NCBI RefSeq assembly: GCF_026151205.1
Contig: NC_087082.1
Span: 19,618,494 to 19,682,493 of the forward strand
Length of the DNA: 64,000 nucleotides
Source: Bolinopsis microptera
Lineage: Eukaryota > Ctenophora > Tentaculata > Lobata > Bolinopsidae
Direction of reading: 5' to 3'
The notes below the pieces were generated by a model. That model worked only from the letters and a program-made list of their open reading frames with translations, was not told the DNA's origin and made no database searches. The position numbers were made by a program, and so were the translations under genes. Positions 1 to 64,000 of the stretch are shown here, one piece after another. Every line of letters starts with the position of its first letter. The stretch's first letter is position 1.

Positions 1-3000
1 AAGTCTGAGAAAGTAGAGAGCAGAACACTCCCTCCACCCCACATGAACAAGTCTGAGAAGTAGAGAGCAGAACACTCCCTCCACCCCACATGAACAAGTC
101 TGAGAAGTAGAGAGCAGAACACTCCCTCCACCCCACAATCGGAGAAGTAGAGAGCAGAACACTCCCTACACCCCAACAGTCTGAGAAGTAGAGAGCAGAA
201 CACTCCTACACCCCACATGAACAAGTCTGAGAAGTAGAGAGCAGAACACTCCCTCCACCCCACATGAACAAGTCTGAGAAGTAGAGAGCAGAACACTCCC
301 TCCACCCCACAAGTCTGAGAAGTAGAGAGCAGAACACTCCCTACACCCCACATGAACAAGTCTGAGAAGTAGAGAGCAGAACACTCCCTCCACCCCACAT
401 GAACAAGTCTGAGAAGTAGAGAGCAGAACACTCCCTCCACCCCACATGAACAAGTCTGAGAAAGTAGAGAGCAGAACACTCCCTCCACCCCACATGAACA
501 AGTCTGAGAAGTAGAGAGCAGAACACTCCCTCCACCCCACATGAACAAGTCTGAGAAGTAGAGAGCAGAACACTCCCTCCACCCCACATGAAACAAGTCT
601 GAGAAGTAGAGAGCAGAACACTCCCTCCACCCCACATGAACAAGTCTGAGAAGTAGAGAGCAGAACACTCCCTCCACCCCACATGAACAAGTCTGAGAAG
701 TAGAGAGCAGAACACTCCCTCCACCCCACATGAACAAGTCTGAGAAGTAGAGAGCAGAACACTCCCTACACCCCACATGAACAAGTCTGAGAAGTAGAGA
801 GCAGAACACTCCCTCCACCCCACATGAACAAGTCTGAGAAGTAGAGAGCAGAACACTCCCTCCACCCCACATGAACAAGTCTGAGAAGTAGAGAGCAGAA
901 CACTCCCTCCACCCCACATGAACAAGTCTGAGAAGTAGAGAGCAGAACACTCCCTCCACCCCACATGAACAAGTCTGAGAAGTAGAGAGCAGAACACTCC
1001 CTCCACCCCACATGAACAAGTCTGAGAAGTAGAGAGCAGAACACTCCCTCCACCCCACATGAACAAGTCTGAGAAGTAGAGAGCAGAACACTCCCTCCAC
1101 CCCACATGAACAAGTCTGAGAAGTAGAGAGCAGAACACTCCCTCCACCCCACATGAACAAGTCTGAGAAGTAGAGAGCAGAACACTCCCTCCACCCCACA
1201 TGAACAAGTCTGAGAAGTAGAGAGCAGAACACTCCCTCCACCCCACATGAACAAGTCTGAGAAGTAGAGAGCAGAACACTCCCTCCACCCCACATGAACA
1301 AGTCTGAGAAGTAGAGAGCAGAACACTCCCTCCACCCCACATGAACAAGTCTGAGAAGTAGAGAGCAGAACACTCCCTCCACCCCACATGAACAAGTCTG
1401 AGAAGTAGAGAGCAGAACACTCCCTCCACCCCACATGAACAAGTCTGAGAAGTAGAGAGCAGAACACTCCCTCCACCCCACATGAACAAGTCTGAGAAGT
1501 AGAGAGCAGAACACTCCCTCCACCCCACATGAACAAGTCTGAGAAGTAGAGAGCAGAACACTCCCTCCACCCCACATGAACAAGTCTGAGAAGTAGAGAG
1601 CAGAACACTCCCTCCACCCCACATGAACAAGTCTGAGAAGTAGAGAGCAGAACACTCCCTCCACCCCACATGAACAAGTCTGAGAAGTAGAGAGCAGAAC
1701 ACTCCCTCCACCCCACATGAACAAGTCTGAGAAGTAGAGAGCAGAACACTCCCTCCACCCCACATGAACAAGTCTGAGAAGTAGAGAGCAGAACACTCCC
1801 TCCACCCCACATGAACAAGTCTGAGAAGTAGAGAGCAGAACACTCCCTCCACCCCACATGAACAAGTCTGAGAAGTAGAGAGCAGAACACTCCCTCCACC
1901 CCACATGAACAAGTCTGAGAAGTAGAGAGCAGAACACTCCCTCCACCCCACATGAACAAGTCTGAGAAGTAGAGAGCAGAACACTCCCTCCACCCCACAT
2001 GAACAAGTCTGAGAAGTAGAGAGCAGAACACTCCCTCCACCCCACATGAACAAGTCTGAGAAGTAGAGAGCAGAACACTCCCTCCACCCCACATGAACAA
2101 GTCTGAGAAGTAGAGAGCAGAACACTCCCTCCACCCCACATGAACAAGTCTGAGAAGTAGAGAGCAGAACACTCCCTCCACCCCACATGAACAAGTCTGA
2201 GAAGTAGAGAGCAGAACACTCCCTACACCCCACATGAACAAGTCTGAGAAGTAGAGAGCAGAACACTCCCTCCACCCCACATGAACAAGTCTGAGAAGTA
2301 GAGAGCAGAACACTCCCTCCACCCCACATGAACAAGTCTGAGAAGTAGAGAGCAGAACACTCCCTCCACCCCACATGAACAAGTCTGAGAAGTAGAGAGC
2401 AGAACACTCCCTACACCCCACATGAACAAGTCTGAGAAGTAGAGAGCAGAACACTCCCTCCACCCCACATGAACAAGTCTGAGAAGTAGAGAGCAGAACA
2501 CTCCCTCCACCCCACATGAACAAGTCTGAGAAGTAGAGAGCAGAACACTCCCTACACCCCACATGAACAAGTCTGAGAAGTAGAGAGCAGAACACTCCCT
2601 CCACCCCACATGAACAAGTCTGAGAAGTAGAGAGCAGAACACTCCCTCCACCCCACATGAACAAGTCTGAGAAGTAGAGAGCAGAACACTCCCTCCACCC
2701 CACATGAACAAGTCTGAGAAGTAGAGAGCAGAACACTCCCTCCACCCCACATGAACAAGTCTGAGAAGTAGAGAGCAGAACACTCCCTACACCCCACATG
2801 AACAAGTCTGAGAAGTAGAGAGCAGAACACTCCCTCCACCCCACATGAACAAGTCTGAGAAGTAGAGAGCAGAACACTCCCTCCACCCCACATGAACAAG
2901 TCTGAGAAGTAGAGAGCAGAACACTCCCTCCACCCCACATGAACAAGTCTGAGAAGTAGAGAGCAGAACACTCCCTCCACCCCACATGAACAAGTCTGAG

Positions 3001-6000
3001 AAGTAGAGAGCAGAACACTCCCTCCACCCCACATGAACAAGTCTGAGAAGTAGAGAGCAGAACACTCCCTCCACCCCACATGAACAAGTCTGAGAAGTAG
3101 AGAGCAGAACACTCCCTCCACCCCACATGAACAAGTCTGAGAAGTAGAGAGCAGAACACTCCCTCCACCCCACATGAACAAGTCTGAGAAGTAGAGAGCA
3201 GAACACTCCCTCCACCCCACATGAACAAGTCTGAGAAGTAGAGAGCAGAACACTCCCTCCACCCCACATGAACAAGTCTGAGAAGTAGAGAGCAGAACAC
3301 TCCCTCCACCCCACATGAACAAGTCTGAGAAGTAGAGAGCAGAACACTCCCTCCACCCCACATGAACAAGTCTGAGAAGTAGAGAGCAGAACACTCCCTC
3401 CACCCCACATGAACAAGTCTGAGAAGTAGAGAGCAGAACACTCCCTCCACCCCACATGAACAAGTCTGAGAAGTAGAGAGCAGAACACTCCCTCCACCCC
3501 ACATGAACAAGTCTGAGAAGTAGAGAGCAGAACACTCCCTCCACCCCACATGAACAAGTCTGAGAAGTAGAGAGCAGAACACTCCCTCCACCCCACATGA
3601 ACAAGTCTGAGAAGTAGAGAGCAGAACACTCCCTCCACCCCACATGAACAAGTCTGAGAAGTAGAGAGCAGAACACTCCCTCCACCCCACATGAACAAGT
3701 CTGAGAAGTAGAGAGCAGAACACTCCCTCCACCCCACATGAACAAGTCTGAGAAGTAGAGAGCAGAACACTCCCTCCACCCCACATGAACAAGTCTGAGA
3801 AGTAGAGAGCAGAACACTCCCTCCACCCCACATGAACAAGTCTGAGAAGTAGAGAGCAGAACACTCCCTCCACCCCACATGAACAAGTCTGAGAAGTAGA
3901 GAGCAGAACACTCCCTCCACCCCACATGAACAAGTCTGAGAAGTAGAGAGCAGAACACTCCCTCCACCCCACATGAACAAGTCTGAGAAGTAGAGAGCAG
4001 AACACTCCCTCCACCCCACATGAACAAGTCTGAGAAGTAGAGAGCAGAACACTCCCTCCACCCCACATGAACAAGTCTGAGAAGTAGAGAGCAGAACACT
4101 CCCTACACCCCACATGAACAAGTCTGAGAAGTAGAGAGCAGAACACTCCCTCCACCCCACATGAACAAGTCTGAGAAGTAGAGAGCAGAACACTCCCTCC
4201 ACCCCACATGAACAAGTCTGAGAAGTAGAGAGCAGAACACTCCCTCCACCCCACATGAACAAGTCTGAGAAGTAGAGAGCAGAACACTCCCTCCACCCCA
4301 CATGAACAAGTCTGAGAAGTAGAGAGCAGAACACTCCCTCCACCCCACATGAACAAGTCTGAGAAGTAGAGAGCAGAACACTCCCTCCACCCCACATGAA
4401 CAAGTCTGAGAAGTAGAGAGCAGAACACTCCCTCCACCCCACATGAACAAGTCTGAGAAGTAGAGAGCAGAACACTCCCTCCACCCCACATGAACAAGTC
4501 TGAGAAGTAGAGAGCAGAACACTCCCTCCACCCCACATGAACAAGTCTGAGAAGTAGAGAGCAGAACACTCCCTCCACCCCACATGAACAAGTCTGAGAA
4601 GTAGAGAGCAGAACACTCCCTCCACCCCACATGAACAAGTCTGAGAAGTAGAGAGCAGAACACTCCCTCCACCCCACATGAACAAGTCTGAGAAGTAGAG
4701 AGCAGAACACTCCCTCCACCCCACATGAACAAGTCTGAGAAGTAGAGAGCAGAACACTCCCTCCACCCCACATGAACAAGTCTGAGAAGTAGAGAGCAGA
4801 ACACTCCCTCCACCCCACATGAACAAGTCTGAGAAGTAGAGAGCAGAACACTCCCTCCACCCCACATGAACAAGTCTGAGAAGTAGAGAGCAGAACACTC
4901 CCTCCACCCCACATGAACAAGTCTGAGAAGTAGAGAGCAGAACACTCCCTCCACCCCACATGAACAAGTCTGAGAAGTAGAGAGCAGAACACTCCCTCCA
5001 CCCCACATGAACAAGTCTGAGAAGTAGAGAGCAGAACACTCCCTCCACCCCACATGAACAAGTCTGAGAAGTAGAGAGCAGAACACTCCCTCCACCCCAC
5101 ATGAACAAGTCTGAGAAGTAGAGAGCAGAACACTCCCTCCACCCCACATGAACAAGTCTGAGAAGTAGAGAGCAGAACACTCCCTCCACCCCACATGAAC
5201 AAGTCTGAGAAGTAGAGAGCAGAACACTCCCTCCACCCCACATGAACAAGTCTGAGAAGTAGAGAGCAGAACACTCCCTCCACCCCACATGAACAAGTCT
5301 GAGAAGTAGAGAGCAGAACACTCCCTCCACCCCACATGAACAAGTCTGAGAAGTAGAGAGCAGAACACTCCCTCCACCCCACATGAACAAGTCTGAGAAG
5401 TAGAGAGCAGAACACTCCCTCCACCCCACATGAACAAGTCTGAGAAGTAGAGAGCAGAACACTCCCTCCACCCCACATGAACAAGTCTGAGAAGTAGAGA
5501 GCAGAACACTCCCTCCACCCCACATGAACAAGTCTGAGAAGTAGAGAGCAGAACACTCCCTCCACCCCACATGAACAAGTCTGAGAAGTAGAGAGCAGAA
5601 CACTCCCTCCACCCCACATGAACAAGTCTGAGAAGTAGAGAGCAGAACACTCCCTCCACCCCACATGAACAAGTCTGAGAAGTAGAGAGCAGAACACTCC
5701 CTCCACCCCACATGAACAAGTCTGAGAAGTAGAGAGCAGAACACTCCCTCCACCCCACATGAACAAGTCTGAGAAGTAGAGAGCAGAACACTCCCTCCAC
5801 CCCACATGAACAAGTCTGAGAAGTAGAGAGCAGAACACTCCCTCCACCCCACATGAACAAGTCTGAGAAGTAGAGAGCAGAACACTCCCTCCACCCCACA
5901 TGAACAAGTCTGAGAAGTAGAGAGCAGAACACTCCCTCCACCCCACATGAACAAGTCTGAGAAGTAGAGAGCAGAACACTCCCTCCACCCCACATGAACA

Positions 6001-7282
6001 AGTCTGAGAAGTAGAGAGCAGAACACTCCCTCCACCCCACATGAACAAGTCTGAGAAGTAGAGAGCAGAACACTCCCTCCACCCCACATGAACAAGTCTG
6101 AGAAGTAGAGAGCAGAACACTCCCTCCACCCCACATGAACAAGTCTGAGAAGTAGAGAGCAGAACACTCCCTCCACCCCACATGAACAAGTCTGAGAAGT
6201 AGAGAGCAGAACACTCCCTCCACCCCACATGAACAAGTCTGAGAAGTAGAGAGCAGAACACTCCCTCCACCCCACATGAACAAGTCTGAGAAGTAGAGAG
6301 CAGAACACTCCCTCCACCCCACATGAACAAGTCTGAGAAGTAGAGAGCAGAACACTCCCTCCACCCCACATGAACAAGTCTGAGAAGTAGAGAGCAGAAC
6401 ACTCCCTCCACCCCACATGAACAAGTCTGAGAAGTAGAGAGCAGAACACTCCCTCCACCCCACATGAACAAAGTCTGAGAAGTAGAGAGCAGAACACTCC
6501 CTCCACCCCACATGAACAAGTCTGAGAAGTAGAGAGCAGAACACTCCCTCCACCCCACATGAACAAGTCTGAGAAGTAGAGAGCAGAACACTCCCTCCAC
6601 CCCACATGAACAAGTCTGAGAAGTAGAGAGCAGAACACTCCCTCCACCCCACATGAACAAGTCTGAGAAGTAGAGAGCAGAACACTCCCTCCACCCCACA
6701 TGAACAAGTCTGAGAAGTAGAGAGCAGAACACTCCCTCCACCCCACATGAACAAGTCTGAGAAGTAGAGAGCAGAACACTCCCTCCACCCCACATGAACA
6801 AGTCTGAGAAGTAGAGAGCAGAACACTCCCTCCACCCCACATGAACAAGTCTGAGAAGTAGAGAGCAGAACACTCCCTACACCCCACATGAACAAGTCTG
6901 AGAAGTAGAGAGCAGAACACTCCCTACACCCCACATGAACAAGTCTGAGAAGTAGAGAGCAGAACACTCCCTCCACCCCACATGAACAAGTCTGAGAAGT
7001 AGAGAGCAGAACACTCCCTACACCCCACATGAACAAGTCTGAGAAGTAGAGAGCAGAACACTCCCTCCACCCCACATGAACAAGTCTGAGAAGTAGAGAG
7101 CAGAACACTCCCTCCACCCCACATGAACAAGTCTGAGAAGTAGAGAGCAGAACACTCCCTCCACCCCACATGAACAAGTCTGAGAAGTAGAGAGCAGAAC
7201 ACTCCCTACACCCCACATGAACAAGTCTGAGAAGTAGAGAGCAGAACACTCCCTCCACCCCACATTAACAAGTCTGAGAAGT
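1..7282. repeat. 47-bp tandem satellite array (about 155 copies, cut by the left edge)
   Basis: A 47-bp unit (core GAGAAGTAGAGAGCAGAACA then CTCCCTCCACCCCACAT) is repeated head to tail from base 1 to about 7282. Indel-bearing or shortened units cluster in the first 600 bases, and one inserted A lies near 6470. Between them roughly 125 units stay perfectly in register. The only common substitution is CTCCACC to CTACACC, found mainly near the ends and around 2.2-2.8 kb. The unit has no stop codon in any minus-strand frame. Because 47 is not a multiple of 3, reading cycles through all three frames and gives spurious minus-strand ORFs of up to 2,035 codons. I do not regard these as genes. On the minus strand each unit contains TTCTGCTCTCTACTTCTCAG, which looks like a splice acceptor. 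Confidence 0.97.
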
Positions 7283-7345
7283 AAGAGCGGGGAAGGGAGG
7301 CGTACAACCCGGGGTGTTGTTCATTCTTCACGGTAGGAGGGAAGG

Positions 7346-7494
7346 AACGAGCAGGTCTCCAAGCAACGAGCAGGTCTCCTAGCAACGAGCAGGTCTCCTA
7401 GCAACGAGCAGGTCTCCTAGCAACGAGCAGGTCTCCTAGCAACGAGCAGGTCTCCTAGCAACGAGCAGGTCTTCTAGCAACGAGCAGGTCTCCT
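7346..7494. repeat. 19-bp minisatellite, about 8 copies
   Basis: Unit AACGAGCAGGTCTCCTAGC repeated about eight times with single-base changes in the first and seventh copies. It lies just beyond the 47-bp array. Confidence 0.95.
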
Positions 7495-8128
7495 CGTTTG
7501 AACTATCTTCAGTGAAATTATTAGTGTCCCGGAGGGAGAAATTCCTTTCCTTCAAGTCCAGACTTTATCGGAACGGTCGACTATCTTTATTTTCCTCGTA
7601 CAGTCACATACCGGAATACAGGGGGATGCCTGGCACTAGGTTGAATCTTCATTGTTCATGATGTATGAGCAGGGATTAAAGTTTAGTGTGACAAATTGTA
7701 TTTGTTTTGAAGCCTTATCAGGTGATCAGGCAAGGAAACTATCATCTCCCAGGTCCAGTAGAACCTGCTTACTGTTTAGTCAAAGGTTGTTTATAAATAA
7801 GAACTCTACTACTGATTGAAGCCGTATTTTTAACAAAAACACAAGTCAATGTCATGGAACAAACCCGCTGTAGAAACGAGCTTGTTGAATAACCACACTA
7901 TTTCTCAGTGATTTGACCCCTAGACCATTTGCAATGATTCCACGTGCAGCCCAATTCCTGGTATTCCTGGTATCATTTCTATTCTTAGCAGGAGAGGTTT
8001 GAGGATAAGAATAGAACAAAGAAATTAGCACTCTTAGGACTTTAGGAATGTGAACTATAATTATAGTTTCTATAAATAACAAATAACTGCCACACCAGGT
8101 CTCTGAGCACAGATAGTTATAATACTTG
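7495..8128. other. No gene seen
   Basis: Unique AT-rich sequence. A 76-codon minus-strand ORF (7852-8082) has no recognisable domain and no supporting splice context. Nothing further is supported. Confidence 0.6.
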
Positions 8129-9812
8129 GTGGAATTAAACAGGAATTAAACAGGAATTAAACAGGAATTAAATAGGAATTAAACAGGAATTAAACAGGAA
8201 TTAAATAGGAATTAAACAGGAATTAAACAGGAATTAAACAGGAATTAAACAGGAATTAAACAGGAATTAAACAGGAATTAAACAGGAATTAAACAGGAAT
8301 TAAACAGGAATTAAACAGGAATTAAACAGGAATTAAACAGGAATTAAACAGGAATTAAACAGGAATTAAACAGGAATTAAACAGGAATTAAACAGGAATT
8401 AAACGGGAATTAAACAGGAATTAAACAGGAATTAAACAGGAACTAAACATGAACTAAACAGGAACTAAACAGGAATTAAACAGGAATTAAACAGGAATTA
8501 AATAGGAATTAAACAGGAATTAAACAGGAATTAAACAGGAATTAAACAGGAATTAAACAGGAATTAAACAGGAACTAAACATGAACTAAACAGGAACTAA
8601 ATAGGAATTAAACAGGAATTAAACAGGAATTAAACAGGAATTAAACAGGAATTAAACAGGAATTAAACAGGAATTAAACAGGAATTAAACAGGAATTAAA
8701 CAGGAATTAAACAGGAATTAAACAGGAATTAAACAGGAATTAAACAGGAATTAAACAGGAATTAAACAGGAATTAAACAGGAATTAAACAGGAATTAAAC
8801 AGGAATTAAACAGGAATTAAACAGGAATTAAACAGGAATTAAACATGAACTAAACAGGAATTAAACAGGAATTAAACAGGAATTAAACAGGAATTAAACA
8901 GGAATTAAACAGGAATTAAACAGGAATTAAACAGGAATTAAACGGGAATTAAACAGGAATTAAACAGGAATTAAACAGGAACTAAACATGAACTAAACAG
9001 GAACTAAATAGGAATTAAACAGGAATTAAACAGGAATTAAACAGGAATTAAACAGGAATTAAATAGGAATTAAACAGGAATTAAACAGGAATTAAACAGG
9101 AATTAAACAGGAATTAAACAGGAACTAAACATGAACTAAACAGGAACTAAATAGGAATTAAACAGGAATTAAACAGGAATTAAACAGGAATTAAACAGGA
9201 ATTAAACAGGAATTAAACAGGAATTAAACAGGAATTAAACAGGAATTAAACAGGAATTAAACAGGAATTAAACAGGAATTAAACAGGAATTAAACAGGAA
9301 TTAAACAGGAATTAAACAGGAATTAAACAGGAATTAAACAGGAATTAAACAGGAATTAAACAGGAATTAAACAGGAATTAAACAGGAATTAAACAGGAAT
9401 TAAACAGGAACTAAATAGGAATTAAACAGGAATTAAACAGGAATTAAACAGGAATTAAACAGGAATTAAATAGGAATTAAACAGGAATTAAACAGGAATT
9501 AAACAGGAATTAAACAGGAATTAAACAGGAACTAAACATGAACTAAACAGGAACTAAATAGGAATTAAACAGGAATTAAACAGGAATTAAACAGGAATTA
9601 AACAGGAATTAAACAGGAATTAAACAGGAATTAAACAGGAATTAAACAGGAATTAAACAGGAATTAAACAGGAATTAAACAGGAATTAAACAGGAATTAA
9701 ACAGGAATTAAACAGGAATTAAACAGGAATTAAACAGGAATTAAACAGGAATTAAACATGAAATGACCAGGAATTAAACATGAAATGACCAGGAATTAAA
9801 CATGAAATGACC
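8129..9812. repeat. 11-bp (AGGAATTAAAC)n array, about 150 copies
   Basis: AGGAATTAAAC is repeated for 1.68 kb with a few variant units (AGGAACTAAAC, ATGAACTAAAC, AGGAATTAAAT) that recur in the same order, showing higher-order duplication. The last units change to ATGAAATGACC. Sequence just after it (AGGAGAACACTAACTAAC) resembles sequence just after the four short GGAATTAAACT copies that follow the retrotransposon fragment at 30.2 kb (AGAGGGAACACTAACGAAC). Confidence 0.97.
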
Positions 9813-11802
9813 AAGGAGAACACTAACTAACTTGGTGTGAGCCAGTAAATAATCATTTCACAACACGAACACCTGCACAGAGTAATTGAAACAAATTGCA
9901 GTAAATTTCTGAATTGTTCCTTTGTGGCTCATCATTTATGAGTTAGTACATCAAAGAACAATCAGGAACCAACCAAAAATCTACTACTTGACTAATTGAC
10001 GTAAAATTTCGTGTGCTCTAGCGGTTAATGACTATACACAATTCTTCACCGCAATCAGCAAATATTTTAAAACAAATGTAGCTGCTTAACAGAGTACAAA
10101 AATTGTGTTTTCACTTCAAAAAAAACTCGAATGAACCCGAAATAATAGTAAAACTTTCCGTAAACTAACTAACTAAGAAGGATATCGGATTATCACCGGA
10201 TTGCCCTGATAATTGGATGAATCAATAAATAAAGACAAATTGTGAGAATCGCCAAGAGACGCTAATAATCTATTTCTATTTCGAACCAGGCAGACCATTA
10301 TTACAGAAGAATAAAACAATAGAGCAGAACCGGTCAGATTTCCGGGAGAGAAATTTCTTTTCAAAGTAAGAAAGTAACGATTGTTAGCACTCTCTCACAT
10401 GATCTATCGTAAATCGTGATTTGCCGCAAGTTTCTAAATGCTTAAATGCTATCGGAACAGAAGTATTAACGGATAAAGCTTAACTCTTTAAATAATATTG
10501 CCATATTGAAAGTGCATCACTTTTCCTCGATGTTCTTAGTCATCACAAATTCGTGATAATGATTTGAAACTTCGCAAAAATCTCACAGACACTATCACCA
10601 GACAACAATTACCGGAACAGAGTTGGAAATTTACGAACAAATAGATAGCGTTATACTGGAGTTATTAATCCCTAATTAAGTATAATCAAGGACCTAATAG
10701 CAAGAGTAAAAAACGACAAGCCGCATTGTGGTTACCAGGGTGCTCAGTGGTTACCAGTGGTTACCATGGAGCTCACGGGGCACTGCTGGCACCACTGCCA
10801 GGACTGTTGTTTCCTCAACTTAATCCAATAAAATGAAGTCACGTGAGCAAGTGTTAAGGATGCTTCATTATTATTGTTATCGTATTTATGCAAGGTGTTA
10901 TTCAACCTAAGTACCCACGCGGGATGTGCTCCAGACAGCCCCGGAAAGAGGTGGTGGAGTGAAACTACTTTGTTTAGTTATGAGAGGTGTTTGGTTATGA
11001 GGGGAAGGGAGGAAGGGAGGGTGATTTGTGGATTTTAAATTACGTGAAGATAGCGTTGGGTATGAAGACAGAAGGCCAAAGTAGGTGTTATAACTTTATA
11101 ACTGAAATAAAAACATGTTATTTTACAAAGGATCCGGCATCTCCAAACTAAAAATTGAAGCATGAAATTTGAAAAACGAAACGAAGTGAGACTAAATTTA
11201 ACTGCAGAGAAGTTCAAATAATGATAATGAAACTATAACACATAGTATAAGCCTCAATTATACACACTGACACACTGACACACTGTCTCACTGCCCAACA
11301 GGTGTGTAACAAAGTACTCGCAGAGTTACAGGGTTGACGGGACGTATTAAGAAATGTGTCCGCTTCAACACGCCCGGGACGCTCCTGGACGTCTTGAAGA
11401 GCTGTGGAAACGCAGTCCGGCGTGCTTTACATGTCGACACTTCCCAGGCGTCAAGACGTGGGACACCGCGAGTAGACAGGAGGAAGACAGACGGTATATA
11501 GACAGATTACAGACCGACCAAACACAAATCTCAGACTCAACGCAGGCTGAATACAGACGGAAAAGAAAAGGAACGCAGACAGAATAATAATGTAATGTTT
11601 TGAGAAGAAAGACAATAATTCTGAATATCAATATTTGTAGCACTATTTACAGTTGTTATACTTTTATATAGTGGGATCTGCGTACCGGACACGTCATTTG
11701 GGAGTATAACTCACTCATAATCCACCTATTCAACATGTCCATATACAACTACAGTCTGTCCTAGTAGTAGTAGCAGCCCACATTTTTCTAGAACTTGAAA
11801 TT
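9813..11802. other. No gene seen
   Basis: AT-rich unique sequence. Small ORFs at 10173-10364, 11035-11217 and 11354-11643 show no recognisable domain. A short direct repeat of GTGGTTACCA occurs near 10.73-10.77 kb. Confidence 0.6.
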
Positions 11803-11942
11803 GTTCTAGAACTTGCCCCAGAAGTTCTCGAGATTGTTCTAGAAGTTCTCGAGATTGTTCTAGAAGTTCTCGAGATTGTTCTAGAAGTTCTCGAGATTGT
11901 TCTAGAAGTTCTCGAGATTGTTCTAGAAGTTCTCGAGATTGC
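11803..11942. repeat. 21-bp minisatellite, about 6 copies
   Basis: Unit GTTCTAGAAGTTCTCGAGATT repeated about six times. Overlapping minus-strand ORFs (SRELLEQ / SRTSRTI repeats) are products of the repeat. Confidence 0.95.
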
Positions 11943-14574
11943 ACAATAATTGGACAGCAGTTCCAACTGCGCAGACTTAATAACACTTAATAGCTTAAGA
12001 GGGCGTGCAGAGCGAATAAATAACGCTATAACGGATTGATTTTCAGGCTCCAGCTCCGAGTAGGTTATTATTATATGATAATATGTTGCTTCTGCTATTC
12101 TGGTGGCGAATATATTTTGATACGTGGCAGAGATTCTGGGGCTAAAATCAGCTGTGACGTGCGCCAAACATGCACATATCGGGAGCTATCATACATTTTA
12201 TAATTATAGTTAATATTACATAAATAACAAATTATGTTCTGTCAAGGCTGGGATCTATACTAATAATCTCAATAAATGTGTGTGCGTGTCTGTAAAATAA
12301 TAGGCGGGTTTATACTGCAATAGTGAAGTCCCGGCCGTAGGTACGGCCTACACTAGTAGCACTAGCATCATACCTATATGAACGAAGTAAACGATATGGC
12401 AGGAGGTTATTTCGTTCCAACTGACAACGATAAGAAATAAAAAGTTTCACCCAAAATAAAACGGGATGAAAAAGTTATTTGCCCAAATAATGTCGTTGTG
12501 AAGGGGGACCGCGTTGTACGTGTGTTACAGAGGGGAACACTGTATTATCGTACGTGCTATCGGGAAATAAACTGAAACCTACTTCAATCTAATTCATCAT
12601 ATTATGAGAAACTGGATCTTTGATTGATTGGGAACTGGGTTTTACTACCCCAGTTAATGTTTACTAAAATAGATATTGAACAGCAATTTAATAAGATAAA
12701 AATCGTACCAGCGTACTTTTCTTCTTTCTCAGAAATTATCTAAATGTTAAGATGAAAAGTCTGATAACGTATTAATATCAGCTCCCTAAAATACTGGAAT
12801 ATTATCACTGCATACGCCACATGCAGTCTAATTGGGTGCAGTTTAGGAACACTAGAGATCTTCCATTAGGAAGTCAGCATGAAACACCGGTTTTACAAAC
12901 CAACTCGCGACCTAATCCAAATTGATTAATTCGGAGATGTTTTGTATGAACCACTGAAGCTACTCAATTGCAGCAATTCTCCACGAAATCAAACCGGCTG
13001 GTAACCGGTTACCAGCCGGTTACTAGCCGGTTACTAGCCTGTTATTGACCACTTGGTGCAGCAGGCAGCTGGCTAATAACCGGCGCTATATAGCGGTTCT
13101 TAGTACTGTAGAGTGGAGATATTTATACTGTATTATTGCACACTGACAATTGCATTAGCTTTAGAAAAGGACCACTTTTATAAAGCATACCTCGACTAAC
13201 AAGTCCCCTGAGGGAAACTACTGCTACTACTACTGAGGGAAAGCATCTTTAACCTTGTCTTTAGTTGAAGAAACCCCTGAGCAGAGGCAGGTAAATCATG
13301 AGATCAGGTTAGGACACCGACAATCGAATCTGGCAGCAAAACACAAAAGATCTGATAGTTTGACAATCTGTATCCCTCAAATCTGGCAACAAAACACAGA
13401 AGATCTGATAGTTTGACAGTCTGTAACTCTCAGACCCTGCACAGAGCTGTTCTGTGCAGAGTTTGAGAGTTACAGGTCTGTGGTACAGTTGCTAGGTAAC
13501 GGTTAGTTGCTAGGTAATAGTTAGCAGGACTCTGTCAGAACCAATTATCTGATGTACTAAAGAGTCCTCAGTACATAGAGCAAGTAGGAGTACATAGAGC
13601 AAGTACTAGTTTCCTCCTGTCACATTGTAACTCATCTTACCCTCTGCTCATGTTAGCAGGTTAGCTGTAGAGAACTCTGAACTGGAGATGTTACTGTCTT
13701 ACAGCTTTGATAGTTATATAGCTTGAGTTGTTGCTATGTGTACCATGTTATGAGAATGAAGCGCTAAATTTCGATCGTAACCCTTACTTTTAATACAGCA
13801 ATTACAGAGGGCCTAGGACCCAAACCCTTACTTTTAATACAGCCCATACCCCCAAACATCATAAACAAGCTAAGGGTAAAATTTTGGGGATGAGAAGCCG
13901 CAACCCCTATAAAAGCCATAACTAACTATAAGCCTATAAAGCCTATAAGCCTACAAAAGCATTGACAAAGATAACAACCTCATCATTTACAAGGGTGTCT
14001 CACTGTCTCGGTGCCACAAATAGATACTAGTTACTACTAACAAAGAAAAGTCTAGATATCAAGCAAATGAGAGAGATTCTTGCCAACCAAGGAGAGGGGT
14101 AATGAACCATTTGTAATATAACTAGCTGCTCAGTGCTCCTGTTATAATAGTAGTATGGCTCGTTATTGTAATGTCATGTACAAAGTGGCTGCATTACAAA
14201 GTGGCTGCATTACAGGGGTGGCTGGTGACTGGTGGGTTATTCAAGCGGAGTAGGATCTGGTGGGTATCATTGAGCGGACACAGTATATCAGGACAAAACA
14301 AAACGAGGGTGGAATTATTAGTGATGTCAGACAATCCGCCTCCCTCTAGTTGCTGCTTCTCCACTCCACCATTGTACTTTTAAGCTTTTATACTCCTATA
14401 CTCCAGATTTGGAAACAGAATTTCTGGTCCTTAGTCTGCAAATGTGACGTCAACCCCCCTCTTCATCCCCTCTCCGTCAACAATTTTAATCATGGCTATT
14501 GTGCCAGCAACAATAGCGTCAGTAAGTAACCAATTGTAGAACCCCTCCCTCTATAGGATACTGACGTAATATTG
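11943..14574. other. No gene seen; unique AT-rich sequence
   Basis: No coding exon could be supported. It contains short repeats of CCGGTTACTAG near 13.0 kb and the duplicated hairpin region listed separately. ORFs such as 14171-14383 have no recognisable domain. Confidence 0.6.
13325..13475. repeat. 55-bp duplication followed by a long hairpin
   Basis: A segment around TCTGGCAGCAAAACACA, AGATCTGATAGTTTGACA and ATCTGTA occurs twice in a row (about 13325-13378 and 13379-13432). The second copy runs into a hairpin. CTGTAACTCTCA (13421-13432) pairs with TGAGAGTTACAG (13464-13475), and TGCACAGA (13438-13445) pairs with TCTGTGCA (13451-13458). The internal loop is 5 x 5 nt and the apical loop is GCTGT. 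All 20 stem pairs are Watson-Crick. Confidence 0.8.
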
Positions 14575-14936
14575 CAACCATAAGGAAACGAGTGGAAACA
14601 TAAGGAAACGAGTGGAACCATAAGGAAACGAGTGGAACCATAAGGAAACGAGTGGAACCATAAGGAAACGAGTGGAACCATAAGGAAACGAGTGGAACCA
14701 TAACGAAACGAGTAGAACCATAAGGAAACGAGTGGAACCATAAGGAAACGAGTGGAACCGTAGGGAAACGAGTGGAACCATAAGGAAGCGAGTGGAACTA
14801 TAAGGAAACAAGTGGAACCATAAGGAAACGAGTGGAACCATAAGGAAACGAGTGGAACTATAAGGAAACGAGTGAAACCATAAGGAAACGAGTGCAACCA
14901 TAAGGAAACGAGTGGAACCATAAGGGAACGAGTGGA
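14575..14936. repeat. 20-bp minisatellite block A (about 18 copies)
   Basis: Unit ACCATAAGGAAACGAGTGGA with scattered substitutions. The minus-strand FPYGSTRFLMVPLVSLW ORFs are artefacts of the repeat. The same array resumes at 15217 after an inserted segment. Confidence 0.96.
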
Positions 14937-15216
14937 CATTCAGCTAAGGATCGTGAGTGGTCTATGCAGCCCCCCGGTGTACTCAGCCGAATACTCGAGA
15001 AATCGGGTGTGAGGGTTAAATGAGGAGCTGCACATTGCAGCAAAGTCTCGGGCGAAGAAAGTATGGTACACACTACCTTAACCGTCACTGGCTAAAAACA
15101 AATCCTTCGGCTTCCTGTAATTGGCTGGTTGCACTTGTGTAACAATATGGCTGTTGGAATACTCCGAAGTAAAATAAGTGTCTAGATAAAAAATTAAAAA
15201 AAAAAAAAAAAAAAAA
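14937..15216 (+). mobile_element. Poly(A)-tailed retroposon-like insertion within the 20-bp array
   Basis: A 280-bp unique segment interrupts the 20-bp array and ends on the plus strand with 21 consecutive A residues (15196-15216). The array resumes at once with CCATAAGG. A 3' poly(A) tail next to the interrupted repeat is what target-primed insertion of a short retroposon or processed RNA would leave. I see no convincing tRNA-type A/B boxes, so the source RNA is unknown. A target duplication cannot be told apart from the repeat. Confidence 0.65.
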
Positions 15217-15541
15217 CCATAAGGAAACGAGTGGAACCATAAGGGAACGAGTGGAACCATAAGGGAACGAGTGGAACCATAAGGGAACGAGTGGAACCAT
15301 AAGGGAACGAGTGGAACCATAAGGGAACGAGTGGAACCATAAGGGAACGAGTGGAACCATAAGGAAACGAGTGGAACCATAAGGAAACGAGTGGAACCAT
15401 AAGGAAACCAGTGGAACCATAAGGAAACGAGTGGAACTATAAGGAAGCGAGTGGAACTATAAGGAAACGAGTAGAACCATAAGGAAACGAGTGGAACCAT
15501 AAGGAAACGAGTGGAACCGTAAGGGAACGAGTGGAACCATA
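15217..15541. repeat. 20-bp minisatellite block B (about 16 copies)
   Basis: Continuation of the ACCATAAGGAAACGAGTGGA array. Here GGGAAC units form a homogeneous run at the left and GGAAAC units follow. Confidence 0.96.
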
Positions 15542-16584
15542 AACAAGTGGAAACTGGATATGATCGAAATAAACATATATCTCCAAATACCGTTAGATTA
15601 ACAAATATTAAGAGGGCATTACCCACTTTATTATTATGGAAATAATGTCAGAAATAGCGTAGGAAATTCCAAGTTAATACAATATCAGGAAACAGAGGAC
15701 ATTAAGGTTATAATTAACTATGATTCAATATAGTAGTGTAGTAAGAAATATTGAATCATTTACATAGCATGAACTACTCATTTCTAAGAAATTAGAACCA
15801 TAATTTGTGATTTTGAGGCAGTTTCCGAGAAGTTAGGATGATGAAACCTTGTCATAAGTCTCAAAAGTCGACAAAGCACCTTGGAAACATAGTGGGTGCA
15901 GTTTAAATTTGACAGCAGCTAGCCCAGAGCAAGTAAAGAATTGAAATCTTTAAAGTCAATTTGCACAAAATGAACCTTGTGTTACTTAAGCACTTTTGTC
16001 AGAAAACGGTAGAGTTACCATAGTTACACTACTGGTTACCATAGTTACACAACTAGTTACCATAGTTACACTCCATAGCATGAACAACTCATAACTCATT
16101 AGGACGTTATTGCAGTTAATTAGAATTATATACAGCCATTAAAGAATTAGTTTGCGACTTTACGAAAGCGTTATAACTTTATAACATCGAAAGAAGGTGA
16201 GGTAATTGTAACGACACTAGTATTAGTTTGCGAAAGCGGTATAAGAAAGTTAGAAACAGGGTGAGGTGAGGAAACCATGTAACCGTAACATAAACGTTAT
16301 GTGTATTTACGTGTCACAAAGCAATAACACGACAAAGAAATGAGGAGTGCTTGTATAAGCCACTTAACGGACGATATAAAAGATATAGAACTATTGCCCT
16401 GACAGTTACTTTGTGGGCTTTCTTACTTTTTAATGTCAGGATAAAGTGACCACTTATCTTATGTACCATTACAAATGTAACCATGTTACCTTAATACCTT
16501 AATATTACTTTAATAGCAACAGAGAGCATATTCATAACAATGAGGGAGGAAAGTAGCCTAGTCTTGGTGGAGGCACATTGAGAG
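15542..16584. other. No gene seen
   Basis: AT-rich unique sequence with three short copies of GTTACCATAGTTACAC at about 16.01-16.08 kb. No coding exon is supported. Confidence 0.6.
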
Positions 16585-19500
16585 GTAAACTAATTCCACT
16601 ACCACAACAGGATTAAAAGCTAAGAAACACTAAACTAAACTAACTAATTCCACTACCACAACAGGATTAAAAGCTAGGAAACATTAAACTAAACTAACTA
16701 ATTCCACTACCACAACAGGATTAAAAGCTAGGAAACATTAAACTAAACTAACTAGTTCCACTACCACAACAGGATTAAAAGCTAAGAAACACTAAACTAA
16801 ACTAACTAATTCCACTACCACAACAGGATTAAAAGCTAGGAAACATTAAACTAAACTAACTAGTTCCACTACCACAACAGGATTAAAAGCTAAGAAACAC
16901 TAAACTAAACTAACTAGTTCCACTACCACAACAGGATTAAAAGCTAGGAAACACTAAACTAAACTAACTAATTCCACTACCACATCAGGATTAAAAGCTA
17001 GGAAACATTAAACTAAACTAACTAGTTCCACTACCACAACAGGATTAAAAGCTAGGAAACACTAAACTAAACTAACTAATTCCACTACCACAACAGGATT
17101 AAAAGCTAGGAAACATTAAACTAAACTAACTAGTTCCACTACCACAACAGGATTAAAAGCTAAGAAACACTAAACTAAACTAACTAATTCCACTACCACA
17201 ACAGGATTAAAAGCTAAGAAACACTAAACTAAACTAACTAATTCCACTACCACATCAGGATTAAAAGCTAAGAAACACTAAACTAAACTAACTAATTCCA
17301 CTACCACAACAGGATTAAAAGCTAGGAAACACTAAACTAAACTAACTAATTCCACTACCACAACAGGATTAAAAGCTAGGAAACACTAAACTAAACTAAC
17401 TAATTCCACTACCACAACAGGATTTAAAGCTAGGAAACACTAAACTAAACTAACTAATTCCACTACCACAACAGGATTAAAAGCTAGGAAACACTAAACT
17501 TAACTAACTAATTCCACTACCACAACAGGATTAAAAGCTAGGAAACACTAAACTAAACTAACTAATTCCACTACCACAACAGGATTAAAAGCTAGGAAAC
17601 ACTAAACTAAACTAACTAATTCCACTACCACAACAGGATTAAAAGCTAGGAAACACTAAACTAAACTAACTAATTCCACTACCACAACAGGATTAAAAGC
17701 TAGGAAACACTGAACTAAACTAACTAGTTCCACTACCACAACAGGATTAAAAGCTAGGAAACACTAAACTAAACTAACTGATTCCACTACCACAACAGGA
17801 TTTAAAGCTAGGAAACACTAAACTAAACTAACTAATTCCACTACCACAACAGGATTAAAAGCTAGGAAACACTGAACTAAACTAACTAGTTCCACTACCA
17901 CAACAGGATTAAAAGCTAGGAAACACTAAACTAAACTAACTAATTCCACTACCACAACAGGATTAAAAGCTAGGAAACACTAAACTGAACTAACTAATTC
18001 CACTACCACAACAGGATTAAAAGCTAGGAAACACTAAACTAAACTAACTAATTCCACTACCACAACAGGATTTAAAGCTAGGAAACACTAAACTAAACTA
18101 ACTAACTCCACTACCACAACAGGATTAAAAGCTAGAAAACACTAAACTAAACTAACTAATTCCACTACCACAACAGGATTTAAAGCTAGGAAACACTAAA
18201 CTAAACTAACTAATTCCACTACCACAACAGGATTTAAAGCTAGGAAACACTAAACTAAAATAACTAATTCCACTACTACAACAGCATTAAAAGCTAGGAA
18301 ACACTAAACTAAACTAACTAATTCCACTACCACAACATGATTAAAAGCTAGGAAACACTTAACTAAATCAACTAATTCCACCACCACAACAGGATTAAAA
18401 GCTAGGAAACACTAAACTAAACTAACTAATTCCACTACCACAACAGGATTAAAAGCTAGGAAACACTAAACTAAACTAACTAATTCCACTACTACAACAG
18501 GATTAAAAGCTAGGAAACACTAAACTAAACTAACTAATTCCACTACCACAACAGGATTAAAAGCTAGGAAACACTAAACTAAACTAACTAATTCCACTAC
18601 CACAACAGCATTAAAAGCTAGGAAACACTAAACTAAACTAACTGATTCCACTACCACAACAGGATTAAAAGCTAGGAAACACTAAACTAAACTAACTAAT
18701 TCCACTACCACAACAGGATTAAAAGCTAGGAAACACTAAACTAAACTAACTAATTCCACTACCACAACAGGATTAAAAGCTAGGAAACACTAAACTAAAC
18801 TAACTAATTCCACTACCACAACAGGATTAAAAGCTAGGAAACACTAAACTAAACTAACTAATTCCACTACCACAACAGGATTAAAAGCTAGGAAACACTA
18901 AACTAAACTAACTGATTCCACTACCACAACAGGATTAAAAGCTAGGAAACACTAAACTAAACTAACTGATTCCACTACCACAACAGGATTAAAAGCTAGG
19001 AAACACTAAACTAAACTAACTAATTCCACTACCACAACAGGATTAAAAGCTAGGAAACACTAAACTAAACTAACTAATTCCACTACCACAACAGGATTTA
19101 AAGCTAGGAAACACTAAACTAAACTAACTAATTCCACTACCACAACAGGATTAAAAGCTAAGAAACACTGAACTAAACTAACTAATTCCACTACCACAAC
19201 AGGATTAAAAGCTAGGAAACACTAAACTAAACTAACTAATTCCACTACCACAACAGGATTAAAAGCTAGGAAACACTAAACTAAACTAACTAATTCCACT
19301 ACCACAACAGGATTAAAAGCTAGGAAACATTAAACTAAACTAACTAATTCCACTACCACAACAGGATTTAAAGCTAGGAAACATTAAACTAAACTAACTA
19401 ATTCCACTACCACAACAGGATTAAAAGCTAGGAAACACTAAACTAAACTAACTAATTCCACTACCACAACAGGATTAAAAGCTAGGAAACACTAAACTAA

Positions 19501-21224
19501 ACTAACTAATTCCACTACCACAACAGGATTTAAAGCTAGGAAACACTAAACTAAACTAACTAATTCCACTACCACAACAGGATTAAAAGCTAGGAAACAC
19601 TAAACTAAACTAACTGATTCCACTACCACAACAGGATTAAAAGCTAGGAAACACTAAACTAAACTAACTGATTCCACTACCACAACAGGATTAAAAGCTA
19701 GGAAACACTAAACTAAACTAACTAATTCCACTACCACAACAGGATTAAAAGCTAGGAAACACTAAACTTAACTAACTAATTCCACTACCACAACAGGATT
19801 AAAAGCTAGGAAACACTAAACTAAACTAACTAATTCCACTACCACAACAGCATTAAAAGCTAGGAAACACTAAACTAAACTAACTAATTCCACTACCACA
19901 ACAGGATTAAAAGCTAGGAAACACTAAACTAAACTAACTAATTCCACTACCACAACAGGATTTAACGTTAGGAAACACTAAACTAAACTAACTAATTCCA
20001 CTACCACAACAGGATTAAAAGCTAGGAAACACTAAACTAAACTGACTAATTCCACTACCACAACAGGATTTAAAGCTAGGAAACACTAAACTAAACTAAC
20101 TAACTCCACTACCACAACAGGATTAAAAGCTAGGAAACACTAAACTAAACTAACTAATTCCACTACCACAACAGGATTTAACGTTAGGAAACACTAAACT
20201 AAACTAACTAATTCCACTACCACAACAGCATTAAAAGCTAGGAAACACTAAAATAAACTAACTAATTCCACTACCACAACAGGATTTAAAGCTAGGAAAC
20301 ACTGAACTAAACTAACTAATTCCACTACCACAACAGCATTAAAAGCTAGGAAACACTAAACTAAACTAACTGATTCCACTACCACAACAGGATTAAAAGC
20401 TAGGAAACACTAAACTAAACTAACTAATTCCACTACCACAACAGGATTAAAAGCTAGGAAACACTAAACTTAACTAACTAATTCCACTACCACAACAGGA
20501 TTAAAAGCTAGGAAACACTAAAATAAACTAACTAATTCCACTACCACAACAGGATTTAAAGCTAGGAAACACTGAACTAAACTAACTAATTCCACTACCA
20601 CAACAGCATTAAAAGCTAGGAAACACTAAACTAAACTAACTGATTCCACTACCACAACAGGATTAAAAGCTAGGAAACACTAAACTAAACTAACTAATTC
20701 CACTACCACAACAGGATTAAAAGCTAGGAAACACTAAACTTAACTAACTAATTCCACTACCACAACAGGATTAAAAGCTAGGAAACACTAAACTAAACTA
20801 ACTAATTCCACTACCACAACAGGATTAAAAGCTAGGAAACACTAAACTAAACTAACTAATTCCACTACCACAACAGGATTTAAAGCTAGGAAACACTAAA
20901 CTAAACTAACTAACTCCACTACCACAACAGGATTAAAAGCTAGGAAACACTAAACTAAACTAACTAATTCCACTACCACAACAGGATTTAACGTTAGGAA
21001 ACACTAAACTAAACTAACTAATTCCACTACCACAACAGCATTAAAAGCTAGGAAACACTAAAATAAACTAACTAATTCCACTACCACAACAGGATTTAAA
21101 GCTAGGAAACACTGAACTAAACTAACTAATTCCACTACCACAACAGCATTAAAAGCTAGGAAACACTAAACTAAACTAACTAATTCCACTACCACAACAG
21201 GATTAAAAGCTAGAAACCACTAAA
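16585..21224. repeat. 54-bp tandem satellite array (about 86 copies)
   Basis: Unit CTAACTAATTCCACTACCAC + AACAGGATTAAAAGCTAGGA + AACACTAAACTAAA, repeated for 4.6 kb. Variant units (TTTAAAGC, TTTAACGTTAGG, CAGCATT, CTGATTCC, CTTAACTAAC) recur in blocks, for example near 20.2, 20.5 and 21.0 kb. This shows multi-unit duplications. Read on the plus strand, each unit has a TAAACTAACTAA branch-point-like stretch followed 15-20 nt later by ACAACAG. Confidence 0.97.
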
Positions 21225-21690
21225 CAGAACATTTTCCCTTGTCTACGGAATAAATCATAAATTTAGCAGAAAGATCACTACTTTAGTAGCATCACCACAA
21301 CTTATAGATAATGTCCCTCTCCGGATATTACACAAAGACTAAACATTTCAAAAATGCGGTTACACAAATTTACAAATCATGGCCGACCTCCGTATAATAT
21401 GTACTTGAGCTGATATCAATTAGAGATGGTGAATGTTCAGTGGGATCTAGGTAAACTATAGGTAAAAATATAATATTAATCATAAGCTAAAATGTACTAA
21501 TCTTTGTATTCTAAATGGGGAAAAAGAAGAAACATTGTCAGTCAGTCGAGAAAATTGTCAGTCAGGCTATATGGCACACTCCAGCTGTTTGCAATTAAAC
21601 TGGCAGTGCTAAACCGGTTATTAGCAGGTTACTAACAGGCTATTATCAATCAATTAGTTACAACTAATATCCATTAGATGATCAACAGAG
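21225..21690. other. No gene seen
   Basis: Unique AT-rich spacer between two satellite arrays. No coding exon is supported. Confidence 0.6.
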
Positions 21691-23190
21691 AAGTACTCAA
21701 CTGTAAAGTTTATGAAGGAGCAAACATTGTCTAAGAGAACTACTCAACTGTAAAGTGACTGTAAACCTCTGTCTAACATTGTCTAAGAGAACTACTCAAC
21801 TGTAAAGTGACTGTAAACCTCTGTCTAACATTGTCTAAGAGAACTACTCAACTGTAAAGTGACTGTAAACCTCTGTCTAACATTGTCTAAGAGAACTACT
21901 CAACTGTAAAGTGACTGTAAACCTCTAACATCGTCTAAGAGAACTACTCAACTGTAAAGTGACTGTAAACCTCTGTCTAACATTGTCTAAGAGAACTACT
22001 CAACTGTAAAATGACTGTAAACCTCTGTCTAACATTGTCTAAGAGAACTACTCAACTGTAAAGTGACTGTAAACCTCTGTCTAACATTGTCTAAGAGAAC
22101 TACTCAACTGTAAAGTGACTGTAAACCTCTGTCTAACATTGTCTAAGAGAACTACTCAACTGTAAAGTGACTGTAAACCTCTGTCTAACATTGTCTAAGA
22201 GAACTACTCAACTGTAAAGTGACTGTAAACCTCTGTCTAACATTGTCTAAGAGAACTACTCAACTGTAAAGTGACTGTAAACCTCTGTCTAACATTGTCT
22301 AAGAGAACTACTCAACTGTAAAGTGACTGTAAACCTCTGTCTAACATTGTCTAAGAGAACTACTCAACTGTAAAGTGACTGTAAACCTCTGTCTAACATT
22401 GTCTAAGAGAACTACTCAACTGTAAAGTGACTGTAAACCTCTGTCTAACATTGTCTAAGAGAACTACTCAACTATAAAGTGACTGTAAACCTCTGTCTAA
22501 CATTGTCTAAGAGAACTACTCAACTGTAAAATGACTGTAAACCTCTGTCTAACATTGTCTAAGAGAACTACTCAACTGTAAAATGACTGTAAACCTCTGT
22601 CTAACATTGTCTAAGAGAACTACTCAACTGTAAAGTGACTGTAAACCTCTGTCTAACATTGTCTAAGAGAACTACTCAACTGTAAAGTGACTGTAAACCT
22701 CTGTCTAACATTGTCTAAGAGAACTACTCAACTGTATAAAGTGACTGTAAACCTCTGTCTAACATTGTCTAAGAGAACTACTCAACTGTAAAGTGACTGT
22801 AAACCTCTGTCTAACATTGTCTAAGAGAACTACTCAACTGTAAAGTGACTGTAAACCTCTGTCTAACATTGTTTAAGAGAACTACTCAACTGTAAAGTGA
22901 CTGTAAACCTCTGTCTAACATTGTCTAAGAGAACTACTCAACTGTAAAGTGACTGTAAACCTCTGTCTAACATTGTCTAAGAGAACTACTCAACTATAAA
23001 GTGACTGTAAACCTCTGTCTAACATTGTCTAAGAGAACTACTCAACTGTAAAGTGACTGTAAACCTCTGTCTAACATTGTCTAAGAGAACTACTCAACTG
23101 TAAAGTGACTGTAAACCTCTGTCTAACATTGTCTAAGAGAACTACTCAACTGTAAAGTGACTGTAAACCTCTGTCTAACATTGTCTAAGA
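21691..23190. repeat. 52-bp tandem array (about 28 copies)
   Basis: Unit TAAGAGAACTACTCAACTGT + AAAGTGACTGTAAACCTCTG + TCTAACATTGTC, highly uniform. One copy is shortened near 21.92 kb and one has a TA insertion near 22.73 kb. Confidence 0.97.
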
Positions 23191-26100
23191 AAGTGCACCA
23201 CCAGCCCATGTTTAACGTTTTGCTTGTTAATACATCACAAATTCTTGGCTTTGTGCCAAATTCTTGGCACAAACTCATACAGCGTATCGGAGTAAATTAA
23301 TAAAAACACGTTTAACTTTTTAACAGTAAATCTGAGCGGTGCGTTTAATTGTGCACAATATGTAGCTTCTTGGTGATTAGTCGCCACATTGTCTCTGTGA
23401 CGTCATGATGATGATCATTAGCTTGTTCAGATGGGTGTGGTTAACAGTCGTGCTACTGTTATAATGCAGCTAACCGTTACCTAGCAACTGTAACTGTTAC
23501 TGTTAGGTTCACAGACTCTTCAAGTCTGGCGTGATCATGAAGAATATAGGAAATATTTTATTAAAGTCGTCAAGTCTGGCGTTGTAATGATAAATATACA
23601 AAAAAGGATTTATTAAATCGACAAAGCACAATACTAATAGCAGTGATATAGTTTTATCCTCTCTACAAAAAGAGTTAAATATTGCCTTGCTTCTCACATA
23701 AGTTAAGAAAATTCATTAAAAGGTTTTTAGTTATAATTAGTTATCCATCCAATAGACTTGCGCTTGTTTCTCATCGTGATTTGTGACCGCCAATCATAAT
23801 CTATGAAAAAATAATAGACAACAAATATTGGAGAATGAAGTACTTTAATAAAACAAGACTATACTATATTTAAAGATACGTCAGTTAGCACTGAACCGAG
23901 TGGAATGGAGGAACCTGTTACGCCGTACAAGGGATGTGTGATGCAGGCCACTCCAACGACTAGGAGGAGACCTCTTCATGTAGCATGCATGTATGTATGT
24001 AGTTAAATACAAATGGACGAATGAACTATTGGAAATTATTTGATTATTGATGAAGATGTTTTTGAATGCAGCTCTAATGATTCAATTCATCAGTCATATT
24101 CTTTTTGATCCTTTCAATAAAGATCGGTTAGATATTAATATTGTTGGTTTGTTGGTCCCGTGAGTCAGATTCATTATATCAGGAATATTAGCTGCACCCT
24201 GCAGCTTGCAACAAATATTTCGCCATCAGTCGCATTGTTATTTAGATTGTCAAGCAGTTCCTAATCCTATAAAGTTGCCATGGCAATAACTGCAATCGAA
24301 CACTGAAGTGAGACGTCGCGACAACAAACCACTTAACAATGACGATAGTCGTTGCACGTAGGAGGACCTCGCCGCTTCGACGCGCCGCGCAAACTATCAT
24401 TCTTACTTCGCATCGAGATCTTTGCTCTGTTAATTCGCAGAGCAACAATCTGGAAGGGTAATTGACATCGTCAATAATATAATAGTCGAGACAGTAGCTG
24501 GTACACCAATACATAACAACCAATAATCTGACAAGAGAAGGGATGGTCTTAATTGAGGTAGTTGTTTGGTTGTATTGAATGCTTCGTTTATGATTCGTCA
24601 ATTCCAAACAACCAATATTTATATTTCAAATATAATGTTGTATGAAGATTACTTCAGTTTTATTGCCATGGCAACTTCAGCAGTAAAACCTGCAGATCCT
24701 CCGCTTAAAATCTGTCTTCTTGAAACCACCAATCAAAGTGCTTAATGCTTTAATGCACTAAATATTAATATTGTATGAAGTGTCGATTTTAAATGAGGAA
24801 GCTTCCATAATGCTTCGTATATTGAGAAAACCAATTATCAATTATCATATTGCAATATTCACCACCAAATTGACTGTTGACAAGAAATGATGCAGTCTTG
24901 CGATCGAATTTTACTTGGATCCTTCGTTTATATTTTGTCTATTAAAAATAGCCGATCGTATCGCAAAGTGCAAACATTAAACTGTCAAGAAATGGTGGTT
25001 TGTCGGGGAAGTTATTACATGAAGGCTACTTAATTAAACAAATCCTTATATATATATTAGTTAATAATAATATATATATTAGTTAATAATTTATTAATTT
25101 GAGACAACCAAAAGCATTGCAAAATAAAATCGACGAGATCTATTTATAGCCTATAATCGGGGTTGTGCAGGCTTCGTGTCTAATAAAGAGAGTGGGATTA
25201 TCAAATCTCAAGTTGATTGAAATGGTTTTATATCATTAGATAATAAACAGTTTAATATTTTTAATATTTTAGGTTTTGAAAGAGATTTGTAATTTTAAGT
25301 AAGGTTATAACTAATTTATAGCAGGGGATAAAGTAAATTGGAGTTAAATTCTTCCATGACAATCAAGTAGTCAGTTACTCGGATCGAAGGTAAATTAGAA
25401 AAATGTATTAAACTTAAATGCAGCTGCACTGGGAAGTGATTAAGTTCAATTTTATTAAGTTGATTAAGTATAATTTTATTATATTATATTAGGACCAAAA
25501 TATGGGTGAGCTACGAAACTGAGGGGTTCATAAAAGACCAACATGGAATTTCCATTTTGGGCATGGTATTCGAACAAATAACGACACTGACAGTGCCAGT
25601 GGAGAAGCAAGAAACAAAATAGCTACAAGACAAATTACTCTGAATCTCACTTTCTTAAGGATTTTTACTTGATATGTTAACATAATCTCCATTTGATCAA
25701 GCTTTATATTTAAGTATTTAAGTCTTCTGCAGCATTTCAGGAAGTCGTAAAACCACAAGTTAGCAGCTTCTTCAAGTTCATATCTTAGCACTCGGGACGA
25801 AAAAAACTGATCACGCGGCAATTTGGTAATCTAGCTAGGCATATACTTGGGACACACCTGGGATACACCGGGGGCACAAAATTGAATTTCCTGGGGCACA
25901 CTTGGGGCACAGTTGGATTACCAAATTGCTGATCACGCGACTCTAAACATATTATGATCATAAAAGTGGAATTATTATTTCCACAGTAACTTTCGTTAAG
26001 TTATTTAAGTGGGTTAGATATAAAAACGTTGCTTCGCAGGTTCGAATTTTGGTTATACTTATAGCCGCGAAATATTTAAACATAATGAGTATCCGTTTCA

Positions 26101-26380
26101 GATCACAGTACAATATGAATATGCTTTATAATCATAATTATTAGATTGGATCTAGCTGACATGATTTTGGTGTGAGCATAGCCTTGAAACGTTTCACAAA
26201 TAAATTGTAAGAAATCATTCCGAGTACGCGGCTACCTGCTACATATTATTATAATACAATTAGGTTGAATACGTTTTTATTTAATTATTTTGGTTGCGAA
26301 ATTGATCAATCCACTTTGCTATGCCCAGGTCCCCGCCCTCAATTGAAAAATATAATTGAATTTGATTCGTAATCTAACTA
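23191..26380. other. No established gene
   Basis: Very AT-rich unique sequence. A minus-strand ORF of 97 codons (25528-25821) contains a hydrophobic stretch (VICLVAILFLASPLALSVSL) but I do not recognise it and see no supporting splice sites. Other short ORFs are unsupported. Confidence 0.5.
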
Positions 26381-27241
26381 CCTTACTCGGGAATATTATA
26401 ACCGGGATAAAGTGGTGGGTTTTGGAAGATTCCGCCATATTTTTCCCGGTCAAAAATTTTACCAGTCATAAAAAAACCCGCCGACTCAGATAATAGGGTT
26501 CCAAGGGGGTGGTGATCATCATATTTTACCTGAAGTCTCATATATGCTAGAGAAGACTTTTGAAGCAGTGGATGGAGGGCTGTAACTTTATTGGCGGTTG
26601 CTACCATAATTTCGGTATAAAAACCACAATTTGGTTATAGAGATCAGATTTCAGGGTGGACCACATCCCGCTAGAAGTGAGTAAACTGTGCCACTATTTC
26701 ATGGTCCACGGTGGATTGATTACTGGAACAGTTGAAAATGCAAAGCCAAGACGTTCCCCAATACCAAGCGGTGGGCAGGAAATTAAGCTCCGGCTGACCT
26801 TCAGAGCAGTAGCCCCATTAGCGGACAAAATGAAAGTCTTGTTAAGACAACAATACAACTTCGAATTTGACGGTCAGCAGCAGGGGGATATCAATAATGA
26901 TAATGGAGGTGACATTAGCGATAATGAGAATGAGAATACGCTTTAATGAAGATTTGACTTATTATTGCTTAGATTTATTTTCCTTTAAATAGACGTGTCT
27001 TTTTTTTCTATTTCTGAGTAATATCAATAACTGTAAATTGAAATAACTTCTTTAACAAGTAACAAAAACAGAAATTTCGGTTGAAAATTTGTTGACCTCT
27101 GAAAAAAAAACTTGAAAGGTCGGCCACCGGTAAATACATGACCGGGATAATTTGGCGGGTTTTGGGAAATTCCGCCATATTTTTCCCGGTCATTAATTTT
27201 CCCAGTCATAAATTAACCCGCTATAATATTCCCGAGTAAGG
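26381..27241. mobile_element. 861-bp TA-flanked terminal-inverted-repeat element
   Basis: CCTTACTCGGGAATATTATA at 26381-26400 is matched by its exact reverse complement ending at 27241, and both ends abut TA (26379-26380 and 27242-27243). This fits a TA target duplication. Just inside the ends are two same-orientation copies of an about 80-bp segment containing GGGTTTTGG, TTCCGCCATATTTTTCCCGG and CCAGTCATAA. TA target and terminal inverted repeats fit the Tc1/mariner/pogo group, but no transposase is visible, so the superfamily is inferred. It carries a small ORF, listed separately. Confidence 0.8.
26651..26946 (+). CDS. Unrecognised small ORF inside the TA-flanked element (possible last exon)
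   Basis: About 96 codons ending at TAA 26946. The earliest in-frame codon of the open stretch is not an ATG: a TAG lies upstream near 26638 and the domain-like region begins VDHIPLEVSKLCHYF. TTTCAG immediately precedes GGTGGAC, so this may be a 3' exon with earlier exons deleted. The middle part (MVHGGLITGTVEN, then RRSPIPSGGQEIKLRLTF) looks like a folded domain. The C-terminus is acidic and Asn-rich (GDINNDNGGDISDNENEN). I do not recognise the family with confidence. Its position between inverted repeats suggests a transposon-encoded or captured sequence. Confidence 0.4.
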
Positions 27242-27243
27242 TA

Positions 27244-29412
27244 GCCTTAAAATGAGTTTCATGTGAGTATAAGTTATAACTACTTCCCCGAAATTGTGCA
27301 CTAGACTTTTACTCAGCGGATTTCCGATATTTGCATTTTGCATTTATAGTATATACCGATAGCATTTATTTGCATTTTATTTCATGGCACTAGACGTTCA
27401 ATTGACGCGTCGATTGACGTAAATGTCTGGAAAGGGCCCATAACTCTCCAGGGAAGCATTTTTACCCTACGTCGTGACTCGTGGGGGTGATTCGGAATCA
27501 GCGTCCAAAAATACACCGATCCTTATTGCTATCATTCCCTCAGGGCCTTTTCACAAAAATGTTCTTAAAATTTGGGCGAGCGATTTAGTGGGAGCGTAAT
27601 TCATCAGCCCTTTGTTGGGTTACAGCCGTGGTTTCATCTAATATAAGTTCAGTTATACCTGATCCAGTGACCCCCGGCCCCCCCCCCCCCCCCCCCCCCC
27701 CCGGTGAGTTGCACAGAAAACAACAGTCAGAGTCAACACAACGAAGCCGTAGATAGGGTCACGCCTCCTATAACATAGGACAGTATCTCAGTCACTACTA
27801 CTGTATAATGCATGTCACCTGTTATGTACCAATACCATGATCTGCAACAAATTTGCCGAGACGATCAAAATGAGAGTTCCTTCATTTGGTAAAATGAGAG
27901 CTCTTTCATTTGGTAAAATGAGAGTTCCTTCATTTGGCAAAATGAGAGCTCTTTCATTTGGTAAATTTGTATACAACGGCACAACGCTTGTGCTCCACTG
28001 ATGAAATGAAGGTCCTATTGGGCAAAACGTGATCACGTGGTACTACTAGTAGAGTAGTAGGGCAAGGTAAAAGTGGCCCACCCAAACACCCTTTTTTAGA
28101 GATTTTACCGACGTATCCTCTAAAATCACCTAATTTGTTCAATTTTCGGCGAGGGGCGCCAACAGGCCGGGAGAGGGCGCCAACAGTGGGGCGCATTTTC
28201 GGCGAGGGGCGCCAACAGGCGCCACTGAAGGTGGGGTTAACACTGCTAAAGTTGCAGGATTTATATAACATTATAAGTTACGTCATCTTGAAGGTGCGAG
28301 AATTAGTGCACGTATGAGAAGTGCACGTGTACGCGGTTTGGTACTTACCAGTCTAATTTCAACACTGTGTTTCATGTTTTACGCTGCCATAAAAGGAGAA
28401 TCAAGCACATGTTGCTAGGTAACGGTTAGTTGTTAGGTAACAAGCACATGCGCAGTGACGTGCACATTGTGCACATGTGCACGTCAATAAGGCACGTGTT
28501 TGAGGGATATTAAATAGTTAAATGAGATTGAGCTTGTAAGTCTCCGAGACAAATACCTCCGTTGAGTTTTGACAGTTAAATTTGCACGAGAATTATATGT
28601 TTGCTACCATGTATCTGGTTCTTTAAATGAAATCTGTGAGCGTGATTAAGATTAGAAGATTTGCTGCTGCGGATAGCAGTATTAGGCTGGTCACTAGATA
28701 TTACAAAGGAATGAGGACAGGAATGCTTAACATCGCAAAATTACTAAACTCAGGTCTGAGTGTGAATACGGGTGGCACCTGCAAGAGTGTTCATTAAGCA
28801 TTTGGAGTTCTGTAAAACTGCAGTTACAATTGTGCTAGAGTATTTTTAGTATATACGATTGGTATCAGATCTATATCCCTACATGCTTCCAAAATTTGTA
28901 AAGCCGTAGTACTACAAACAAACAAACAAACAACAAACAAACAACAGATATTACTAAGGAATGGGGACAGGAATACATCGCATAGTTACTAACGATATTA
29001 ACAATTTACTGGCTTCATGCAGTATAAATAAACATCAGAGTTTGGTCCCGATAGCTCCCATTTTATTAACTTAATCGAAAATAAACTGAAAATAAACTGA
29101 AAATAAACTGAAAATAAACTGAAAATAATAGCATAGAACGAGATGGAAGAGAATATTAAAAACTACCGTAGTCCAAAAATACATGCTGACGTCATTAGCA
29201 AATGCTGACGTCATTAGCAAATGCTGACGTCATAAGGAAATGAGAAAACGGAACACTGTCATGTCAGTGCAACAACAGAAAAAGAAACAGCTATCCTATT
29301 TCAGCTACGATTAATGATGAAAGAAATAGCCCAGTTGTGTAAACTGAATGTATACATTTATACAGATAAGCAGAATTATTGAGATAGCGAAACACGGTTC
29401 GGATGATAAAGG
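27244..29412. other. No gene seen; contains homopolymer and small repeats
   Basis: Contains a 25-nt poly(C) run (27678-27702), four direct copies of AAAATGAGAG with CTTCATTTGG spacing (27.87-27.96 kb), a degraded hAT-like fragment (separate entry), AACAAAC repeats near 28.92 kb, five AATAAACTGAA units (29081-29127) and three AAATGCTGACGTCATTAGC units (about 29.18-29.24 kb). No coding exon is supported. Confidence 0.6.
28075..28230 (-). mobile_element. Degraded relative of the hAT-type MITE at 38.6 kb
   Basis: The stretch with GATTTTACCGACGTATCC, TCACCTAATTTGTTCAATTT and several GGGGCGCCAACAG blocks is the reverse-complement counterpart of 38.59-38.73 kb. It ends in GGCGCCACTG, resembling the CGCCACTG terminus of that element. 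No complete second end is visible. Confidence 0.6.
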
Positions 29413-29548
29413 TCGGTTATTGAAGGTTATTTAAGGTTGTTTAAGGTTATTTAATGTTATTTATGGTTATTTAAGGTTATTGAAGGTTATTTAAGGTTAT
29501 TTAAGGTTATTTATGGTTATTTAAGGTTATTTAAGGTTATTTAAGGTT
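29413..29548. repeat. 10-bp (TTAAGGTTAT)n array
   Basis: About 13 units of TTAAGGTTAT and variants (TTGAAGGTTA, TTATGGTTAT), directly abutting the 5' truncation point of the retrotransposon fragment. Confidence 0.9.
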
Positions 29549-29560
29549 CACCACGTGTAG

Positions 29561-30193
29561 ATGGTCACTCAATTCACTTATTTGGGTGCCAAAATTACAT
29601 CGGATGGCAAGATCGATAAAGAAATAAGTGTCAGGATTGGAAAAGCAACCGGAGCTTTTAACCAACTCAATAACATTTGGAAGAATAAGAACATAAGCAT
29701 TAACAACAAAGTGCGAATCTACATCGCAGCTGTTCTTACCATTCTGACCTATGGAAGTGAGATATGGAACACGACTCAAGTGCAGACAAGAAGATTAGAG
29801 TCTTTCCATCAGTACTGCTTACGCAGAATCCTGAGAGTGAGGTGGTTCCATCGAGTAAGAAATGAAGATGTTTTAAGAAGGGCTTCAATAACTGCTCTTA
29901 CTGACATAATAGCAACAAAACGGCTACGTTGGTTTGGACATGTCAGTAGAATGCCTGAAGATCGGTTACCTAACTATCTACTTGAATGGAAACCCAAGCA
30001 TGGGAAACGATCAAGAGGCAGGCCTAGGAAGAGCTTAAATGATGTATTTATTGAAGATGCTGAGCAGAGATTGGATCGTAATGGACTCACGATTGATTGT
30101 ATGAGAAGATTGGCTGCAGATCGAAAAGGATGGAGAAATATTACCCGCCGAAGTTGTATAATACAAAGTAATGACGCAGATGACGCAGACTAA
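29561..30193 (+). pseudogene. 5'-truncated non-LTR retrotransposon, C-terminal part of reverse transcriptase
   Basis: A 210-codon frame begins right after an in-frame TAG and the TTAAGGTTAT array. It reads FTYLGAKITSDGKIDKEI, then AAVLTILTYGSEIWN, LESFHQYCLRRILRVRW and RLRWFGHVSRMPEDRLP. This order (YLG motif, YGSE-W, Cys/Arg-rich tail, LRWFGHV-RM) is that of the region C-terminal to the polymerase in animal non-LTR retrotransposon ORF2 proteins. The endonuclease and the catalytic palm with YADD are absent, so it is a dead 5'-truncated copy. After the stop comes a short trailer ending in four GGAATTAAACT units. Confidence 0.85.
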
Positions 30194-30217
30194 TCCTTTT
30201 GGATGGAGATCTCGCCA

Positions 30218-30262
30218 TGGAATTAAACTGGAATTAAACTGGAATTAAACTGGAATTAAACT
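30218..30262 (+). repeat. GGAATTAAACT x4, 3' tail of the retrotransposon fragment
   Basis: Four 11-bp units at the 3' side of the truncated element, where some non-LTR families carry short tandem repeats instead of poly(A). The unit matches that of the 1.7 kb array at 8.1-9.8 kb. Confidence 0.75.
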
Positions 30263-31218
30263 TAAATAGTCAGAGGGAACACTAACGAACCCGTCGTGAC
30301 AATACATCAATGAAATAAATAACATAATTATAAAAAAATCATAAATAAGACCCAAAACACGTAAAAAAAATTAACTTCACTACAATCTGTACGAAAAGGA
30401 AACAAGATCAAATATAATAATTTAACCGGATTAAAGTGGGTAATGCACCGATAAGGTAATAAATTAACATGTAACATGTAACGTGTAGATGGGTTGTAAA
30501 GGATTGCGTACCGACCATTATGTAACAGAAATGTAAGGGCCGGTTGATTTATGAAGGCCAAATAGAGCTGAGGTAAAGGGTTGGATAATATAGAGTGCAT
30601 GATTTATAGCGTACGTGGAATGGATTAGTGCCGACTGAATCAACGCTGAATTAGGGCCGTCTAGACTCTAGTTATTATAAAGGACATTAGAATTAGGAGA
30701 GAAAACTGAATTATGCCCCGATTAGGATCTGACAAATTTGAACTAAGTGTTTATTATTTGGATTGACTAGCTATAAATATAATAGGGGTCTGTCGAGAAA
30801 GGGCCGCGAACGTTCCCCGACAACCATGCGCGGCAAATTATTGAAATCTACATGAACTGAAGAAGAAAAACTGCAGAAGAAAAACTGCATAAGAAAAACT
30901 GCAGAAACCACAAAAAACTTGATAATATCTCTCAGTACGAAGCAGACTACAGCAGAGTTAAACACAAAATACCCTACAGTTACCATGGCAATAGTTGCCA
31001 AGTCAGCACTATATACAAGGAGGAAAGTGCTACTCAAGATCAACGTACAGTTACCACGACAACGTTACCACACGACAGAGCATGCAGTAGACCGCATTAA
31101 CCTAGCAGGGGTGCAGTAGGTTTATACTCCACAACAATAGTTGGCAAGTCTCCGCTTCCGTGCAGAATACAGGCAGAGACCATCAGCTCGCAAGTTCACG
31201 GGAATTGTCACTTGATAC

Positions 31219-31301
31219 CCATATAAGGGCATAATGCCTATATAAGGGCATCAGTGACTACCTTATATGGGCATTGATGAACTTAGATTGACCTTATATG
31301 G
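31219..31301. promoter_or_regulatory. Cluster of CArG boxes (SRF/MADS-type sites)
   Basis: CCATATAAGG at 31219-31228 and CCTTATATGG at 31261-31270 and 31292-31301 each match the CC(A/T)6GG consensus exactly. A fourth near-match, CCTATATAAGG, lies at 31237-31247. Each is followed or preceded by GGGCAT/ATGCCC, so the cluster may also be a small inverted/direct repeat. A regulatory role is inference; no adjacent gene is established. Confidence 0.4.
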
Positions 31302-32201
31302 GCATTGTTTTAGACGAAGTATGCAAGTATGTGAGTATGTGTGACAGGATGGCTCTTCGTCCAAATTGTTTAATGCAAGGGGTGCAATTTTTCGTTAGTC
31401 GAAAACTTAACTAATTAGAGCAGCGGTAATAAGAACAAATAAAATCTAGTTTGAATTCCTCTCAGCAACAAGTGCAAATCAATAAAACTTATTCTAGCAG
31501 ACAGCAAGTTGCGGTGAAAATTACAGAATGCGGGGTTGGCAGTTTGCCAGCAGCAAAACATGTGCTTTAAAATACTTTAATCCTAATCTAATAAAGTATT
31601 ATAAATATAATTCTGATTATTATATTATATATACGCAGACCAATGGAGCAGTGGGTATTAAGTTCTGGTCTACAATAGATTAGAACAGCAGCACATGTAT
31701 TACCAACTGCACACAACACACACCACTCTTCTAATATTTCAACAAAAACCTTAAATACAACCGGAGATTACGGGGGATATTAGATTAAAATGCGATTAAC
31801 ACTTTTGCCGCCCTTTTTACGTAGAAATGCATACTTGTGAAGACAGGCACGAGACACGGGACACGGTACACTGTCGCACGATAGAGCCCGGGCAACACAT
31901 GACACAGGTGTCAATATGGCAGTGTTTCCTAGTACTATAGCTGCTGTAGACACAATGTGCGGGTATTCAGGTAACTAGCCGGGGTATACAGGGGTATGAT
32001 AATTATGAGGAATATTCCGGGTATATTCCAGAGAGAGATTGTATAAAAGTGGGTATCACAGCAGACTGACCAGTACAACTATTTAATTTATATTATATAT
32101 AATATTTAATGAGCGTAATTTATACAAACCTTTGGAATAAACCGCGCTACCGAGGCCTCCCAGTCTGTGTTTATAGAGGAGTACACTTGGCAACTGTATA
32201 T

Positions 32202-32306
32202 CTAACACCCTATCTAACACCCCTAACTAACACCCCTAACTGTATATCTAACACCCTAACTAACACCCCTATCTAACACCCCTAACAGTATATCTAACAC
32301 CCCTAA
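32202..32306. repeat. (C)TAACACCCC / GTATATCTAACACCC short repeat
   Basis: About eight degenerate copies of ATCTAACACCCCTAAC in 105 bp. Confidence 0.8.
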
Positions 32307-32931
32307 CAAGGATAATATTGTATTTACAAGTTCTGAGTACGGAGGGGAAATGTGGAAGGAGATCTGGGATGAAATGTAGTGAAGTAGTAACTAATAGTGT
32401 CTTATTAGAAATATGTGAGGAATGGGAGTTGAAACCTGTGAAAGGTTGTGTGTCATAAGATGTTGTATGTTCGGGTGGTACCATGATAGCATAAATACCG
32501 TTATATTAAAATAGTGTTTATTGTTTATTGTGCTATATATAAGTTATATATTAACTTATATTATTACGCAGTAAACAAAGTAGTACTACAAGAACTACTA
32601 AGACCTTGAAGTTGAAATCTTATAAGAAGACAGGTATGTGAGAGCGCGTGGAAGGGAGCAGTCTTCATCTTAACATGTTATAAATAAGTTGTAAAATTGA
32701 GTAATCATACAACTGCACAAAACTACATAATGTTAATTAATTAATTATTAATTAACTAGATAATGTTAATGACAGATCATAGTTGACAGTTGACGGCACA
32801 GAAAAAAAAAACCTCTTATACAACAGTTAACATACAGCATCTTCAGGGAAATAATGAGGCAAATTCCGATCAAAGATCTAGACGTAAAATTCGTTAATTT
32901 TAAAACTTTAAAAACACAGTGATTTACTCAC

Positions 32932-32989
32932 GGAACTCAGAGCAGCCTGCTGCCTGGAGAATCTCCAGATGATTACGTTTCCTAACCAT
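32932..32989 (-). CDS. Possible first coding exon of an unknown gene
   Basis: On the minus strand ATG at 32989 sits in a favourable context (AGAACCATGG). It opens a 19-codon frame MVRKRNHLEILQAAGCSEF that ends at a good donor (TTCC|GTGAGTAAAT), leaving phase 1. The gene would run leftward, downstream of the hexosaminidase gene in the same orientation. I could not find the next exon and do not recognise the peptide. A chance ATG-plus-donor pair is possible. Confidence 0.3.
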
Positions 32990-34085
32990 GGTTCTGGTTT
33001 GATTCTCCCTGCCACGCATCGTGTCTGTACAATTACAGCGACATTTCTCCTAGTAATACTAATTACTAGCAGTTTAACTATAGGGCGGGGCGCTAGGTTA
33101 CGGTAGTCATGGCTACAGTAACCAATGGTTACGGTGTGGAATCAAGGAAATAGTTACAAGTTTATACACATCATGCTTTCTCACCATGTGCTGCCCCCAA
33201 AAGCAGAAAATACGAGGTTCAATAAGCATGCAAGTATTTCAGGAATTACACGAATAAAATAAACGTTTTGGTAAGGAAAAAGGAGCAATGGTAAATATAA
33301 ATCTCAAAGATGGTAAATCAAGAGCTCAGAAATGGTTCGCTTCCGATCGATGCAATTCCTCTAAGGTAGAAGAATTAATCTCTGACAAATTTGTTGACAT
33401 AAAAAACTGCTTTCTACCCTCAACAATATTTACTAATCTCATCCGTACCATCTAGCTAGGGTCTAAGATGCAATATAGACTGTACGTGGTAATATTGATA
33501 GATCATTCGTATAAAAATCAAATATATTCGGATGAATCCGTCCTCAATATGTATATATGGTAATGTAAAATGTCTCAACGATAATAGATTATATCAGGAC
33601 TTATGTCTCATCGAAAAGAGATTCTCTTCATAAATCGTGCATCAAAGATTAATGCTTTTATTAAAAAAATTTCCTCTCCAAAATGTCTTCTCTGGAAACT
33701 AAAATGCCAACAGTAAGACTGCAGTGAAGATCACGAGTACAGGACAGATCACCGTTTTTAGGGAACTACTTTTACTTTCTGGTAGAACACACTTCCCTGA
33801 AATTATACACTTAATCAGAAAATAGAAATAGATAACAATTCAGAGCAGGATGTGATCAGCTGAAAAAACCGTCTGCTACGAAATGGGTTATTAAAACAAA
33901 TCCCCCTCCAGGAATGGTTAGTCTGTTTAAGTCGAGTAGTGCTATTAGGTCTCATTTGATCATTCTCTTAAGAAAATGTCCTATTTTTTCCGAACAGACT
34001 CAGTAATGACAATGTTCTAAGAAGGTAAATTGAAATTGGCGAGGTAAAATAAACAGTGTATCAGTAGACAGACTCCCGAGTGGTA
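32990..34085. other. 3' flank of the hexosaminidase gene
   Basis: AT-rich sequence without a supported exon. A minus-strand AATAAA (plus-strand TTTATT at 33657-33662) is a candidate polyadenylation signal for the hexosaminidase transcript, about 0.4 kb beyond the last repeated exon copy. Confidence 0.4.
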
Positions 34086-34640
34086 ACCATCGTTCTGGAG
34101 ACAGTACTCTGGTTTCATGGTGTTAGAAGGCACACACCTAACAACACTTTAACAACACCCTAACAACACCCTAACAACACCCTAACAACACCCTAACAAT
34201 ACTTACCATCGTTCTGGAAACAGTACTCCGGTTTCATGGTGTTAGAAGGCACACCCCTGACAACACCCTAACAACACCCCTGACAACACCCTAACAACAC
34301 CCTAACAACACCCTAACAACACCCTAACAACACTTACCATCGTTCTGGAGACAGTACTCTGGTTTCATGGTGTTAGAAGGCACACACCTAACAACACCTT
34401 AACAACACCCTAACAACACCCTGACAACACCCTAACAACACCCTAACAATACTTACCATCGTTCTGGAAACAGTACTCCGGTTTCATGGTGTTAGAAGGC
34501 ACACCCCTGACAACACCCTAACAACACCCCTGACAACACCCTAACAACACCCTAACAACACCCTAACAACACCCTAACAACACTTACCATCGTTCTGGAG
34601 ACAGTACTCCGGTTTCATGGTGTTAGAAGGCACACCCCTG
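34086..34640 (-). repeat. Tandem copies of the exon 16 3' end and its splice donor
   Basis: On the minus strand the last ~45 nt of exon 16 (GGTGTGCCTTCTAACACCAT through CCAGAACGATG) recurs with starts at 34086, 34205, 34336 and 34455, plus the real exon end at 34586. Spacings are 119, 131, 119 and 131, so the true period is a 250-bp dimer. Copies are separated by (GTTGTTAGGGT)n. Four of the five keep the donor GATG|GTAAGT. The outermost copy (34086) instead reads GATGGTTACC and stays open for about 22 more codons. Confidence 0.92.
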
Positions 34641-34713
34641 CTCTTCATGAGGGAGGCAAAGTGAGACAGCCTTTCTTCCGCTTCCTCCCAGGATCCTACC
34701 TCACCCGCCTTAC
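34588..34713 (-). CDS. Hexosaminidase exon 16
   Basis: Acceptor ATCTCAG, donor GTAAGT; residues 582-624, AEERLSHFASLMKSRGV and MKPEYCLQND, matching the C-terminal helix and the final GYC-like motif. The 3' end is tandemly repeated downstream. A final short exon, or read-through of the outermost copy, must supply the stop. Confidence 0.92.
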
Positions 34714-37700
34714 CTGAGATTTTTGCATACGTTATACACTTGTATATTTTTTGTGCACTGAAAATACTGGGATATCAGATTTGTTTATCGACTGATTAAC
34801 TATCAAGGTATTGGTTTGCAGTATTCTAATTTAAGAAGACCTCCTCAATATGTCCCACCTTTAGCAGGGTTACTCCAGAGTCTCTCAGCATAGGCCCAGG
34901 TTCTAGGGAACACCTTGTAAAGGTTCTTCGTTAAAAACTATTAATTATCAATATTATTTCAGAATATGAGTATGACGTAGAAATGTCGATACGTTATTCA
35001 GCTATTTATTTCCATTAGAATCTGTTTTCACTGAGTTAAAAAAACAATCAGAAATTTGAATGAAAGAACCACCTTGTAAAGAATATCACTGTCCGAGGTT
35101 TGTTCTGTCCACATGGCCGTCTCTCCTCCTAGGATCCTGGTTAGATATTATCTACATCAGGTTCATTAAACAAGTTTGAGAATATATTTTCGAACAATTG
35201 TGAAAATGGGTATTTTCGTCGGTTCAAGTTCAGGTGGAAACTGGAATGGGCATATTTTTTTGTACAGCGCTAAATTAGTGAGATGACTGACAGGACAAAG
35301 TTGAGGAACCGAAGCTATGTTTCCTGTACAGTTAACCCAGACACTGAAATAACAATTCTTTACTTACAGTTCCTTAGCTTTAACCTCAGTTATATCCACT
35401 CCTTGTTCTTTAATCCACTCTCTGGTATCACTCATGTAAACTTGGTGCCAAGACTTGAAGGGGGAGCACCAGTTATTAGGCCCTGTAACAGAAACATTAG
35501 GGAGGGGGACAGGTACTGTAACAGAAACATCAGGGAGGGGGAGGGGGACAGGTACTGTAACAGAAACATAAGGGAGGGAGGGAGAGGGAACAGGTACTGT
35601 TACATAAACATCAGGGAGGGGGAGGGGGACAGGTACTGTAACAGAAACATCAGGGAGGGGGGACAGGTACTGTAACAGAAACATCAGGGAGGGGGAGGGG
35701 GACAGGTACTGTAACAGAAACATCAGGGAGGGGGAGGGGGACAGGTACTGTAATAGAAACATCAGGGAGGGGGAGGGGGACAGGTACTGTAACATAAACA
35801 TCAGGGAGGGGGAGGGGGACAGGTACTGTAACAGAAACATCAGGGAGGGGAGGGACAGGTACTGTAACAGAAACATCAGGGAGGGGGGAGGGGGGACAGG
35901 TACTGTAACAGAAACATCAGGGAGGGGGGGGGGACAGGTACTGTAACAGAAACATCAGGGAGGGGGAGGGGGACAGGTACTGTAACAGAAACATCAGGGA
36001 GGGGGGGGGGGACAGGTACTGTAACAGAAACATCAGGGAGGGGGAGGGGGACAGGTACTGTAACAGAAACATCAGGGAGGGGGGGGGGACAGGTACTGTA
36101 ACAGAAACATCAGGGAGGGGGAGGGGGACAGGTACTGTAACAGAAACATCAGGGAGGGGGTGGGGACAGGTACTGTAACAGAAACATCAGAGAGGGGGAG
36201 TGGGACAGGTACTGTAACAGAAACATCAGGGAGGGGGAGGGGGACAGGTACTGTAACAGAAACATCAGGGAGGGGGAGGGGGGCAGGTACTGTAACAGAA
36301 ACATCAGGGAGGGGGAGTGGGACAGGTACTGTAACAGAAACATCAGGGAGGGGGAGGGGGACAGGTACTGTAACAGAAACATCAGGGAGGGGGAGGGGGG
36401 ACAGGTACTGCAATAGAAGCATAAGGGAGGGGGGGGGGACAGGTACTGTAACAGAAACATCAGGGAGGGGGGGGGGGGACAGGTACTGTAACAGAATCAT
36501 CAGGGAGGGGGAGGGGGACAGGTACTGTAACAGAAACATCAGGGAGGGGGAGGGGGACAGGTACTGTAACAGAAACATCAGGGAGGGGGGGACAGGTACT
36601 GTAACAGAAACATCAGGGAGGGGGGGGGGGGGGCAGGTACTGTAACAGAAACATCAGGAAGGGGGACAGGTACTGTAACAGAAACATCAGGGAGGGGGAC
36701 AGGTACTGTAACAGAAACATCAGGGAGGGGAGGGGGACAGGTACTGTAACAGAAACATCAGGGAGGGGGAGGGGGACAGGTACTGTAACAGAAACATCAG
36801 GGAGGGGGAGGGGGACAGGTACTGTAACAGAAACATCAGGGAGGGGGGGGGGGACAGGTACTGTAACAGAAACATCAGGGAGGGGGGGGGGGGGTGACAG
36901 GTACTGTAACAGAAACATCAGGGAGGAGGGGGACAGGTACTGTAACAGATACATCAGGGAGGGGGAGGGGGACCCGGGACAGGTACTGTAACAGAAACAT
37001 CAGGGAGGGGGGGGGGGGACAGGTAATGTAACATAAACATCTGGGAGGGGGGGGGGGACAGGTACTGTAACAGAAACATCAGGGAGGGGGACAGGTACTG
37101 TAACAGAAACATCAGGGAGGGGGAGGGGGACCCGGGACAGGTACGTAACAGAAACATCAGGGAGGGGGAGGGGGACAGGTACTGTAACAGAAACATCAGG
37201 GAGGGGGGACAGGTACTGTAACAGAAACATCAGGGAGGGGGAGGGGGACAGGTACTGTAACAGAAACATCAGGGAGGGGGGGGGGACAGGTACTGTAACA
37301 GAAACATCAGGGAGGGGGAGGGGGACAGGTACTTTAACAGAAACATCAGGGAGGGGGGGGGGGACAGGTACTGTAACAGAAACATCAGGGAGGGGGGGGG
37401 GGGGGGTGACAGGTACTGTAACAGAAACATCAGGGAGGAGGGGGACAGGTACTGTAACAGAAACATCAGGGAGGGGGAGGGGGACCCGGGACAGGTACTG
37501 TAACAGAAACATCAGGGAGGGGGGGGGGGGACAGGTAATGTAACATAAGCATCTGGGAGGGGGGGGGACAGGTACTGTAACAGAAACATCAGGGAGGGGG
37601 ACAGGTACTGTAACAGAAACATCAGGGAGGGGGAGGGGGACCCGGGACAGGTACTGTAACAGAAACATCAGGGAGGGGGAGGGGGACAGGTACTGTAACA

Positions 37701-40700
37701 GAAACATCAGGGAGGGGGGGGGGACAGGTACTGTAACAGAAACATCAGGGAGGGGGGAGGGGGGACAGGTACTGTAACAGAAACATCAGGGAGGGGGGAC
37801 AGGTACTGTAACAGAAACATCAGGGAGGGGGAGGGGGACAGGTACTGTAACAGAAACATCAGGGAGGGGGAGGGGGACAGGTACTGTAACAGAAACATCA
37901 GGGAGGGGGGGGGACAGGTACTGTAACAGAAACATCAGGGAGGGGGAGGGGGACAGGTACTGTAACAGAAACATCAGGGAGGGGGGGGGACAGGTACTGT
38001 AACAGAAACATCAGGAAGGGGGACAGGTACTGTAACAGAAACATCAGGGAGGGGGGGGACAGGTACTGTAACAGAAACATCAGGGAGGGGGGGGGGACAG
38101 GTACTGTAACAGAAACATCAGGGAGGGGGAGGGGGGACAGGTACTGTAACAGAAACATCAGGGAGGGGGACAGGTACTGCAACAGAAACACTTATGTTTA
38201 TTTACGGTTATCATGATAGTTTCCTTTTTTAAGCTTATAATATAAAGTTTCTTAAGCTTATAAAGTTATAACATGAACGAACATTAAGATAAGAATATCA
38301 ACCAACTGCTAACTTTAGATTTGTTTGGAGAGGCGAATCATACACAGTTTAGGCTCTTGAAATCTTCGAAATAAAAATCATCTTGAGAGAACCTCCTCAA
38401 ATTATTTGTTATATGGTAGTGTTGAAAGTATTAAAATTGCTAAGTTAAGATTTACCTGCGCCCACCCAGGCCCCGAAACCACAGTCTAGGTAAAGTTCGT
38501 TGTGGTTGCTCATTATCACCCTGTACCCCTTCTCCAGCATGTTCTTTAGCTGCAGGGGAGTGTTTGTTGTACATCTAGTCAGTGGCGTAACGTTGCCTGT
38601 TGGCGCCCCCCTGCCGAAAAAAACCGCCCCCCCTGTTGGCGCCCCCTCCCCTTTTGGTGCCCCTCCCTAAAATTGAACAAATTAGGTGATTTTAAAGAAT
38701 ACGCCGGTAAAATCACTAAAAAAGTGTGTATCTAGAGCTAAACGCGCAGTTTTGCTAGTACTTTAGTTAAGTTTTCGAAATTGTCCCACATTCAAACGAC
38801 GATTTGGCGCCCCCCTAAGACGGCGCCCCTCTGCACAGCGGGGTCAGCAGGGCCTTTCGTTACGCCACTGCATCTAGTTAAGAATAGTTACTTATCACTG
38901 TCGAGTGTCGCTATAGCAATCAGCTTTAATAATCCAGTTACAAACCAAGACCTGAGCTGTGTCACGTGACCCTGGTTGCCATGGTAACTAACCTGTGTCA
39001 CGTGTCCTTCTGTGTCATCCTCCGTGCTCCCCCAGAACTGTATAACATAGTTCTCCTTGTTAAGGAGCAATATCTCCTCACCTTAGGGAGCAAATAGTTA
39101 TTTGCAAGAACTAACTGTGCAGTATTTTATTATTAAAATGAAATGAAAAACTCAAGTCTGCACCAAATCCGCAAAACCCTGTCAAAAATCTCATCTTACA
39201 GCAAGGCCTTGCAGCAAGGTCTATCATCTTGCAGCAAGGTCTATCATCTTGCAGCAAGGTCTATCATCTTGCAGCAAGGTCTATCATCTTACAGCAAGGC
39301 CTTGCAGCAAGGTCTATCATCTTGCAGCAAGGTCTATCATCTTACAGCAAGGCCTTGCAGCAAGGCCTTGCAGCAAGGTCTATCATCTTGCAGCAAGGTC
39401 TATCATCTTGCAGCAAGGTCTTGCAGCAAGGTCTATCATCTTGCAGCAAGGTCTATCATCTTGCAGCAAGGTCTATCATCTTGCAGCAAGGCCTTGCAGC
39501 AAGGTCTATCATCTTGCAGCAAGGCCTTGCAGCAAGGTCTACCATCTTGCAGCAAGGTCTATCATCTTACAGCAAGGCCTTGCAGCAAGGCCTATCATCT
39601 TGCAGCAAGGCCTTGCAGCAAGGTCTATCATCTTGCAGCAAGGTCTATCATCTTACAGCAAGGCCTTGCAGCAAGGCCTATCATCTTGCAGCAAGGCCTT
39701 GCAGCAAGGTCTATCATCTTGCAGCAAGGTCTATCATCTTGCAGCAAGGCCTTGCAGCAAGGTCTATCATCTTGCAGCAAGGCCTTGCAGCAAGGTCTTG
39801 CAGCAAGGTCTATCATCTTGCAGCAAGGCCTTGTAGCAAGGTCTATCATCTTGCAGCAAGGCCTTGCAGCAAGGTCTATCATCTTGCAGCAAAGCCTTGC
39901 AGCAAGGTCTATCATCTTGCAGCAAGGCCTTGCAGCAAGGTCTTGCAGCAAGGTCTATCATCTTGCAGCAAGGCCTTGCAGCAAGGTCTATCATCTTGCA
40001 GCAAGGCCTTGCAGCAAGGTCTATCATCTTGCAGCAAGGTCTATTATCTTGCAGCAAGGCCTTGCAGCAAGGCCTTGCAGCAAGGTCTATCATCTTGCAG
40101 CAAGGTCTATCATCTTGCAGCAAGGTCTATCATCTTGCAGCAAGGCCTTGCAGCAAGGTCTATCATCTTGCAGCAAGGTCTTGCAGCAAGGTCTTGCAGC
40201 AAGGTCTATCATCTTGCAGCAAGGTCTTGCAGCAAGGCCTATCATATTGCAGCAAGGCCTTGCAGCAAGGTCTTGCAGCAAGGTCTATCATCATGCAGCA
40301 AGGCCTTGCAGCAAGGCCTATCATCTTGCAGCAAGGCCTTGCAGCAAGGTCTATCATCTTGCAGGAAGGTCTATCATCTTGCAGTAAGGCCTTGCAGCAA
40401 GGTCTTGCAGGAAGGTCTATCATCTTGCAGCAAGGTCTATCATCTTGCAGCAAGGCCTTGCAGCAAGGTCTTGCAGCAAGGTCTACCATCTTGCAGCAAG
40501 GCCTTGCAGCAAGGCCTTGCAGGAAGCTCTATCATCTTGCAGCAAGGCCTTGAAGCAAGGCCTATCATCTTGCAGCAAGGCCTTGCAGCAAGGTCTATCA
40601 TCTTGCAGCAAGGTCTATCATCTTGCAGCAAGGCCTTGCAGCAAGGTATATCATCTTGCAGCAAGGTCTTGCAGCAAGGTCTATCATCTTGCAGCAAGGT

Positions 40701-43700
40701 CTTGCAGCAAGGTCTTGCAGCATGGTCTATCATCATGCAGCAAGGCCTTGCAGCAAGGCCTATCATCTTGCAGCAAGGCCTTGCAGCAAGGTCTATCATC
40801 TTGCAGGAAGGTCTATCATCTTGCAGCAAGGCCTTGCAGCAAGGTCTTGCAGGAAGGTCTATCATCTTGCAGCAAGGTCTATCATCTTGCAGCAAGGCCT
40901 TGCAGCAAGGTCTTGCAGCAAGGTCTATCATCTTGCAGCAAGGTCTACCATCTTGCAGCAAGGCCTTGCAGCAAGGCCTTGCAGCAAGGTCTATCATCTT
41001 GTAGGAAGGTCTATCATCTTGCAGCAAGGCCTTGCAGCAAGGTCTTGCAGGAAGGTCTATCATCTTGCAGCAAGGTCTATAATCTTGCAGCAAGGCCTTG
41101 CAGCAAGGTCTTGCAGCAAGGTCTATCATCTTGCAGCAAGGTCTACCATCTTGCAGCAAGGCCTTGCAGGAAGGTCTATCATCTTGCAGCAAGGCCTTGA
41201 AGCAAGGCCTATCATCTTGCAGCAAGGCCTTGCAGCAAGGTCTATCATCTTGAAGCAAGGTCTTGCAGCAAGGCCTATCATCTTGCAGCAAGGTCTTGTA
41301 GCAAGGTCTATCATCTTGCAGCAAGGTCTTGCAGCAAGGCCTTGCAGCAAGGCCTATCATCTTGCAGCAAGGCCTTGCAGCAAGGTCTTGCAGCAAGGTC
41401 TATCATCTTGCAGTAAGGCCTTGCAGCAAGGCCTATCATCTTGCAGCAAGGCCTTGCAGCAAGGTCTATCATCTTGCAGCAAGGCCTTGCAGCAAGGTCT
41501 TGCAGCAAGGTCTTTCATCTTGCAGCAAGGCCTATCATCTTGCAGCAAGGTCTTGCAGCAAGGTCTATCATCTTGCAGCAAGGTCTATCATCTTGCAGCA
41601 AGGTCTATCATCTTGCAGCAAGGTCTATCATCTTGCAGCAAGGCCTTGTAGCAAGGTCTATCATCTTGCAGCAAGGCCTTGCAGCAAGGTCTATCATCTT
41701 ACAGCAAGGCCTTGCAGCAAGGCCTATCATCTTGCAGCAAGGCCTTGCAGCAAGGTCTATCATCTTGCAGCAAGGTCTATCATCTTGCAGCAAGGCCTTG
41801 CAGCAAGGTCTATCATCTTGCAGCAAGGCCTTGCAGCAAGGTCTTGCAGCAAGGTCTATCATCTTGCAGCAAGGCCTTGTAGCAAGGTCTATCATCTTGC
41901 AGCAAGGCCTTGCAGCAAGGTCTATCATCTTGCAGCAAAGCCTTGCAGCAAGGTCTATCATCTTGCAGCAAGGCCTTGCAGCAAGGTCTATCATCTTGCA
42001 GCAAGGCCTTGCAGCAAGGTCTTGCAGCAAGGTCTATCATCTTGCAGCAAGGCCTTGCAGCAAGGTCTATCATCTTGCAGCAAGGCCTTGCAGCAAGGTC
42101 TATCATCTTGCAGCAAGGTCTATTATCTTGCAGCAAGGCCTTGCAGCAAGGCCTTGCAGCAAGGTCTATCATCTTGCAGCAAGGTCTATCATCTTGCAGC
42201 AAGGTCTATCATCTTGCAGCAAGGCCTTGCAGCAAGGTCTATCATCTTGCAGCAAGGTCTTGCAGCAAGGTCTTGCAGCAAGGTCTATCATCTTGCAGCA
42301 AGGTCTTGCAGCAAGGCCTATCATATTGCAGCAAGGCCTTGCAGCAAGGTCTTGCAGCAAGGTCTATCATCATGCAGCAAGGCCTTGCAGCAAGGTCTAT
42401 CATCTTGCAGCAAGGTCTATCATCTTGCAGGAAGGTCTATCATCTTGCAGTAAGGCCTTGCAGCAAGGTCTTGCAGGAAGGTCTATCATCTTGCAGCAAG
42501 GTCTATCATCTTGCAGCAAGGCCTTGCAGCAAGGTCTTGCAGCAAGGTCTACCATCTTGCAGCAAGGCCTTGCAGCAAGGCCTTGCAGGAAGCTCTATCA
42601 TCTTGCAGCAAGGCCTTGAAGCAAGGCCTATCATCTTGCAGCAAGGCCTTGCAGCAAGGTCTATCATCTTGCAGCAAGGTCTATCATCTTGCAGCAAGGC
42701 CTTGCAGCAAGGTCTATCATCTTGCAGCAAGGTCTTGCAGCAAGGTCTATCATCTTGCAGCAAGGTCTTGCAGCAAGGCCTATCATATTGCAGCAAGGCC
42801 TTGCAGCAAGGTCTTGCAGCATGGTCTATCATCATGCAGCAAGGCCTTGCAGCAAGGCCTATCATCTTGCAGCAAGGCCTTGCAGCAAGGTCTATCATCT
42901 TGCAGGAAGGTCTATCATCTTGCAGCAAGGTCTATCATCTTGCAGCAAGGTCTTGCAGCAAGGTCTATCATCTTGCAGCAAGGTCTACCATCTTGCAGCA
43001 AGGCCTTGCAGCAAGGCCTTGCAGCAAGGTCTATAATCTTCCAGCAAGGCCTTGCAGCAAGGTCTTGCAGCAAGGTCTATCATCTTGCAGCAAGGTCTAC
43101 CATCTTGCAGCAAGGCCTTGCAGGAAGGTCTATCATCTTGCAGCAAGGCCTTGAAGCAAGGCCTATCATCTTGCAGCAAGGCCTTGCAGCAAGGTCTATC
43201 ATCTTGAAGCAAGGTCTTGCAGCAAGGCCTATCATCTTGCAGCAAGGTCTTGTAGCAAGGTCTATCATCTTGCAGCAAGGTCTTGCAGCAAGGCCTTGCA
43301 GCAAGGCCTATCATCTTGCAGCAAGGCCTTGCAGCAAGGTCTTGCAGCAAGGTCTATCATCTTGCAGTAAGGCCTTGCAGCAAGGCCTATCATCTTGCAG
43401 CAAGGCCTTGCAGCAAGGTCTATCATCTTGCAGCAAGGCCTTGCAGCAAGGTCTTGCAGCAAGGTCTTTCATCTTGCAGCAAGGCCTATCATCTTGCAGC
43501 AAGGTCTTGCAGCAAGGTCTATCATCTTGCAGCAAGGTCTATCATCTTGCAGCAAGGTCTATCATCTTGCAGCAAGGTCTATCATCTTGCAGCAAGGCCT
43601 TGTAGCAAGGTCTATCATCTTGCAGCAAGGCCTTGCAGCAAGGTCTATCATCTTACAGCAAGGCCTTGCAGCAAGGCCTATCATCTTGCAGCAAGGCCTT

Positions 43701-46700
43701 GCAGCAAGGTCTATCATCTTGCAGCAAGGTCTATCATCTTGCAGCAAGGCCTTGCAGCAAGGTCTATCATCTTGCAGCAAGGCCTTGCAGCAAGGTCTTG
43801 CAGCAAGGTCTATCATCTTGCAGCAAGGCCTTGTAGCAAGGTCTATCATCTTGCAGCAAGGCCTTGCAGCAAGGTCTATCATCTTGCAGCAAAGCCTTGC
43901 AGCAAGGTCTATCATCTTGCAGCAAGGCCTTGCAGCAAGGTCTATCATCTTGCAGCAAGGCCTTGCAGCAAGGTCTATCATCTTGCAGCAAGGCCTTGCA
44001 GCAAGGTCTATCATCTTGCAGCAAGGTCTATTATCTTGCAGCAAGGCCTTGCAGCAAGGCCTTGCAGCAAGGCCTTGCAGCAAGGTCTATCATCTTGCAG
44101 CAAGGTCTATCATCTTGCAGCAAGGTCTATCATCTTGCAGCAAGGCCTTGCAGCAAGGTCTATCATCTTGCAGCAAGGTCTTGCAGCAAGGTCTTGCAGC
44201 AAGGTCTATCATCTTGCAGCAAGGTCTTGCAGCAAGGCCTATCATATTGCAGCAAGGCCTTGCAGCAAGGTCTTGCAGCAAGGTCTATCATCATGCAGCA
44301 AGGCCTTGCAGCAAGGTCTATCATCTTGCAGCAAGGTCTATCATCTTGCAGGAAGGTCTATCATCTTGCAGTAAGGCCTTGCAGCAAGGTCTTGCAGGAA
44401 GGTCTATCATCTTGCAGCAAGGTCTATCATCTTGCAGCAAGGCCTTGCAGCAAGGTCTTGCAGCAAGGTCTACCATCTTGCAGCAAGGCCTTGCAGCAAG
44501 GCCTTGCAGCAAGGCCTTGCAGCAAGGTCTATCATCTTGCAGCAAGGTCTATCATCTTGCAGCAAGGTCTATCATCTTGCAGCAAGGCCTTGCAGCAAGG
44601 TCTATCATCTTGCAGCAAGGTCTTGCAGCAAGGTCTTGCAGCAAGGTCTATCATCTTGCAGCAAGGTCTTGCAGCAAGGCCTATCATATTGCAGCAAGGC
44701 CTTGCAGCAAGGTCTTGCAGCAAGGTCTATCATCATGCAGCAAGGCCTTGCAGCAAGGTCTATCATCTTGCAGCAAGGTCTATCATCTTGCAGGAAGGTC
44801 TATCATCTTGCAGTAAGGCCTTGCAGCAAGGTCTTGCAGGAAGGTCTATCATCTTGCAGCAAGGTCTATCATCTTGCAGCAAGGCCTTGCAGCAAGGTCT
44901 TGCAGCAAGGTCTACCATCTTGCAGCAAGGCCTTGCAGCAAGGCCTTGCAGGAAGCTCTATCATCTTGCAGCAAGGCCTTGAAGCAAGGCCTATCATCTT
45001 GCAGCAAGGCCTTGCAGCAAGGTCTATCATCTTGCAGCAAGGTCTATCATCTTGCAGCAAGGCCTTGCAGCAAGGTCTATCATCTTGCAGCAAGGTCTTG
45101 CAGCAAGGTCTATCATCTTGCAGCAAGGTCTTGCAGCAAGGCCTATCATATTGCAGCAAGGCCTTGCAGCAAGGTCTTGCAGCATGGTCTATCATCATGC
45201 AGCAAGGCCTTGCAGCAAGGCCTATCATCTTGCAGCAAGGCCTTGCAGCAAGGTCTATCATCTTGCAGGAAGGTCTATCATCTTGCAGCAAGGTCTATCA
45301 TCTTGCAGCAAGGCCTTGCAGCAAGGTCTTGCAGCAAGGTCTATCATCTTGCAGCAAGGTCTACCATCTTGCAGCAAGGCCTTGCAGCAAGGCCTTGCAG
45401 CAAGGTCTATCATCTTGTAGGAAGGTCTATCATCTTGCAGCAAGGCCTTGCAGCAAGGTCTTGCAGGAAGGTCTATCATCTTGCAGCAAGGTCTATCATC
45501 TTGCAGCAAGGCCTTGCAGCAAGGTCTTGCAGCAAGGTCTATCATCTTGCAGCAAGGTCTACCATCTTGCAGCAAGGCCTTGCAGGAAGGTCTATCATCT
45601 TGCAGCAAGGCCTTGAAGCAAGGCCTATCATCTTGCAGCAAGGCCTTGCAGCAAGGTCTATCATCTTGAAGCAAGGTCTTGCAGCAAGGCCTATCATCTT
45701 GCAGCAAGGTCTTGTAGCAAGGTCTATCATCTTGCAGCAAGGTCTTGCAGCAAGGCCTTGCAGCAAGGCCTATCATCTTGCAGCAAGGCCTTGCAGCAAG
45801 GTCTTGCAGCAAGGTCTATCATCTTGCAGTAAGGCCTTGCAGCAAGGCCTATCATCTTGCAGCAAGGCCTTGCAGCAAGGTCTATCATCTTGCAGCAAGG
45901 CCTTGCAGCAAGGTCTTGCAGCAAGGTCTTTCATCTTGCAGCAAGGCCTATCATCTTGCAGCAAGGTCTTGCAGCAAGGTCTATCATCTTGCAGCAAGGT
46001 CTATCATCTTGCAGCAAGGTCTATCATCTTGCAGCAAGGCCTTGTAGCAAGGTCTATCATCTTGCAGCAAGGCCTTGCAGCAAGGTCTATCATCTTGCAG
46101 CAAGGCCTTGTAGCAAGGTCTATCATCTTGCAGCAAGGTCTTTCATCTTGCAGCAACTTCTATAAAGAGCACGAGAAATACTTGAGCTAAGTACCTGTTG
46201 TCATGCGACTTGACCAGAGGATAGCTTTAGGTTTGTCTTCGGATGTTACTTCTTTTAGCTGCTCGTACGCTCTCTGTTGGTAGTAATCCCACAGCTTCAT
46301 AAAACCTCCTACATCACTACTCCACCTGTTGTTGTATTGCTGGCCAAATAGCTTTACAAATAGTCGTTAACGTTCATTTTAGACAGTAATTGTATTTGTC
46401 CATTGTTAATAGGACTATAGCCCGGGCCCCCGGCGTGCGCTACTTCGTAGCACTTGCATCGGGCTAATATTTCGAGAAGAAACTAGCGGCGCGCGCTACT
46501 TCGAATAAATTTATACGAGTAACATCCGTCAACCCAAATACCACATTGGGTATAGGACACAAGGGCGGAAGACGCGTGGGCGGAGGTCGCGTAGGCGGAA
46601 GACTTGAGGGCGGAGGACGCAAGGGCGGAAGTTTCCTAAAAGGTTGGACACGAGGGCGGAGGTCGCGAGCGCGGAGGTCGATCCCAAGATTTGGGCGGAA

Positions 46701-49700
46701 GACTCGTAAAACGATCACATGTCCTAAATTCTCGACTGGTAATACTACAAAACCGGAAACATCACACAACGTACTTCAAATTGTATAAATTATATAAGTT
46801 ATATTCAATCAAAGTTATATTCAATCATTTTAGTGGTACTGATTTCGAATTCTTTGTAACTTTACAAACAAAATACACAGGGTTATACTTATAGAGAACG
46901 CTTAACGGTAATATAAATCACAATGTAATCAATCAATTTTGTCAAACCCGAATAGAATAATATCACAATAACATAAACATTTCACATAGCACAACATCAT
47001 CCTCGTACGAATGGTAGTTCTGAACTATGCTGAAGATTCTTCTATCCTTGTCGCTATTGGCCTTCCTCCTCTTAGGCTGCTGCTCTCCAAGCGAATTCGC
47101 TAAGGTCTTCTTGTCTGTCGAGGACTGTTCCATCTGGACTAGGAGATTCTGACGTTGTGACTCAAGTTGTTCGTTTCACTGTGCAATCTTTTCGTGTGAA
47201 AACTGTTGATCATATCCCAGAAGCCCTTGTGTCATGTGAGTCAAACTATCGAATCGAGTCACGTGATACATAACTTCGACTCACGTCATGAATCACCATG
47301 GTCATGATCTCATATAACACAACGGTATGTGAGGACATCACAACATCACGTAAACTGATCTGGGATATGATCAACTGTTTTCACACGAAGAGATTGCACA
47401 GTGAAACGAACAACTTGAGTCACAACGTAGACGACTCGAGAGACAACTAGTATATTTAAGACCGATGTTGGGAATAGAAGTATCTTATTAGAAGCCCTTG
47501 TGTCATGTGAGTCAAACTATCGAATCGAGTCACGTGATACATAACTTCGACTCACGTCATGAATCACCATGGTCATGATCTCATATAACACAACGGTATG
47601 TGAGGACATCACAACATCACGTAAACTGATCTGGGATATGATCAACTGTTTTCACACGAAGAGATTGCACAGTGAAACGAACAACTTGAGTCACAACGTA
47701 GACGACTCGAGAGACAACTAGTATATTTAAGACCGATGTTGGGAATAGAAGTATCTTATTATTTAGTTCCAGCTACATCTCAACTACTACAATAACAACC
47801 ATGTACGATGAAGATACAGTAAAGATTATCAGAGGAAGGACTCCTACCAGTCAGAATCTCCTACACGGTGGTTTCCGCTACTCTAAGGATGGAAAGCTTA
47901 CCACCGATGGACGCCAAGCCTGGAGATGTGTGAGGAAGAAAGACTGTTGCCGTGGTCGTCTGTATACCCTGAACGAATCCTTGGTGAAAGTGACACAGAT
48001 ACATAACCACGACGCTGATATCGCTGACTGTGAATTGAAAGAAGTCCTCGCTAAAGTCCAGGATCTGGCTGCTACGACGATGACTACTAACCACAACATC
48101 GGCGCCCTCAAAAACCTTGGTTCCTTTTCTCCAGACCGAATCATGGTGGACCTTGAGCTCGCCCTGAGGAACGCCCTATCGTCTACATTCGAGTCAGCCC
48201 AAGTGGATGGGTGCTTCTTTCATATCTGCCAGGCTGTCATGAGAGCTGTCGGGAGGCTTGGATACAAGGAGGAGTATGAAAAAGTCCTGACAGATCCCTC
48301 ATCTGGCCAGAAGAACTACACCCCTACACGAATCTGGATACGGAGACTGATGCTCCTAGCCTTCATCCCCACCGAGGACGTCATCGAAGCGTATTTCAGA
48401 ATCCTGGATGAGATACCGATAGGCCTCGCCATTGACGATCTCCTGGCATACTTCCAGACCACTTGGATCCAGGGACTAACGACTGCCTCCGGCACCGGAC
48501 GAGCTAAATTCCCTCCGTCCACGTGGAATGCCTATGAACGCAGCCACTTCAACATGAACCGGAGAAACAACGTGGTGGAGTCCTGGAACAAGAAGTTCTC
48601 TGCTCTAGTCGGACACGCAAACCCGACCATCTACAATTTCATTGCAGCAGTCCAGATGGAACAGTCCTCGACAGACAAGAAGATCTTAGCGAATTCGCTT
48701 GGAGAGCAGCCGCCTAAGAGGAAGAAGGCCAACAGCGACAAGGATAGAAGAATCCTCAGCATAGTTCAGAACTACCATTCGTACGAGGATGATATTTTAA
48801 CCTATATTGATTTGCTAAAGAGTGCTATGTGAAATGTTTATGTTATTGCATGATATTATTCTATTCGGGTTTTGACAAAATTGATTGATTACATTGTGAT
48901 TTATATTACCTTTAAGCGTTCTCTATAACCCTGTGTATTTTGTTTTTAAAGTTACAAAGAATTCGAAATCAGTACCACTAAAATGATTGAATATAACTTA
49001 TATAATTTATACAATTTGAAGTACGTTGTGTGATGTTTCAGGTTTTGTAGTATTACCAGTCGAGCATTTAGGACATGTGATCGTTTTACGAGACTTCCGC
49101 CCAAATCATGGGATCGACCTCCGCCCTCGCGACCTCCGCCCTCGTGTCCAACCTTTTAGGAAACTTCCGCCCTTGCGTCCTCCGCCCTCAAGTCTTCCGC
49201 CTACGCGACCTCCGCCCACGCGTCTTCCGCCCTCCTGACTGGTTCCCACCACATTTATTTTAAGCGACGTTCGACCTAGTATAGGTTATGTTGACTTCTG
49301 TTTAATCTCGCTCATTTAGCTTACCCTTTGGACTCCATAAAGTTAGTGATAGATGTCTCAGATTTCCAGCAATCAAAATTAACTTCGTCTCCTCCCATGT
49401 GCAACCATTCGCTTGGGAACGAGTCTTTAAGGTCTTGGTATATATCCTGGAATGATAGTTGGAGGTAAAGAACTGCTTTCTTTAATGAGGAAGAAATCTG
49501 CGAGTGTGATAAGCACCCTTAAACTCTTTAACAGTTTCCAAAATCTCAGTCGCCTCAGACTCAGAGTTTCGTGTAAAAATGCCGAATTCAAATTCTAACG
49601 AAATAATAATTCTAACGAAAACGACCTTTAAAACAGGGTACAGCTCCTCGTTAGCAACATTCATCTGCCCACAGGGCGGCTCCAAACAATAGTCAGTCCA

Positions 49701-52700
49701 CAGTTCTTTACCAACACACACAACTAGATCACCTGGATATTGAGATTTCGATTGAAAACTAATTTATTTAATTAATTTCAACACTCTATGAAATATCTTA
49801 TTTTTAATAACAAAATAACTTTAGTCCCTGGGATAATCCTACATTTTCCCTCGCGGTATCCTTAACCTACCTTTCCCAGCAGCCTTGCCCCACTGCCATC
49901 CATATCCAGCATGTGCGGGGGCGTCTAGCTCTGGAATTATCCTGATACCCCGCTTCTGAAAACAGTACGTAAAAAACACGAAACTCTCCTCACTGTGATT
50001 TGGTCAAATCGTGTTATAGATTAGTATAATTGTTACCCAAGGTTTACCACTTAACGAGTATGTTAAAATAACAGATCAAAGGAAACACCTCAAACATTAA
50101 CCTTAGCATTGTCAATTGTAGGTTTATAACCTACCAAGACGCGCGCCGAGTTGGACTCGTTGCAAATTGACGGTCTATTTGGAATATTTAGAACAAGTAT
50201 TTTACGAGTAACACCCGCTAACCTTAGCATACGTGACAATATCCTTCACAATTTCAGGAGTGTAAGTTTTATCAGGAAGATACGCCCCGTACTCTGACAT
50301 CTTAGGGACTGTCTTACTGACAAAGGGGAAGCTGTGGCTGTCGGAGAGGTGCCAGTGCAGAGTGTTCATCTTAGCTGCTGCTAGACCGTCTACAATCTTC
50401 CTGAACACATTGCAATTAGACCATCTAGTATCTTCCTGAACACATTGCAATCTTAGCTGCTGCTAGACCGTCTAGAATCTTCCTGAACACATTGCAATTA
50501 GACCATCTAGTATCTTCCTGAACACATTGCAATCTTAGCTGCTGCTAGACCGTCTACAATCTTCCTGAACACATTGCAATTAGACCATCTAGTATCTTCC
50601 TGAACACATTGCAATCTTAGCTGCTGCTAGACTGTCTAGTATCTTCCTGAACACATTGCAATTAGACCATCTAGTATCTTCCTGAACACATTGCAATTAG
50701 ACCATCTAGTATCTTCCTGAACACATTGCAATTAGACCGTCTAGTATCTTCCTGAACACATTGCAATCTTAGCTGCTGCTAGACTGTCTAGTATCTTCCT
50801 GAACACATTGCAATTAGACCATCTAGTATCTTCCTGAACACATTGCAATCTTAGCTGCTGCTAGACCGTCTAGTATCTTCCTGAACACATTGCAATTAGA
50901 CCATCTAGAATCTTCCTGAACACATTGCAATTAGACCATCTAGTATCTTCCTGAACACATTGCAATCTTAGCTGCTGCTAGACCGTCTAGAATCTTCCTG
51001 AACACATTGCAATTAGACCATCTAGTATCTTCCTGAACACATTGCAATCTTAGCTGCTTCTAGACCGTCTACAATCTTCCTGAACACATTGCAATTAGAC
51101 CATCTAGTATCTTCCTGAACACATTGCAATCTTAGCTGCTGCTAGACTGTCTAGTATCTTCCTGAACACATTGCAATTAGACCATCTAGTATCTTCCTGA
51201 ACACATTGCAATTAGACCATCTAGTATCTTCCTGAACACATTGCAATTAGACCGTCTAGTATCTTCCTGAACACATTGCAATCTTAGCTGCTGCTAGACT
51301 GTCTAGTATCTTCCTGAACACATTGCAATTAGACCATCTAGTATCTTCCTGAACACATTGCAATCTTAGCTGCTGCTAGACCGTCTAGTATCTTCCTGAA
51401 CACATTGCAATTAGACCATCTAGAATCTTCCTGAACACATTGCAATTAGACCATCTAGTATCTTCCTGAACACATTGCAATCTTAGCTGCTGCTAGACTG
51501 TCTAGTATCTTCCTGAACACATTGCAATTAGACCATCTAGTATCTTCCTGAACACATTGCAATTAGACCGTCTAGTATCTTCCTGAACACATTGCAATCT
51601 TAGCTGCTGCTAGACTGTCTAGTATCTTCCTGAACACATTGCAATTAGACCGTCTAGAATCTTCCTGAACACATTGCAATTAGACCATCTAGTATCTTCC
51701 TGAACACATTGCAATCTTAGCTGCTGCTAGACTGTCTAGTATCTTCCTGAACACATTGCAATTAGACCATCTAGTATCTTCCTGAACACATTGCAATCTT
51801 AGCTGCTGCTAGACCGTCTAGAATCTTCCTGAACACATTGCAATTAGACCATCTAGTATCTTCCTGAACACATTGCAATTAGACCGTCTAGTATCTTCCT
51901 GAACACATTGCAATCTTAGCTGCTGCTAGACTGTCTAGTATCTTCCTGAACACATTGCAATTAGACCGTCTAGAATCTTCCTGAACACATTGCAATTAGA
52001 CCATCTAGTATCTTCCTGAACACATTGCAATCTTAGCTGCTGCTAGACCGTCTACAATCTTCCTGAACACATTGCAATTAGACCATCTAGTATCTTCCTG
52101 AACACATTGCAATCTTAGCTGCTGCTAGACCGTCTAGAATCTTCCTGAACACATTGCAATTAGACCATCTAGTATCTTCCTGAACACATTGCAATTAGAC
52201 CGTCTAGTATCTTCCTGAACACATTGCAATCTTAGCTGCTGCTAGACTGTCTAGTATCTTCCTGAACACATTGCAATTAGACCGTCTAGAATCTTCCTGA
52301 ACACATTGCAATTAGACCATCTAGTATCTTCCTGAACACATTGCAATCTTAGCTGCTGCTAGACCGTCTAGAATCTTCCTGAACACATTGCAATTAGACC
52401 ATCTAGTATCTTCCTGAACACATTGCAATTAGACCGTCTAGTATCTTCCTGAACACATTGCAATCTTAGCTGCTGCTAGACTGTCTAGTATCTTCCTGAA
52501 CACATTGCAATTAGACCGTCTAGAATCTTCCTGAACACATTGCAATTAGACCATCTAGTATCTTCCTGAACACATTGCAATCTTAGCTGCTGCTAGACTG
52601 TCTAATATCTTCCTGAACACATTGCAATTAGACCATCTAGTATCTTCCTGAACACATTGCAATCTTAGCTGCTGCTAGACCGTCTAGAATCTTCCTGAAC

Positions 52701-55700
52701 ACATTGTAATTAGACCATCTAGTATCTTCCTGAACACATTGCAATCTTAGCTGCTGCTAGACTGTCTAGTATCTTCCTGAACACATTGTAATTAGACCAT
52801 CTAGTATCTTCCTGAACACATTGCAATCTTAGCTGCTGCTAGACTGTCTAATATCTTCCTGAACACATTGCAATTAGACCATCTAGTATCTTCCTGAACA
52901 CATTGCAATCTTAGCTGCTGCTAGACCGTCTAGTATCTTCCTGAACACATTGCAATTAGACCGTCTAGTATCTTCCTGAACACATTGCAATCTTAGCTGC
53001 TGCTAGACTGTCTAGTATCTTCCTGAACACATTGCAATTAGACCATCTAGTATCTTCCTGAACACATTACAATCTTAGCTTCTGCTAGACTGTCTAATAT
53101 CTTCCTGAACACATTGCAATTAGACCATCTAGTATCTTCCTGAACGCATTGCAATCTTAGCTGCTGCTAGACCGTCTACAATCTTCCTGAACACATTGCA
53201 ATTAGACCATCTAGTATCTTCCTGAACACATTGCAATCTTAGCTGCTGCTAGACTGTCTAGTATCTTCCTGAACACATTGCAATTAGACCATCTAGTATC
53301 TTCCTGAACGCATTGCAATCTTAGCTGCTGCTAGACCATTAATGAACTTATTACTGTAGCTGCTGCTAGACCATCTACAATCTTCCTGAACACATTGCAA
53401 TTATCATCTTAGCTGCTGCTAGACCGTCTACAATCTTCCTGAACACATTGCAATCTTAGCTGCTGCTAGACCATCTAGAATCTTCCTGAACACATTGCAA
53501 TGAAAAACTTATTACTGTGCTATACTGATACTTAATGAAATAGTCATGTAAATTGTTTATAGAATACAGCAGATAGACATAATTCTCACATTAACTAGGT
53601 AGAGTAGACTCTCAGTATATGTAAAGTAAAGATTGATAACCTACTTGATAACAGGAGTTGAAATGTAGTTCCTGCTGGTATCAATTGAGAGACCACGCCA
53701 GGGATAATAAGGACTGTCCACTATCTTTATACTGTTAACTATGTAGGTCCTGTTGTCCACTGTGTCGGATAGAGCCAGCTGTGACAGTGTTACAACTCCA
53801 TGACGCGCTCCCTGGTGGACATGTCATTGGGAATCTCACCAGATCAACAAAACAAGATCAATTCTATTTCTGAATGAAAATTTCATCTAATTTGTTGCAC
53901 TGTTTTATACGTTTAATATTTTTACTAATAGTAGTTATACTTATATCAACAGCTAACAGCTTACAAAGTAAGAGGCAGCTTTGACTTTGGCGTTAACATT
54001 TCCTTGCTCGTCAGTAGAGATAGTAAGTTCGTAGCTCTCATCCGCTGTATCCGTGAAGTCAGTCAAAGTACCGTTCTCAACATCGAACGAGAAGTTTAGC
54101 TGTGGATATAACATTATGATTAACTAGGGTGTAGGGTTTGCTCAAATATTCAAGTGGTATTTTTTGGGATTTCCGAAATTAAAAACGCTCTCGTGTGGCC
54201 GAGTTAATCGATAATGTGTTGCCAATATTGAAATAAATAAGATAAGGTAGTTTAAATTTATTTTTGACAAACTTTAAATGTTAAAAGAGAGGACACTATT
54301 TTGTAACTTTTACCTCAACATCTGCATCAGAGTGGCTGTATTTTAATTTCAAATCTTCGACTAAATCGTCCAATTCTGATGCACCAACATTGTTTTGTGT
54401 ATTCCCATTATATCTTGAGAATATATGGATATTGAAACTGGAAGTTGATCACAAATTGGATATCGTTATGAAATTGAGAATTGTTCAGCTTCGTAATGAC
54501 TACGAATGTGCTAAATCACTCTACACTCGAACTTCAAGATCTTTCTGAAAGCCCCCCCCCCCCACGGGTGGGGGGGGGGCTACATTACTGATCAATCAGA
54601 CTTGTAAGATTTTACCGTTACTTATTTAGTTATTGCAGGCCTCTCATAGTCATATAGGGGGGGGGGGGGTGTCACGTCCGTCTATGTCCGCCTATGTCCT
54701 GTCCTTTTTGGATTCTATGAGACAACGGACGTGTTTTTTGGGACATTGGCGGACACGGACGGACATTGGCGGACACGGACGGACATTGGCGGACTCGGAC
54801 GGACATTGGCGGACTCGGACGGACATTGGCGGACTCGGACGGACATTTGCGGACCCGGACGGACATTGGCGGACTCGGACGGACATTGGTGGACATTAGC
54901 GGACATATAAGAGGTCTAAAGAATAAAGATCTCACAAATATCACAGTGCTGGCAAGCACGACCGTTGCATTTATTGTGGGTATACTATGTACCCCATTTA
55001 TTATTATACCCCCTTTACTATAATTATACCCCCTTTGGTACACGTTACAAGCTTCTTTCGTGCACGCGAAGCGTGCACTCCGGCCGGAGGCGGCGGCCGA
55101 AGGCCGCCGCCTCCGGCAGGAGTTTTTCAGGCATTAAGAAGTCGTTCAGCAGATTTATTTTTAGTTCAAAACATTCTGATTTGATGTCAAAGATGACAGG
55201 AATAAAAAATAGTTATGTTGAGATTTTTAAGAAATTTGCATAAAATACTCGCCAGCACTGTTATACGAAATTCGGTAAAAAACCCAAAATCGCCATATTC
55301 AGGTGCCTTAAAAACCATATTAAAATTGAGTTAGAGATCTGAAATTTTTCAGGGCGTCTAGACGTTGACCAAATCGACTGCAAAAAAGGTTTCAGGCTTC
55401 AGGAGCATCGGGAAGTGGGTTTTCTAGAACCCCTGTTTTACGACAGATTGTCGTGATACATATTCAGGGATAGACGCTTTGACAGTCAAATATAGTCAAT
55501 TGTATCCTAAATTTAGGTGTCCATAGATTCAAAAGTATAAAAGATACAGCCATTTCCGACCACAGGTCTTTAAAATAATTGTTTACACTTTAGTTTACAT
55601 TGTATAAAAAAATTATTTGACGTCATAAACACCCCTTGATGACGTCATCAAGGTAACCGTTTTTAAAACTTGATTTTCGACAAAGTAATAACTTCTAAAA

Positions 55701-58700
55701 TTGATTTAACACTATTTAAAAGTAATTTTTTTCAACATCTGAGGAAATTTTCATCTTAGATAATTGTTCAAGCATTCTGAAAATCTACCGGAAAGTTTTC
55801 TTATCTTACTCCTTCATAAAGATATTTGCCTTTGAAGTTAGTGCTTTTTTGAAAAATTATTTTTTTAAAACGTCAATTTTGCGATTTAGTATTCTCTGGT
55901 GTTGGGCTATCCCTTGGGTTGTGGAGCTCAGTTCTGCTTCCTATAGGTATAAATTGTGCATTAGGCTAGTTTTAAAGTTGAAAATCAAAAAGTTGCACAC
56001 GTGGGGACACGCCCAAATTGATTAAAAATTGCTAAAATCACTGAAAATTGGTGTTTTCACGATTTTTATCAACTTTGGAGTCCCGTTGTGATCCAAGTTC
56101 TATTTGAAATCTTTTGAAACTTTGCACGCTTATCAAACTATATATAAAATACCGCTATGCAAAAATTTACGGCGATTCAGTATTGGATGCGCACGTAACG
56201 TCCGCTCAAAGTTTGCACGTGCGAACGGTGAGAATTATGCTCATTCGTGATTTCGAACAAATTCTGCTTTACCACGACAGTTCAATGTCATTATAAATGA
56301 AGTTAATGGCAACTTGAATGATTATAATGTTTTATGTTCAGTCAGTGATAGACCGATATGCTTACTTAAACACAAGGAAATGTTTTTAAAGTAAAAATTT
56401 CGAAATCGTTGAAACTTCCTCCTTATTAATGAAGACATCAGTTTATATTTCGATTTTATAAAGTATCCTGATATGACATTATAATCAAAAAGAGATGATA
56501 TTTTACCAAAACCCATAATCATGGGTAGAGTGGACCGCTGCCAGTGTCTCTCTTTCCCAAACAAAAGGAAATGATATTAATTTGATTGACCGTTCTCAAA
56601 TGCAAAATGATACCGAGAATGAAATCGGTCGCTCGCTTTTTCCATTAATTTACAATTGTAATAGATTAAGAAGAACTACCCGAAGGCAGCTGTACTCAGC
56701 AATAAAGATTCAATAAACTTCAGCTAATTTACTAACTACCAGTACCACCCTTATCCCGAAATACTAGGTATATCGACCCGAACGCAACCCAAAGGAATTT
56801 GTACAGCATGTGATTGATTGTAAGCCGTGAATGAATACTAACTACCAGTACCACCCTTATCCCGAAATACTAGGTATATCGACCCGAACGCAACCCAAAG
56901 GAATTTTTACAGCATGTGATTGATTGTACTATTGTAAGCCGTGAATGAATGGGAAAAGCGAGCGACCGATTTCATTCTCGGTATCATTTTGCATTTGAGA
57001 ACGGTCAATCAAATTAATATCATTTCCTTTTGTTTGGGAAAGAGAGACACTGGCAGCGGTCCACTCTACCCATGATTATGGGTTTTGGTAAAATTCCCAA
57101 TATTTAATTAAATCCAGTCACCAAATCCGGTCGCTAAATCCAGATCTATAATTTGTGTCGTCAACATATCTTTGAAACAGTTACACAGGGTACACAGTAG
57201 GCACAGTACCTATTTAACGAAATATAGGGAATATAACTTATTAATCACACTAAAGCTATTAATAGCTTTAACTTATTTAATCAAATTATATAGGGACCCA
57301 GGAAAAGGCCCCAGGAGGAGGAGGAAGAGGACTGGGGAGGATCAGGAAGACCCAGGAGGAGGACCCAGGAGGAGGAGGAGGACTGAGGAGGACTGAGGAG
57401 GAGGACTGACGATGACTGAGAAGGAGGAGGACTGAGGAGTACTGAGGAGGATGGCTGAGGAGGATGGCTGAGGAGGATGAATGAGGAGGATGACTGAGAG
57501 GGAGGAGGAGGAGGACTCAGGAGGAGGACTCAGGAGGAAGAGGAGGAGGACTCAGGAGGAGGACTTAGGAGAAATGAGAAGGAGGACTGAGGAGAACTGA
57601 TGAGGAGGAGGAGGAGGAGGACTGAATAGGAGGAGGAGAAGGAGGGGGACTGGGAGAGGACTGAGGAGGAGGAGGACTGATGAGAAGGATGATGAGGAGG
57701 AGGATAAAGAGGAGGAGGAGCACCCAGGAGGAGGAGGACTGAGGAGGAGGACTGAGGAGGAGGACTGAGGAGGACTGAGGAGGATGGCTGAGGAGGATGA
57801 CTGAGAGGGAAGAGGAGGAGGAGGAGAAGAACTCTGGAGGAGGAGGAGGAGGACTGAGGAGGACTGAGGAGGACTGAGGAGGACTGAGGGGGACTGAGAA
57901 GGAGGAGGACTGAGGAGGAGAAGGAGGAGGAGAACTGAATAGGAGGAGGAGGAGGAGGGGGACTGGGGGAGGACTGAGGAGGACTGAGGAGGACTGAGGA
58001 CTGAGGAGGAAGAGGAGGAGGATGAAGAGGAGGAGGAGGACCCAGGAGGAGGACCCAGGAGGAGGACTCAGGAGGATTGATTGAGGAGCACTACCCAGAG
58101 GCATTACTCGGCACTAACGCCTTAAAATCTTTAATTACAATCAAATATAAATATATGCACACAATGTATAAAATATGAATAATGTATAAAATATGATTAC
58201 GCTATTAGCAAATTTGAATAGTACTACTATTAAGAATTTGTAAATAACTCTTATCTCTTGACATAAATTTAGAACAGCGACACAGGGTCTGAAGAATGCG
58301 CGGTGATATTTTTGTCTTGTAAATGACAGTGAAATTGCGCGGTAGCGATAGCATTGTAGAAAATGCTCGAAGATAGTCATATTTCGTTATGAGGTTAAAG
58401 TTTTGTTGCTCGTTATTATCAACGTACGTTGTATCAAATTATTTAAATTTCTAAAAGTACGAAATTTGAGTTTTTCCAGTCCTTGTCATCCGGGTTAAGT
58501 GCTTGTGCAGTAAGCACATGCTTGCTGACTGTAGACTTGAATGAATTTAGGAATTTGTCTTGTAGGCAAGTCGTGACATATTTTATGTCCTTGTTAATAA
58601 TGTTGACTGTTTTGTTATATAACTTAGGCCCAATGTAAGAAATGCTCTTGTCTGAATTACATAAACGGTTAAATGGTACTGCAAAGAACTCAGGTTCTCT

Positions 58701-61700
58701 TCTAGGTGCGTTTAAGTTTGAAACAGTGAACATTCTTATAATATTTGGTGGTGCAGTGTTAGAATAAACTTTGTGCATTAAGCATAATATACATTTAGCT
58801 ATCACGTTCGGTAAAGCTAATACTTCTAGTTTATTGAAAATTTCCTTTGTGTGTGAAGGTGTACTGTTCAGATCTTTGTCATAAAAATAGCGGTGGTATT
58901 GGTTATCTGCAGCGCGAATGCCCTTTTTCTGGGCAGAGAAGACTCTTTTAACGGAGTTTAGCGATCTTGTTCCCCAAACTGTGCAGCAGTAGTACAAGTG
59001 AGACTGAACAAAGCTGTTGTATATCAACTTGAGTGCTTTGTTAGGTACAGAGCCTTTGAGTTTGTAGAGTATGCCCGCATTTCTAGATAATTTAGTGGCT
59101 AAATGTCTAATGTGGTGGGCCCAATTTAGCTTGGTATCAATGATCACGCCAAGAAACCTTTCGTGATCACTTTGCTTTAATCGTTCACCTCCCATGTAAA
59201 TTTCTATATCCTCAGTTTTCTTATTTGTAAAGATCATATATTTAGTTTTGCTAGCATTTAATTTAAGCCCGTTATTAGTAGCCCAATCAATTATCAAAGT
59301 CAGAATCTCATTCACCATTGCATTAAGTTGTTCAAATGTATCTGTACTTATTATTAGGTTTGCGTCGTCAGCGAAATAAATATGTTTAGCTAAATTACTA
59401 ATCTGAGGAAGGTCGTTGATGTAAATTATGAACAGAATTGGTCCGAGAATGGAGCCCTGTGGTACTCCGTAGTTAAGTTTGAGGTGAGAGGACTTGCAGT
59501 TGTTGACGCTCACGTATTGCTCTCTATCGGTAAGATATGAGTGAAACCAAGATAAAGCCAAGGAGGAGGAGGAGGAGGACTGGGGAGGAGGAGGACTGTT
59601 GAGGACTGATGAGGAGGACTGAGGACGAGGAGCTAGGAGGAGTAGGAGTAGGAGGAGGACTGAGGAGGGGAGGAGGAAGAGGACTGAGGAAGATCAGGAA
59701 GACCTAGGAGGAGGAGGAGAAAGAGTAGGAGGAGGAAGCATTTAAATGTTATTTCCATTTTAGTCCGTTTTTGTCCATTTTTGTCCGCTCTATTTTTTGT
59801 CCGTTTTGAAAATATAGGGTACCGAACGGACAAAAAACATGATATAACAGCAAAAATTGAATATTTTATTTAGCAATTTAGGTGTCCATTAATGTCCGCT
59901 AAAGTCCGTATTATATGTCTGTCTATGTCCGCCTATGTCCGCCTATGTCCTGTCCTTTTAGGATTCTATGAGACAAGCGGACATAGACGGACGTGACACC
60001 CCCCCCCCCCCCCCATATAACATTTTATTATCAATACTAGTTGCACCCAAGTGTGACCCAACTGGCAAAGTTGCCTAAACAAATCCAGAAACTCCTGTGT
60101 TACTCACGAGAGATCCCTCATGTTAACAGCTGAAGCTTGTCCGGAGTTCCCGGACACCTCTTTAGGACGCGGCCACAACACCCGGGTAGCTGAAGGAGCA
60201 CCTTTGTCTTCTTTGGCTGTTGAGACACATTCCAGCTTACACTTGGACGGAGGCGTGAAACTCTCGTCATCAACTGCGGATTAAATATTATTCTCATTGC
60301 ATTTCTCGTTTAAATCTTATATGTTCGTCCGGTCCGGTCCGGGTCAATGCCATGCAGGTATAACCTCCACTTTTATCAGTGACAGTAGTTTTGGGCGCGC
60401 GTTGAATTACCTCTTTTATCTCTGCAGCTATGTACTTGTAGAATGTAGATTTGAATACATTGTTTGTACATTTTCTGTACATCTGACATCGTGTACGATG
60501 CCTTTTCCGCTACTACATATACAAAATGAACACTTGGATATGGTATAGATGATGCAGCTTTGCACTACTGCTAATATTATTGCTAAAGTATTATATAACT
60601 ATAAGTTCGATGCCATGAATTTGAATATCTTGATTTTTACATTTACAATAATGAACAAAACTAAAACTCCGGGAATTTCGAAAGCCCAAAGGTTGTTAGT
60701 GTTACTACCTTATCGGACCTTATTTGGACGGACATTACATGAACGGACATAATTATGAACGGACATTAATATGAACGCTCGAAGGCATTCAAAACCATCA
60801 AAAATCCGAATTTTTTAAATTTTTTTTGACGTTTTTTAAATTTCAGCAAATGATTGTTAAATCCATTTTTTATACAGTAAGTAAGAAAAGCAGTCATTAA
60901 GCAGTAAAAATGTTAAAATATGTGTAGATGATCAGTTTCTAATATCAGATATCATCTTCATCAAATGGGTTTTCGGTTTACCGTTTATGGAAACCTTTTT
61001 TATCAAACTACCCCGGTACTCCTGCATTTCAGTGTTAACTTTTACAAGCCATTCGGCGTGAGCCGTGAAGTAGTTTTATCTTCTAAGACAATTTAAGGTT
61101 AACCTTAACACCTAACATCACGTGGAGCTTTCCTAGCACTGTTTCATTACCGCCCCTGAGTAATATGAGCTATAACAACGTCGGACAATGTCCTTGGCAA
61201 CACGATTTACCGTAACATCTAGAGGCTGGAACAAGTTTGTCATGTTGGCGGGGACTATTTCATGAACTATGTAAATGTTGTTGAGTGCCATAATTTCGTT
61301 GACTTTTTTCCGCCAAGTGACCCTTGAAAACATCATATACTAGTAGAGTTTTCTGTGCCTCCGGCAGACCAAGGAGAACCTTTCCGTCGTTAACTTACGA
61401 CTTAATAAAGTTCTCAAAGTTGTCATAATCTGGACAAAAAGTTTGAAATGGAAAAATGTTTGAAAAAATTTCAACGGACTTTAACTTGGACGGACATTTA
61501 TTGAACGGACTTTATTTGAACGGACATTAAGATGAACGCTAGGGCCTCCAGCGTTCAAGTAATGTCCGTCCAAATAAGGTCCGATAAGGTAGTAGTAGTA
61601 CTATAACTACAAATTGCAAATACAATCTCTGTATCTGATCTCGTAACATATACCAAGTAGCAAGCTTCCGTGATCAATATCAAAACTCCGTTCAGTGAAG

Positions 61701-61974
61701 TGAAAGATAAGATGCTCAAAATCAAATGTACATTGTACAACTACAAACACAGTAGGTTTGAACTGCCTTTACATTGATATTGTAAAATTATACTTCGTTT
61801 TTAATAATGTATAATGTAGTAAGTTATATTAGTAAGTTATATTACTATCCTGTTGCACTGACCTTTCAGTTGCCGAGTGCAAGCAGATGCGGTGGTGTTA
61901 CATCTCCATGTATAAGGAAAGTCCCCGCTAACAGAGGAGTGGAAGGTAAGCAAAGAGAGGAGGATGGTTATCAT
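34588..61974 (-). CDS. Beta-N-acetylhexosaminidase (GH20), 16 coding exons reconstructed
   Basis: Lysosomal or secreted hydrolase removing terminal beta-linked GlcNAc/GalNAc from glycans or chitooligosaccharides. Exons, 5' to 3': 61974-61863, 60273-60108, 54437-54314, 54099-53965, 53811-53645, 50400-50223, 49955-49871, 49732-49626, 49446-49325, 46325-46195, 39081-38993, 38549-38456, 35482-35368, 35136-35073, 34913-34859, 34713-34588. Every intron is GT-AG and every phase joins. Total 1,870 nt, about 624 residues. Signal peptide about 1-16; Cys-rich YTWRC...CKLEC segment 21-53; LWPRP 70-74; GH20b about 90-195; GARHG 180-184; HWHLSDSHSF 250-259; PELDAPAHAG 302-311; HMGGDEV with catalytic Asp378-Glu379; MWTEQ 550-554. 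The Cys segment resembles arthropod-type chitinolytic hexosaminidases. The 3' terminal exon is unresolved. Introns occupy over 90% of the locus and are full of transposons and arrays. Confidence 0.94.
34859..34913 (-). CDS. Hexosaminidase exon 15
   Basis: Acceptor TTACAAG, donor GTGGGA; residues 564-582, VFPRTWAYAERLWSNPAK, the conserved PR-W-x-x-AERLW motif. Confidence 0.94.
35073..35136 (-). CDS. Hexosaminidase exon 14
   Basis: Acceptor AACCAG, donor GTGGTT; residues 542-563, LILGGETAMWTEQ, matching the GGE-x-x-MWxE motif of GH20. Confidence 0.94.
35368..35482 (-). CDS. Hexosaminidase exon 13
   Basis: Acceptor TTTCTGTTACAG, donor GTAAGT; residues 504-542 (GPNNWCSPFKSWHQVY ... VKAKEL). Its acceptor is the seed of the intron 12 array, whose nearest copies are in frame with this exon. 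Confidence 0.95.
35484..38190 (-). repeat. Intron 12 array of splice-acceptor copies (about 70 units of 33-45 bp)
   Basis: On the minus strand each unit reads TACCTGTCCC, a C-rich tract of varying length, then CTGATGTTTCTGTTACAG. That is a pyrimidine tract plus the exon 13 acceptor (AATGTTTCTGTTACAG|GG). G-run length on the plus strand varies between units. GACCCGGGACAGG variants recur near 36.97, 37.13, 37.49 and 37.65 kb, showing block duplication. The array abuts exon 13 directly. Long VPVPLPLPDVSVT and MFLLQYLSPSPSL ORFs here are repeat translations. Confidence 0.95.
38456..38549 (-). CDS. Hexosaminidase exon 12
   Basis: Acceptor CTGCAG, donor GTAAAT; residues 473-504, with GYRVIMSNHNELYLDCGFG, the conserved strand with the substrate-contacting Tyr and Asp. 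Confidence 0.96.
38580..38870. mobile_element. 291-bp hAT-type MITE in intron 11
   Basis: Terminal inverted repeats CAGTGGCGTAACG (38580-38592) and CGTTACGCCACTG (38858-38870) are flanked by an exact 8-bp duplication CATCTAGT (38572-38579 and 38871-38878). CAGTGGCG-type ends and 8-bp targets are diagnostic of hAT elements. There is no coding capacity. The interior carries GGCGCCCC runs. Confidence 0.95.
38993..39081 (-). CDS. Hexosaminidase exon 11
   Basis: Acceptor CCTAAG (weak pyrimidine tract), donor GTTAGT; residues 443-472 (NKENYVIQFWGSTEDD). IQFW corresponds to the IQVW strand of the family. An alternative acceptor 6 nt downstream is possible but breaks no frame. Confidence 0.87.
39195..46164. 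repeat. Intron 10 array of 20- and 13-bp units with higher-order structure (7 kb)
   Basis: Two units, TTGCAGCAAGGTCTATCATC (20 bp) and TTGCAGCAAGGCC (13 bp), are mixed in a non-random order. Long identical unit successions recur: the series starting near 41329 recurs near 43283 and 45745, and the one near 40445 recurs near 42511 and 44874. These are multi-kilobase duplications. The unit does not copy either flanking exon. The array ends about 30 nt from the exon 10 donor. Many 200-600-codon ORFs on both strands (LQQGLAARS, CCKMIDLAARP) are repeat artefacts. Confidence 0.96.
46195..46325 (-). CDS. Hexosaminidase exon 10
   Basis: Acceptor ACAACAG chosen because it joins phase 2 to give KGWSSDVGG, which aligns with KGFGTDFKK-type sequence in animal enzymes. 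Donor GTACTT (weak). Residues 399-443, including LWDYYQQRAYEQL and KAILWSSRM. Confidence 0.9.
46548..49247 (+). mobile_element. MULE DNA transposon, 2.7 kb, with about 590-bp inverted repeats, in intron 9
   Basis: Flanked by an exact 8-bp target duplication ACCACATT (46540-46547 and 49248-49255), as expected for Mutator-like elements. Arms 46548-47140 and 48649-49247 are near-perfect inverted copies rich in GGGCGGAAG / GGGCGGAGG. They extend inward to include the last ~61 codons of the transposase ORF. Between them lie a 271-bp tandem duplication (about 47220-47490 and 47491-47760) and the ORF. It is inserted antisense to the hexosaminidase gene. Confidence 0.93.
47801..48832 (+). CDS. MULE transposase with FLYWCH zinc finger, internally deleted
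   Basis: A 343-residue frame with ATG 47801 and a TATA-like TATATTTAAG upstream (about 47722). Residues 24-70 form a FLYWCH-type zinc finger (GGFRY, WRC, C50, HNH at 68-70). From residue 112 a MULE transposase segment follows: MVDLELALRNA with Asp117, VDGCFFHICQAV with the C-x2-H (Cys138, His141), and NNVVESWNKKF with the likely catalytic Glu260. About 100 or more residues normally lying between the finger and Asp117, including the first catalytic Asp, are missing, yet the frame stays open. The Lys/Arg stretch KRKKANSDKDRR near the C-terminus may be a nuclear localisation signal. Probably unable to catalyse transposition alone. Confidence 0.88.
   Translation: MYDEDTVKIIRGRTPTSQNLLHGGFRYSKDGKLTTDGRQAWRCVRKKDCCRGRLYTLNESLVKVTQIHNHDADIADCELKEVLAKVQDLAATTMTTNHNIGALKNLGSFSPDRIMVDLELALRNALSSTFESAQVDGCFFHICQAVMRAVGRLGYKEEYEKVLTDPSSGQKNYTPTRIWIRRLMLLAFIPTEDVIEAYFRILDEIPIGLAIDDLLAYFQTTWIQGLTTASGTGRAKFPPSTWNAYERSHFNMNRRNNVVESWNKKFSALVGHANPTIYNFIAAVQMEQSSTDKKILANSLGEQPPKRKKANSDKDRRILSIVQNYHSYEDDILTYIDLLKSAM
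49325..49446 (-). CDS. Hexosaminidase exon 9 (catalytic Asp-Glu)
   Basis: Acceptor TTCCAG, donor GTAAGC; residues 359-399. WLHMGGDEVNFDCW holds the catalytic pair: Asp378 stabilises the oxazolinium intermediate and Glu379 is the acid/base. Leaves phase 2 before the MULE-bearing intron 9. Confidence 0.97.
49626..49732 (-). CDS. Hexosaminidase exon 8
   Basis: Acceptor ATCCAG, donor GTCGTT; residues 323-358 (WTDYCLEPPCGQMNVANEEL). Two cysteines and the CGQMNP-like motif are typical of the family. Confidence 0.95.
49871..49955 (-). CDS. Hexosaminidase exon 7
   Basis: Acceptor TTTCAG, donor GTAGGT; residues 295-323 with RIIPELDAPAHAGYGWQWG, an unmistakable GH20 active-site strand. Confidence 0.97.
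50223..50400 (-). CDS. Hexosaminidase exon 6
   Basis: Acceptor GTTCAG, donor GTTAGC; residues 235-294. Contains KKIVDGLAAAKMNTLHWH and LSDSHSFPF, the conserved barrel strand. The first 31 nt of this exon and the 16 intron nt before it are the seed of the intron 5 array. Confidence 0.96.
50401..53508 (-). repeat. Intron 5 array built from the exon 6 acceptor and exon 6 start
   Basis: Two units alternate. The 47-bp unit (minus strand) is ATTGCAATGTGTTCAG followed by the first 31 nt of exon 6 (GAAGATTGTAGACGG...GCAGCAGCTAAG). The 35-bp unit has the same 16 intron nt plus only 19 exon-like nt (GAAGATACTAGATGGTCTA). The array starts exactly at the exon 6 boundary and runs about 3.1 kb, with 47-35 and 47-35-35 patterns recurring in blocks. 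Confidence 0.96.
53645..53811 (-). CDS. Hexosaminidase exon 5
   Basis: Acceptor CACCAG, donor GTAGGT; residues 180-235. GARHGVVTLSQL is the end of GH20b and YYPWRGLSIDTSRNYIS opens the catalytic barrel (Arg218 is the usual substrate-binding Arg). Ends in phase 2 before the 2.8-3.2 kb array-filled intron 5. Confidence 0.95.
53965..54099 (-). CDS. Hexosaminidase exon 4
   Basis: Acceptor CCACAG, donor GTAAGC; 45 whole codons, residues 135-179 (DESYELTIS ... VNAKVKAASYF), the GH20b strand leading into GARHG. Confidence 0.93.
54314..54437 (-). CDS. Hexosaminidase exon 3
   Basis: Acceptor TTCCAG, donor GTAAAA; residues 93-134 (FNIHIFSRYNGN ... DDLVEDLKLKYS). Part of the GH20b domain. The alternative acceptor TTCTCAAG inside the exon does not fit the incoming phase as well. 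Confidence 0.88.
54743..54905. repeat. 20-bp subterminal repeat, about 8 copies
   Basis: Unit GGACATTGGCGGACTCGGAC with CTCGG/CACGG/CCCGG variants. It lies just inside the left end of the 5.4-kb element and is not matched at the right end. Such subterminal repeats often serve as transposase-binding sites, but that is inference here. Confidence 0.9.
55060..55117. other. Two consecutive perfect hairpins, each with a GAA loop
   Basis: GTGCACGC (55060-55067), GAA, GCGTGCAC (55071-55078) forms an 8-bp stem. Directly after it, GCCGGAGGCGGCGGCC (55083-55098), GAA, GGCCGCCGCCTCCGGC (55102-55117) forms a 16-bp, almost pure GC stem. The GC content is far above the surrounding AT-rich DNA. Confidence 0.9.
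55118..56500. other. Internal part of the 5.4-kb element; no gene seen
   Basis: AT-rich sequence with no recognisable coding exon. Short ORFs (for example 56114-56296) show no domain. Confidence 0.5.
56501..57094. repeat. 143-bp inverted repeat enclosing a direct duplication
   Basis: 56501-56643 and 56951-57094 are nearly identical inverted copies (for example TGACCGTTCTCAAATGCAAA versus TTTGCATTTGAGAACGGTCA). Between them about 105 bp beginning CTAACTACCAGTACCACCCT is present twice (about 56.73-56.83 and 56.84-56.95 kb). The whole could fold into a long hairpin and may be a small nested fold-back element. Confidence 0.88.
57296..58082. repeat. GGA-rich degenerate microsatellite (AGGAGGACTG)n
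   Basis: Purine-rich plus strand of AGGAGGACTGAGG variants. A shorter block of the same composition lies at 59562-59735 on the other side of the nested retrotransposon. Confidence 0.92.
58443..59561 (-). pseudogene. Nested 5'-truncated non-LTR retrotransposon reverse transcriptase
   Basis: An uninterrupted 372-codon minus-strand frame with reverse transcriptase motifs: WFHSYLTDREQYV (residues 5-17), GVPQGSILGPILF (32-44) and the catalytic YFADD (62-66). It continues through the thumb and C-terminal region (RFLGVIIDTKLNW, LYYCCTVWG) to a stop at 58443. This arrangement fits the jockey/CR1-like clades. The frame has no true ATG start and runs straight into GGA microsatellite at 59562. The endonuclease and first RT blocks are missing, so the copy is 5'-truncated and dead. 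Its 3' untranslated part reaches about 58.09 kb. Confidence 0.9.
59562..59735. repeat. GGA-rich microsatellite, right part of the split array
   Basis: Same GGAGGA / GAGGACTG composition as 57296-58082. The retrotransposon sits between the two parts. Confidence 0.9.
60108..60273 (-). CDS. Hexosaminidase exon 2
   Basis: Acceptor CCGCAG, donor GTGAGT; enters phase 1, leaves phase 2. Residues 38-93, including PPSKCKLEC and RVLWPRPKEV, the family's N-terminal LWPxP motif. Confidence 0.93.
60708..61589 (-). mobile_element. 882-bp pogo-like (Tc1/mariner superfamily) remnant in intron 1
   Basis: Terminal inverted repeats CCTTATCGGACCTTATTTGG ACGGACATTAC at 60708 onward are matched exactly by the reverse complement ending at 61589. 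TA dinucleotides abut both ends (60706-60707, 61590-61591). Inner ends repeat GAACGGACATTA several times. Contains a fragment of a pogo-type transposase. Most of the coding region is deleted. Confidence 0.88.
61133..61336 (-). pseudogene. Fragment of a pogo-type DDE transposase
   Basis: Residues reading NNIYIVHEIVPANMTNLFQP then LDVTVNRVAKDI match the P-x-N-x-T-x-x-x-QPLD segment near the C-terminal part of the pogo/Tigger-family DDE domain. Only about 60 residues remain. The DNA-binding region and upstream Asp motifs are absent. Confidence 0.75.
61863..61974 (-). CDS. Hexosaminidase exon 1 (signal peptide and first Cys motif)
   Basis: ATG at 61974 starts MITILLSLLTFHSSVSG, a typical cleavable signal peptide. 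It is followed by DFPYTWRCNTTASACTRQLK, with a possible N-glycosylation site (NTT). The exon ends in AAAG|GTCAGT, phase 1. The ATG is the only one giving a signal peptide in frame with the later exons. Confidence 0.88.
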
Positions 61975-62647
61975 TGTTGGGTACGATCAGCTCACAACGG
62001 CAAAACACCAAACATACATTCGGGGTCAAGTCTCTCCTAGTCTTCAAGTTACAATTCTGAGATCTAGAGATTTAATCTAAGAATTACTTATGTAATTAAC
62101 ACCATATGTTACGTAGGTTGACCTACCTCAAATCCAATTTTGTAGGAGTCTTATAAAGTTATAACGAGAGCTAGATGATCGATTTTTGTCAGCACAGTTT
62201 GGTTAAATTAATCTCATCAGAGCTGGAGGACCAAAACTGGTATCAATGTGGAAACACAGTTTTACAGGCCATCTAACGGCAGCGCTTCAAGCTAGCTGGC
62301 GAGTGAGAAATTCTTGATTTTTGACATTTAATATATTATCATGGTTTGATGGGGTGGACTTTGACCAAACTCAAGATAAGCTCACTAAACATTACCATTA
62401 AATTAACAACGTTATTTCATTACAACGGTATTTCATTTTCAATCACCAAATATTTGTTTTGATTCACCGAGATGCTTTAAGATGACAAAACCGAAGAGAA
62501 AACACAGCGATTGACAAATAATGTTATTTTACAAAAGATATAGTCCAGAGAACAGAAAACCGTCCAATTAACTCTACAAATATAACAGCAAATATAAACA
62601 CAAAGAGAAAACCACTACAGAGGCGCAAAAGATGAAAATGTTCGTGA
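61975..62647. other. Intergenic: 5' flank of the hexosaminidase gene
   Basis: About 0.67 kb between the stop of the upstream gene and the hexosaminidase ATG, same orientation. It should hold the hexosaminidase promoter, but I see no clear TATA or initiator. No coding exon is supported. Confidence 0.55.
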
Positions 62648-62740
62648 TTATTTTGCAATCGTCGTTTTCTTGCTCTCTACCAGTTCACGTAGTGCGTTCT
62701 CGCTTTCCTTTAAGTTCTTGCTCAGGTATACCTTCTGATT
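62648..62740 (-). CDS. Last exon of a prefoldin subunit 1-like gene
   Basis: Minus strand: acceptor TTCATTACAG at 62741-62750, then 30 codons NQKVYLSKNLKESENALREL VESKKTTIAK and TAA at 62650-62648. The heptad-like pattern (KVYLSKNLKESENALREL) resembles the C-terminal coiled-coil helix of prefoldin subunit 1 (SYLERSVKEAEDNIREML type), which works with partner subunits to hand unfolded actin and tubulin to the TRiC chaperonin. The rest of the gene must lie to the right and I could not identify other exons. Assignment rests on one short exon and is moderate. Confidence 0.5.
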   Translation of the reverse strand, partial: NQKVYLSKNLKESENALRELVESKKTTIAK

Positions 62741-63720
62741 CTGTAATGAAGAGAGTGTGAATAATCGTCAGTATTTCTGTTTTAAAAACAAAAATCGGCA
62801 GTATTTCTGTTTTAAAACAAAAAATCGGCAATATTTCTGTTTTAGAACAATAAAATATCAAAAATTTGTTCATTAATCTTCATCAATAGATTTCCTATTG
62901 TAAATTTTTTTTGTGCAAAGATTTTTGGAACGGCATTTTGATCGGTTTTGTGGTAATTACGTTGTGTTTTACATTAAATCGGATGTATTTTCGGTTGGGA
63001 CGAACATTTTTTAATGCGATTAAAGCTTTCTCACAAATAATATTACTATAGCTTCCTCTCTGTGACCACGGGTTTTCTAGTCATATTATATAAAATTATT
63101 TCGATGAAAGATTAAAATCCCTTCATACTTTGAGTATAATTGCTGAAAGCACAGTGTAAGGCCTACACGGACCGCCTCTAACTAGCCAATCCCTGTTTAC
63201 ATGCCGTGTAGCAGGGGACTAGAAAGAGCTAAACTAGTAAGCGGGGCATAGCCAATACACTATACTTCCATCATTGAGTATATTACCAACCAGAAGGAAA
63301 ATTTCCTTGTGTTTGGAATCTACCAAGACGAAAGTTGTACAATCCAGCGAAATTCCGAAGAATCATTCCAGTAGACTAGGCGCATTGCAACCACAGCCAC
63401 GGAAATACTTATGAGTATTGCCGAAAGCACAGTGTAAGGCCTACACGGACCTATGTCAGGCTCGATACCACCAGGCACCACCTCTCGTAATGTTATGTTA
63501 ACATTTAGATGAGGGCCAACCAAATAACGAAATATCAAGACAGTTACTTGTACTTTAACATGAAAATATCATCCTCTATTCCCTCCGAAGGATGTAACAT
63601 TTTCTTAAAATATTATAAACCTCAAAGTTAGCACCTGTACCATATTACTGATCATGTGTGTTTACTGGCATTGTTATTAATTTATTCCAGAGGCGTTCCA
63701 TGAGGTGATTATAACAATAT

Positions 63721-63721
<1 letters not shown>
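62741..63721. other. Intron or upstream region of the prefoldin-like gene; possible unrelated exon
   Basis: Contains three ~30-bp copies of CAGTATTTCTGTTTTAAAAC (62768-62856). An open minus-strand stretch (63320-63538) reads GGIEPDIGPCRPYTVLSAIL then ISISVAVVAMRLVYW, with a membrane-like segment. About 40 nt of it (GTCCGTGTAGGCCTTACACT GTGCTTTC) are duplicated at 63.13-63.17 kb. No splice sites could be fixed. Confidence 0.4.

Positions 63722-63771
<50 letters not shown>
63722..63771. repeat. Poly(G) run of 50
   Basis: Fifty consecutive G residues on the plus strand. Runs of this length are unstable and error-prone, so the exact length may be an assembly estimate. Confidence 0.9.
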
Positions 63772-63773
<2 letters not shown>

Positions 63774-64000
63774 ACCACCTCTCAGTTTATTGTCGTTACT
63801 ATTATTAACTCATAATATTAATATTTAAGTTATACTCCTCTGCATTATTTCGTTTTCGAATGGAATTTTACCGAATTAAAACCTAGTGTGTGTGTTCCTG
63901 TTCGTTTTGTATGATTGTTATACAATCATGTTTTAAAAAAAAGAAGAATTGAGTGCTTTAGATGCATAGTACAGTATGACGCTATAATTGTAGTTGGCAC
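63772..64000. other. No gene seen
   Basis: Short AT-rich stretch to the window edge with no supported exon. Confidence 0.5.

Follow-up and report, generated by a model that had tools for sequence, protein, structure and literature searches.

The fifth intron of a GH20 beta-hexosaminidase gene, on the minus strand of the stretch of Bolinopsis microptera DNA analysed here (64,000 nucleotides, called the window in what follows), contains an array of 76 decoy acceptor units at about 50401..53501 that adjoins exon 6, and, read from its sequence, this array is an example, and a very large one, of a kind of repeat already known from amphioxus. We think it probable that it is a tolerated minisatellite of the amphioxus "mirage" type that grew across the acceptor, and that the last of its sites is chosen by exon definition.

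All features given here lie on the minus strand. The spliced product of the gene is open across 14 exons to a stop, the first exon or exons not having been located, and in the window copy it covers positions 1-347/348 of the GH20 catalytic model. Two upstream exons, a (54314..54437) and b (53965..54099), are followed by exon 5 (53645..53811; donor GTAGGT, phase 2), the 178-nt exon 6 (50223..50400; true acceptor at 50400, donor GTTAGC), exon 7 (49871..49955), exon 8 (49626..49732), exon 9 with the HMGGDEV motif (49325..49446), exon 10 (46195..46325), exon 11 (38993..39081), exon 12 (38456..38549), exon 13 with its true acceptor at 35482 (35368..35482), exon 14 (35073..35136), exon 15 (34859..34913), and exon 16 (34574..34713), which ends in CLQNDGKCC and a stop within the first copy of a terminal array. 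The joint between exons 5 and 6 showed gap-free homology to solved hexosaminidases in two alignments. An apparent frame break in exon 10 was rejected, given that an acceptor just before 46325 closes the frame. Of the 13 internal donors of the gene, only 1 fits GTRAGT; others can be as poor as GTCGTT or GTGGTT.

The initial annotation had read the array as an amplification of the acceptor plus the start of exon 6, and this was borne out: intron 5 has 77 acceptor-bearing units, namely 76 decoys, each with an acceptor ending in TTCAG and then the start of exon 6, together with the real site at 50400 (the earlier figure of about 75 decoys was right as to the array and slightly low as to the number). 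Besides the true exon, there are 44 units of 35 nt, 30 of 47 nt, one of 53 nt, and one of 82 nt, and 16 distinct unit types follow each other in an ordered pattern. A 22-nt acceptor core, counted with up to 3 mismatches (chance expectation 0), was matched 77 times, the real site included, and 0 times in 100 shuffles. The 35-nt unit is indeed a shortened one, being the 47-nt unit with one 12-nt block removed; the 47-nt unit was described before as an exact copy of the junction, but the exact exon 6 start of this gene copy is present in only 3 of the 30 units of that length (type n twice, type f once), and the first 19 exon bases of the intron 5 units vary at positions 7, 8, 13, and 14. The CTAAGAT microhomology previously proposed as the origin of the array fails, because the left flank (TTTTTCATTGCAATG), the exon (CTAAGATGAAC), and the unit joint (CTAAGATTGCAATG) share only AT.

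The core of array unit 1 (53480..53501) is the 5'-most acceptor, and this unit is probably the ancestral acceptor of intron 5, given that it alone is preceded by the TTTTTC intron flank. As many as 30 of the 76 decoys show identity over -25..+6, and the stretch around decoy 35 (52030..52195; first exon-like base 52062) matches the real acceptor exactly, the two being identical from -133 to +33 (166 nt), and therefore position, not local sequence, must decide between them. In a survey of the GT hexamers of the array, 227 were GTTCAG, GTGTTC, GTCTAA, or GTCTAG, and 9 hexamers were of other types; eight sites begin with GTA (six GTAGAY and two GTAATR), and no GTRAGT donor was found among the hexamers. 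This absence weighs less considering how rarely the gene's own internal donors have that form, and, with many of the gene's internal donors being weak, GTCTAA or GTAGAC might serve as donors.

Joining exon 5 to any of the 76 decoys gives a premature stop, as the initial annotation had claimed, after 15–21 codons instead of the approximately 12 sense codons proposed: 15 for 44 decoys, 19 for 30, 18 for one, and 21 for one, with the codon split by the joint included in these counts. Only the last of the 77 acceptors keeps the frame open into exon 6. We considered these universal stops as a sign of selection and rejected this, given that in both of two controls 20,000 of 20,000 simulated 47-nt repeat units also reached a stop; stops throughout are what such units give by default and hence no proof of selection.

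The expectation that array length varies was supported by another copy of the gene, located on the same contig and called the second copy here, which has 15 acceptors, compared with the 77 of the window copy, and gives a premature stop at 14 of these 15 sites. Both copies share the edge units a-b-c at the 5' edge, and the interior of the array differs. Over eight exons, the window and second copies have a pairwise dN of 0.018 and dS of 0.070, that is, a dN/dS of 0.26, which is an average over both lineages. At the start of exon 6, the two copies differ by V vs. L, and since this is the same kind of difference as that between array unit types, it suggests sequence exchange between the array and exon 6. 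The 18 kb searched at the second copy contained no match to the last exons of the gene. Regarding whether this copy is an allele or a duplicate, its neighbouring DNA, used as a query, matched only genome-repeated sequence, and the other flank, among the best matches listed, matched only through a 59-nt piece of an array. Several similar gene loci lie 150–460 kb apart on one contig. Other GH20 genes are present on C2 and C11, and the C2 paralogue carries, in another intron, 25 acceptor-plus-exon decoys among 26 sites, each decoy giving a stop after 15 codons; in the arrays of both GH20 paralogues, the unit consists of an acceptor plus 31–35 nt of exon.

Most likely, a tandem duplication would have captured the branch region and AG with which intron 5 ends, together with the first 31–33 nt of exon 6, after which unequal exchange would have led to the 77 acceptors of the window copy and the 15 of the second copy. 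The growth of the array may well have been tolerable, and nearly neutral, because the 3'-most unit would always regenerate an intact acceptor beside the full exon. The last acceptor would be favoured by exon definition, since it lies 178 nt from the exon 6 donor, a normal exon length, whereas just downstream of the decoys the candidate donors are all poor. The open frame and the pairwise dN/dS lend indirect support to undisturbed splicing. Some leak into the last few decoys would be expected, resulting in exons of 213, 260, 295, and 342 nt, and nonsense-mediated decay would presumably clear the leaked messages without much cost. If exon definition chooses the site, only these last few decoys should matter, and not the array length. 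Under first-AG scanning, in turn, unit 1, which alone keeps a T-rich tract, might win.

The initial annotation had proposed that the array is a poison region, in which the decoys are kept because splicing to them, followed by nonsense-mediated decay, sets the amount of enzyme, with the array length as the dial. This fits the premature stops found at all window-copy decoys and at 14 of the 15 sites of the second copy, the difference in site number between the copies, the analogous array in a second GH20 gene, and a single Upf2-domain match suggesting that the decay machinery exists; however, the stops are what the simulations give by default, 5 of the 66 decoys of a further array in intron 12 read in frame, dN/dS is 0.26 although the copies differ five-fold in their number of sites, and the amphioxus arrays are reported to leave the mRNA normal and splicing undisturbed (PMC3087553, PMC3902484). 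We therefore find the proposal unsupported and unlikely. That poison-acceptor arrays are a selected, length-tuned brake on the hexosaminidase genes of this animal is highly improbable in our view, even if two GH20 paralogues each have an array in a different intron, with none seen at 97 control exons, and array length differs between gene copies. We are very doubtful as well that the acceptors act without being spliced, binding early splicing factors so that intron 5 is retained or detained, as with the decoy exons of human OGT: the intron is long with many acceptor-like sites, its weak GT sites could act as donors in a gene whose own donors are often weak, and decoy exons acting in this manner are described for human genes in PMC12017769, but the decoys known so far are exons bounded by an acceptor and a donor, and the intron 5 array lacks a GTRAGT donor.

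A failing gene is also improbable, meaning that the window copy would splice mostly to decoys while another GH20 gene supplies the enzyme. The genes on C2 and C11 could do so, the first array unit retains the T-rich tract, and a search of 18 kb at the second copy did not meet the last exons; against this stand 14 exons open to the stop, a full catalytic domain, and the pairwise dN/dS of 0.26. An array expanded or invented by the assembler would account for two copies with very different array lengths on one contig, where the similar loci are spaced as unmerged haplotypes might be, yet we give this almost no credence in view of the 16 distinct unit types in ordered pattern, the first three units shared with the second copy, and the C2 paralogue with a different array of the same plan.

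The gene carries further arrays. The intron 12 array just mentioned (35500..38170) is a second acceptor array, with 66 AG-bearing decoys of the TTTCTGTTACAG type whose units copy the intron side only and no exon start, the five in-frame decoys reading into exon 13. Intron 10 holds a 7-kb array of CTTGCTGCAAG-type units (39191..46142) in which no splice-junction copy was seen. The terminal array (34086..34640) repeats the last coding piece several times, mostly with GATGGTAAGT, a donor-like site, behind it, and is probably 3' untranslated. As a control, 97 exons of 19 loci (194 edges) were inspected, and no junction-spanning array was seen; two edges, at loci L022 and L026, were positive at first and were then rejected, as, on the reading made here, 19 and 13 nt separate the ends of their arrays from the acceptor downstream, which the arrays do not contain. 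That such arrays occur in both GH20 paralogues and were not seen in the controls might point to some peculiarity of these genes.

We suggest that this gene offers a natural test of how an acceptor is found where local sequence gives no information: the real site and one decoy agree over 166 nt, and only wider position, for instance how far each lies from the exon 6 donor, can separate them. Correct splicing of the gene, if true, would be an argument that a ctenophore uses exon definition. Among solved structures, the best match of one receptor gene of this genome is the Mnemiopsis glutamate receptor, in line with a ctenophore and not an amphioxus source. The gene also extends boundary-spanning minisatellites beyond amphioxus, with arrays that can run to dozens of units and, through exchange, perhaps change how an exon begins.

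In 1995, a working gene, IFI6 (6-16), was reportedly shown to have a splice site multiplied by a minisatellite; that one is said to multiply donor sites, whereas the intron 5 array multiplies acceptors. In human segmentally duplicated genes, according to PMC2812944, introns of recent paralogues have been altered by internal tandem repeats that sit at exon-intron boundaries, and, unlike the intron 5 array, these average four 30-bp units and give novel introns with transcript evidence. The decoy or poison exons of the OGT type (PMC12017769) lie within introns, and splicing to them leads to a premature stop; they are whole exons with both splice sites and an effect shown experimentally, whereas the intron 5 array consists of acceptor units. 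The closest likeness is to the amphioxus mirages, which PMC3087553 and PMC3902484 describe as minisatellite duplications of exon-intron boundaries in the globin genes BflGb6/BflGb9, Adh3, troponin C, and PGBD5, and which, according to PMC3087553, could also yield aberrant transcripts and have cluster edges that escape homogenisation. In these accounts, many mirage units carry AG/GT signals, and the haplotypes of BflGb6 have 6 and 3 units. As in the mirages so described, the intron 5 and C2 units contain the intron end plus the exon start, the copy number differs (77 vs. 15 acceptors, the second copy being an allele or a duplicate), and the 5' edge units a-b-c are kept in both copies with a different interior. 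Unlike the mirages, for which the unit numbers compared are the 6 and 3 of BflGb6, the array described here has 77 acceptors and belongs to another phylum, the Ctenophora; one gene there carries two acceptor arrays, and a paralogue carries a third.

The affected gene encodes a GH20 beta-hexosaminidase on the minus strand and comprises 14 exons from 54437 to 34574 in a single open frame to the stop, a count that excludes the first exon or exons, which were not located. The product matches the GH20 catalytic model over positions 1-347 of 348 (309 bits), and its residues 1-305 align to solved hexosaminidases, with no gap at the exon 5/6 joint in either of the two alignments shown. The phase at the end of exon 5 is 2 (AA/G). 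Transposon remnants lie inside and upstream of the gene (47702-48832 and 58443-59693), with a FLYWCH zinc finger whose MULE match falls below the curated cut-off, and with a reverse transcriptase match.

Intron 5 extends from 53644 to 50401 (minus strand), and its final 3.1 kb are filled by an array of 77 acceptor-bearing units including the real one at 50400, namely 44 units of 35 nt, 30 of 47 nt, one of 53 nt, one of 82 nt and the true exon. The 22-nt acceptor core occurs 77 times in the window and not once in 100 shuffled windows, and taking one 12-nt block out of the 47-nt unit gives the 35-nt unit. Only the 5'-most unit is preceded by the intron flank TTTTTC and is probably the original acceptor; if so, the site behind the working protein would have arisen later as a copy, 3.1 kb downstream. 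The CTAAGAT microhomology that the initial annotation proposed between exon 6 and the intron unit was not upheld when read from the sequence, since exon and intron flank have only AT in common at the duplication joint.

The same annotation had claimed that every extra copy, or decoy, would create a premature stop, and this proved correct for the window gene: joined to exon 5, 76/76 decoys run into a stop, after 15 codons (44 decoys), 19 (30), 18 (1) or 21 (1), and the last acceptor alone stays open. In a second copy of the gene, 14 of 15 sites lead to a stop and one is open. These stops are no evidence of design, because all simulated units also gave stops, both when the intronic part of the unit was shuffled (20,000/20,000) and when random AT-rich 47-nt units were used (20,000/20,000).

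The choice of acceptor in intron 5 cannot be local, given that 30 of the 76 decoys match the real site at every base from -25 to +6, and that decoy 35, at 52062, does so from -133 to +33, 166 nt in total; over the 20 nt upstream of the acceptor, identity holds for 41/76. No GTRAGT donor is present in the array, which is a weak argument because just one of the 13 internal donors of the gene is GTRAGT, some being as poor as GTCGTT and GTGGTT; the GT hexamers of the array are 227 of four common types plus nine others, eight of them beginning with GTA (six GTAGAY, two GTAATR). The exon 6 donor lies 178 nt from the last acceptor, and from the coordinates, decoys 76 to 73 would yield exons of 213, 260, 295 and 342 nt. 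The real site is probably found by exon definition, with a degree of leakage to the few decoys nearest to it. Removal of the leaked, nonsense-containing products by decay is plausible, as the genome contains one Upf2-domain match.

The second copy lies on the same contig, 0.92 Mb off, and carries 15 acceptors; when exons b-5 were used as a probe, the genome (264.65 Mb, 232 contigs) gave matches at the two loci and nowhere else. Both genes have the first three array units (a-b-c) in common and differ in the interior. Over eight exons (1049 nt), they are separated by 15 synonymous and 15 non-synonymous changes (dN 0.018, dS 0.070); the ratio of 0.26 averages the two lineages and does not establish constraint on each copy singly. 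Exon 6 encodes K-I-V-D in the window gene and K-I-L-D in the second copy, and because each version matches a unit type present in an array, an exchange between array and coding sequence is suggested. The homology of the second copy stops at the intron 10 array, which measures 7 kb in the window gene (39191-46142) and 4.6 kb in the second copy (C11:20578136-20582698); no junction copy was seen in this array, and no match was found 3' of it in the 18 kb searched. A genome probe of exons 13-16 (40 of 360 candidates scored) gave one full-length match, the window itself, while the other 50 matches covered part of the probe and fell in a dispersed repeat or in the terminal array of the window. The second copy may be either a haplotype left unmerged or a duplicate of part of the gene. 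On the basis of model positions only, other similar loci are paired 150-460 kb apart on one contig (C12:8.28/8.61 Mb, C7:13.95/14.16 Mb, C11:11.96/12.12 Mb and C5:16.27/16.73 Mb) as unmerged haplotypes or local duplications.

A second acceptor array occupies intron 12 of the window gene (38455-35483), with 68 matches to TTTCTGTTACAG (at most two mismatches), 66 of them with AG and the real site not included; in these units only the intron side of the junction is repeated, and 5/66 decoys are in frame into exon 13. The GH20 paralogue on contig C2 (L010), chosen by homology and not for repeats, has its own acceptor array in the counterpart of intron 13, made of 26 sites at which TTTATCAG leads into the exon start, spaced 112 (18), 90 (4) or 134 nt (3) apart. 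The last site keeps an open frame for the 150 nt tested, whereas each of the other 25 meets a stop after 15 codons; one decoy equals the real site over 556 nt. At C2:945093-945438, a coding piece of ~30 nt (GNNWCSPYK) is present twice. If splicing runs from where the first piece ends to where the second ends, 147 nt are lost and the exon is restored exactly, which is the mark of a likely intron gained by tandem duplication. Also in this paralogue, the coding piece VLWTSHM flanks a 21-bp array on either side (C2:941280-941502), with a 3.3-kb 12-bp array downstream.

Outside GH20, a junction-spanning array was found at 0 of 97 control exons in 19 loci, taken from matches to chaperonin, myosin, GH31, AMP-binding and glutamate-receptor models. 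Their 194 edges were set by the model matches, and hence lie only roughly at true exon ends; two have an array nearby, neither including the junction. This sample is small and partly paired, two GH31 loci on C12 matching the same model positions, and the control families may be more constrained than GH20. One locus (L024, C3:9154012-9154485) carries a myosin-head exon (model ~102-167) twice in tandem, ~50 nt between matches, possibly as alternative exons. Long intronless open frames covering whole domains, possibly retrocopies, occur at C2:21.80-21.90 Mb, at C11:7.43 Mb and at glutamate-receptor loci, and one glutamate receptor of this genome has Mnemiopsis ML032222a as its best structure match.

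Elsewhere in the window, positions 1-7288 hold 155 copies of a 47-bp unit (99% matches) with the acceptor-like CTCTCTACTTCTCAG on its reverse strand, and no gene was recognised around it with the reading frames viewed by eye. Acceptor-like motifs are also found on the reverse strand of a 54-bp array (16588-21225, 86 copies) and a 52-bp array (21723-23190, 28 copies).

We consider it reasonably probable that the intron 5 array is a very large mirage, as boundary-spanning minisatellites were named in amphioxus, and that it is tolerated, not selected; its value is that of a natural experiment on acceptor choice. A donor-side parallel was reportedly described in a 1995 study. No ctenophore mirage appeared among the papers listed by specific and general searches of a literature with few subscription papers; one of those listed, PMC2959044, deals with ctenophores. 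In amphioxus, mirages are described from globin genes and Adh3, where intron-exon boundaries are duplicated in the manner of a minisatellite: haplotypes carry 6 or 3 units, the edges are not homogenised, and the data suggest undisturbed splicing, aberrant transcripts being noted as possible (PMC3087553). A further paper adds PGBD5 and troponin C (PMC3902484). The intron 5 array has all three of the mirage features that can be judged from sequence, the fourth being a matter of RNA.
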